DNA from: an uncultured Clostridia bacterium | GTDB taxonomy: Bacteria > Bacillota > Clostridia > Christensenellales > Borkfalkiaceae | NCBI GenBank assembly: GCA_947624005.1 | Contig: CANQHV010000009.1 | Coordinates: 1-40,854, forward strand | Reading direction: 5' to 3' | Length of the DNA: 40,854 nucleotides | Shown: positions 1 through 40,854 of the stretch, one piece after another | Layout of the letters: each line of letters starts with the position of its first letter | Numbering within the stretch: position 1 is the stretch's first letter | Notes under the pieces: generated by a model | The model's input: the letters and a program-made list of their open reading frames with translations, nothing else | Told to the model about the DNA's origin: nothing | The model's database searches: none | Program-made: the position numbers and the translations under genes

Positions 1-42
1 TTCTACGAAAACTACAAGCCTGACGACGATAACAACAAATAG
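1..42 (+). CDS. C-terminal end of an upstream gene (partial)
   Basis: The first 42 bases read without interruption to a TAG stop and encode the last 13 residues, FYENYKPDDDNNK. A strong terminator follows 25 bases later, which supports a real gene end. The hydrophilic, Asp/Asn-rich tail gives no clue to function. The rest of the gene lies outside the window. Confidence 0.6.
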   Translation, partial: FYENYKPDDDNNK

Positions 43-67
43 CCGTTTACGGGCTGAATAAGGCTTT

Positions 68-97
68 GGCGCGGGCGGAACGCCCGCGCCGTTATTT
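68..97 (+). terminator. Rho-independent terminator of the upstream gene
   Basis: A perfect 10-bp stem GGCGCGGGCG/CGCCCGCGCC (68-77 with 81-90) closes a GAA loop and is followed by GTTATTT. It lies just downstream of the TAG at 40-42. Confidence 0.8.
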
Positions 98-190
98 ATG
101 CCGAAACTGCGAAATTTCGGTATATATTCCGACATTTTTCGGGCGGGAAAGGGGGCGCGCCCCCCCCCTGAAAGAGTGAGGCGGGCGCAT

Positions 191-220
191 AAAAAAAGGG
201 CGGCAAAAATGCCGTCCTTT
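191..220 (-). terminator. Terminator of the leftward membrane protein/ferritin-like operon
   Basis: Read on the minus strand, AAAGGACGGC, a six-base loop and GCCGCCCTTT form a hairpin with one A-C mismatch, directly followed by more T residues (191-197). It lies 18 bases beyond the stop codon at 238. Confidence 0.7.
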
Positions 221-237
221 AAGCGCGCCGCGCGGAA

Positions 238-672
238 TTATAAGAATCTGCGGATTTCTTTAAGTTGTCTGTCTTGCAGTTCTATAAGCCTGCGCGTAAA
301 ATCCTTTGCCCGTTCGTCCGCCGCGCCGTATTGGTTCAGATACTTGTTCAAAGATTTTATGCCCATATTACAGCCGTCGGTTATAAGGTCGGCAATCGTC
401 GCGTCCGATTTATTGACCGCCATATTCAGATTTGTTTTCATCCACGCCATACCTTTTGCGACGGGGTTGGGGTCTTTGCCTTCGTCGTGATATTCGTGCA
501 GAACCCCTTGAATTTCGTTTTGAAGTTGCGCGTATTCGCGTTGGTAATTGTCCAAAAGGCTTTTGAAATCAACGTTTTCGGCGCAATCTTTCACCTCGTC
601 GATTGCGGAAATACCCATTTGTATACCCGCGTCGCATTCGCGTAAAAGTTCAACGGTATCGTGTTCTATCAT
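238..672 (-). CDS. Small ferritin-like/DUF2383-like helical protein
   Basis: A 144-residue soluble protein with no signal peptide, entirely predicted helix. The amphipathic pattern and phrases such as ECDAGIQMGISAIDEV, YAQLQNEIQ and MGIKSLNKYLNQYG resemble small clostridial ferritin-like proteins of the PA2169/DUF2383 type, which form four-helix bundles. I see a scatter of Glu, His and Asp (for example the EYHDEGKD stretch) but cannot assign a metal site. The start at 672 is set by GGAGGG seven bases upstream on the minus strand. It lies 47 bases behind the membrane protein gene and probably shares its transcript, with a terminator at 191-220. The family assignment rests on overall resemblance only; the gene itself is secure. 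Confidence 0.75.
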   Translation of the reverse strand: MIEHDTVELLRECDAGIQMGISAIDEVKDCAENVDFKSLLDNYQREYAQLQNEIQGVLHEYHDEGKDPNPVAKGMAWMKTNLNMAVNKSDATIADLITDGCNMGIKSLNKYLNQYGAADERAKDFTRRLIELQDRQLKEIRRFL

Positions 673-719
673 TGTTCCCTCCGCAAGCAGTATGCGCAGA
701 GGGCGCGATTTTTATAAAT

Positions 720-1634
720 TTATTGCGGTTGTTCTTGCGCGCTTTGAGTTTTCGAAATTTCCGCGCAGACAAAGTATTCCGCGTTTACGTCGGCGATATT
801 AAGCGTGTAAATAAACACGGGAATCATAATCAGCACGGCGATTACGGGGTTGATTAATATAAGCAAGACCGCCAAAACAAGGTTAATCGCAAGCAGAATA
901 AGGCTTGCGGCAAGGTGCGTTAAAATGTTTTTGAAAGTGACTACGTCGCGGAGCTTCAATTTGCCGTCGCGGTGTATAAGCCACGCCGAGGTAAGCGAAA
1001 GCCCGCTTACGATAAGCAGAATTGCGGCGAACAGCAACAGACCGTACAATTTAATCACCGCAAGCAGTATTACCGCGCCGACAATTACAACCGACTGCAC
1101 AAACGGCGCCAACGTGTGCGCGATAATAAATTTTTTAACGCCGCGCTTTGCGGTTTTGCGGCGGATGGCAAACCGGGTTACGTAGTTTGCAATCATTATT
1201 CCCACCGAGCACCAAACGCCCGTCGCGGCGATTATGGCGACAAGCGATTTCGAAAAGTCGTTTACTATATCGGTAAATTGCCCGTCAAAACCTGCGGTGG
1301 AGGCGTTAAGCGTATCGAAAAACCCTTTAAGCGTGCTTTTCAGCCATTCGGGGTCAAAAACCCTTTTCAGAATTTCGGCGGCGTCGCCGTAACTTTTCAG
1401 CTCGTCAAGCGTGTACGACAAGAATTCGTTCACCGTCGCCGAAGACCCGTCGGCGGAAGTTTTTATAAGCGCGGCAACGTCCGTAATCGCGCCTTTTAAG
1501 TTTGCGACAACGCCCGTGAACATAAAAACAATGCCTATAAGCAGAAACAGGTACACAATACCCATCGCTATAAAAATATACACAGCGTTTGCGCCGAAAT
1601 TCCGCAGGGAATTTTTAATCATATTGTTTTTCAT
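720..1634 (-). CDS. Six-helix integral membrane protein of unknown function
   Basis: About 304 residues. One membrane segment lies near the N-terminus (AVYIFIAMGIVYLFLLIG). A hydrophilic extracytoplasmic stretch of about 90 residues with Asp and Glu follows. Five more hydrophobic segments then fall at roughly residues 130-155, 175-220 (two) and 240-285 (two). The C-terminus is short and polar. I recognise no named family. A TTG at 1640 is in frame, but the ATG at 1634 is the likelier start. Neither has a clear Shine-Dalgarno sequence, and a TGATATAAT extended -10 ends only 12 bases before the ATG, so the message may have almost no leader. The small ferritin-like gene follows on the same strand and is probably co-transcribed. 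Confidence 0.8.
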   Translation of the reverse strand: MKNNMIKNSLRNFGANAVYIFIAMGIVYLFLLIGIVFMFTGVVANLKGAITDVAALIKTSADGSSATVNEFLSYTLDELKSYGDAAEILKRVFDPEWLKSTLKGFFDTLNASTAGFDGQFTDIVNDFSKSLVAIIAATGVWCSVGIMIANYVTRFAIRRKTAKRGVKKFIIAHTLAPFVQSVVIVGAVILLAVIKLYGLLLFAAILLIVSGLSLTSAWLIHRDGKLKLRDVVTFKNILTHLAASLILLAINLVLAVLLILINPVIAVLIMIPVFIYTLNIADVNAEYFVCAEISKTQSAQEQPQ

Positions 1635-1645
1635 AAGCAATTTAT

Positions 1646-1675
1646 ATTATATCACGCCTGACCGCCCGATTGCAA
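1646..1675 (-). promoter_or_regulatory. Promoter of the membrane protein operon (extended -10)
   Basis: On the minus strand TGATATAAT (1654-1646) is a perfect extended -10. A weak -35, TTGCAA at 1675-1670, lies 18 bases upstream. The predicted transcription start is within a few bases of the ATG at 1634. Confidence 0.6.
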
Positions 1676-1703
1676 ATTTTTCAGCCAACAAAATAAATCT
1701 CTG

Positions 1704-1733
1704 CCCGCGGCGCGTTTGTAAACGCGCCGCGGG
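1704..1733. repeat. GC-rich palindrome 1 of a cluster of three
   Basis: The arms CCCGCGGCGCGTT (1704-1716) and its exact complement (1721-1733) form a 13-bp perfect stem with a TGTA loop. No U-tract follows on either strand, so it is not an obvious terminator. It lies between divergent transcription units. Confidence 0.7.
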
Positions 1734-1750
1734 AAGTAGGTTACGGTTGA

Positions 1751-1797
1751 GTGCTTGCGCCCGCGGTTTTCAACGCGGGCGCAAGCACATTTTTTAT
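1751..1797 (+). terminator. GC-rich palindrome 2, terminator-like on the plus strand
   Basis: A 15-bp perfect stem (1751-1765 with 1774-1788) closes an eight-base loop and is followed by ATTTTTTAT, the form of an intrinsic terminator. However, no rightward gene ends upstream, so its purpose is unclear. The arm core TTGCGCCCGCG recurs in the hairpin at 20903-20938. Confidence 0.6.
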
Positions 1798-1834
1798 ATC
1801 CCACTCCGCCCCGTATCGGGGCGGAGTGGGATAT
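1796..1834. repeat. Palindrome 3, 18-bp perfect stem
   Basis: The arms 1796-1813 (starting ATATCCCACTCCGCC) and 1817-1834 are exact complements with a three-base loop. It begins inside the T-tract of palindrome 2. ATTCTTTTGTC follows on the plus strand, a weak U-tract. No gene is nearby on either side. Confidence 0.7.
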
Positions 1835-1958
1835 ATTCTTTTGTCATTACTATTTATTTTCAATTTTTGTAATTCCGATTTTACCCTCCGCGCGCCCGCA
1901 TTTTGCGGATTTTAAAGCCCGCAGGGAAAGTATATGCGGTAATTTTGCGGAAATTTGT

Positions 1959-1987
1959 TTGACAGCGCGAAAAAACGCGTGTAAAAT
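1959..1987 (+). promoter_or_regulatory. Promoter of the cobalamin riboswitch operon
   Basis: TTGACA (1959-1964), a 17-base spacer and TAAAAT (1982-1987) form a near-consensus vegetative promoter. Transcription should begin near 1994, just ahead of the riboswitch aptamer. Confidence 0.8.
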
Positions 1988-2007
1988 AGTACTTGTAATT
2001 CAATAAT

Positions 2008-2180
2008 CGGCGCGAGGGGCTAACGCCCGTTGCAGGGGAAGCGCGGTGAAAATCCGCCGCAACAGTCATTACGGTTACAGTCCGAATACCTGCCCGTCGG
2101 TTTACCGTTACTTTTTTCTTGGGCAGCGAAGAAAGTAGGTAGCGAATTTTGACGCGCCCTTAAGCGCGCCTTTTATTTTT
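2008..2180 (+). promoter_or_regulatory. Cobalamin (B12) riboswitch with terminator-type expression platform
   Basis: The conserved aptamer core reads AGGGGAAGCGCGGTGAAAAT then CCGCCGCAACAGT. The B12 box follows as AGTCCGAATACCTGCC (2079-2094). Downstream, GGGCAG (2121-2126) is complementary to CTGCCC (2090-2095) inside the B12 box, giving a possible antiterminator pairing. A hairpin (about 2152-2170) with the run TTTTATTTTT (2171-2180) ends just before the SD of the first lipoprotein gene. The architecture predicts premature termination when cobalamin is bound. Aptamer identity is secure from the core motifs; the 5' boundary and the switching pairs are inferred. Confidence 0.85.
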
Positions 2181-2191
2181 CGGGGGTCGCA

Positions 2192-2644
2192 ATGCGGAAA
2201 TTTAAATTTGCCGCCGCGCTCGTCTGTGCGGTTACGGCTTTCGCCTTAACGGCGTTTGCCGCCTGCAAAAACGCCGCGGACGTTGACGCCGAACTTCTTG
2301 TAAGCGACGAAAAGCTTGTCGTTATCCGCGCTTGCGCCGACGGCGGAAGTCTTGAAGACGCAATGAAGAGTTTTTCAGACGGCGGTCGGCTTAATTACGA
2401 GGGGTCAAAGTCGCAATACGGTCTGTACTTAACTTCGGTGAACGGCTATACGCCGTCGGGCGATGAATATTGGACTGTTTATACGACGCTTGGCGACTAC
2501 GACGGCGTAAGCTATTCCGACGCGGACTACGGCGTTTTCGAGTACGACGGCGAGGTTTGCGCCTGCGCAATGTTCGGCGTTTCGGACCTGCCGCTTGTCG
2601 CGGATAATCTGTACGTCCTCGCACCCGCAACTTCTGTTTATTAA
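2192..2644 (+). CDS. Cobalamin-regulated lipoprotein, DUF4430-like
   Basis: A 150-residue lipoprotein: N-terminal signal with Cys25 in an AFAAC lipobox, then a small globular domain. The pattern SLEDAMKSF ... YGLYLTSVNGY ... EYWTVYTTLGDYD ... YDGEVCACAMF follows the DUF4430/transcobalamin C-terminal-like fold (a short helix, a VNG turn, a YW..Y strand and a closing dG strand). Family members are often linked to cobalamin capture. It is the first gene behind a cobalamin riboswitch, which supports a role in binding B12 or a corrinoid outside the cell. The start is set by CGGGGG six bases before the ATG. Two tandem hairpins separate it from the next gene, so expression of the downstream genes may be lower or independently controlled. 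Confidence 0.8.
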   Translation: MRKFKFAAALVCAVTAFALTAFAACKNAADVDAELLVSDEKLVVIRACADGGSLEDAMKSFSDGGRLNYEGSKSQYGLYLTSVNGYTPSGDEYWTVYTTLGDYDGVSYSDADYGVFEYDGEVCACAMFGVSDLPLVADNLYVLAPATSVY

Positions 2645-2651
2645 TTACGGC

Positions 2652-2697
2652 AAACTGCCCGTGCCGTTCGGCTTATGCCGATTTCAGGGCAGTTTTA
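2652..2697 (+). terminator. Terminator or attenuator after the first B12 lipoprotein gene
   Basis: AAACTGCCC (2652-2660) pairs with GGGCAGTTT (2687-2695) around a 26-base loop that itself holds a GCCG...CGGC hairpin. TTTTATAT completes a terminator-like element. It would reduce read-through into the following lipoprotein gene. Confidence 0.6.
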
Positions 2698-2709
2698 TAT
2701 TGTATTATT

Positions 2710-2740
2710 GACGCGCCCTTCGGCGCGTCTTATTTTTTTT
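2710..2740 (+). terminator. Second tandem terminator hairpin, directly before the SD of the 640-residue lipoprotein gene
   Basis: GACGCGCC (2710-2717) pairs with GGCGCGTC (2722-2729) around CTTC, followed by TTATTTTTTTT. The sequence is a near copy of the riboswitch terminator at 2151-2180, which has the same GACGCGCCCTT start. An overlapping TTGACG (2708-2713), 17-base spacer and TATTTT (2731-2736) could alternatively be a promoter. Confidence 0.6.
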
Positions 2741-2752
2741 AAGGAGATTGAA

Positions 2753-4675
2753 ATGAAAAAGTTTTTTGCGATTTTTGCGGCGGCGATTATCGCCTGCCTT
2801 GCGTTCTGCACGGCTTGCGACGACGACCGTTCGGACAAATCTTTGCACGAAATCAGCGTAAGCTGGTCCGAGGGCGTAGACGGCGCGACGTTTACCCAAA
2901 ACGGCGAACGGCTTATGCCCGTAAACGGCGTAATTTCTACCGAATCGGACGAAAATATCGAAATTTCCGTCGATTTGTCGGCGGGGTACAGACAATCTCA
3001 ACCGACGATAAAAGCGGACGGACAACCCGTCTTAACCCCGTCCGTGCCCGCAACCGTTAGAACGGTTTCGATTTCGGCAACGCCCAACGCGGAAATAAGT
3101 TTATCGCTCGGTAGCGGCGAGGGCTACCGCCTTGACGAATTGAAGCGCGAACCGAAAGAGGTGGGCTACACCGTAATCGTTGGCGTATTTCTCGAAGAGG
3201 GCTATCGCGAAGTTTCTGGACCGCTTGTCAACGTAACGTCGAACGGTTCGGAATACGAAGCGGTCGCTTCGCTCGCGCCTTGGGGTTTGGACGAAACCGC
3301 GCTGAAAAAACAAGGCTATCATTCTTTTTATAAGGTAACTCTTTTGGAAAACGCCGCAATGGACGTTACGGGTGTGGTCCCCGACATTTCGGTCGAAGAA
3401 GAAGAGAGATACGCTACCGTAAGCCACGTCGGCTGCGAGGGGTATTCGCTCTGTATTCTTACCGATTCGAACAACGACGGCATAAGCGACGGCAATTTCA
3501 AGCTTTCGGGCAATTTAAGCTTTTTGAAACAAACCGTATTGAATATCTTTATAAAACGCGCCGACGGCTATAACGCAAAGAACGCAAAGCTGTTTGCAAA
3601 CGGCGTGGAAGTAGTCGGAACGCAGGGCGAGGGCTTTGACGACAGCGACCCGCTTTCGTGCGAATATATCTTCCCGCTCACCGTTTCGGGCGACGTTGTT
3701 CTGACGGTGGAGGGAGTGAAAAAATTAAGCGCGTTCACTCTGCGCATAATGAATTCCGACGGCGGCGAGCGTTACCATACGTATTGCTCCGCCGATACAA
3801 TCGCGCAGGCTCTTGCGCAGATTCCCGGGAACGACGCCCGCGATTCGGGCTATTACGACAGATGGTGGGAACCCAAGCCCGCGGGCGACTATTCGTTCCG
3901 CATATGGCATTTCAAGGACGGCGTTTACGAAGAAATCGCCGAAAATTTCCGCCCCGACCTCTACGAAAATATATATTGCGGCTACGTTAAAGACGGCGAA
4001 ACTCCGTCCGACCCTCATTTTGCACCTATAATTCCGCCTGCACTTTCACAGCCGCAACTCCCGTCCGAAAATCTGCCCGAAAGCCTTAAAACGGCTATGA
4101 ATAAAGTCATAAACGACAAGTCGCAAACCGAAAGTCGGCAGTGGATACTCGCATGGGCTTCGTATAAGCTTTTGAAAGCGGGCGTGGACGTCGCCCGCCC
4201 CGCGGCTTTCGGCTATGAAAATGCTTACGACCTATGTCGCGACGACATTATAAGCGATTATAAACCCGTGGCCGCGAACGACCTTTGGGTTTACGCCTAC
4301 GATATGGAAAGGTTCGGCTCGTCGGAAATTAAGCTTGAAAGTCTGAAATCGTCCTTCATAAACGAAGACAACGGCAACAAAAGAAATAATTGGGCAAATC
4401 AAGAGGCGTTTGTGCTTGAAATAGTGCAGGGCATTTTCCCCGAATTTATACCAAAAACTTCGTTTACGGTAGGCGGTACTGACGATTTGAATATGACGAT
4501 TATGCTTATACTCGAAAAAATGAACCCCGATTTATGGTCGGTAGGGTATGGCATTAACGTCAAAAATTATACGAAAGAAACATATAGGCAATACGTCGCG
4601 GAACACGTAAGCGAGGGGGTTATGGCGAATGTGGTTAAAGAAGTTTACGATTATATCGGCAGTATTGGCGTTTAG
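2753..4675 (+). CDS. Large lipoprotein with helical toroid-like C-terminal half, probable cobalamin-related surface protein
   Basis: A 640-residue lipoprotein with Cys22 after a hydrophobic N-terminus. Residues about 30-300 are beta-rich with repeated strand patterns. The region around 330-420 holds aromatic-rich motifs such as YYDRWWEPKPAGDYSFRIWH. A proline-rich linker (HFAPIIPPALSQP) leads to a helical region (about 445-600) with SRQWILAWASYKLLKAG and ANDLWVYAYDMERFG. These recall part of an alpha/alpha-toroid as in the helical domain of transcobalamin-type proteins. That comparison is inference; I cannot name a family. AAGGAG lies six bases before the ATG at 2753. It sits between two DUF4430-like lipoprotein genes downstream of a cobalamin riboswitch and overlaps the next gene by 47 bases. 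Confidence 0.75.
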   Translation: MKKFFAIFAAAIIACLAFCTACDDDRSDKSLHEISVSWSEGVDGATFTQNGERLMPVNGVISTESDENIEISVDLSAGYRQSQPTIKADGQPVLTPSVPATVRTVSISATPNAEISLSLGSGEGYRLDELKREPKEVGYTVIVGVFLEEGYREVSGPLVNVTSNGSEYEAVASLAPWGLDETALKKQGYHSFYKVTLLENAAMDVTGVVPDISVEEEERYATVSHVGCEGYSLCILTDSNNDGISDGNFKLSGNLSFLKQTVLNIFIKRADGYNAKNAKLFANGVEVVGTQGEGFDDSDPLSCEYIFPLTVSGDVVLTVEGVKKLSAFTLRIMNSDGGERYHTYCSADTIAQALAQIPGNDARDSGYYDRWWEPKPAGDYSFRIWHFKDGVYEEIAENFRPDLYENIYCGYVKDGETPSDPHFAPIIPPALSQPQLPSENLPESLKTAMNKVINDKSQTESRQWILAWASYKLLKAGVDVARPAAFGYENAYDLCRDDIISDYKPVAANDLWVYAYDMERFGSSEIKLESLKSSFINEDNGNKRNNWANQEAFVLEIVQGIFPEFIPKTSFTVGGTDDLNMTIMLILEKMNPDLWSVGYGINVKNYTKETYRQYVAEHVSEGVMANVVKEVYDYIGSIGV

Positions 4676-5024
4676 CCTTTTTTTCGGGTGCGCAAGCGAT
4701 ACGCCCGAAGAACGGCAGAGCGGCACGGTTACGGTCTGCGTGGTCACCCGCTACGGCTCGACGGAAATTTCGGCGGATTATTGCGAATATTCGTCGTGGA
4801 CCGAAATGCTTGACGGCGAATTCGACGGCAGTTCACCCGAGCGGGGAAAGGTCGTCTGGCGCGGCGATTACGTAACGTCGATAGGCAATCTCCGACCCGA
4901 CGACGCGAATAAAATAGTGCTGTATTTAAACGGCGTTTACTCGCAATATTTTGCGACGTACTGCGAATATGCGGCGGGTTACACGCTTTCGTTCGTCGAA
5001 CGCGGCGCGGAATTTCCCGTATAA
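4629..5024 (+). CDS. Small cobalamin-regulated lipoprotein, DUF4430-like
   Basis: A 131-residue lipoprotein with a signal peptide ending at Cys21 (SLFFGCAS). The body carries YVTSIGNLRPDDANKIVLYL followed by NGVYSQYF and a closing Y-L-S-F-V-E strand, a good match in layout to DUF4430 domains (a TSI-G turn, then a strand ending in NG). It starts inside the end of the previous gene, overlapping 47 bases in another frame. GAGGGG (4612-4617) lies at a usable distance, and the lipoprotein signal fixes this start. The overlap implies translational coupling. As the third lipoprotein behind the B12 riboswitch it probably works with the other two in binding a corrinoid at the cell surface. Confidence 0.78.
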   Translation: MWLKKFTIISAVLAFSLFFGCASDTPEERQSGTVTVCVVTRYGSTEISADYCEYSSWTEMLDGEFDGSSPERGKVVWRGDYVTSIGNLRPDDANKIVLYLNGVYSQYFATYCEYAAGYTLSFVERGAEFPV

Positions 5025-5043
5025 GCCCGTAAACCACGCACAT

Positions 5044-5077
5044 AGCCCGCGGTTTTTGCCGCGGGCTGCATTTTTTT
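5044..5077 (+). terminator. Terminator of the B12 lipoprotein operon
   Basis: AGCCCGCGG (5044-5052) pairs with CCGCGGGCT (5059-5067) around TTTTTG, followed by GCATTTTTTT. It lies 20 bases after the stop at 5024. Confidence 0.85.
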
Positions 5078-5088
5078 AAAAATTTTAA

Positions 5089-5117
5089 TTTACATTTGCC
5101 GTATATTAATGTATAAT
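5089..5117 (+). promoter_or_regulatory. Promoter of the MBL/aro operon
   Basis: TTTACA (5089-5094), a 17-base spacer and TATAAT (5112-5117) form a strong vegetative promoter. It lies between the preceding terminator and the MBL gene, and no further terminator is visible before the aro genes. Confidence 0.8.
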
Positions 5118-5164
5118 GTAATATGTAAAATTCTAATTTGGGGCAATCTGCCCGTCTGCGCGGT

Positions 5165-6139
5165 ATGAGTAAGGGAAAAGTAAAAGGCTTTTTCACCAAA
5201 AGCAGAATACGGATTATTATAATTTCCGCGGTTGCCGTCGCGGTAATCGTCGCTTTTGTAATCACAAACCTATTCGTACCCGTAAAATATCTTTCGGCGT
5301 ATTTCACGCTCGGGAACAAGGGCGCAAAACGGGGCGAAATGCGCGTTCGGTTTATAGACGTCGGGTACGGCGATTGCGCCGTGGTCGAATTGCCCGACGG
5401 CAAAAATATGCTTGTGGACGGCGGCGACGGAAGCTATAAAAATCAGCTTGAAATTTTCCGCTTTTTAAACAAATGCGGCATAGACAAAATAGATTATCTT
5501 ATATGCACTTCCGTAACGCGCGAACATTGCGGCGGGCTTGCGGAAATAGTAAAATATAAAGATATATCGTCGGTTTTTGTGCCTTACGCCGAAAAATCCG
5601 AAATAACGCCGCAGTTTGAAAAGTTCTGCGCAGAGGTAAAAGCCGTCGGCGCGGAAATAAAATACTGCGAATACGGCGAGGGCGTGGCGCACGAAGACGG
5701 GTACTTTTTCACTTTTCTATGCCCGCCTCCGCACGCGCTTGACGCCGGACAAAACGGGGCAAGCGCGGCAATGCTTTGGCTCGAATACGCCGACACTTCG
5801 TTTTTGTTTTGCGGCGACGTCGGGGAAGACAGACTTTCCGAAGTCGTAACCGAGTATATACTTCAAAGCGACTATTTCGACTTCCGCGGCAGAGCCGTCG
5901 ATTTGTTCGGGTGCGACGTTCTGTCGGTTCCCGCACACGGCGCGGCAAGCGCGCAATACGCGCCGTTTTACGATTTGCTTTCGCCCGAAACGGCAATAAT
6001 TTCAACGGGCGGCGACGGTTCGCCCGCCGAGGGCGTGCTTTCCGACGTAATAAACAGCGTCGGCGAAAACCTGTATATAACCGAAAGCTACGGCACGGTT
6101 ACGATAATAGCAACGGCGGAGGGTTATTCCGTCGTATAG
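5165..6139 (+). CDS. Membrane-anchored ComEC-like metallo-beta-lactamase-fold protein with a degenerate metal site
   Basis: 324 residues from the ATG at 5165 (an in-frame TTG lies at 5138; neither has a strong SD). A basic N-terminus and one membrane helix (RIIIISAVAVAVIVAFVITNL) precede a domain like the C-terminal MBL domain of ComEC: MRVRFIDVGYGDCAVVELPD, LVDGG, then DYLICTSVTREHCGGL. In active relatives that last segment reads SHxHxDHxGG; here the first two histidines are replaced and Asp is Glu, leaving a single His. The later FLFCGDVGE and SVPAHGAAS motifs remain. The protein therefore has the fold but probably not the usual di-metal centre, and may be a binding or scaffolding protein outside the membrane. 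It precedes aroC by eight bases and shares the aro promoter. Confidence 0.8.
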   Translation: MSKGKVKGFFTKSRIRIIIISAVAVAVIVAFVITNLFVPVKYLSAYFTLGNKGAKRGEMRVRFIDVGYGDCAVVELPDGKNMLVDGGDGSYKNQLEIFRFLNKCGIDKIDYLICTSVTREHCGGLAEIVKYKDISSVFVPYAEKSEITPQFEKFCAEVKAVGAEIKYCEYGEGVAHEDGYFFTFLCPPPHALDAGQNGASAAMLWLEYADTSFLFCGDVGEDRLSEVVTEYILQSDYFDFRGRAVDLFGCDVLSVPAHGAASAQYAPFYDLLSPETAIISTGGDGSPAEGVLSDVINSVGENLYITESYGTVTIIATAEGYSVV

Positions 6140-6147
6140 GAGCAGAT

Positions 6148-7278
6148 ATGAAACTTACCACCGCAGGCGAATCCCACGGCAAAGCACTTATCGGCGTAAT
6201 CGAGGGGTTGCCCTCTAACCTCGAACTCGATATCGACGAGATAGACGAATTTCTCGCGTACAGACAATCGGGCTACGGCAGAGGTGCGCGCCAGAAAATC
6301 GAAAAGGACAAGATTGAAATAATAAGCGGCGTCAGAAACCGCAAAACGCTGGGCAGTCCGCTGTCTTTCGCCGTGTTGAACCGCGACTACGGAAATTGGA
6401 AAGAAGTAATGGCGCCCGAGGGCTGCGACGAAGGGAAAAAGACTCTTACCAAAGTCCGCCCCGGTCACGCCGACCTTACGGGTATGATAAAGTACGCCCA
6501 AACTGACGCGCGAAACATTCTCGAACGCGCAAGCGCGCGCGAAACGGCGGCGCGCGTTGCCGCGGGCGTAATAGCAATGCAGTATCTGCGCGCTTTGGGC
6601 GTGAGCATTTCGGGTTACGTCAAAGGGGTGTGCGGCATAATTGACGCGGATATATACCCTTTCGAACGCCTTGCCGAGGCGAAAAAACACCCGCTTTTTA
6701 TGCTTAACGCAGAGCTTGAAGAAAAAGCCGTAAAACTTATCGACAAACTCAAAGCCGAGGGCGACACCGCGGGCGGGCTTATCGAGATACGGATAAAGGG
6801 CTTGAAGTGCGGTTTCGGCAGTTGTATGCGGTATTCCGAAAAGCTCGACGCGATTTTATGCGGCGCGCTTATGAGCGTGCAGGCAATAAAGGGCGTCGAA
6901 GTCGGAATGGGCTTCGGCGCGGCTAATCTTTCGGGGAGCAAGGTGCACGACGAAATTTATTTCGACGGTAAATTCCGCCGCGCGACCAACAACGCGGGCG
7001 GTATCGAGGGCGGTATGTCGAACGGCGAAGAAATAGTTCTCCGCGCCGCGATGAAGCCCATACCAACCCTTATGCGCGGGCTGAAAACGGTGGACTATAT
7101 TACCAAATCCCCCGAAAAAGCGGCAAGCGAAAGAAGCGACGTGGCTGCGATATGCGCCGCGGAAATTGTGCTTGAAAGCGTTGCGGCTTTCGCGCTCGCG
7201 GACGTTGTGTCAAAACGCCTCGGCGGCGACAATATGGGCGAAGTTATCGAAAGATACAAGCGTTTACAGGAGGCTTGA
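6148..7278 (+). CDS. aroC: Chorismate synthase
   Basis: 376 residues. It converts 5-enolpyruvylshikimate-3-phosphate to chorismate, the last step of the shikimate pathway, in the cytoplasm using reduced FMN. Family signatures are clear: the N-terminal TTAGESHGKALIGVIEGLP, the RPGHADLTGMIKY-type segment, RASARETAARVAAG, and the C-terminal NNAGGIEGGMSNGE. Length is normal. AGGAG at 6138-6142 sets the start at 6148; a longer upstream reading in this frame is only a shadow of the MBL gene. It follows the MBL gene by eight bases and is one base from aroB, the first of five contiguous shikimate-pathway genes. Confidence 0.96.
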   Translation: MKLTTAGESHGKALIGVIEGLPSNLELDIDEIDEFLAYRQSGYGRGARQKIEKDKIEIISGVRNRKTLGSPLSFAVLNRDYGNWKEVMAPEGCDEGKKTLTKVRPGHADLTGMIKYAQTDARNILERASARETAARVAAGVIAMQYLRALGVSISGYVKGVCGIIDADIYPFERLAEAKKHPLFMLNAELEEKAVKLIDKLKAEGDTAGGLIEIRIKGLKCGFGSCMRYSEKLDAILCGALMSVQAIKGVEVGMGFGAANLSGSKVHDEIYFDGKFRRATNNAGGIEGGMSNGEEIVLRAAMKPIPTLMRGLKTVDYITKSPEKAASERSDVAAICAAEIVLESVAAFALADVVSKRLGGDNMGEVIERYKRLQEA

Positions 7279-7279
7279 A

Positions 7280-8347
7280 GTGAAAGAAATCGAAATAAGC
7301 ACCAAAACCACGCAAAGTATAATACGTTGCGGCAAGGGCGCGTTCGAAGCGTATGCGCCCGCATATAAGGACAAGCAGACGTTTATAGTCACCGACAGCA
7401 ACGTTTTCGGCTATTACCGCCATCTTTTATGGCGGACTTTCGGCGACCGCACGCCTATTTACATACTGCCCGCGGGCGAAAGTTCGAAAACGTTCCGCTA
7501 TTTAAGGGAAATTCTGCAAAAAATGATAGACGAGGGAATGCGCCGCAACGGCTACGTCATTGCCGTAGGCGGCGGAGTGGTGGGCGATATCGCGGGGCTT
7601 GCGGCTTCGCTGTATATGCGCGGCATACACCTTGTACAGATACCGACGACCCTTTTGGCGCAGGTAGACAGTTCGGTGGGCGGCAAAACCGCAATCGACT
7701 GCAAAAACATAAAAAACGTAATAGGCAGTTTCTATCAGCCCGAAGAGGTAATAGTAGACCCCGTATTTTTAGAAACGCTTCCCGACCGCGAAATACGGTG
7801 CGGTTTGGGCGAGATAATAAAGTACGGCGCGCTCGACAAGGACATTTACTCAAAGCTTACCGAAAACGAGGCGCGGCTTAAAGACCCCGCGTTTTTGGAA
7901 GATATAACGTACAGTTGCATAAACCACAAGGCGAACGTCGTAAGGCTTGACGAGCGCGAAACCACGGGATTGAGAAAGACCCTGAACCTCGGGCATACCA
8001 CGGGGCACGCGTTCGAACTGTACTACCGCAAAAAATCGCACGGCGAATTTGTGCTTATAGGTATGTATTACGAGTTGTATATTGCCGAAAAACACGGCGT
8101 TTGCGGCGGTCGGTATGCTGAAAACCTTAAAAAACTCATTTTGAAAGTTATAAAAAAAGCGCCCGCATACGAGGACGTCGGAAAAGCCGCGGCAATGGCG
8201 AAGTACGACAAAAAGAACGCGCAATCGATGCGCATTTCGATGGTCGTTCCGGGGGTAGAGGGCAAAAGCGCGGAACTTACGCTCGGTATGGACGAATATA
8301 TCGCGGAAATAGAGGAATGCGCCGCGCATATAAGGGAGGGGAAATGA
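7280..8347 (+). CDS. aroB: 3-dehydroquinate synthase
   Basis: 355 residues. It cyclises DAHP to 3-dehydroquinate with catalytic NAD and a divalent metal. Signatures: LPAGESSKT (nucleotide/substrate loop), AVGGGVVGDIAGLAAS, YMRGIHLVQIPTTLLAQVDS followed by SVGGKTAI, the CGLGEIIKYG segment and the metal-binding LNLGHTTGHAFE. Start is GTG at 7280 with AGGAGG at 7268-7273; a longer in-frame reading would overlap aroC by over 100 bases and has no family match. It starts one base after the aroC stop and overlaps aroE by four bases (ATGA). Confidence 0.96.
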   Translation: MKEIEISTKTTQSIIRCGKGAFEAYAPAYKDKQTFIVTDSNVFGYYRHLLWRTFGDRTPIYILPAGESSKTFRYLREILQKMIDEGMRRNGYVIAVGGGVVGDIAGLAASLYMRGIHLVQIPTTLLAQVDSSVGGKTAIDCKNIKNVIGSFYQPEEVIVDPVFLETLPDREIRCGLGEIIKYGALDKDIYSKLTENEARLKDPAFLEDITYSCINHKANVVRLDERETTGLRKTLNLGHTTGHAFELYYRKKSHGEFVLIGMYYELYIAEKHGVCGGRYAENLKKLILKVIKKAPAYEDVGKAAAMAKYDKKNAQSMRISMVVPGVEGKSAELTLGMDEYIAEIEECAAHIREGK

Positions 8348-9147
8348 AAGAACTTAAACTTGCCGTCATCGGGAAAGACGTTTCAAAATCCACAAGCCCC
8401 GAAATCCATAAATTTATCGCAAAACATATGGGCAACAAAGTGGATTACACCAAAATTTCGATACCCGAGGACGAGTTCGAAAGCAAAATCGATAATATAC
8501 TTGCACAATTGGACGGTTGTAACGTCACTATCCCCTATAAACTCGCCGTAATTCCGCACCTTAAAGAAACGGTCGGCGACGCAAAAGTTTTCGGCGCGGT
8601 AAACACGGTAAATTGCGCCGATTTAAGCGGCGACAATACCGACGGGCTGGGGTTTATGATGATGCTTAAAAACAACGGCGTCGAGGTTGCTGGTAAAGAC
8701 GTGTTATTGCTCGGCGCGGGCGGCGCGGGCAGAAGCGTTGCCAAAAAGCTTATCGACGCGGGCGCGCGCCTTTCGGTTTTCGATATGATAAAGGAAAACG
8801 TCGCCGCGCTTAAAGCGGAATTCGGCAAAATTCTTCCCCTCGATAACGTCGCGGCAAAGCCGTATTTTGCGATTATCAACGCAACGGGCGTGGGTATGCA
8901 CAAAACCGAGGGAATATCTCCCGTCGGCAAAGACATTTTAAGCTTGTGCGAAGTCGCGGTTGACCTTATATATACCCCGCCCAAGTCGGAATTTCTTAAA
9001 ATTGCCGAAAGTCTTGACAAAAAAATAATAAACGGGCAGGCGATGCTGTTCTATCAGGCGTATTATTCCGAATGTATCTACTTCGGGCTTTCCGCCGACG
9101 AAAAGCAAGCCAAGTCGCTGTTTGAAAAATACGTTGCAGGAGAATAG
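8344..9147 (+). CDS. aroE: Shikimate dehydrogenase
   Basis: 267 residues. It reduces 3-dehydroshikimate to shikimate with NADPH. The N-terminal SKSTSPEIHKFI (shikimate-binding Ser residues), GCNVTIPYK (catalytic Lys), GAVNTV and NTDGLGF motifs are all present. The Rossmann loop reads LLGAGGAGRSVAKKL, and INATGVGM and NGQAMLFYQA follow near the end. Length is typical. The ATG overlaps the aroB stop as ATGA, with GGGAGGGG just upstream. It belongs to the tightly coupled shikimate cluster. Confidence 0.95.
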   Translation: MKELKLAVIGKDVSKSTSPEIHKFIAKHMGNKVDYTKISIPEDEFESKIDNILAQLDGCNVTIPYKLAVIPHLKETVGDAKVFGAVNTVNCADLSGDNTDGLGFMMMLKNNGVEVAGKDVLLLGAGGAGRSVAKKLIDAGARLSVFDMIKENVAALKAEFGKILPLDNVAAKPYFAIINATGVGMHKTEGISPVGKDILSLCEVAVDLIYTPPKSEFLKIAESLDKKIINGQAMLFYQAYYSECIYFGLSADEKQAKSLFEKYVAGE

Positions 9148-9148
9148 T

Positions 9149-9559
9149 ATGAAACTGTTATTTATAAACGGAGTAAATCTCGATATGACGGGCGTGCGCG
9201 AAAAGGGAGTATACGGCACGCAGACGCTTGACGAAATCAACGCGGAAATCGCCGCGCATTTCAAGAGCGACGAGTGCGAATTTTTCCAAAGCGATATCGA
9301 GGGCGAAATCTGCGATAAGCTCCATAAGGCAAAGGCGGACGGAATTATACTCAACGCGGGTGCGTTTACCCATTACAGTTACGCCCTGCGCGACGCGATA
9401 GCCGCCATAACCGTACCCGTAGTCGAGGTGCATATGTCCAACGTGCACGCGAGAGAGGAGTTCAGACATAAGTCGGTCATCTCAGAAGTATGCAAGGGCG
9501 TAGTATGCGGCTTCGGCAAAAACAGCTATATACTCGCGGGAGAAAGCTTTAAGTTATGA
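9149..9559 (+). CDS. aroQ: Type II 3-dehydroquinate dehydratase
   Basis: 136 residues. It dehydrates 3-dehydroquinate to 3-dehydroshikimate as a cytoplasmic dodecamer in the type II family. The N-terminal LLFINGVNLDMTGVREKGVYG keeps the active-site Arg and Tyr loop, though the usual GPNLN is GVNLD. Later come LNAGAFTHYSYALRDAI, the catalytic-His strand VEVHMSNVHAREEFRHKS, and a short C-terminus. It is slightly short for the family. AGGAG at 9138-9142 sets the ATG at 9149. The stop overlaps the aroK start as ATGA. Confidence 0.94.
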   Translation: MKLLFINGVNLDMTGVREKGVYGTQTLDEINAEIAAHFKSDECEFFQSDIEGEICDKLHKAKADGIILNAGAFTHYSYALRDAIAAITVPVVEVHMSNVHAREEFRHKSVISEVCKGVVCGFGKNSYILAGESFKL

Positions 9560-10050
9560 ATATAGTCCTCGCGGGAATGATGGGCTGCGGCAAAACCACC
9601 GTGGCGGAAATACTTTCCCGCAAACTCGGGAAAAAGTCGGTTGACACCGACGCCGAAATAGTAAAAAAACACGGCGGAATTGCGGATATATTCTCGAAAT
9701 ACGGCGAAGAACGTTTCCGCGATATCGAAGCCGAAACCGTAAAGGACGTCGCCTCTTTCGACGGCGTAATAATAGCCACGGGCGGCGGTTGCCTTTTGCG
9801 CGAAGAAAACGTGCGCGAATTTAAAAAACGCGGTAAAATAGTTTATCTCCGCACGTTGCCCGAAACGCTTATAAAGCGGGTTGAGGGCGATACCGAGCGC
9901 CCGCTGCTTGCTGGCGGCGCGGCGGAAAAGATAAAAAGTATTCTGCCCGTCCGCGCGCCCGTGTACGAAAGCGCGGCGGATATAATAATAGATACAGACA
10001 ATCTCACGCCCGAAGAGGTCGCCGATAAAATCACGGAGATTTTAAAATGA
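9556..10050 (+). CDS. aroK: Shikimate kinase
   Basis: 164 residues. It phosphorylates shikimate at O3 with ATP. The P-loop is GMMGCGKTT (residues 7-15), followed by VDTDAEIVKK (shikimate-binding Asp), GEERFRDIE (Arg of the substrate site), ATGGGCLLRE (Walker-B-like glycine triplet) and the lid arginine in TERPLL. Length is normal. It overlaps aroQ and the next reductase gene by four bases at each end. No EPSP synthase (aroA) or DAHP synthase gene is in the window, so the pathway is completed elsewhere. Confidence 0.96.
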   Translation: MNIVLAGMMGCGKTTVAEILSRKLGKKSVDTDAEIVKKHGGIADIFSKYGEERFRDIEAETVKDVASFDGVIIATGGGCLLREENVREFKKRGKIVYLRTLPETLIKRVEGDTERPLLAGGAAEKIKSILPVRAPVYESAADIIIDTDNLTPEEVADKITEILK

Positions 10051-10772
10051 AGACTGCGCTTATAACGGGCGGTACCAAGGGTATAGGCAAGGCTGTCGCT
10101 CTCGCGTTTCTGGAACGCGGGTACGAGGTGGTCATAAACTATAAAAACGACGAAAAATCCGCGCTTGCCACGCAGGACGAATTCAATATGCTCGGCTATT
10201 GCCCCGTGCTTATGCGCGCCGACGTTTCGGACGAGTTGCAGGTGCGGGCTATGTTCAAAGAGTTCTTTATGCTTTACGGCAAGCTCGACGTGCTTGTAAA
10301 CAACGCGGGCATTTCCAAAATCCGCGTAATACAGGAAACTTCTTTAAACGATTGGAACAGCCTTTTCGACGTAAACGTCAAGGGGACGTTTTTATGCTGC
10401 CGCGAGGTAGTTGACAAGATGATTGCCGAGGGTAGCGGCTCGATAATAAATATCGCTTCAATCTGGGGCGAAGTCGGCGCAAGTTGCGAAACGGCGTATT
10501 CCGCCACAAAGGGCGCGGTTATCGCCTTTACAAAGGCGCTTGCAAAAGAACTCGGACCTTCGAAAGTGCGCGTAAACTGCGTTTCGCCCGGCGTTATCGA
10601 CACCGAGATGAACGCGCGTTTTTCCGAAAGCGAGGTGCGCGAGCTTATCGACCAGATACCTTTGGGCAGGCTGGGAAGCGGCGAGGACGTGGCGAAAGCG
10701 TGCGTATATCTCGCCGAAAACGACTACGTGACGGGCGAAGTGCTGTCCGTCGGCGGCGGCTTTTCGAAATAG
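10047..10772 (+). CDS. fabG: Short-chain dehydrogenase/reductase, FabG-like
   Basis: 241 residues, a classical SDR. The nucleotide loop is TGGTKGIG (7-14), NNAG lies at 85-88, and the catalytic set is Ser138, Tyr151 and Lys155 (YSATK). The C-terminal GEVLSVGGGF matches the 3-oxoacyl-ACP reductase pattern (VTGxxLxVDGG, here with SVGGG). FabG is the closest well-known relative, acting on 3-oxoacyl-ACP with NADPH. Its place at the end of the aro operon, overlapping aroK by four bases, leaves other substrates possible, and no other fatty-acid gene is nearby. The symbol is therefore a best guess. Confidence 0.8.
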   Translation: MKTALITGGTKGIGKAVALAFLERGYEVVINYKNDEKSALATQDEFNMLGYCPVLMRADVSDELQVRAMFKEFFMLYGKLDVLVNNAGISKIRVIQETSLNDWNSLFDVNVKGTFLCCREVVDKMIAEGSGSIINIASIWGEVGASCETAYSATKGAVIAFTKALAKELGPSKVRVNCVSPGVIDTEMNARFSESEVRELIDQIPLGRLGSGEDVAKACVYLAENDYVTGEVLSVGGGFSK

Positions 10773-10837
10773 CCGCGACAGCCGCAAAATAATTTTACAA
10801 AAAATCCTGAAAAAAAGTTTTTTACCGAAATTTTTCG

Positions 10838-10843
10838 TACAAT
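10838..10843 (+). promoter_or_regulatory. Possible -10 element before dgt
   Basis: TACAAT lies seven bases before the dgt ATG at 10851. No convincing -35 is found at the right spacing. If used, the transcript would begin at or next to the start codon. The 78-base gap has no terminator, so read-through from the aro operon is also possible. Confidence 0.35.
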
Positions 10844-10850
10844 AAGACGA

Positions 10851-11879
10851 ATGGAAGATTTTACGGGCGTAAAAGAGCGTACTTACGCGATAGAAGAGCA
10901 ATTTTTTTCGCCTTTTGCCACAAAGTCGAAGAATACACGCGGGCGTGAAAGAGAGGAAGAACCGTGCGCAATGCGCACGGATTTTCAGCGTGACAGGGAC
11001 AGAATAATTTATTGCAAGTCGTTTTTGCGCCTTAAAAACAAGACGCAGGTCTTTTTTTCACCCGAGGGCGACCATTACGTAACGCGCCTTACGCATACTC
11101 TCGACGTCGCGCAGATAGCGCGGAGCCTTGCGCGGGTTCTGTGCCTTAACGAAGATTTGGCAGAAGCTATTGCGCTCGGGCACGACCTCGGACACACGCC
11201 TTTCGGGCACAGCGGCGAGCGCATATTAAACAAGCTTTCGCCTACGGGTTTCAAACATAACGAACAGTCCGTCCGCGTGGTGGACGTCCTCGAAAAGGAC
11301 GGCAGAGGGCTTAATCTGACTTTCGAAGTGCGCGACGGTATTTTAAATCATAAGCGGAGCGGCAATCCCGCGACGTTAGAGGGTAAATGCGTTTCGGTAG
11401 CGGACCGCGTTGCGTACATAAATCACGATTTGGACGACGCCATTCGCGCGGGGATATTGCGCGCCGAGGACGTTCCCGAGGACATAACGGCAATTTTGGG
11501 CAAGACCTCGAAAGAGCGGATTAATACGGCAATATGTTCGGTTTTGCGCACTTCGCGCGGTCGGAATTTCGTAAAAATGGACGACGAAGTGGCGGAGGCA
11601 AGCGAAAAGTTGCGCGCGTTTATGTTCGAGCGGGTGTATTTTTCCGATTCGGCGCGCGGCGAAGAGGTCAAAGCCGAAAGAATGCTTTCGGCAATGTACG
11701 AATATTTCACTTCGCACCCCGACGAACTTCCCGCAACTTTTATAAAATTACTCGGAAAATATCCTGTCGAGCAGGTCGTTTGCGACTATTTGTCGTCGAT
11801 GACGGACAGGTACGCGCTGTATAAATTCAACACTGTTTTCGTGCCCAAGGGTTGGACTCATTCGGACGAGGGGAATTGA
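10851..11879 (+). CDS. dgt: dGTPase-like HD-domain dNTP triphosphohydrolase
   Basis: 342 residues. It hydrolyses deoxynucleoside triphosphates to the deoxynucleoside and tripolyphosphate. The HD motif is split as RLTHTLDVAQIA (His) and ALGHDLGHTPFGHSGE (His-Asp), with a later SVADRVAYINHDLDDAI metal Asp. The N-terminal run FFSPFATKSKNTRGR followed by EREEEPCAMRTDFQRDRDRI matches the short Dgt-like subfamily and supports the ATG at 10851 even though no Shine-Dalgarno is visible. It ends two bases before dnaG, the arrangement common in Clostridia where a dgt-like gene precedes dnaG-rpoD. Confidence 0.9.
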   Translation: MEDFTGVKERTYAIEEQFFSPFATKSKNTRGREREEEPCAMRTDFQRDRDRIIYCKSFLRLKNKTQVFFSPEGDHYVTRLTHTLDVAQIARSLARVLCLNEDLAEAIALGHDLGHTPFGHSGERILNKLSPTGFKHNEQSVRVVDVLEKDGRGLNLTFEVRDGILNHKRSGNPATLEGKCVSVADRVAYINHDLDDAIRAGILRAEDVPEDITAILGKTSKERINTAICSVLRTSRGRNFVKMDDEVAEASEKLRAFMFERVYFSDSARGEEVKAERMLSAMYEYFTSHPDELPATFIKLLGKYPVEQVVCDYLSSMTDRYALYKFNTVFVPKGWTHSDEGN

Positions 11880-11881
11880 CT

Positions 11882-13678
11882 ATGGCGGGCGAATTTCAGG
11901 AGTTTTTGGCAACTTTAAAGCAAAAAATTAATATAACCGACGTTGCGAAAGACTATATGTCGCTTGAAAAGCGCGGCGCGACCTATTGGGCTTGCTGTCC
12001 GTTTCACCACGAAAAAACGCCGTCGTTTGCCGTAAACGAAGCCGACCAGTTTTACCACTGTTTCGGTTGCGGCGAATCGGGCGACGTTATAAAACTTGTG
12101 CAGGAACTCGAAAATATCGACTTTATGGACTCGGTCAAAATGCTTGCCGAGCGCGTCAAACTTCCCGTTCCGCAGTCGGGTTTCGACAGCCGCAAGACGG
12201 TCGAACTCAAACGCAAGCGCGATACCGTGCTTAAAATACTTTCCGATTGCGCGCACTTTTATCTCGACAATCTCAACTCGGGCAAGGCGGACGCGCATAT
12301 CGAATACATTTTAAGCCGCAAAATACCCTCGAATATAGTCCGAACTTTCGGGCTGGGCGCAAGTCTAAACTTTACCGACCTTCCGAAATTTCTGCTGTCG
12401 AAAGGTTATTCCAAACAGGATATAGTGGACAGCGGAGCCGTAAACGAAGTAGACGGGCGGCTGACCGACGCGCAGGGCGGGCGGCTTATATACCCGATAA
12501 TAAACGCTATGGACGAGGTTGTCGCTTTCGGCGGGCGCGTTCTTAAAAAAACCGACTTTGCCAAATACAAAAACACCAAAGAAACCATAGTATTCAATAA
12601 AAGCAAAACGCTTTACAATATAAATCTTTTAAAACGCTTAAAAAAGACGGTCGCTATCGGCGAAGTTATAATGGTCGAGGGATATATGGACGCCATATCG
12701 CTTTATTCGGCGGGTTTCAAAAACGTCGTCGCGAGTATGGGTACGTCGCTCACGCAAGAGCAGGCAAGACTTATAAAACGCTATACCGACCGTGTGCTTA
12801 TAAGCTACGACGGCGACGCGGCGGGGCAAAAGGCAAACTTACGCGGGCTGGATATCCTTAAAGGCGAGGGGCTTGACGTAAAAGTCGTGCCTTTGCCAGA
12901 CGGACTTGACCCCGACGACGTAATAAAGCAGACGGGAACGGAGGGTTACCGCAAATGCCTCGACGCCGCTATGCCGCTTATAGACTATAAGTTATCGGTT
13001 GTAGTCCGAGGGCTTGATTTGAAAAAAGCCGAGGACAAGCGTAAATACGTCGCCGAATCGTTGAAAGTAATAAATACAGCCGACAGTGCGTCGGAAAAAG
13101 AGGAACTGTTAAAACGACTGCGCGACGTAACGGGGATAACTTACGAATCGCTTTTACGCGATTTGAATATGCAGGAAAAAATCCCCGAAGCGCAAAAACC
13201 CGCGGAAATTCCCGTGCGGCGCGACGAGGGCAGCGTACAGCTTAAAGCTTCGCGTTTCGTCGCGGCGGCATTGCTGTTCGGCGCGAAATACGCGACCGAA
13301 TGCGACCTTTCGGACATAACTTTTTCAAGCGACGTACATACGATAATTTCCAACTACGTCAAAAGCAAAAAACTTATGGACGAAAAGGTTCAGCCCGCCG
13401 AACTTTTCGAGTTTTTCGACGAAAAGACCCCCGAGTATGACGAACTTACGCGTATTCTTGATTTTTCGGACGGCAACCGACTTTCGGGCGAAGTCGCCGA
13501 AAAATACTTCTTCGACTGCGTTAAATCGTTACGGCTTGCCGAAATCGACAAAAAGATTTCGGCGCTGTCGAAAAAAATCGCAGAACAGGGAGTTATGGAA
13601 ACGCGCAAAGTTTTAACCGAAGAATTGCAGAAACTGTTAAAGCAAAAGGAAAAAATCAAAAGCGGAGAAAAACAATGA
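11882..13678 (+). CDS. dnaG: DNA primase
   Basis: 598 residues. It makes RNA primers at the replication fork. The CHC2 zinc finger is Cys39-His42-Cys60-Cys63. The N-terminal primase core continues through FGLGASLNF and GGRLIYPI to the TOPRIM domain, with Glu266 (MVEGYMDAI) and Asp310/Asp312 ([11 protein letters not shown]). The C-terminal part (about 440-598) is the helical DnaB-binding region and ends in a coiled coil. The ATG at 11882 has GAGGGG eight bases upstream; an earlier in-frame ATG at 11852 lies within dgt and has no family match. It overlaps rpoD by four bases. Confidence 0.96.
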
Positions 13679-14733
13679 ATTTATCCGATCAGAAATTAAA
13701 CGAAATTTTAAAGGGAATCATTGACTCGTACGGCGCGAAAGGCTCGATAACCACAAACGCGCTGTGCGATATTATGGAAAAGTACGAAACGACGCCCAAC
13801 CAGATGGACTTCGTATACAAATCCATAGCCGAAGCGGGCATACAGATAATCGACGAGGCGGAGCGCGACAGGGAACTGTACGAACAGGCGCTTGCCGATA
13901 TCGGTCTTGACGACCCCGTTAAGATGTATTTAAAGGATATAGGCAGAGTGCCGCTTCTTTCCGCGGACGACGAAATAGAACTCGCGCGCAGAATGCAGGA
14001 GGGCGACGAAGAGGCGAAAAAGCAGCTTTCCGAGGCGAATTTAAGGCTTGTCGTTTCCATTGCGAAGCGGTACGTCGGAAGGGGTATGCTTTTCCTCGAC
14101 CTCATACAAGAGGGCAACCTCGGGCTTATGAAGGCGGTCGAAAAATTCGACTACCAGAAAGGGTTTAAGTTTTCGACCTACGCCACCTGGTGGATAAGAC
14201 AAGCCATAACAAGGGCGATAGCCGACCAGGCGCGCACAATCCGTATCCCCGTGCATATGGTGGAAACGATAAACAAGCTTACGCGCGTATCGAGAATACT
14301 TTTGCAGAAATACGGGCGCGACCCCACCCCCGCGGAAATCGCGAAAGAAATGAACATAAGCGAAGAGCGCGTGCGCGAAATTCAGAAAATCGCGCAGGAC
14401 CCCGTGTCGCTCGAAACGCCCATAGGCGAGGAAGAGGATAGCCACCTCGGCGACTTTATCGAAGACGAAACGACCGAAACTCCCTCGGACAGCGTTTCCA
14501 CGACAATGCTTAAAGAAACCCTTCTCGGCGTTTTGAACAGCCTTACCCCCCGCGAGGAAAAAGTGTTGCGTTTAAGGTACGGCGTGGACGACGGCAAGCC
14601 GAGAACTCTCGAAGAAGTCGGCAAGGAATTCAACGTCACGCGCGAACGTATAAGGCAAATCGAGGCAAAGGCTTTGCGTAAGCTCCGCCACCCGTCGCGC
14701 TCGAAGCACTTAAAAGATTTCCTCGACACCTGA
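13675..14733 (+). CDS. rpoD: Primary sigma factor (RpoD/SigA)
   Basis: 352 residues. It directs RNA polymerase to vegetative promoters. A short region 1.1 is followed by region 1.2 ([17 protein letters not shown]), regions 2.1-2.4 ([20 protein letters not shown] to [20 protein letters not shown]), region 3 ([12 protein letters not shown] to [10 protein letters not shown]) and region 4 ([37 protein letters not shown]). The -10 recognition helix [10 protein letters not shown] and -35 helix are standard, consistent with the TTGACA/TATAAT promoters elsewhere in this window. It overlaps dnaG (ATGA) and trmK (TGATG). Confidence 0.97.
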
Positions 14734-15386
14734 TGGACAGAATAAACAAACTCTGTTCGTTCGTTCCTCCCTGCAAGGTTTTCGCCGACGTGGGTTGCGA
14801 CCACGGATATTGCGCCAAATATATGCTCGACAACGGGCTTTGCGAAAGCGCGATAGTTTCCGATATCAGTCCGAAAAGTCTTGAAAAAGCCGAAAGGTTG
14901 CTGTCCGGTTACAAAATGTCGGGCAAATGCCGCGCGGTTTGCTGCGACGGGCTTGAAAAAATCGTGGGCGCGGACGGCGTAATGATTGCGGGAATGGGCG
15001 GCGAAGAGATTATAAAAATCTTAAAAAACGCGTATATACCGCAGGTTTTCACCTTTCAGCCGATGAAAAACGCGGAAAAGCTACGGAAATTTTTGGCGGA
15101 AAGCGGCTGTACGTTTTTAAAAGACGATATTTTTTCGAGCGGCGGGAAATATTATTTCGTAATCGTCGGGGCGCGCGGTGGGCAAGACGGCGCGCGCGCA
15201 GAATATACCGCCGACGAATTTGCTTTCGGAAAAGACAGTCTGAAAAATCCCATAATCAAAGATTACTTAAAAAAAGAAATACAAAAGTTGGACGGGTACC
15301 TTTTGCGCGGTCCGAGCGAAAAAACGCGCGGCGAAGTGCTTGAAAGGCGCGCCCGTTTCACGGAGGTTTTAAATGGAATTGAATGA
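14733..15386 (+). CDS. trmK: tRNA (adenine-22 N1)-methyltransferase
   Basis: 217 residues. It methylates N1 of A22 in tRNA using S-adenosylmethionine. The class I fold shows the SAM loop VFADVGCDHGYCAKYML (residues about 16-32), SDISPKSLEKAERL, the CCDGLEKI acidic loop and the family-typical IAGMGGEEIIKIL followed by FTFQPMKNAEKLRKFL. The C-terminal helical part ends EVLERRARFTEVLN. In Firmicutes it usually lies between rpoD and a Nif3-like gene, as here. The start codon overlaps the rpoD stop by one base, and its end overlaps the next gene by 14 bases. Confidence 0.92.
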   Translation: MDRINKLCSFVPPCKVFADVGCDHGYCAKYMLDNGLCESAIVSDISPKSLEKAERLLSGYKMSGKCRAVCCDGLEKIVGADGVMIAGMGGEEIIKILKNAYIPQVFTFQPMKNAEKLRKFLAESGCTFLKDDIFSSGGKYYFVIVGARGGQDGARAEYTADEFAFGKDSLKNPIIKDYLKKEIQKLDGYLLRGPSEKTRGEVLERRARFTEVLNGIE

Positions 15387-16152
15387 AGTTCTGAAAATAC
15401 TCGGGAATTTCGCACCCTTTTCGCTTTCGGACGATTACTGCAAGGCGTTCGGCGAGTACGACAACAGCGGCGTGATTATCGACAGCGGCAATTCGGTTGA
15501 CGGAGTGCTTTATTCGCTTGATTTTTCGCTTAAAGCCGTGCTTGAAGCGGCTAAATTCGGCGCAAACCTGCTTGTTACCCATCACCCCGCGATTTACCGC
15601 GGTATCGACAGACTTAACCGCGCCGACCCGCGCTCTCAGGCGATTGCGCGCTGTTTGCGCGGCAGAATTTCGGTCGTATCGATGCATTTGAACCTCGATA
15701 TCGCGCCCGAGGGCATAGACTTTCAGCTTATGAAAGCGCTCGGCGGCGAAAACGCGACTATAATGGATAGCCTTGGCGACGTCGGCTACGGCAGAGCGTA
15801 TAAAACGCCCGTGAAAAAATTGTCCGCATTGGCGGCAGAGGCGGAAAAAACCTTTTCGACAAAACACATAATGACTTTCGGCGAGGACAAGACGGTCAAA
15901 AAAATCGCGTCGTTCTGCGGCGCGGGTTGCGACGAAAAGGCGGTTGCGTTCGCGGTGGCAAACAAAGCGGACCTTGTCGTATCGTCCGATTTGAAGCACC
16001 ACATAATCGCCGAACTGTGCGCGCGGGGCATAAGCGTAATGCAAATTACGCACTACGCCGCCGAAAACTACGGTTTCAAAAAGTTCGCCGCGAAAATCAA
16101 AAAACAGTTAAGCGTTCCTTCCGCCGTATTCACGGATAAGGATTTGATATAA
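15373..16152 (+). CDS. Nif3-like dinuclear metal centre protein (YqfO family)
   Basis: 259 residues. The family binds two metal ions and has been given GTP cyclohydrolase I type 2 or tRNA-related roles, none firmly settled. Metal-binding motifs: LLVTHHPAIYRG (His pair), MHLNLDIAPEG (where the usual THTNxD Asp/Glu motif lies) and, near the end, QITHYAAENYGF with His and Glu. Length is that of the short form lacking the central PII-like insert of Bacillus YqfO. It overlaps trmK by 14 bases, with GGAGG just upstream, and is ten bases ahead of the zinc-ribbon gene. Confidence 0.9.
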   Translation: MELNEVLKILGNFAPFSLSDDYCKAFGEYDNSGVIIDSGNSVDGVLYSLDFSLKAVLEAAKFGANLLVTHHPAIYRGIDRLNRADPRSQAIARCLRGRISVVSMHLNLDIAPEGIDFQLMKALGGENATIMDSLGDVGYGRAYKTPVKKLSALAAEAEKTFSTKHIMTFGEDKTVKKIASFCGAGCDEKAVAFAVANKADLVVSSDLKHHIIAELCARGISVMQITHYAAENYGFKKFAAKIKKQLSVPSAVFTDKDLI

Positions 16153-16162
16153 GGAGTAAAAA

Positions 16163-16864
16163 ATGTCAAAGGTAGAACAACTTTTAAAATATCAGGAAGA
16201 GGATTCGAAGTACCTCGAAATCGAGCGCGAAGTCGCGGTGAGCGACGAGCGCAGAAATTTCGTTCAGGTTAAAAACTATATGACGAAAGCGCCCGAAAAG
16301 CTTGCCGCAATGGACGCAAAGGCGCGCGAAATGAGCGCGCAGCTCGCAAAATTGCAGTCCGACTACGAAGACGTCGCCGAAACGATAGGCGATTTCGATA
16401 ACATAGACGAGCTTGTCGAGGGCGGCGCGGACATTTCTTTCTATAAAAAGAACGCCGTACAGCTCGGCGACAAATTAAAGACCATAAAGCAGGATATCCT
16501 CAATCTTTCCAAGGCGATGAAAGCGGCGGACGAAGAGTACCGCGCGTTCAAGAAAAAGACAATCGAGATGCAGGACAAGTACGTCGAAACGCAGAAGATT
16601 TACCGCGACTACAAGCAGAGCAAACTCGCCGAAATGGAACACATAAAAAAGGAACTCGACGCGCTTGCGAAAGATATCGAACCCGAAGTTATGAACGCAT
16701 ACCAGACCAAGCGCAACGAACGTATTTTCCCCATAATCTGCGCCGTCAAGGGCGACAGGTGCTCGAAGTGCGGTATGGAACTTTCGATAGTCGGCAAAGA
16801 CAAAATCGCAAGCGGCAAGGTTACCGAGTGCGAAAACTGCCACAGATTTCTGTATAAGGCATAG
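16163..16864 (+). CDS. Coiled-coil protein with C-terminal C4 zinc ribbon (DUF164 type)
   Basis: 233 residues. A long helical coiled coil (about 1-185, rich in Lys, Glu and Ala heptads) leads to a zinc ribbon with two CxxC pairs: CSKCGMELS and CENCHRFLY. This is the layout of the widely conserved DUF164/C4-type zinc-ribbon family, which commonly neighbours nif3-like genes. Members have been linked to nucleic acid binding and, in a chlamydial relative, to a secretion apparatus; its role here is not known. GGAGT lies nine bases before the ATG. It is probably the last gene of the dgt-dnaG-rpoD unit. No strong terminator follows directly. Confidence 0.88.
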   Translation: MSKVEQLLKYQEEDSKYLEIEREVAVSDERRNFVQVKNYMTKAPEKLAAMDAKAREMSAQLAKLQSDYEDVAETIGDFDNIDELVEGGADISFYKKNAVQLGDKLKTIKQDILNLSKAMKAADEEYRAFKKKTIEMQDKYVETQKIYRDYKQSKLAEMEHIKKELDALAKDIEPEVMNAYQTKRNERIFPIICAVKGDRCSKCGMELSIVGKDKIASGKVTECENCHRFLYKA

Positions 16865-16924
16865 TCCCGCGTGAAATCTGCTTACAATTTTTGTAATTTT
16901 TTCGCAAAAATTTTCAAAAACCGC

Positions 16925-16953
16925 TTGACAAGCGCAAAAACATATGATAGTAT
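16925..16953 (+). promoter_or_regulatory. Promoter of a small transcript
   Basis: TTGACA (16925-16930), a 17-base spacer and TAGTAT (16948-16953). The predicted start near 16960 is followed after about 60 bases by a terminator hairpin, with no full gene in between. Confidence 0.7.
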
Positions 16954-16959
16954 ATAAAA

Positions 16960-17058
16960 ACTCACACAATGAGGACTATTTCACGCGGCAGAAAAGCTGT
17001 TATTTAATAGGTATAAGCGGTCCGGTTGAAGTTTAATTCAACCGGTCTTGCTTTTTTT
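16960..17058 (+). ncRNA. Candidate small RNA or leader of about 100 nt
   Basis: The interval between the promoter at 16925 and the terminator at 17022 contains no gene-sized frame. It holds a 12-codon frame (16969-17007, MRTISRGRKAVI) without a ribosome binding site. TTTCACGCGG at 16979-16988 is exactly complementary to CCGCGTGAAA at 16867-16876, three bases after the zinc-ribbon gene stop. It could be a small RNA, an upstream peptide, or an attenuated leader for the SGNH gene, although that gene also has its own promoter. No known RNA family is recognised. Confidence 0.45.
17022..17058 (+). terminator. Terminator of the small transcript
   Basis: CCGGTTGAA (17022-17030) pairs with TTCAACCGG (17037-17045) around GTTTAA, followed by TCTTGCTTTTTTT. 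Confidence 0.85.
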
Positions 17059-17069
17059 ACGGCAAAAAG

Positions 17070-17098
17070 TTGACACGAACGCCGTAAAATAGTAAACT
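17070..17098 (+). promoter_or_regulatory. Promoter of the SGNH hydrolase/glycosyltransferase pair
   Basis: TTGACA (17070-17075), 17 bases, then TAAACT (17093-17098). The ATG at 17116 follows with GGGAGG between. Confidence 0.65.
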
Positions 17099-17115
17099 GA
17101 ACGGGAGGCAGAAAT

Positions 17116-17799
17116 ATGGATAAACTTTCGCAGAAAAAAGTCGTCGTGTTCGGCGACAGCATAATGTACGGCTCGGGCAACGGCGGCAAGGGAGTCGCCG
17201 AATATCTTGAAGAGATGCGCAAAATGAAGTGCACGAAATATTGCATAGGCGGCGCGCGCGTCGGGTTTCAGGCGGGCAAAAGCTGGATTATCGACCAGCT
17301 GAAAAAGATAATCGACGACGCCCCCGACTGCGATTATATGATTTTCGACGGCTTTACCAACGACTGCAACATAGTCGAGGGCAAAATTCAGTGCGACGTT
17401 CCTCTCGGCGAAAGAGGGGAGGGCAAAGACGTCGATATCTACTCGGTAAACAGCGCGAAAACGACTTTTACGCAATGCTTCGAAGTAGTCGCAAAAACGC
17501 TTAAAAAGTACTTCCCGAAAGCGAAAGTTCTGTTCGTCCGCCCCCATAAAATGGGCAGGCGCAACGCCGTCTGCCAGAAAGTATACGGCGACAGAGCCGC
17601 CGAAATCTGCAAAGAGTACGGCATAGCCGTTGCCGATATCTACAACAAAACCGCGCTCGACACCTTTGACGAGGGTATGCGCGACAAATACACGGGCGAT
17701 ACCTACGGTTGGGGCAAAGGCGATTGCACGCACCCCTCCGCGCTCGGTTATACGACATTTTATATGCCGCTTATAATCTCCGAACTCGAAAAATTATGA
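17116..17799 (+). CDS. SGNH/GDSL-family hydrolase
   Basis: 227 residues, no signal peptide, so probably cytoplasmic. Block I is VVVFGDSIMYGSG with the nucleophile Ser15. Block III is DGFTNDCN (the Asn of GxND). Block V is DCTHPSALGY with the Asp-x-x-His dyad near residue 208. These are the elements of SGNH esterases and acyl-hydrolases; substrates range from acetylated sugars to lipids. GGGAGG lies eight bases before the ATG. Its last four bases overlap the start of a family 2 glycosyltransferase, so an esterase acting on a sugar or glycan intermediate is plausible but not shown. Confidence 0.85.
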   Translation: MDKLSQKKVVVFGDSIMYGSGNGGKGVAEYLEEMRKMKCTKYCIGGARVGFQAGKSWIIDQLKKIIDDAPDCDYMIFDGFTNDCNIVEGKIQCDVPLGERGEGKDVDIYSVNSAKTTFTQCFEVVAKTLKKYFPKAKVLFVRPHKMGRRNAVCQKVYGDRAAEICKEYGIAVADIYNKTALDTFDEGMRDKYTGDTYGWGKGDCTHPSALGYTTFYMPLIISELEKL

Positions 17800-18821
17800 A
17801 GCTTCTGACCCTCGTCGTGCCTTGTTTCAACTCGCAGAATTACCTTGAAACTTGCGTTGACAGCCTGCTTGCGGGCGGAAACGACGTCGAAATTATAATA
17901 GTGGACGACGGCTCGACCGATTCCACGGGCGCAATTGCCGACGGTTACGCGGAAAAATATCCGTCCGTCGTCAAAGTCATCCGCAAACCCAACGGCGGGC
18001 ACGGTTCGGCTTTGAACAGAGGGCTTGAAGAGGCGCGCGGGCTGTATTTCAAAGTGGTGGACTCGGACGATTGGCTTGATAAATCCGCGCTTGTAAAGCT
18101 TCTTTCGGTAATACGCGAACACGTCGCCGTGCATACGCTTCCCGACTACTATATAACGAATTTCGTATATTATCACGCGCAGGACGGCACAAGCCATACA
18201 AGCGAATACACCAAAAAAATGCCCGTCGGCTTCGTCGATTGGCGAAAAGTGAAAAGCTTTCATTTTTCGCACACGCTTATGATGCACGCGCTTACATACA
18301 ACACCGAAAAATTGCGCGAAAACTACGTACAGCTGCCCGAACACACCTTTTATGTAGACAATATATACGCGTTTTCGCCGCTTGTAAACCTGCGCACGGC
18401 GTACTATCTCGACGTCTGCCTGTACTATTATTTCATCGGTCGCGAGGACCAGTCGATAAACGTCGTAAACTGCGTGCAAAGGTACAGTCAGCAGATAAAA
18501 GTTATGACTATGATGTGTCTTTCGCATACATACGCCGAAATCTGCGCCGCGCCGCGCGGTCTGAAAAAGTACCTTATGCATTACCTCCGCGCCATAATGA
18601 TGAATACGCTTTTTTTCACCTGCGCGCGCTGTGACAAGGCTCGGAAAGCCGACCTTAAAAAAATGTGGCGCGACATAAAGTCGCACGATAAAAAGCTGTA
18701 CCGCAAAGTGCGCTATATGAATTATCCGCTCGCCGTCGCGTTTTTGCCTTGGCGTTTGCGCGGCAGAATAATGACGTTCGGTTATAATATACTTAAAAAG
18801 CGTGTAAAACTCGGACTTTGA
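17796..18821 (+). CDS. Glycosyltransferase family 2
   Basis: 341 residues. The GT-A fold shows TLVVPCFNSQNYLETCVDSL, the nucleotide-binding VEIIIVDDGSTDSTG, KPNGGHGSALNRGLE and the metal-binding VVDSDDWLD. The second half is helical and aromatic (YYLDVCLYYYFIGREDQSIN) and ends in a basic, weakly hydrophobic tail that may associate with the membrane. The donor and acceptor sugars cannot be read from sequence. The ATG at 17796 overlaps the SGNH stop (ATGA); a longer in-frame reading from 17709 lies inside the SGNH gene and lacks family similarity. Confidence 0.9.
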   Translation: MKLLTLVVPCFNSQNYLETCVDSLLAGGNDVEIIIVDDGSTDSTGAIADGYAEKYPSVVKVIRKPNGGHGSALNRGLEEARGLYFKVVDSDDWLDKSALVKLLSVIREHVAVHTLPDYYITNFVYYHAQDGTSHTSEYTKKMPVGFVDWRKVKSFHFSHTLMMHALTYNTEKLRENYVQLPEHTFYVDNIYAFSPLVNLRTAYYLDVCLYYYFIGREDQSINVVNCVQRYSQQIKVMTMMCLSHTYAEICAAPRGLKKYLMHYLRAIMMNTLFFTCARCDKARKADLKKMWRDIKSHDKKLYRKVRYMNYPLAVAFLPWRLRGRIMTFGYNILKKRVKLGL

Positions 18822-18857
18822 AAAAAAGACCGCCCGTTTGCCAAATATAAAATATGA

Positions 18858-18887
18858 CCCGCGGCGGAAATCCCGCCGCGGGAATTT
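18858..18887 (+). terminator. Terminator of the glycosyltransferase gene
   Basis: CCCGCGGCGG (18858-18867) pairs with CCGCCGCGGG (18873-18882) around a five-base loop, followed by AATTTTC. It lies 36 bases after the stop at 18821. Confidence 0.75.
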
Positions 18888-18978
18888 TCAACCCGCCCGC
18901 CCGAATTTCCGCCCGCTAAAACGCCGAAAACGCGCTCGTAAAGCCCGTAAAAACAGCAGGGCGGGGGCTTGAAAACAA

Positions 18979-19018
18979 AAGGGGCGGCGGAGCGCAATTT
19001 TGCGCTCCGCCGCCCCTT
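18979..19018 (-). terminator. Terminator of the aspartyl-tRNA synthetase gene
   Basis: A 40-base perfect palindrome with 19-base arms (18979-18997 and 19000-19018), core GGGGCGGCGGAGCGC. On the minus strand it runs into TTTTGTTTTC, the expected U-tract, 46 bases beyond the synthetase stop at 19065. Confidence 0.8.
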
Positions 19019-19064
19019 AATTTACGGTTAAAAATCTAAAAAATATCAATATATATGCTCACTT

Positions 19065-20396
19065 TTACGGCGTGACCCTGTTTATGTCGCGGGGGAACAT
19101 AGCCGCGTTTCTGACGTTTTTAAAGCCGAGCAGGTGCATTGTAAGCCTTTCAAGCCCCAGCCCCAAACCGCCGTGAGGGGGCGCGCCGTATTTATGAAGC
19201 ATAAGGTATGTTTCGAACTGCGCGGGGTCCATTCCGAGCCTCTTCATTTTTTCGACCTGCATATTATAGTCGTGAATACGCTGACCGCCGCTTGTTATTT
19301 CTATGCCGCGGAACAAAAGGTCGAACGAAAGCGTAACTTCGGGGTCGTCGGGGTCGTCCATCGTGTAAAAAGGACGTTTTTTCGAAAGGTAGTGGGTGAC
19401 GAACAAAAAGTCCGAACCGTACTGCTGTTTTGCCCACTTGCCCAAAAAAGCTTCTTCCTCGGGTTCGAAGTCTTTCATATCGGTTATGCCTTTAAGCTTT
19501 TTCACGCACATTTCTTTCGCTTCTTTGAAGCGTATGCAGGGAATGGACGTAATTTCGGGTATTTCGGCTTTTAACAGTTCGACCTCGTTCGCGTACTCGG
19601 TTTTAAGGAGTTGCATAATGTACTTCAAAACGCCCGTTTCCATATTCATTATATCGGTGAAGTCGTCGATAAAGCCCATTTCGAAGTCCATCGAAATATA
19701 TTCGTTGAGGTGGCGCGAAGTGTCGTGGTGTTCGGCGCGGAACACGGGCGCGATTTCGAACACCCTTTCGTAAACGGGCACCAAAGCCTGCTTGTAAAGT
19801 TGCGGGCTTTGCGCAAGATAAACTGTTTTGCCGAAATAATCAAGCTTAAACACGTTTGTTCCGCCCTCCGCGCCCGCGAAATTGATTTTCGGCGTATGCA
19901 CTTCGGTAAAGCCCTGACTTTGCAGATATTCGCGGAAGCCGCGCTGAATCCCTTCCTGAATCTTGAAAATCGCGCGCTCTTTGGGGTTGCGCAACGTTAC
20001 GGGGCGGTAGTCGAGGTTGACCGACAAATCGCAGTTGACCTGTTTTTTCGAAATGACCACGGGCGGAATAGCCGCGGGTTTCGACAGAATTTCGATATTG
20101 TGAATCTGTAATTCGTATCTTTCGCTGCCGTCGCGGGTTTCGCTTTTTACCACTTTCCCCGAAATTTTCGCCGCCGCCTGTTCTACCACGTCATCAGTAA
20201 GTCGGTACTCCGAAAAATCGGGCGAATAAACGCATTGCACCGTTTCGCGCGCGGTGCGCACGATTATAAACGCAAAGTCAGACATATCGCGGATATTATG
20301 AATCGCGCCTTTTACGGTTACTACCTCGCCGACGTGCCGACCGAATTCCGAGTAGGGAGTGGTATCGCAGGGCAAAACGCCCGTCATTTCTTGCAT
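19065..20396 (-). CDS. aspS: Aspartyl-tRNA synthetase, archaeal/non-discriminating type
   Basis: 443 residues. It charges tRNA-Asp with aspartate. An N-terminal OB-fold (GRHVGEVVTVKGAIHNIRDM) is followed by a class II catalytic core. Motif 2 is PVFRAEHHDTSRHLNEYISM; motif 3 is GLGLGLERLTMHLLG ending in FPRDINRVTP. Length and the lack of the large bacterial insertion domain place it with the archaeal-type enzymes, which often also charge tRNA-Asn when paired with an amidotransferase; discrimination cannot be read reliably here. The ATG at 20396 has AAGAGG eight bases upstream, while the in-frame TTG at 20435 has none. AsnRS is the main alternative, but the FPRD-RVTP ending favours AspRS. Confidence 0.88.
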   Translation of the reverse strand: MQEMTGVLPCDTTPYSEFGRHVGEVVTVKGAIHNIRDMSDFAFIIVRTARETVQCVYSPDFSEYRLTDDVVEQAAAKISGKVVKSETRDGSERYELQIHNIEILSKPAAIPPVVISKKQVNCDLSVNLDYRPVTLRNPKERAIFKIQEGIQRGFREYLQSQGFTEVHTPKINFAGAEGGTNVFKLDYFGKTVYLAQSPQLYKQALVPVYERVFEIAPVFRAEHHDTSRHLNEYISMDFEMGFIDDFTDIMNMETGVLKYIMQLLKTEYANEVELLKAEIPEITSIPCIRFKEAKEMCVKKLKGITDMKDFEPEEEAFLGKWAKQQYGSDFLFVTHYLSKKRPFYTMDDPDDPEVTLSFDLLFRGIEITSGGQRIHDYNMQVEKMKRLGMDPAQFETYLMLHKYGAPPHGGLGLGLERLTMHLLGFKNVRNAAMFPRDINRVTP

Positions 20397-20446
20397 AGAA
20401 AACCTCTTAAAAAAATTTTCAACTTGAATTTCCAAAGTTTAAAATA

Positions 20447-20475
20447 ATTTTAAGGCTTTTAAATTCAAAAATCAA
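20447..20475 (-). promoter_or_regulatory. Promoter of aspS
   Basis: On the minus strand TTGATT (20475-20470), 17 bases and TAAAAT (20452-20447). The leader is about 45 bases. There is no room for a T-box. Confidence 0.7.
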
Positions 20476-20505
20476 GCAAATTTCGGCTTAACGTAAATTT
20501 TCCTC

Positions 20506-20534
20506 TTGCCTTTTCGCCGCAAACGCGCTATAAT
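20506..20534 (+). promoter_or_regulatory. Promoter of the structured intergenic RNA
   Basis: TTGCCT (20506-20511), a 17-base spacer and TATAAT (20529-20534), divergent from the aspS promoter. The predicted start is near 20541. Confidence 0.75.
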
Positions 20535-20540
20535 ATAACC

Positions 20541-20816
20541 GCGCCGAAAAAAGGCGCGACCGAACGCTGTAAAATGTCTGCGGTGTTCGTGGTATGGAAA
20601 CTGCATAATCCACAAAATAAAATCGGGAGCTGTCGTTTGCGCAAATAGGCAAGGTCTGGTTTCGGAAAGTCCGACGTTGCGCTCCGCGCACCCACCTGCT
20701 TAAAGCGGGTTAATCTTTTTCATACCACGGCACAGGCGGATAAAAAACCGAGGATATCGGAGAGCAGAGTAATGCGCGCCCGCGGGTTCCCACCCGCGGG
20801 CGCGCCCACTTTTTCT
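20541..20816 (+). ncRNA. Stand-alone structured non-coding RNA of about 275 nt, family unassigned
   Basis: The transcript is bounded by a good promoter and a perfect terminator hairpin and has no credible gene. Many helices can be drawn: GCGCC/GGCGC at the 5' end, a long-range GTGGTATG (20589-20596)/CATACCAC (20721-20728) helix enclosing about 125 bases, TCGGA/TCCGA around AAG (20662-20674), GCAA/TTGC bracketing that hairpin, GCGC/GCGC around TCC (20680-20690), ACCC/GGGT (20690-20710) and CCGA/TCGG (20748-20760). The multi-branched core and unpaired conserved-looking blocks (GGAAACTGCATAATCC, CGGGAGCTGTCGTTTGCG) suggest an abundant functional RNA. GCGCTCCGCG also occurs in 6S RNA, and the size and isolation fit 6S or raiA-type RNAs. 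I cannot decide between them without a covariance search. Confidence 0.65.
20774..20815 (+). terminator. Terminator of the structured RNA
   Basis: GCGCGCCCGCGGGT (20774-20787) pairs with its exact complement (20792-20805) around TCCC, followed by CCACTTTTTCTT. Confidence 0.85.
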
Positions 20817-21092
20817 TAAACGCATAGTAAAACCTCGGCTTTTTCGGCTTTTCGGCGAGCGAGTACGCATTTTACGCCCGCCGCACATACCCGACCCGCC
20901 TTTTTTGCGCCCGCGGGCAAAAACACGCGGGCGCAAAACATATCAAAACGTATAAAAAACACGAAAAAACTCAATTTTCCGCGCTTAAACAATGTTTGCG
21001 GGCGCGCCCGAAAATATAATTTCCGCTTGATTACATATTAATAATGATATGTAAAATACTAACAAAAACAGTAATTTTTTTACTCAAATTTC
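20816..21092. other. Intergenic stretch with one palindrome
   Basis: I see no gene. TTTTGCGCCCGCG (20903-20915) pairs with its complement (20926-20938) around a ten-base loop; neither side has a U-tract, so it is not a clear terminator. Its arm core TTGCGCCCGCG repeats that of the palindrome at 1751-1788. From about 20990 the sequence becomes AT-rich and leads into the promoter at 21093. Confidence 0.6.
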
Positions 21093-21121
21093 TTGACATA
21101 ATATAAATGTAATGTTACAAT
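21093..21121 (+). promoter_or_regulatory. Promoter of the pectate lyase operon
   Basis: TTGACA (21093-21098), 17 bases, TACAAT (21116-21121): near consensus. The leader is nearly 200 bases. Confidence 0.85.
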
Positions 21122-21142
21122 AAAATCGTAGAATTTTAAAAA

Positions 21143-21226
21143 TTTTATCGTAGCGAGCTTACGATAAAGGCGCAGTCGCCCTTCTTTGGGTGCGACTGCG
21201 CCCCGAAAAACTTTATCAGATTAAAG
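21143..21226 (+). promoter_or_regulatory. Structured 5' leader with shared element (copy A)
   Basis: Two hairpins occur: TTTATCGTA/TACGATAAA (21144-21168) and GGCGCAGTCGC/GCGACTGCGCC (21169-21202). Two bases later comes CGAAAAACTTTA (21204-21215), TCA and GATTAA (21219-21224). The same block, again directly after a GC hairpin, occurs in the leader of the giant LRR gene at 30198-30218. No known riboswitch family is recognised. Confidence 0.6.
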
Positions 21227-21284
21227 TTTTCAAACCGCGCCGTCGGGGGCATACCCGCCGAACCGCCCCGCAAGCCCGCCTCGT

Positions 21285-21312
21285 AAAATTTTTACTATTT
21301 AATAAAAATTTT
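21285..21312 (+). promoter_or_regulatory. AT-only hairpin abutting the ribosome binding site
   Basis: AAAATTTTTA (21285-21294) pairs with TAAAAATTTT (21303-21312). The SD GGAGG begins at the next base (21313). Such a hairpin could tune access to the start site or melt with temperature; this is inference. Confidence 0.45.
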
Positions 21313-21321
21313 GGAGGAAAA

Positions 21322-24300
21322 ATGAAAAGATTCAGAAAGCTGCTTTTACCGCTGTTTGCAGTGTTGCTTGTGTTGGCTTTGGTCTTCACGGCGGCTTGTT
21401 CAAGCTGTAAAAGTAAGGGCGACAATGACCCCGAAACGCCCCCCGAAGAGCAACAGCCCAGCGATGGCGACGCGGTAACATACTCGCTTAAAGGTATCAC
21501 ACTCGACACTTCTGCGGTAAAAACCGAATATCTTATCACATTGGGTAGCGACCACAAGCTTACTTTCGAAAAGTTTGATAAAAGCGGTCTTAAAGTAACC
21601 GCTACGATAGAAGGAAGCGACGGTTCGTCCGAAACCCGCGACGTCAGCTCGGCGGCATACGTTGACAGCAGAGCATTCGACGCCACAAAGCCTGGTGAAT
21701 ACGATATTCCCGTTTCGTATTGGTACGGCGTCGATACCGCAACCGCTACTTTCAAAGTAACGGTAACCTTTGCTAAGGACGGCGTTGACGTCATTCTTAC
21801 CGATAAGGTTATCGACAACGAGGCGTTTAAACTTAACGCGGCCAAGGACGAGGGCGACATTGACCTTTCCGCGGAGCTTCAAAATGTAACTATCGACCCC
21901 GATAAAATCGAGGTCAGACTTCCTAATGCCAATGGCGAAGTAGACTACACGTCCGACCCTCTTGCGGCTACCGATTACGACGTTTATGTTTATCAGGCAG
22001 GCAATGTAGGCGACGACGGCAAAATGTCTCCTCTTGAAAGCTTTACGGGACTTAAACGCGGTAGCTACGAAATTCTTGCGGTTCTCGAATCCGAGGACGG
22101 CGAGTATCAGGTTTCAAACTTCGCGGTTGTGTACGTCAACGACGAATTGACGACCCTTACGGTTGACAATGAAAACACAACAGCCCATACGCAACCCATG
22201 GGACCGAACACAATGTCTGAAAATTGGGAGTTCACCGCAACGTATAAAAGTGCGGATTCTGTAACGTTTACTGCGGCTGATTTAGACTATTACGGCGACA
22301 GTATTGACTTCAAACCCGTTAATACTTTCACTAAACTGCGTACACAGCAGACGGCTACGGTAACATATCATTACAGAACCGTTCGCGGCGAGGCAAAAAC
22401 GAAAACGGCAGACGTAACCTATACTATAACGGACCCCGAACAAGATTTGACTTTCAAAACCGTTCTTGATATGAATGATTTGTCTTCTATTGCGGACGGA
22501 GCTAAAATTGGCGGCGACGAATACGGCGTTATCGAGATATTTAATGTAGGAAGTAGTTTGGGCTCGGAAGAAACAACTTTCTCCGACGGCTTTAAAGCTA
22601 AAAAATACTTTAACGGAAATAACAATGCTTATGCGATAAAAATCGTATCGCCCGGGGCTATGCAGGTAAAAGTATGGTTCTATTGCTCTTCCGGTAGCAC
22701 AGGCGATATTAAAAATACAAAACTCGCTCTCAGTAAAGGTGAAGGTGTAGACAATAGTTATAATAAAGACGAGAGGTCTTACACTTCGCCCGAAAGGTAC
22801 AGACGTTCTAATTATACCAATAAAGACGTCGAAAGCGACCTTGCTCCCGTAAAGTTCTCGGTTGCGGAGGGCGGCACCTATTATCTGCACAGAGGCGACA
22901 CCAATTCTTTCCGTATCTGCAAAATCGAAGTAACCACCGTTATTAAAGTAGACGGCGATGTTGACATCAAGACTGCGACGTTCCACGAGTACGATACAAA
23001 CACCGTTACTCAAAAGCTTATCAACTACGATTATAACAATATTAATAAAGCTGAAACTTATACGCCGGAGCGTCCGGGTTATAAGTTCGACGGTTGGTAT
23101 ACTCAAGAGGAAGACGGCGAGGAATTCGACTTCACAAAGCCTATTACAGAAGACACCGATATTTACGCTCATTGGACCGAACTTGCAGTTACGGGCATAA
23201 AGGCTGAAAAGACTACGGAAAAATATATCCTCGTAAACGATAAAGTTGAAATTTCCACTGACGATATAACTGTTAAGTCTTCTGCCGACGCTCCTCTTTC
23301 GTCAAGTTGGAGTAAAACATTCGAGTTATACGATAACGCCGACTGCACAGGTAACAAAATTACCGATTTTAATGCGACCGAAGCAAAGACCTATTATATT
23401 AAGGTTATAGCGACAAAGGGCGAGGACGCACCTCTTACTGCCGTTATACCTGTAACGGTTACTAATCCTGCGGCAACGGATATTTCGCTTAAAAACGGTG
23501 CGAATTCTGTTTCTGGTAATACTATAAACGGTCGTTTGGATTCGTTGAGCAAGTTTGATATCCAAGAGGCAATTAAAGATATTCAATTCTTTGTCGGAAG
23601 TGAAGAACTTGCAAAGACCGACGCTTCGGGTAAATGGACTATTACACCCGTAATTTCGCAAGGCACAGGCACGTTGGATAGCGACGGCAAAACTGCTACT
23701 GCGGTCGGCAATTATACGGTAACATATACCTTGTCAAAACAGGGTATGACCGACAGCTTAACCGTCGTTCTTACAGTTGCCGTAGGCGAATATTCCGCAT
23801 CGATAGACGCTGTTAATATCGATATGAATAATCTCTTCCCTAGTAATACAACTCTTGATGCAAGCAATGCAACGCTTTATTCCGGCGACCATGCGACCGT
23901 TTCGGTGGACGTAAAAACGTATAAAGCTAAGAATGGTGCGGCAGATGCTCTTGTGACATATGTAACCGACAATAATGAACAGTCTGTTGAAGGCGAAACA
24001 AACAAGAAAATGAAAACCCGCTTAAAATTAGCTGGTTCTGCAACAGAAGGTTTTGCTAGCGATAAAGCGGCAAAAACAATAATAAATGTTATTAAAATCC
24101 ATGTTGACAGAGCCTGCACAGTTACTGGGTATATTCGTAGCAGTAGTGGTAGCGAGGACAGAACGGTAAATCTTTACACCTATAGCGATTCAGTAGTTAA
24201 TTATACAAATATCTCTACTACTAATGTACCTGCTGGTAGCACTATACACAAGGTTACTTTTACTATAAGTGGGGCAGGCGATTATTATCTCGGCTCGGCT

Positions 24301-24345
24301 AGTAGCGGTATAGGCGTATACGGAATTGACATAGTGTTCAATTAA
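21322..24345 (+). CDS. Multidomain cell-surface lipoprotein, probable carbohydrate-binding partner of the pectate lyase
   Basis: 1007 residues. The signal peptide ends at Cys26 (FTAACSSC), followed by an acidic Pro/Glu linker. Beta-sandwich or Ig-like modules fill residues about 45-370. A jelly-roll-like module (about 395-565) contains QVKVWFYCSSGSTGDI and ends GGTYYLHRGDTNSFRICKIEV. A Listeria-Bacteroides (InlB B-repeat type) module covers about 570-615 (ETYTPERPGYKFDGWYTQEE). More Ig-like modules follow. The C-terminal module (about 840-1007) resembles the first jelly roll (VTGYIRSSSGSEDR ... AGDYYLGSASSGIGVYGIDI). I see no catalytic motif. GGAGG sets the ATG at 21322. It is 22 bases ahead of the pectate lyase gene, suggesting a shared role in binding pectin. 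Base composition becomes AT-richer in the last 400 bases. Confidence 0.75.
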   Translation: MKRFRKLLLPLFAVLLVLALVFTAACSSCKSKGDNDPETPPEEQQPSDGDAVTYSLKGITLDTSAVKTEYLITLGSDHKLTFEKFDKSGLKVTATIEGSDGSSETRDVSSAAYVDSRAFDATKPGEYDIPVSYWYGVDTATATFKVTVTFAKDGVDVILTDKVIDNEAFKLNAAKDEGDIDLSAELQNVTIDPDKIEVRLPNANGEVDYTSDPLAATDYDVYVYQAGNVGDDGKMSPLESFTGLKRGSYEILAVLESEDGEYQVSNFAVVYVNDELTTLTVDNENTTAHTQPMGPNTMSENWEFTATYKSADSVTFTAADLDYYGDSIDFKPVNTFTKLRTQQTATVTYHYRTVRGEAKTKTADVTYTITDPEQDLTFKTVLDMNDLSSIADGAKIGGDEYGVIEIFNVGSSLGSEETTFSDGFKAKKYFNGNNNAYAIKIVSPGAMQVKVWFYCSSGSTGDIKNTKLALSKGEGVDNSYNKDERSYTSPERYRRSNYTNKDVESDLAPVKFSVAEGGTYYLHRGDTNSFRICKIEVTTVIKVDGDVDIKTATFHEYDTNTVTQKLINYDYNNINKAETYTPERPGYKFDGWYTQEEDGEEFDFTKPITEDTDIYAHWTELAVTGIKAEKTTEKYILVNDKVEISTDDITVKSSADAPLSSSWSKTFELYDNADCTGNKITDFNATEAKTYYIKVIATKGEDAPLTAVIPVTVTNPAATDISLKNGANSVSGNTINGRLDSLSKFDIQEAIKDIQFFVGSEELAKTDASGKWTITPVISQGTGTLDSDGKTATAVGNYTVTYTLSKQGMTDSLTVVLTVAVGEYSASIDAVNIDMNNLFPSNTTLDASNATLYSGDHATVSVDVKTYKAKNGAADALVTYVTDNNEQSVEGETNKKMKTRLKLAGSATEGFASDKAAKTIINVIKIHVDRACTVTGYIRSSSGSEDRTVNLYTYSDSVVNYTNISTTNVPAGSTIHKVTFTISGAGDYYLGSASSGIGVYGIDIVFN

Positions 24346-24367
24346 AGCGAGGAGGTGAAAAAAATTT

Positions 24368-27300
24368 ATGAAAAGATTTAAAAATTCGAAAAAGAAAATT
24401 CTTTCGGGCATAGCCGTTCTCGCTGTTTCGGCAACCGCTTTTGCAGGCGCACTGTCGCTTGCGGCTTGTAAAAAGTCCGTCCGCGACTCGGTTGAATCCA
24501 ATACCCGCATAGACGACGACACCGTGCTTATCGACACCGCCGTCGGAACGGCGTATTCTTCGACGGGCGGCAAAACCTATTACGTCGCACCGAACGGCAG
24601 TGAAGACGCCGCGGGTACAAAAGACGCGCCTCTTGCCCTTTCGGCTTTCAACGAGGACGCAACCAACGGTATTCAGGCTAAAATAAAGCTCGAGGGCGGC
24701 GATACGGTTTATTTACTGCCCGGCAAGTACGAACTTTCAAACAGAATTATCCTTACCGCCGACGGCGCGTTCAATAAATATATAAGGTTTATTAACGCCG
24801 CCCTCGACACGGAGGGAAGCAAATACGACGGCACGGAAAAAACCGTAACGCTCGATTTCAGCAAAATGGATATGGCGGACGGCAACCGCGGCGTGCAGAT
24901 TTACGGCGACTTCTATTATTGGGAAGGTATCGACGTCTGCGGCGCGGGCGACAACGGCTTGTTTATCGCAGGCAGTTACAACACCGTAGAGTATTCCGAA
25001 TTCTACAACAACCGCGACTCGGGACTTCAACTCGGCAGAGCAGAATCCTCGATGACCAAAATCAGCCAGTGGCCCGCATATAACCTTGTTAAAAACTGCA
25101 CCTCGCACAACAATTACGACAACGAGGGAACCAAGGGCGAAAACGCCGACGGTTTCGCGGCAAAGCTTACCATAGGCTACGGCAACGTATTCGACGGCTG
25201 TATCGCTTACCGTAACTCCGACGACGGTTGGGACTTGTACGCATACGCGCAGAACGGCAATATTGGCACGGTTATAATTTATAACTGCGTAGCGTTCGAA
25301 AACGGCTATCTCGAATATACCCAAGCGGACTGCAACGCGCGGTTTTCGAAGTCGAACAACGTAGTTTCCGACGCGGACTTCTACGACCAATTCGAAAACG
25401 GTAATTCGTATGTGCCTTTCAACGGCGACGGCAACGGCTTCAAGCTCGGCGGCTCGGTTATGGAGGGCGACGTAAAGCTTTACAACTGCCTTTCGTTCAA
25501 CAACAGAATGCACGGTATAACCGATAACTCCAACCCCGGCGTTATCGAGGCTACCCGCGTAACCAGCTACGATAACTCGGCGGTTATCGAAAACGACCCC
25601 GCAAACGAAAATTTCGGTCAGATAGTCAGCGCTTCCGATTATTACGACGAAACCGTTCCGAATACGCACAGAAGAGCGGCGGAAGGTCACGGCAACATAG
25701 ACCTTGCGCGCCAGACCTATTCGTACAATGCGTTAAACGGCGCGCTGTCGGTTAAGTCGTCGTTGGCGGAAAAGCTCGACAACGACGCGTACCGCGCCTC
25801 CGTTGTAAATAGTCTGCTTAATGCGGGCGATAACACCAACGTTATAAAGGGCAAGATTGACGCAGACACCAGAAATGACGGCGGAAAAACCAATACCTCG
25901 CAGATAACCGCGCTTAACCCGACGGAAATTTTCGCAAAACTGCCCTTAACTACCGACGGCGTTACCCGTAATATTTCGGGTCTTAAAGACGGTCTTGACG
26001 GCTCTACACTTAAATCAACCCGCGTTCACTTAACGTACCGCAACGCCGAGGACCACTCCATAAATATGAAAGATATTCTTAAAATGAATTCTTTCACGGC
26101 GGGCGAACTTACACAAGACGACGTAGGCTCCGTCCTCGACAAAACTTCGTGGAATGACTACACTCACTACGTTAACGAAGGGGCGCTTGATGCGGCGGAA
26201 AGCGCGGATCAGGCGGCTGTTATCAAGGCGAAAGAGTCGGTAGAACTTCCCGTAGACGAAGACGCGGTATTCCAGGACTTCGAAGTTCCCGTAGTTCTTA
26301 ACGGTAACGTTTCGGTAAAGTGGACTGTCGAAAAAGCGGAAGATCAGAAGTATATCGTAGTTTCGGAAAGCACAAATAGAAACCCGATTAACAATTCGGA
26401 ATTTGCGACCATTCTCGTTTACCGTCCTTCGATGGCAGATGGCGAGAAAGAGGTTACGCTTAAAGCGACGTATACCTGCGGCGCGGCTACCGAAACCAAA
26501 GAGTATACTCTTAAAATTCAACCCGGCAATCCCTCGATAGGACGTATTTTCGCAACCACAATGACGGGCGAAGAGATAGAGGACGGCGAAACTTATATTC
26601 TCGACCAGTACTCCAAATTCACCGAACCTGTTATAAGCGTTGAAAACGGTCTTGACTACAACGGCAAAATGCTTCTTGAAGAGCAGTACGATATGACTAT
26701 CAGATACTACTATGCAAAGAGCAAAAACGACGACAAGGTCGAAGTAAGCGGCTTTACGGCTTCCAAAGCGGGTGTGTTCACAATCGTAGTTTCCGTCAAC
26801 CTTAAAGGCGACGAAGAAAATGTTGAAACCATGACTTACACCATAATGGACGCAAGCACGGCGGCGGACGTTGACTTCACGTCAGACGCGGTTGTCAAGG
26901 TAAACCGCGACGGCTTTACCATTACGGGCGAACCTTCGAGCGCAACAGGCTATATCTACGCCGTAACTTCCGCTTCGGCACGCGACGATTTGACTGCGGA
27001 AAATATCAAGTCCGATCCCGACGTTCAGACGTTCTCGTTCAGATCCGACAAGATTTCTCAACAGTTCGCAAACGCAAACAAAGCGGGTTACACCATTTAC
27101 TACGCGCTGGGCAATATGAACGGCAAAGTAACCGGCGAAGTTAAATCCGCTACGGTTATCGTCAAGGAATTTAATACCACCGACGACTTCATAACTATTG
27201 CGGGCGGTGGAGACCTTGACGGCGTAACCAATGCCGACCTTACAATCTACAAACTCACCGCCGACCTCGATTTCAGCAGCGTAACCTATTCGATAAGCAA

Positions 27301-28264
27301 GAATTCGTTCTCGGGTATGCTTGACGGTCAGGGTCACACGGTTAAAAACATTTCGACAGACAACTATGTGCTTTACAAGTTGAACGGCGGCACGATTGAA
27401 AATATCAAGTTTGAAAACGTTGCCCTTACGCCCTCTGAAGATAAGGCGGGCTTGTTCAGCGAAATAACGGGCGGCTATGTGTATAACATACAGCTTAAAA
27501 ACTTCGATATTACGGGCGGTAGCTATAACCGTTTGGGCGGCATTTCGGGCGTAGTTTCCGAAGCGACAATGCCTTTGTATATCAGTCAGGTTTCGTTAGA
27601 CAGCGCTTCTGCGTTTACAACTGCGGGCTACCGCGTAGGCGGCTTGATAGGTCACGTTCAGTCTACGGGAAATCCCGAAAAGCCCAATACCGTAAGAATC
27701 ATAATAAGCGACTGCCTTGTCAGTGCAAATCTTAATGCAGGCGACAAGGGTGCGATAGGCGGTATGGTAGGCGAATTCGACCCGAATAAGATAAGTGGTG
27801 TAGGTTGGACGGCAAACGATTGCTATATGACAATCACCAACTGCGTATTCACGGGCGTTGCAAAAACCTCGTCGAAGTCCTCGGGCGGTAAAATAGGCGG
27901 TATGGTAGGCGACCAGAAAGGTATGTCGAAGATAGAAATTACCGGCTGTATGAACGTCGGCGAACTTTACAACGGCGGCAGTGACACCGAACCTTTGACG
28001 GTTGCCGAAAAGAATGCGTCGCCTATGTTCGGCGCAACCACCAATGGCACAACGGGTATTCTGACGGTTACAAACTGCATCGGTTTGTTCGAGCCTTACT
28101 CGCTTGACTTGATGATATACGAACTTGGACAGATTAAAGCGGACGGCAAAATTTATTTCGATATCGTTCTTAAACTCGATTTCGAAAACAAGTGGTCGCT
28201 TGTACTTGACGACGACGGAGAAACGCTTAAAGCGCCTTTCCTTGCGCTTAACTTCCTCGCGTAA
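24368..28264 (+). CDS. Family PL9 pectate lyase lipoprotein with C-terminal Ig-like and beta-helix modules
   Basis: 1298 residues, lipoprotein Cys34 (LSLAACKKS). The catalytic right-handed beta-helix (about 65-480) opens with KTYYVAPNGSEDAAGTKDAP. It carries the PL9 calcium and catalytic residues with the spacing I recall for Dickeya Pel9A: Asp261, Asp285, Asp286 and Asp289 (DDGWD), and Lys359 in GNGFKLGG. The enzyme should cleave polygalacturonate by beta-elimination at the cell surface. Residues about 625-725 form an atrophied bacterial Ig-like domain (VELPVDEDAVFQDFEVPVVL). The last 350 residues hold a GLUG-like beta-helix (RLGGISGVV, RVGGLIGHV, AIGGMVGEF, KIGGMVGDQ). A GAGGAGG SD precedes the ATG. 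It shares the promoter at 21093. Confidence 0.88.
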   Translation: MKRFKNSKKKILSGIAVLAVSATAFAGALSLAACKKSVRDSVESNTRIDDDTVLIDTAVGTAYSSTGGKTYYVAPNGSEDAAGTKDAPLALSAFNEDATNGIQAKIKLEGGDTVYLLPGKYELSNRIILTADGAFNKYIRFINAALDTEGSKYDGTEKTVTLDFSKMDMADGNRGVQIYGDFYYWEGIDVCGAGDNGLFIAGSYNTVEYSEFYNNRDSGLQLGRAESSMTKISQWPAYNLVKNCTSHNNYDNEGTKGENADGFAAKLTIGYGNVFDGCIAYRNSDDGWDLYAYAQNGNIGTVIIYNCVAFENGYLEYTQADCNARFSKSNNVVSDADFYDQFENGNSYVPFNGDGNGFKLGGSVMEGDVKLYNCLSFNNRMHGITDNSNPGVIEATRVTSYDNSAVIENDPANENFGQIVSASDYYDETVPNTHRRAAEGHGNIDLARQTYSYNALNGALSVKSSLAEKLDNDAYRASVVNSLLNAGDNTNVIKGKIDADTRNDGGKTNTSQITALNPTEIFAKLPLTTDGVTRNISGLKDGLDGSTLKSTRVHLTYRNAEDHSINMKDILKMNSFTAGELTQDDVGSVLDKTSWNDYTHYVNEGALDAAESADQAAVIKAKESVELPVDEDAVFQDFEVPVVLNGNVSVKWTVEKAEDQKYIVVSESTNRNPINNSEFATILVYRPSMADGEKEVTLKATYTCGAATETKEYTLKIQPGNPSIGRIFATTMTGEEIEDGETYILDQYSKFTEPVISVENGLDYNGKMLLEEQYDMTIRYYYAKSKNDDKVEVSGFTASKAGVFTIVVSVNLKGDEENVETMTYTIMDASTAADVDFTSDAVVKVNRDGFTITGEPSSATGYIYAVTSASARDDLTAENIKSDPDVQTFSFRSDKISQQFANANKAGYTIYYALGNMNGKVTGEVKSATVIVKEFNTTDDFITIAGGGDLDGVTNADLTIYKLTADLDFSSVTYSISKNSFSGMLDGQGHTVKNISTDNYVLYKLNGGTIENIKFENVALTPSEDKAGLFSEITGGYVYNIQLKNFDITGGSYNRLGGISGVVSEATMPLYISQVSLDSASAFTTAGYRVGGLIGHVQSTGNPEKPNTVRIIISDCLVSANLNAGDKGAIGGMVGEFDPNKISGVGWTANDCYMTITNCVFTGVAKTSSKSSGGKIGGMVGDQKGMSKIEITGCMNVGELYNGGSDTEPLTVAEKNASPMFGATTNGTTGILTVTNCIGLFEPYSLDLMIYELGQIKADGKIYFDIVLKLDFENKWSLVLDDDGETLKAPFLALNFLA

Positions 28265-28299
28265 GAGTTGTAATGTAACCTGCGGATTTCCGCAAATAT

Positions 28300-28336
28300 G
28301 CGGGCGCGGCATATTGCCGCGCCCGCTGTATTTTTT
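28300..28336 (+). terminator. Terminator of the pectate lyase operon
   Basis: GCGGGCGCGGC (28300-28310) pairs with GCCGCGCCCGC (28316-28326) around ATATT, followed by TGTATTTTTT. A smaller TGCGGA/TCCGCA hairpin lies just before it (28281-28294). Confidence 0.85.
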
Positions 28337-28603
28337 GCCGCGCTTGCGGTTTTATCGCCGCCGTTTTTGGCGTTTTTTGCCTTCAAACCGCCGTTTTTGC
28401 GCGATTTTTGCATTTCGGTCGCGGCTTTAAGCCCGTTTCGGTCGCGCGGCGCGGTAAAATCTGCCGCTGTTCGGAGTTCGCCGCCGTTTTTCGGCGTTAT
28501 TTTCCACCGAGTCAACCGCTACCGCCGCGCCCGCCATATTCCTCGCCCGAAAATTCCGTCGAAACCGCCAACCGTTTCGGCGCGGCGTTGGGTGGCAATT
28601 TGC
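28337..28603. other. Intergenic stretch with CCGCCGTTTTT repeats
   Basis: No gene is supported; open frames on both strands here are low-complexity and lack ribosome binding sites or family features. The motif CCGCCGTTTTT occurs three times, followed by GGCG, GCGC and CGGCG, in the first 160 bases. I see no function. Confidence 0.5.
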
Positions 28604-28632
28604 TTTACTTTCGGCGCGGCGCGTGCTAAAAT
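28604..28632 (+). promoter_or_regulatory. Promoter of the malic enzyme gene
   Basis: TTTACT (28604-28609), 17 bases, then TAAAAT (28627-28632) preceded by TGC, an extended -10. Confidence 0.7.
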
Positions 28633-28690
28633 GTTTATAATCGTTTGTCGCGCTTGCGGCTGATTACAAAATGAACACAAAGAGGTCACA

Positions 28691-29869
28691 ATGGATTACA
28701 GAAGAGAATCGCTTAAAAAACACGCAGAATGGCGGGGCAAAATCGAGGTTAAAGTGCGCGTGCCCGTCACGAATCGCGACGAACTGTCGCTTGCTTATAC
28801 CCCCGGCGTCGCCGAGCCTTGCCTCGCGATACACGACGACATAGAAAAATCGTTCGAACTCACCCGACGTTGGAACACCGTTCCCGTCATCACCGACGGC
28901 ACCGCGGTTTTGGGGCTGGGCGATATCGGACCCGAAGCGGGTATGCCCGTAATGGAGGGCAAGTGCGCGCTTTTCAAGGAATTCGGCGACGTTGACGCGT
29001 TCCCGCTTTGTATTTCGTCGAAAGACCCCGAAGAGATTATAAAGACAATAAAGCTGTTGCAAGGTTCGTTCGGCGGCATAAATCTCGAAGATATTTCCGC
29101 ACCCCGCTGTTTCGAAATCGAAACGCGGCTTAAAGAGGAACTCGATATCCCCGTTTTTCACGACGACCAGCACGGAACGGCGGTTGTTTCGACTGCCGCG
29201 CTTATAAACGCGCTTAAAATCGTCGGCAAAAAAATGGAAGATATTTCCGTTGTCATAAACGGCGCGGGCGCGGCGGGTATAGCCATCGCGAAATTTCTGT
29301 TGAGGTTCGGCGTAAAGGACGTAACTATGTGCGCAAGCCGCGGAATTATCTGCGAGGGCGATACTTCGGTGAACCCCGCGCAGCAGGAAATCGCAAAAGT
29401 CACAAACCGCCGCCGTTTGACGGGGAAACTCGCAAACGCTATGGTGGGAGCGGACGTGTTTATAGGCGTTTCCGTCGCAAATTGCGTGACGGGCGATATG
29501 GTAAAGAGTATGGCGGACAAGGCGATAGTATTTACGTGCGCCAATCCCGTACCCGAAATTCCCCGCGAAGACGCGCTTAAAGCGGGCGCGGCGGTTGTCG
29601 GAACGGGTTCGTCTGCGTACCCCAACCAGATTAACAACGTACTTGTGTTCCCCGGGCTGTTCCGCGGCGCGCTCGACGTACGCGCAAAGACCATAAATTA
29701 CGAAATGATGATGGCGGCAAGCCGCGGAATCGCAAGTTGCGTTCCCGACGACAAGCTTACGCCCGATTATATTCTGCCTTACGCGTACGATAAATCGGCG
29801 CATAAAGCCGTTGCGAAAGCGGTGGCGGAGGCGGCTGTCGCCTCGGGCGTGGCTCGGCTGAAAATTTAA
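28691..29869 (+). CDS. NAD(P)-dependent malic enzyme
   Basis: 392 residues, the short bacterial form without the phosphotransacetylase-like extension. It decarboxylates malate to pyruvate in the cytoplasm. Motifs: LSLAYTPGVAEPC (catalytic Tyr), TDGTAVLGLGDIGPEAGMPV, MEGKCALFKEFGDVDAF (catalytic Lys), metal-binding NLEDISAPRCFEIE and FHDDQHGTA, the Rossmann VINGAGAAGIAIAKFLL and FTCANPVPEIP. Cofactor preference is not clear from sequence. AGAGG lies seven bases before the ATG. It is a single-gene unit between promoter 28604 and terminator 29903, with no functional tie to the surface genes on either side. Confidence 0.94.
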   Translation: MDYRRESLKKHAEWRGKIEVKVRVPVTNRDELSLAYTPGVAEPCLAIHDDIEKSFELTRRWNTVPVITDGTAVLGLGDIGPEAGMPVMEGKCALFKEFGDVDAFPLCISSKDPEEIIKTIKLLQGSFGGINLEDISAPRCFEIETRLKEELDIPVFHDDQHGTAVVSTAALINALKIVGKKMEDISVVINGAGAAGIAIAKFLLRFGVKDVTMCASRGIICEGDTSVNPAQQEIAKVTNRRRLTGKLANAMVGADVFIGVSVANCVTGDMVKSMADKAIVFTCANPVPEIPREDALKAGAAVVGTGSSAYPNQINNVLVFPGLFRGALDVRAKTINYEMMMAASRGIASCVPDDKLTPDYILPYAYDKSAHKAVAKAVAEAAVASGVARLKI

Positions 29870-29902
29870 AAGATAAAATTAATATACCTTATAATATAAC
29901 AC

Positions 29903-29954
29903 TGCGCCGCGGCGAAAATTTTTTTGCCGCGGCGCAAGGTCGTTTTTTACGAAT
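29903..29954 (+). terminator. Terminator of the malic enzyme gene
   Basis: TGCGCCGCGGC (29903-29913) pairs with GCCGCGGCGCA (29926-29936) around a twelve-base AT loop. A T-run (GTTTTTTA) follows at 29942. The rest of the gap to 30076 is AT-rich with nothing else recognised. Confidence 0.65.
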
Positions 29955-30076
29955 TTCATTGTTTATAAGGCTTTTTTCCGCGGTTTTTGCGCCGAAACTC
30001 TTTCTATTTCGCGCAAGTGCCCGAAAGTTATAAAATAACATAAAATGAAAGAAAGTAAAAATAATTTGTTAAACTA

Positions 30077-30105
30077 TTGACTTTCTTGCCGTATTTTATT
30101 ATAAT
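30077..30105 (+). promoter_or_regulatory. Promoter of the giant LRR protein operon
   Basis: TTGACT (30077-30082), 17 bases, TATAAT (30100-30105): near consensus. Confidence 0.85.
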
Positions 30106-30110
30106 ATAAA

Positions 30111-30219
30111 CTATAAAAGTATAGCTTGTGAACCGAGTAAGCACGGTTTGCGAGGGTATTTTTCATACCCTCGGTACAGGGCGCGAACGCCCTGTACCGA
30201 AAAACTTTAATTGATTAAG
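30111..30219 (+). promoter_or_regulatory. Structured 5' leader with shared element (copy B)
   Basis: Four hairpins follow in series: CTATA/TATAG (30111-30124), AACCG/CGGTT (30131-30148), CGAGGGTAT/ATACCCTCG (30151-30173) and GGTACAGGGCG/CGCCCTGTACC with a CGAA loop (30173-30198). The block CGAAAAACTTTA, ATT, GATTAA follows (30198-30218) and runs directly into the SD GGAGAAG. It matches copy A at 21204-21224 except for the three middle bases. Confidence 0.6.
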
Positions 30220-30230
30220 CGGAGAAGAAT

Positions 30231-33200
30231 ATGAGGTTTAAATTGAAGAAGATGAGTTTTAAAGCGGCGTTGATTGCCCTCGCCGCCGTTTTAGCGGCGT
30301 GCGCGGCGGGAATTGCGGCGCTTTTCTTTTCGCGTTCCGGAAGCGCACGCGCCGATACGCCCGTGGCTATTGCCGACGACCCTTTCGAAGTAAACGACGC
30401 GAAGTATTTTACAGTAGAATCGGGTTCGATTGCCTATACAAGCAACAGCGGCGCACCCACTTATACAAATATAGTAAAAGGTCTTAAATTCGACGAATTG
30501 GAAAGCGGCGGTTGGGACGGTTCGAAGCCGTTAGCCGTTGACCTTTCCGCGGTCAGCGGAGTAGACGCGATAGCCGATTGCGCTTTCAGTAATAACACGA
30601 CGGCTAACAAGGGCAATTTCCGCAATGCGAAAATTGTTTCGGTTAAGATTCCGTCTACCGTTAAAGAAATCGGTCCCGAAGCTTTCTACAACCTTACAAA
30701 CCTTACCTCTGTAGATTTCGATTGCTCGGGCGCGCAAACGACCGACTTGATTATCAGCGGCGGATATAATACGTATTTTTATAACGGCGCGAAGGGCTCT
30801 GCCTCCTCCCAATATTCGGGGGCATTTTACGGTTGCAGTTCGCTTACATCTCTTGCGATTCCCGACAGAACAAAGTCGATAGAACAATGCGCGTTTGCGG
30901 GTTGTAGCGGCATAACCGACCTTATTTTGCCTTTTACGGGCAATAAGGCAGATGCGGCGTTAGGCAACCCTTCGTATCTCGGCTATATTTTTTCAAGAAC
31001 TAATACGGCGGGAATGATAAGCGCCAAGCAGACTTATTACAGTGGGGACAGAATTTATAATAACGGCACGACATATTACGTTCCCCAAAACCTTAACACC
31101 GTTACTGTTACGGGCGGAACAAATAAGCGTATCGACAGTATGCAAAGCGGCACGCTTTCGGGGCTGACCACGGTTAAAACAATAAATCTTCCCGAACAAC
31201 TTGTAAATATAGCTTCCGCAACTTTCTACGGCTGTACTTCGCTTAACGATATAGAAATACCCTCAACCGTCACGTCGGTCGATAAGATGGCATTTATGAA
31301 TTGCTCGGCTTTGCAAACCGCGCCTATGCCCTCTAACCCGTCATTTACAAAAATCGCGGAAGGAACTTTCAACGGCTGTACAGGTATAAGCGAAGTCACA
31401 ATTCCCGACAGCGTTATAAGTATAGAAAAGGACGCATTCCGTCAGACGGGGCTTAATACCGTAGAATTGAAGGACACGGTTACGACTTTGGGTGAAAGCG
31501 TATTCTACGGCTGTGCAAATCTTACAACCGCCAAGCTTCCGAATGCGATTGCGAATAACATTATCGGCAAGGAATTGTTCAGAGAGTGTACTCACCTTTC
31601 GGCGATAGAAATACCGGCAAATATAACCGAAATAGGGCAATATGCCTTTTATAAAACGGGTATCAGTACCCTTTCAGTACCCGCAAGCGTTACAAAAATA
31701 GGGGAGAGCGCCTTTGCGGAATGTCAGTCTATAAGCAGTATAACCCTTACAAGCGGACTTACCGATATAGGCAAGAATGCTTTTAATAACTGCAACAGCA
31801 CAAGTTTGACAAGGATTGAAATCCCCGCGACGGTTACGACGATAAACGACGGCGCGTTTGCAAGAACCAAGTTGCAGTCCGTAACTTTTGCTTCGAGGTC
31901 CGCCGAACAGCTTGCTCTTAAAAACGACGGCGGTTCGTCTACCGCGGGCGTTTTCTATCAATGCACCGAACTTCAAACAATAAATTTACCTAATGTGTCC
32001 GAACTCGGCAAATATACTTTCAACGGTTGTTCGAAATTGACCGACGTTACGTTTAGCGGCGGCAGTTTCGACGCTATTCAGTCTGGAGCTTTTTATAGTT
32101 GCAGTATGCTTAATTCCGTGACGGGTATTCCCGAATCGGTTACCGCTATTCAGAATGAAGCGTTCCGAAGCTGTTCGAAATTGACCGAATGTACGGGCGA
32201 TTTGACAAATGTTTCCACTATCGGCAGCAGCGCGTTCAGTAGTTGCAGTTTGCTTCAAAGCCTCGCTTTTTCTTCGTCGGTTGACGTTCAATCGGATTTG
32301 ACGAGTATAGGCGGCTCTGCGTTTGACGGATGCGGAGCGTTAGCCGCGTTCAATTTGTCGCAGGTTACAAATATCGGTTCGCAGGCGTTCAGAAATTGCG
32401 GTAATTTCGACACCGCCGATTTGCAAAGCGCTACCACGGTAGAAACAAACGCTTTTGCTTCAAGCGGTCTGACTGCGGTCACTCTGTCGGAAAGCCTCGC
32501 AACTTTGGGAAGCGGCGCATTTTCGGGCACAAAAATAACAAACATAACTTTCCCCGTGGGCGTAACCGTATTTACGAAGAGCGTGCCGCAAAGTATATTA
32601 TCAAGTTGTACCTCGCTTCAATCGGTAATATTCGAATGTGATTTTACGGCGGATATACCGAACAATATGTTCTCGGGTTGTACGTCGCTTTCGGATATAC
32701 AATTCAAAGGTACGTTTACTCCCGCCGCAATAGGTAATTCGGCGTTCTATAATACCCCGATTTCGTCGTTTACTGTTCCCGAAACCGTCACAACAATAGG
32801 CTCTTCCGCATTTTCATCCTGCAAAAATCTTGTACTTCAACTCAATTCTGCGGAAAAATATCTGCCCACGAACTTAACCTCGCTCGGAAATTCGGCTTTC
32901 AGCGGTTGCACCAATCTGACGGATATAAATATCCCTCAAGGCATTAAAAAAATTCTGGACAACACATTCGACGGCTGTACCAATCTGCAAACCGTTACTT
33001 GCGACGACGGCGTTGCAATCACGGAATTCGGCGAATATTCTTTCAGAAATTGTTCAAACCTTTCCAATGTGAATTTCACATACGACGGGTCGGTTGAAAA
33101 CATAATTTTCGGCAGAGGGGCGTTTTATAGCTGCAAAGCGCTCGAATCGTTTGTTCTTCCCGAAAATATAACTTGTTTCGGGGAAAAGAACGGCACGTCC

Positions 33201-36200
33201 GTTTACGGCGAAGTTTTCTACGGTTGCTCGGCTTTGAAAAGCGTTACATACGGCACCGAAGCGGCGGAGGACGGCGCGGTTAAGCTTCCCGCGAGAATTA
33301 TCGAGATGGGTCCGAGTATATTCAGCGGCTGTACTCTGATAACCAAGGTTTATTGGAATTCCAATCTCAAATCCGTTCCCGACAATACTTTCCTGAATTG
33401 TTCTGTAAGCGAATTTGTCTTTGCCGACGACAATGACAAACTTACTTCCATCGGCTCAAGCGCCTTTTCTAATTGTAAATTCGGTACTGGTACTTTTGAT
33501 TTTAAAAGAATCGACGGCGGAACAATAGGTAGTAACGCGTTTTACGGCTGTCCTTTCGAAACTCTCGACCTGTCGCCCGTCCGCGAAATAGGCGGCGGCG
33601 CATTCGGCGGCAACGCTAATCTTATTTCGATAACTCTTCCGTTCGTGGGTCAAAACGCGTCCGCTACGACAGGTTCTTCGTCTACATTCGGTTTTATTTT
33701 CGGAAGCAGTCAATACGTCGGGTCCGATAGAATAACTCAACATTATCAGAATAACGAGGGAAGTACAACTACTTACACGACTTACTATTATATCCCCAAT
33801 ACTTTAAATACAATTACGCTTGTCGGCGCAAACGTAGTTTCCTCGGGCGAAACGGTAATTCCCGTAGGCGCGTTCGAGGGGCTTAAATATGTAAAGACAA
33901 TCAATCTGCCCGAAGAGGGGCTTGTTTGCGTACGCGATTACGCGTTTTACGGTTGCAACGCAATCGAAACTTTGGTAATACCGCAGTCGGTTGAAAGGTT
34001 CAAACCCCTGACAACTTCCGGTACGGGCGTAGGGCATTTCTTCGAAAACTGCAAAGGACTTAAAAATCTGACGTTGCCGTTCATAGGCGTTACGGGGACG
34101 ACAAGGGAAGACCTCGCGGCAATGTTCGGCATAACCAACGCGGACGACGGTTTGACTACTTACCCCGCGTTGACTTCGATAACGCTTACCAACGCCGAAG
34201 AGCTGGGCAAAAACGCCCTCCGCAACGGCGCGAATATCGAAACGCTTGTATTGCCCGAGAATATGATAAGAATCGAATCGGGGTCGCTGTATAATTGCCG
34301 TTCGCTTACTGCGCTTACGCTTCCGTTCCTCGGACTTAACGCAGGCTCGACCGAAAACGCCACGTTAAGCGCGCTTTTCGGCGGCAATATTCCTACCAAC
34401 CTTAAAACAGTCGAACTTCTCGGCGGCGAGTTGGGAGTAGGGGCGTTCAAAAACGCAAGTGTGACAACGGTCAAACTTCCGTCAAGCGTAGACAGTATTC
34501 CCGAAAGCGCGTTTGAAAATTGCTCGGCTCTTACCGAGGTAGATTTTACCGACGGCGGAAATATTTTCGAAATTGGCGCGGCGGCGTTTAAAGGCTGTTC
34601 GGCTTTGGTAACGCTTGACCTTTCGAATTCGGTGCGCGCCATAGGCGCAAGCGCGTTCGAGGGTTGCAAACTTCTTTCGGAATTTACAATTCCCACAAGC
34701 GTAAATGTTATAGGCGAAAGGGCGTTCTACGGTTGCGAATCGCTTGTTTCGGTAAATCTTTCAAGCGTTTCCCAAATCGGCAGTTCGGCGTTCGCGGGTT
34801 GCGCAGCGTTGTCGGAAGTTACTCTTTCGAGTACGCTTACCAAAATCGAAGATTCCGTTTTCAACGGCTGTAAGGCGCTTGAAACTATAAAAGCGGCGGG
34901 CACCGACAACGTGACAAAGGCGAATCTGCCCTCCGCAATAACCGAAATAGGCAGTTCGGCGTTCGCGGGGTGCGAGGCGTTGGAAAGCATAACGCTTTCT
35001 GAAGATTTGGAAACGATAGGCAGGTCGGCGTTTGAAAAGAATTCGGGTCTGCGCATTCTTATAATTCCCGCGGGCGTTAAAAACGTAGCTTCGAACGCAT
35101 TTCAGGATTGCACGGCGTTGCAGTTTGTTTATCTGCCCGACGGAGCGTCCTACGGTTCGAACGTGTTCTCGAACCTGCCTGCCGAAGCCGTGCTTATAGC
35201 TTCGGGTCTGACTGTTTACAAAAATGTAATAACTCAACTCGGCACTTATAAGTCGCAGGTAACATACCTTATAACCGTAAATTACAACATTATTTCCGAA
35301 ACCGACGTTTACGATAGCGAGTATCGCCTTTTTAACAAGGAATTTAACTACGTAAGACAAGACGACGGCAGTTGGAAAACCGACGCAAACATAACGTCTG
35401 TAAACAAGGGGCTTTACGGCCCCACGTCGGCAACGGTATGGCGCGAGGGCATGTCCGCAAGCTCGGCTGTGGCGTCGCTAAACAGCATAAACGCAAAACT
35501 TAAAACGGAAGTGGCAAAAATCGACCTGTACGCAAAGTATTATAACCGCGAAGACATAGAGGAGTTGCAGGCGGTTACCGATATCACTTTCGGCGACGTT
35601 CCCGTTATGAGTATGTCGGGTTCGCGTTCCGCGGCTCAGATTAACTACATTAAATCGAATATACTCGCCGAAAACGACGATTTCGACAATCTTGACGCGA
35701 CCGTTCACCGTGTGGCAAGTTGGCTTTATACGCCTTTCGACGGCGAGGCGACCTCGACAATAGAAAATCTCGGCTATGCGGGCGAGTACACGGCAAAAAT
35801 CGACCTGCTGTCGACAATCGGCTCGTGGGGCGAAGATAACTATGTCGAAATTACTTTCACAATCAAGCGCAAAGAAATAAATATAGATATGGATTGGGCG
35901 GCGGGACGCGCCGAAAGCGAAAGTTCCGACGATTCGACAATAAACTGGCAGCCTTTGCAAGATCATTCGGGCGATATAAACGGCAAGCCTTTCACGGGTG
36001 ACAATATTGCTGTTACAGGTAACGGTAGAGTAATTAAAGTTGCTCCTTACGATTGGGTGATGGACGAAACTCCGACTTTGCCCGATTCTACGGTTAAAGT
36101 TTACACTGTAAGTTACGAAAATCCCCGCTTTTACAACTACGGCACAGCGTCAGCTGATTACACCACAGAGGCGCTTTTCACGCTATCGAAAGAAGCGGAG

Positions 36201-37856
36201 GGGAATTACGCTCTTGTTGGCACGACGGATAACACCCGATATTTGACTGTAATCATAACGGGCAATACCGCAACGGTAACCAAGCAGTGGCTTATTTTGC
36301 CTTGGGCAGGCGGAGGCTCGGGCGGTAGCTCGGGCGGCGGAACTACTGTCGCAACGCCGAAACTTGTAAACGCAAGCGGCGACGAGTGGGAAATGAAGTC
36401 GAAATGGCAGTTCGGTCACAATCCCGAAATAGCCGCGCCCGTTGCGCGCGACTCCGAGGGACACGAAATGGCTGGAACAAGCGTAACGTTTACTTTAAGA
36501 ACGCGCAGTACTTCGCCTATCGCGACCGTTGCGCTCGAAAAGAGTACGGAAACTACCGTAAGTGAAGAATTCGACCTCTCGCAGTTTGCTTACTGGATTA
36601 ACGGCGCGGTTCCCGCGGGCAGTTACACGCTCGATGTGGTCATAGAGGGCGGGTATTCGAGGGTGTTCCGTTTCACGGTTACGCCGAATGCTTTCGATAT
36701 TTCGAATATATTCGGAGGCGCGCGTGCCGCAACCAACGAATTCACCTTGCCTTATACGGGCGAAGCGGTTTTGCCCGAACTCAACGTCAATATGCCCGAA
36801 ACCTCCGTACTGCGCGACGGTACGGGTTGGAGCGACGCAAAATACGACGAGTTCTATTCGACGGGATATAATATAGAATACAGCGTCGATTACAGCGATT
36901 GGCTTAAAGCGGAAGATATAAAAACCGAACTCGGCGGTCAGCTTGTAAACGTCGGCTACGACGAAAACGGCGAATATATAACTCACACCGTATTTTACAG
37001 AATTTCGGCAGACAATTACGCTACGGTTGGCGGACAGAGCAGCGCGTATAAATTTACCGTCACGATTATCCCCGCCGATAACGAGTTTACCGAAGAATAC
37101 TACCGCGCGGATTGGACGGAGGGTCAAACGGCAAGCGACGCGCATATACCGCATACTAAATTCGGCGACGGCTCGTATGAAATCAAGTGCTACACCGACG
37201 AAGAGTGCACCAAAGAATACACCGCAACGTCCTTTGCGGTAGGAACGTATTACGTAATAGTTCGCGTTCCCGGTTCGGATAATTGGAACGAGCTTGTCAA
37301 CACGACGCCTTATGTGTTCAACGTCTTCGAAAAGTCGGCTGTGCCCGTCGACCCTACCATACACAGACCCGCAGGCGCGTCGTCACCCAACGGCTTCTCG
37401 ATAACGACTTCCGCAAAACTCAATACGCGCGTAATGATAATCGTATGCATTATTATAGGCATAGTATTGGTGCTTGCTCTTATAGTGCTTGTGGTAATAC
37501 TTGCGCTCCGCGCGCAGAAACGCCGCAAGGTGCTTTTCGAAAGAATAATGACTATAACGTCAAAACCTATTTCGGCATATCTGCCGCAGAATAATCCAAG
37601 CCTCGGATACGGCGGAAGACAGCCTGTGGGAAGCCTGCCGCAGAATATTTACGATATCCCCGAGGGCGATACCGACCCCGACGGCTTCTACGACGGCACG
37701 CTGTCGCAAAAGGAAATCGAAGAAGTATTCGGTAAATCGTTTGCGCGCCGCGCAACTCCGAATCCGTCAACCGACGCAGCCGCCGCGGACGCGTACGACG
37801 TTACCGACGGCGCAGAGGCAAATAACGGTGCAGGAGGCGACGACGATGAAAAGTAA
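30231..37856 (+). CDS. Giant BspA-type leucine-rich-repeat surface protein with C-terminal membrane anchor and cytoplasmic tail
   Basis: 2541 residues. The basic N-terminus and hydrophobic signal end near GSARA-D, a signal peptidase I type site; an internal LAAC could be misread as a lipobox. Dozens of LRR_5 (BspA/TpLRR) repeats run from about 60 to 1665, consensus IPxxVTxIGxxAFxxCxxLxxVxL. Four units are interrupted by longer loops starting LPFxG (near 233, 1135, 1281 and 1363). Beta-rich Ig/MBG-like modules fill about 1665-2395, split by a glycine linker (GGGSGGSSGGG, about 2027). A membrane helix (about 2401-2427) and a basic stop-transfer KRRK precede a 110-residue acidic tail (NIYDIPEGDTDPDGFYDG). 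No LPXTG motif is present. GGAGAAG precedes the ATG. It overlaps the solute-binding protein gene by 11 bases. Roles in adhesion or glycan capture are inferred. Confidence 0.88.
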   Translation: MRFKLKKMSFKAALIALAAVLAACAAGIAALFFSRSGSARADTPVAIADDPFEVNDAKYFTVESGSIAYTSNSGAPTYTNIVKGLKFDELESGGWDGSKPLAVDLSAVSGVDAIADCAFSNNTTANKGNFRNAKIVSVKIPSTVKEIGPEAFYNLTNLTSVDFDCSGAQTTDLIISGGYNTYFYNGAKGSASSQYSGAFYGCSSLTSLAIPDRTKSIEQCAFAGCSGITDLILPFTGNKADAALGNPSYLGYIFSRTNTAGMISAKQTYYSGDRIYNNGTTYYVPQNLNTVTVTGGTNKRIDSMQSGTLSGLTTVKTINLPEQLVNIASATFYGCTSLNDIEIPSTVTSVDKMAFMNCSALQTAPMPSNPSFTKIAEGTFNGCTGISEVTIPDSVISIEKDAFRQTGLNTVELKDTVTTLGESVFYGCANLTTAKLPNAIANNIIGKELFRECTHLSAIEIPANITEIGQYAFYKTGISTLSVPASVTKIGESAFAECQSISSITLTSGLTDIGKNAFNNCNSTSLTRIEIPATVTTINDGAFARTKLQSVTFASRSAEQLALKNDGGSSTAGVFYQCTELQTINLPNVSELGKYTFNGCSKLTDVTFSGGSFDAIQSGAFYSCSMLNSVTGIPESVTAIQNEAFRSCSKLTECTGDLTNVSTIGSSAFSSCSLLQSLAFSSSVDVQSDLTSIGGSAFDGCGALAAFNLSQVTNIGSQAFRNCGNFDTADLQSATTVETNAFASSGLTAVTLSESLATLGSGAFSGTKITNITFPVGVTVFTKSVPQSILSSCTSLQSVIFECDFTADIPNNMFSGCTSLSDIQFKGTFTPAAIGNSAFYNTPISSFTVPETVTTIGSSAFSSCKNLVLQLNSAEKYLPTNLTSLGNSAFSGCTNLTDINIPQGIKKILDNTFDGCTNLQTVTCDDGVAITEFGEYSFRNCSNLSNVNFTYDGSVENIIFGRGAFYSCKALESFVLPENITCFGEKNGTSVYGEVFYGCSALKSVTYGTEAAEDGAVKLPARIIEMGPSIFSGCTLITKVYWNSNLKSVPDNTFLNCSVSEFVFADDNDKLTSIGSSAFSNCKFGTGTFDFKRIDGGTIGSNAFYGCPFETLDLSPVREIGGGAFGGNANLISITLPFVGQNASATTGSSSTFGFIFGSSQYVGSDRITQHYQNNEGSTTTYTTYYYIPNTLNTITLVGANVVSSGETVIPVGAFEGLKYVKTINLPEEGLVCVRDYAFYGCNAIETLVIPQSVERFKPLTTSGTGVGHFFENCKGLKNLTLPFIGVTGTTREDLAAMFGITNADDGLTTYPALTSITLTNAEELGKNALRNGANIETLVLPENMIRIESGSLYNCRSLTALTLPFLGLNAGSTENATLSALFGGNIPTNLKTVELLGGELGVGAFKNASVTTVKLPSSVDSIPESAFENCSALTEVDFTDGGNIFEIGAAAFKGCSALVTLDLSNSVRAIGASAFEGCKLLSEFTIPTSVNVIGERAFYGCESLVSVNLSSVSQIGSSAFAGCAALSEVTLSSTLTKIEDSVFNGCKALETIKAAGTDNVTKANLPSAITEIGSSAFAGCEALESITLSEDLETIGRSAFEKNSGLRILIIPAGVKNVASNAFQDCTALQFVYLPDGASYGSNVFSNLPAEAVLIASGLTVYKNVITQLGTYKSQVTYLITVNYNIISETDVYDSEYRLFNKEFNYVRQDDGSWKTDANITSVNKGLYGPTSATVWREGMSASSAVASLNSINAKLKTEVAKIDLYAKYYNREDIEELQAVTDITFGDVPVMSMSGSRSAAQINYIKSNILAENDDFDNLDATVHRVASWLYTPFDGEATSTIENLGYAGEYTAKIDLLSTIGSWGEDNYVEITFTIKRKEINIDMDWAAGRAESESSDDSTINWQPLQDHSGDINGKPFTGDNIAVTGNGRVIKVAPYDWVMDETPTLPDSTVKVYTVSYENPRFYNYGTASADYTTEALFTLSKEAEGNYALVGTTDNTRYLTVIITGNTATVTKQWLILPWAGGGSGGSSGGGTTVATPKLVNASGDEWEMKSKWQFGHNPEIAAPVARDSEGHEMAGTSVTFTLRTRSTSPIATVALEKSTETTVSEEFDLSQFAYWINGAVPAGSYTLDVVIEGGYSRVFRFTVTPNAFDISNIFGGARAATNEFTLPYTGEAVLPELNVNMPETSVLRDGTGWSDAKYDEFYSTGYNIEYSVDYSDWLKAEDIKTELGGQLVNVGYDENGEYITHTVFYRISADNYATVGGQSSAYKFTVTIIPADNEFTEEYYRADWTEGQTASDAHIPHTKFGDGSYEIKCYTDEECTKEYTATSFAVGTYYVIVRVPGSDNWNELVNTTPYVFNVFEKSAVPVDPTIHRPAGASSPNGFSITTSAKLNTRVMIIVCIIIGIVLVLALIVLVVILALRAQKRRKVLFERIMTITSKPISAYLPQNNPSLGYGGRQPVGSLPQNIYDIPEGDTDPDGFYDGTLSQKEIEEVFGKSFARRATPNPSTDAAAADAYDVTDGAEANNGAGGDDDEK

Positions 37857-40584
37857 ATTTATAAAGCTTGCGGCTTTGGGGCTTACTGCGGCGCTTACGG
37901 CGGCTGTAACCGTACCTTTGGCGGGTTGCATCCCCGGCGTCAGAACCGACTATTCGCAGAAAATTTTAAACGTCAGTACGGACAGTCAGAACAGGCTGTA
38001 TTGGCGCAATAAAGTAAATCTTGTATGCAATATCGGGTACGAAACAAGTACCGACACTGCTATAAGTTTTACCGACAGAAATACGCTTACGCCCAAAGCC
38101 GATTCGTCGGTAATACTTCCCGACGGTAAGGAATACAGACAAGGCGACCTCAAACCTGCATGGCAAGCCCTCGAAGACCAATTAAGGGTTACGCTTACCG
38201 ACAGCTATGTGCCGCTCAAATCGGACGCGTCGATAGAAAATCTTATCTGCGAAGAGGACGACGAGCGGCTGTATCGCGACGAAAACGGCAATCTTGTGTC
38301 GGACGAAAGAGACTGCCTTTGGGATTTCGACATTATAACGGGTTCTTGCGCCGCCATACAGACAATGCAGGCTTCCTCCGACGAGGCGAAATTTCTCGAT
38401 TTAAGCCTTTATCTCGACTATATGCCCAATTATAAGGCGTTCCTCGAAGATAACCCCATAATTTATCTGTCGCTTACCACCGATACTGCCACGGGCGCAA
38501 TGTATTACGCTCCGTATTTCGACGGCAACGACGATATCGAAAAATATACTCTCGTGCAGAAGAGTTGGGCAAGAAAACTGCTCGACAGTGACGATTTCGA
38601 AGACAAAAGTTCGGATACTTTTGCCGAGCAGGCAGAAAGCAAAAATAAAACCGATAACAGCATATCGACGAAAAGCGGACAGGCGGGCGACAACGTGGTC
38701 ATAGACGGCACAAAAAGCTCCGTCGAATCGTTTATGGGTCAGACGGGGTCGTGGCAGATAGACGTAATTGCGCCTAACGACAACAGAATGACAAGAACGG
38801 TAAAAGTCACGGTAGACTACGACAGCGCGCTGAAATCGGCGAAAAGCGGCGTTCTTAACGAAGATATTCTGGCGGCGACGGCGGTTGACGGCGGCGAGGG
38901 CGTTGCCTATACTGGTACGAGCGGAAATATAGTAGATATTCAGAACTTCGTCATAAACCAAACGCAGGGAAAGGTCAAGGGAACCGACCTTCTTAAAATT
39001 CTACGTGACTATATCGACGTAACATATCTTACAAGGGACGGCAAGCCCTTTTACAGTCAGGACGGCGTAAAGCGTTCGGACATATTCTGCGGCGCAACGG
39101 CGGCGTGGGACGTTGACCTGCTCGCCGCAATGAGCCGTTGCGTGGTGACTTGCCTTAACGTTTTAGGCGATTCTATAAGCGATATGCAAGGCGTAAGCGA
39201 CTTGTTCGCTTTCGGCGGGCGTTCGTCCTTTACCCAGCGAATTGCGGATATGTACGCATTTGCGGGCGAACTTTACGGCGTGCGCGGACTTGAATCGCGT
39301 TACGAATTTACCTATATCGACGAAAACGGCGATATAAAGGACGCGCGTGAAAATGCGGAAACGTGGGACGCGTTGAACAGGCTTTCCGCCTTTGCCAAAG
39401 AGGGGCTTATGTACACGGGCGACGTTTCGGGTACGGACAGGTCTATATATACCACAACCGCCGCAAACCGCGGTCCCGTTTATTTCCTCGAACACGACTA
39501 TGTCCAAACGCAAACGCTTTATCAGATGCGCCTCGACCCCGATATTCCTTTACAGTCGTATCAGATACCCGAAGATTACGAATTTTCGCCTATAATAACG
39601 GCGGTTTCGCATTGGAACGACGGCTCTTCGAAGATTATGCGTTTTACGGAAAGCTGGCGCTCGGTTAAAAATACGGGCTTCTGCATACCTTATCAAAGCG
39701 TTTCCAACAATCCCGAAAAGCTGTCGGCTGTACTCGCGTTTATAGACTTTTTCTTCTCGAAAGACGGTCAGATTTTAATGAGCTACGGTCCTCAATCGCA
39801 GTCCAACGAAAATCCCGACGGGTGGTGGTATGCCGAAGAAATACCCGACGCCGATTTGACGGACGATATCAAATTCCGCAAAATTTCCGACGCTACGACC
39901 TATCTTTCCGCGCAGTACGAATCTACCGACGGTAGCTGCTTCGTATATAACGGCAAAGTTTACGAGGGGTTGGAGTATTCGGGCAGGTCGATTCCCATAA
40001 TGACGGACGACAACTTGAATTGTTTTAAGGGCAAAACTTTCGGAAACGGCAATACAATAGCCGCATATACGCTTAATTACACCAATTACGCGCGTAAAGT
40101 CATAGGCTCGGCGCTTCCGATAGGCAATAAAGACCAGGGCTTCGAGTTCCAATGCACGGCGAAGTGCGGGCTTGACGGCGCAAGTATAGTGGACGCCGCG
40201 TTGAACAAGGCGGGCATAATAAAACACGTCACCCAGAAAATCGACGATAACGAGCAGAATAACCTGTGGTACGTCATAGTGCCCACGCTTTTGCCGTTAA
40301 GCGCGGAAGCTTCCGACGAGCTTACGACCGATAATCAGAAAGCCATAAATGCAATGTTCCAGAACAGTTCGTCAGCCGCGCGGAATTCGTTTGTGCGGTT
40401 AATGTATAACGGGTATTCCAACGGCACGATTGACGGAACCGCCGCAATGCCTGCGGACGCGGACGGAGTTTTGCAGATTCTGTCCGAGCTTGGAATGGCG
40501 ACAAGAACGCTTAACGTCGATACGGCTTGGCATAATCTTTACGATTATTACGAGGCAAATATAAAGCAATCGGCTGTATATTAA
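37846..40584 (+). CDS. Oversized solute-binding lipoprotein (ABC-transporter family 1 type)
   Basis: 912 residues, about twice the usual length. The signal peptide ends at Cys28 (VPLAGCIPG). The C-terminal two-thirds carries sugar-binding-protein features: CGATAAWDVDLL, ALNRLSAFAKEGLMYTGD, VYFLEHDYVQTQ, SVSNNPEKLSAVLAFIDFFF and SKDGQILMSYGPQ, a typical hinge and C-lobe motif. A Ser/Thr/Asp-rich stretch near 265-310 and an extra domain at the C-terminus (about 780-912) account for the length. CAGGAGG precedes the ATG, which overlaps the LRR gene by 11 bases in another frame, so the two are translationally coupled. No permease or ATPase gene is seen before the window ends. Substrate is unknown; an oligosaccharide is most likely. 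Confidence 0.82.
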   Translation: MKSKFIKLAALGLTAALTAAVTVPLAGCIPGVRTDYSQKILNVSTDSQNRLYWRNKVNLVCNIGYETSTDTAISFTDRNTLTPKADSSVILPDGKEYRQGDLKPAWQALEDQLRVTLTDSYVPLKSDASIENLICEEDDERLYRDENGNLVSDERDCLWDFDIITGSCAAIQTMQASSDEAKFLDLSLYLDYMPNYKAFLEDNPIIYLSLTTDTATGAMYYAPYFDGNDDIEKYTLVQKSWARKLLDSDDFEDKSSDTFAEQAESKNKTDNSISTKSGQAGDNVVIDGTKSSVESFMGQTGSWQIDVIAPNDNRMTRTVKVTVDYDSALKSAKSGVLNEDILAATAVDGGEGVAYTGTSGNIVDIQNFVINQTQGKVKGTDLLKILRDYIDVTYLTRDGKPFYSQDGVKRSDIFCGATAAWDVDLLAAMSRCVVTCLNVLGDSISDMQGVSDLFAFGGRSSFTQRIADMYAFAGELYGVRGLESRYEFTYIDENGDIKDARENAETWDALNRLSAFAKEGLMYTGDVSGTDRSIYTTTAANRGPVYFLEHDYVQTQTLYQMRLDPDIPLQSYQIPEDYEFSPIITAVSHWNDGSSKIMRFTESWRSVKNTGFCIPYQSVSNNPEKLSAVLAFIDFFFSKDGQILMSYGPQSQSNENPDGWWYAEEIPDADLTDDIKFRKISDATTYLSAQYESTDGSCFVYNGKVYEGLEYSGRSIPIMTDDNLNCFKGKTFGNGNTIAAYTLNYTNYARKVIGSALPIGNKDQGFEFQCTAKCGLDGASIVDAALNKAGIIKHVTQKIDDNEQNNLWYVIVPTLLPLSAEASDELTTDNQKAINAMFQNSSSAARNSFVRLMYNGYSNGTIDGTAAMPADADGVLQILSELGMATRTLNVDTAWHNLYDYYEANIKQSAVY

Positions 40585-40743
40585 AATTCCACGCTTAATC
40601 GAAGAGTAAGGCTTTTGTGCATTGAATAAAAAGCGAGCGGAAAAGTGCCGTATATTTAAAGCGAAAGGAGATATATTTAGCGTCCTTATACTTGAATATA
40701 AAGCGGTATAACAGACTATCATATAAAAAGCGGCGAAGTAAAA

Positions 40744-40794
40744 AGCGGCGGAGCTTACCGTAGTTCCCATAGGGAATTTAGGTAAGTCGCCGCT
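40744..40794 (+). other. Three-tier hairpin downstream of the solute-binding protein gene
   Basis: AGCGGCG/CGCCGCT (40744-40750 with 40788-40794), CTTACC/GGTAAG (40754-40759 with 40781-40786) and TTCCC/GGGAA (40764-40768 with 40772-40776) stack in one long hairpin. It is preceded by a tandem pair of AAAAAGCGGCG units. It lies 160 bases past the stop codon with no coding frame; an RNA leader of a downstream gene or a processing signal is possible. Confidence 0.45.
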
Positions 40795-40806
40795 CAAAGA
40801 GAATTA

Positions 40807-40831
40807 GGCGTGGCGTGAAGCCACGCCTTTT
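40807..40831 (+). terminator. Terminator near the right end of the window
   Basis: GGCGTGGC (40807-40814) pairs with GCCACGCC (40820-40827) around GTGAA, followed by TTTTCTC. It probably closes the LRR/solute-binding operon or a short RNA containing the hairpin at 40744. Confidence 0.65.
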
Positions 40832-40854
40832 CTCATATCTTGTTTTAGATGTTT

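Follow-up and report, generated by a model that had tools for sequence, protein, structure and literature searches.

Two long surface-protein operons in the window, by which we mean the whole analysed stretch of 40,854 nucleotides from an uncultured Clostridia bacterium, each begin with a structured leader. The leader of operon A is a member of a leader family of the genus, in which hairpin P1 is conserved, a GC hairpin (P2) covaries and the tail is rich in A, whereas operon B carries a second leader of different build with a similar end. The A-type family is undescribed to date; a literature search, in which coverage of subscription journals was thin, found no paper on such a leader. At a probability of about 0.5, our preferred reading of the computed structures is that these 5' leader RNAs would act after transcription start and set the protein yield of long surface-protein mRNAs. 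Gut-type bacteria meet their surroundings to a large extent through big, repeat-rich surface proteins, and to our knowledge little has been reported on the control of such proteins in uncultured lineages.

The operons have the lengths that a first-pass annotation of this DNA had assigned to them, operon A spanning about 7 kb with proteins of 1007 and 1298 amino acids and operon B about 10 kb with proteins of 2541 and about 900 amino acids. The product of the second gene of operon B has no Pfam, NCBIfam or PDB sequence match, and homologues of this gene are present in 49 of 101 genomes. Promoters and genes are as follows:

21093..21121, + strand: promoter-like site of operon A, TTGACA-17-TACAAT, 11/12 matches; putative start site
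21322..24345, + strand: lipoprotein-like surface protein, 1007 aa (Flg_new; weak Big_3)
24368..28264, + strand: Pel9A-like beta-helix protein, 1298 aa
30077..30105, + strand: promoter-like site of operon B, TTGACT-17-TATAAT, 11/12 matches
30231..37856, + strand: LRR_5 (BspA-type) surface protein, 2541 aa
37885..40584, + strand: second gene of operon B, about 900 aa; start approximate, open frame from 37741

Between promoter and first gene, the two leaders comprise the following parts:

21144..21168, + strand: leader A hairpin P1 (segments a and a'), refound in relatives by models R1 and R2; covariation
21169..21202, + strand: leader A GC hairpin P2, with covarying counterparts in relatives
21204..21224, + strand: leader A tail with the shared motif; a small hairpin can form between the tail end and 21225-21230
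21271..21293, + strand: leader A downstream segment that can pair with the 5' strand of P1; limits approximate
21279..21317, + strand: predicted hairpin in which CCUC pairs with the Shine-Dalgarno sequence GAGG of the first gene
30125..30154, + strand: leader B first hairpin, flagged terminator-like
30152..30172, + strand: leader B second hairpin, kept in two orthologues
30173..30198, + strand: leader B third hairpin, kept in orthologues; covarying counterparts
30198..30218, + strand: leader B tail with the shared motif

The motif common to both leaders is real. It had been reported as one copy behind an 11-bp hairpin ahead of each operon, and both copies lie where they had been placed: CGAAAAACTTTA-NNN-GATTAA occurs with 0 mismatches each at 21204-21224 and 30198-30218, behind P2 of leader A (11 outer base pairs) and the third hairpin of leader B (11 base pairs, the last stem base being the first base of the motif), and the sequences of these hairpins differ while their pairing is kept. 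As had also been stated, the window holds no further copy, A and B being the sole matches at up to 3 mismatches; shuffled versions of the window gave a mean of 0.14 such matches and never two. The distance from the -10 box to the motif, previously put at about 80-90 bases, amounts to 82 nt in A and 92 nt in B when measured from the best promoter-like sites. Each leader contains more hairpins than had been seen before, namely P1 directly 5' of P2 in A and two hairpins ahead of the third in B. When the 82 window hairpins of at least 9 bp were compared on both strands (3321 pairs), the 21 bases behind the A and B hairpins agreed at 18 of 21 positions, which puts this pair on top by a wide margin; the runner-up, with a score of 15, comes from a single leader B palindrome compared with itself on the opposite strand, and the remaining pairs listed score no higher than 14. 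The 10-mer CGAAAAACTT alone is common (43 genome sites versus 15 for the reversed pattern), and among its 43 sites an upstream fold near -36 kcal/mol occurs only at A and B, the next values being -25.6 and -24.5.

The motif does not recur word for word in relatives. As a candidate family in its own right it was rejected, with 7 places in the own genome at up to 3 mismatches versus 2 for the reversed pattern and a hairpin only at A and B, and with a place at up to 2 mismatches in 83 of 301 genomes of the bacterial family, where the reversed control also matches many. Among 30 motif places in these 301 genomes that were viewed as loci, none except A has a hairpin ending at the motif, and none of 14 exact motif places on genome contigs of unrelated phyla has a perfect GC hairpin ending there, as judged by eye. 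A generic scan for a hairpin followed by AAA..YNTT across 160 kb of own-genome sequence (the window and fetched stretches, some of them overlapping) gave 29 matches, mostly within long open frames, the clear leader-like ones being A and B. The proposal of one conserved element shared by A and B is not supported; the 18-base motif is kept neither in relatives of A nor in relatives of B. What stands of the shared regulatory RNA suggested by the first-pass annotation is a structured leader on both operons, each with the matching type at the matching place in relatives. A looser tail does recur: with A and B included and hairpin ends set by hand, AAA follows the hairpin after 0-3 nt in 14 of 14 leaders, and YNUU comes next in 13 of 14. 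That the A/B identity reflects chance or convergence without shared function, with only the hairpin leaders being real, is a serious possibility to which we give somewhat less than even odds. The absence of the identity from relatives of either leader favors this view, as does the fact that the A-type tail is partly explained as a partner of P1 (see below). Against it speak the agreement at 18 of 21 positions, which no other hairpin pair comes near and which has the same placement behind both hairpins, and the AAA-then-YNUU pattern common to tails of both types.

A-type leaders were found in 15 genomes of the genus. Model R1 gave 12 matches in 93 genomes, 10 of which were recognised as leaders and two (L174, L175) left out. 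For model R2, the 30 of 37 matches that came with a locus were viewed (six of the other seven lie outside the genus); 14 of these 30 are leaders, and 16 without P2 plus tail were left out (L186, L187, L189-L201, L203). One further leader, in genome G199, was added through its protein. Covariation and downstream genes were examined in relatives, as had been proposed: pairs of both P1 and P2 covary in the A type, and the genes that follow encode varied surface lipoproteins. In P1, 91.6% of cells are paired and the covariation score is higher than in all 500 shuffles and all slides; further pair types are not above shuffles (275 of 500). For P2 together with its B counterpart, each of the 9 pairs shows changes in both of its bases among 14 sequences, a count for which hairpins were chosen for pairing and cut by hand. 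Alignments A1, A2, A3, A4, A5 and A9 align the stems badly and are excluded from the pair counts. P2 adjoins P1 within a few bases in recognised members, and in 13 of the 14 leaders with upstream DNA a TTGACA-type promoter is present whose -10 box ends 18-30 nt 5' of P1, start sites being putative.

This placement bears on two alternatives. The leaders could be static 5' stabilisers or processing landmarks, with hairpins that block nucleases, an AU-rich tail that serves as an RNase Y-type cleavage site and alternative folds that are side effects of repeated sequence. The start of P1 shortly behind the -10 box fits such a role, P2 preserves pairing and not sequence, and structures at the 5' end have been described to stabilise mRNA (PMC3997798). 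RNase Y is reported to favor GA in AU-rich stretches near structure (PMC11780869), and the tails of A and B both contain G-AAAAA; however, the structure reported there lies downstream of the cleavage site and here it lies upstream, and GA is not present in every tail. The P1 stem moreover keeps its sequence, and the partner tests described below favor selected alternative pairing, so that we consider a purely static role possible but doubtful. The second alternative takes P1 of A for a DNA operator, an inverted repeat TTTATTG...CAATAAA just past the start site, with an incidental RNA hairpin. P1 does form an imperfect palindrome near the promoter, with conserved half-sites, but the spacing of the halves varies (24- to 26-base repeats), P1 pairs change on both sides and P2 stays within a few bases of P1, which makes an operator highly improbable.

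The A-type family may switch between two folds. In about half of its members P1 is predicted to be undone, its 5' strand (segment a) pairing far downstream and its 3' strand (a') pairing with the tail. When the partners of each leader were compared with those of other leaders (n=15), the own partner was preferred for the P1 arms (p=0.00005), for a with the downstream segment (p=0.005) and for a' with the tail (p=0.002); without close relatives (n=11), the latter two gave p=0.008 and 0.007. With segment a divided, the p values were 0.03 for the loop half alone and 0.12 for the stem half. Of 12 leaders that were folded as far as the start codon, 6 give P1 a probability of at most 0.01, and segment a pairs downstream with a mean probability of at least 0.60 in 9 of 15 leaders. 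The long-range fold is weak or absent in the other six (L135, L164, L166, L167, L172, L184), and L144, L145, L169 and L202 do not discriminate, as shuffled downstream DNA undoes P1 in 63-100 of 100 shuffles. When growing transcripts of A, L170, L165 and L188 were folded, P1 was predicted to form ahead of the long-range fold; in L145, P1 did not come first.

In leader A itself the long-range fold is predicted from about 21286 on, and P1 together with a paired Shine-Dalgarno sequence returns once the ribosome site has been made. The full-length leader is predicted in the P1 state (0.94), and the unpaired probability of its Shine-Dalgarno sequence is 0.06. Two exclusive folds, one of which pairs this sequence, are what a ligand-sensing riboswitch or an RNA thermosensor that frees it might be expected to show. 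Yet the leader alignments contain no strongly conserved unpaired core, and no burial is seen in relatives: in 12 other leaders the Shine-Dalgarno sequence is unpaired with a mean probability of 0.39-0.88, and for L164, with 0.06, the site used is probably not the real one. As had been stated, no known family is recognised: no Rfam 15 family, riboswitches included, reaches the gathering threshold over either leader (hits at threshold are only 6S, AdoCbl-II and tRNA, none over the leaders, and permissive hits lie far below threshold). A sensor of either kind in leader A is therefore quite unlikely.

Under the preferred reading, namely control after transcription start, the leaders would most likely tune translation or mRNA lifetime, a function that we infer. 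In the A-type order of P1, P2, A-rich tail and downstream segment, P1 would form first and, in roughly half of the family, would be undone by segments made later, to give one long rod capped by P2, in which the 5' strand of P1 pairs with the downstream segment and its 3' strand with the tail. Because the prediction for A returns to P1 with a paired Shine-Dalgarno sequence once the ribosome site is made, the choice there between the closed and the open state could fall to a ribosome or to a factor that binds the leader. In the relatives of A the Shine-Dalgarno sequence is less buried, so that for these a role in mRNA lifetime or in 5'-proximal processing is the more likely one.

Leader B has its own build, which is kept by two orthologues and not by a third homologue; the leader of the LRR homologue in G224 has no B-like hairpin array. 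Used as a probe, the second hairpin of B matched in only 2 of the 93 genomes of the genus and missed G149, where the loop is one base shorter. Since the first hairpin of B was flagged terminator-like, attenuation is possible in this leader, and a broader alternative holds that a LoaP-like or ANTAR protein binds the hairpins for antitermination or that B holds its own terminator switch. Long operons with tandem hairpins past the promoter suit this idea. Against it, the stretch from P1 of leader A to the first gene contains no predicted terminator, and the B region has 3 terminator-like sites versus 1.1 in shuffles. The first-pass annotation had named LoaP and a search for LoaP/NusG-like genes, which did not bear the proposal out: 0 of 93 genus genomes have a match over the NF033641 cut-off, 84 of 93 have a single NusG-like match, and the own genome (77% complete) has one NusG-domain gene. 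ANTAR proteins gave no match in the same 77% complete genome and matches in 3 of 93 genus genomes, one of which (G268) is among the 15 leader genomes. Regulation of these leaders by LoaP is unlikely, regulation by ANTAR proteins is unlikely as well, and we regard antitermination or attenuation as a whole as very unlikely.

A leader family that has a covarying core, may refold and precedes surface lipoproteins of different kinds offers a concrete experimental handle. Should one factor act on the ends of both A and B, these ends would represent a new signal by which surface operons are co-regulated; otherwise the leader family is still an undescribed one. An extended version, in which a bistable, genus-restricted class of leader RNA moves as a promoter-leader cassette before changing surface lipoproteins, and in which a single trans-acting factor lands on its GC hairpin-AAA..YNUU end and so co-regulates surface operons of the A and B types, appears unlikely to us.

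Several known systems resemble these leaders in part. Translational riboswitches and RNA thermosensors bury the Shine-Dalgarno sequence, and of the two folds predicted for leader A one likewise pairs this sequence and the other frees it, although burial of this kind is not seen in the relatives of A. The 5' stem-loop stabilisers of aprE, ompA and papA mRNAs are known for a strong hairpin near the 5' end as it is present here, but P1 differs from them in keeping its sequence and in having predicted alternative partners. In the LoaP-dependent leaders of the dfn and mln operons of Bacillus velezensis, the LoaP protein is reported to act with a UNCG hairpin and a leader terminator (PMC12691694). 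A small leader hairpin on very long operons is common to both cases; unlike there, LoaP is not found over the cut-off here, leader A has no predicted terminator, and inspection by eye of the hairpin loops in A, B and the typed relatives showed no UNCG-type hairpin. ANTAR dual-hairpin antiterminators carry hexaloops with A1 and G4 ahead of a terminator (PMC3369931); no such hexaloops were seen in these loops, and the own genome differs in having no ANTAR match. What the leaders described here have in common with the ANTAR systems of eut, nasF and amiE is a tandem pair of hairpins past the promoter and pairing that is predicted to be mutually exclusive.

Both copies of the motif, a conserved block, three variable bases and GATTAA, which the first-pass annotation had placed behind 11-bp GC hairpins in the leaders (A and B) of two long surface-protein operons, were recovered with 0 mismatches, 82 nt (A) and 92 nt (B) from the -10 boxes of good promoter-like sites. 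The relevant features of the window are:

2024-2099, AdoCbl-II riboswitch aptamer (Rfam RF01689)
20572-20746, gene for 6S RNA (RF00013 in Rfam), located before operon A
21144-21168, hairpin P1 of leader A
21204-21224, motif copy A, behind GC hairpin P2
30125-30154, 30152-30172 and 30173-30198, first, second and third hairpin of leader B
30198-30218, motif copy B

Among 82 hairpins compared in the window, those of A and B are followed by the most similar pair of sequences (18/21); the runner-up value of 15 stems from a single palindrome in leader B counted on both strands, and the remaining listed pairs reach at most 14. In the organism's own genome (1.22 Mb, 77% complete), the full motif with at most three mismatches was found at seven places versus two for the reversed control, the hairpin being present only at A and B, and the 10-mer CGAAAAACTT alone occurred 43 times, its reverse 15 times. 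Folding the 60 bases directly 5' of each CGAAAAACTT site gave -36.1 (A) and -35.6 (B) kcal/mol, and -25.6 or weaker at all other sites. In 301 family genomes, the motif matches viewed (30 out of more than 100) resemble coding chance, except A. The exact motif is no family.

When the protein encoded by the first gene of operon A served as query, 74 of the 93 genus genomes gave matches, many via repeat domains only, and several of the matches share a recurrent upstream layout consisting of P1 (consensus in relatives UUUAUUG-(10-12 nt)-CAAUAAA), the GC hairpin P2, AAA and pyrimidine-UU. A search model of P1 (R1) yielded 12 matches in the 93 genomes, one each, ten of them judged leaders by eye; a second model (R2) yielded 37 in 398 family genomes, with 14 leaders among 30 viewed, all within the genus; of 16 matches outside it, ten were among those viewed. 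Counting G199, a relative found via its protein, the A-type leader is present in 15 genomes, and A is the only one detected in its own genome. In genome G110 (loci L173 and L144), the leader sits exactly on a contig break, and two contigs have an identical stretch of 50 bases that covers P1 and P2.

An RNA structure is well supported for the A-type leader. In P1, 91.6% of cells are paired, and none of the 500 shuffles and none of the slides reached its covariation score; further pair types in P1 showed no excess over shuffles. In P2 and its B counterpart, both sides change in 9/9 pairs (14 sequences, hairpins chosen and trimmed by hand). The promoter distance is conserved: a TTGACA-type promoter is present in 13/14 leaders, with 18-30 nt from the end of the -10 box to P1. 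AAA stands 0-3 nt past P2 in 14/14 tails and is followed by YNUU in 13/14, against averages of 2.2 and 0.6, respectively, in shuffled tails.

Folding as far as the start codon predicts a P1 probability of at most 0.01 in 6 of 12 leaders because the 5' strand of P1 (a) pairs downstream; the 3' strand (a') would then often pair with the tail, forming a P2-capped rod, most clearly in L170. Own partners beat those of other leaders for a:downstream (p=0.005) and a':tail (p=0.002); for the stem half of a alone the value is 0.12. Downstream pairing is predicted at 0.60 or more in 9/15 leaders and below this in 6/15. For four of these nine leaders (L144, L145, L169, L202), P1 is likewise undone by most of the shuffled sequences. 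For leader A, the predicted order starts with P1, passes to a long-range fold from about 21286 and then returns to P1, now together with a paired Shine-Dalgarno sequence; that of the relatives is not buried to the degree predicted in A. A second TGCGG shortly upstream of P1 in L164, L166, L167 and L172 is possibly a further partner of the 3' strand of P1.

What the leader does can be suggested only tentatively. The best-supported view is that of a leader that would work in cis, on translation or mRNA lifetime; its main rival is a static stabiliser whose tail would contain a cleavage site (compare PMC3997798 and PMC11780869). Processive antitermination through LoaP, suggested in the first-pass annotation, is unlikely, as is an ANTAR antiterminator: none of the 93 genus genomes has a LoaP above the cut-off, and the organism's own genome, as far as assembled, has no ANTAR match.

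A-type leaders precede genes for lipoprotein-like surface proteins, which are partly homologous. Most cases seen carry Flg_new and Big domains, G285 has LRR_5 plus DUF4886, G309 Big_2 and G268 four Flg_new repeats; the A-type leader therefore accompanies different surface proteins, including one LRR protein, the type also encoded in operon B. Besides the copy in the window, 6S RNA occurs close to four other A-type leaders, and likewise close to five homologues in which no A-type leader was recognised.

Operon B has orthologues in G199 and G149, in which the second gene is 73% and 70% identical, respectively, and the first aligns almost end to end. Their leaders conserve the second hairpin (GAGGGYAUUUU..AURCCCUC), directly followed by a third of changed sequence and maintained pairing; their tails are unlike that of B. 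Used as a search pattern, the second hairpin matched 2/93 genomes and missed G149, and the region upstream of a third LRR homologue (G224) contains no B-type hairpin array. At 30125-30172, the first and second hairpins have three bases in common, and the T-run after the first forms the loop of the second; the two are possibly a small terminator/antiterminator pair. Another conserved hairpin, within an operon, is a GC hairpin (GCGCCCGC...GCGGGCGC type) with a TTTGGGGA-type ribosome site close behind, which recurs in relatives between the homologue of the second gene and the next gene (L087, L089, L093, L095, L100, L104, L106, L111 and others). LRR matches on G254:C1 and G064:C11 belong to giant surface proteins, whose open frames span roughly 12,000 and 12,700 codons.

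The likeness of the A and B tails, which might reflect a common factor, is above chance in their own genome, relatives keeping a loose form only. No Rfam family fits the leaders at threshold and no paper on such a leader was found in the literature searched; we therefore regard the A-type leader as a new candidate family of a kind already known, the structured mRNA leader.
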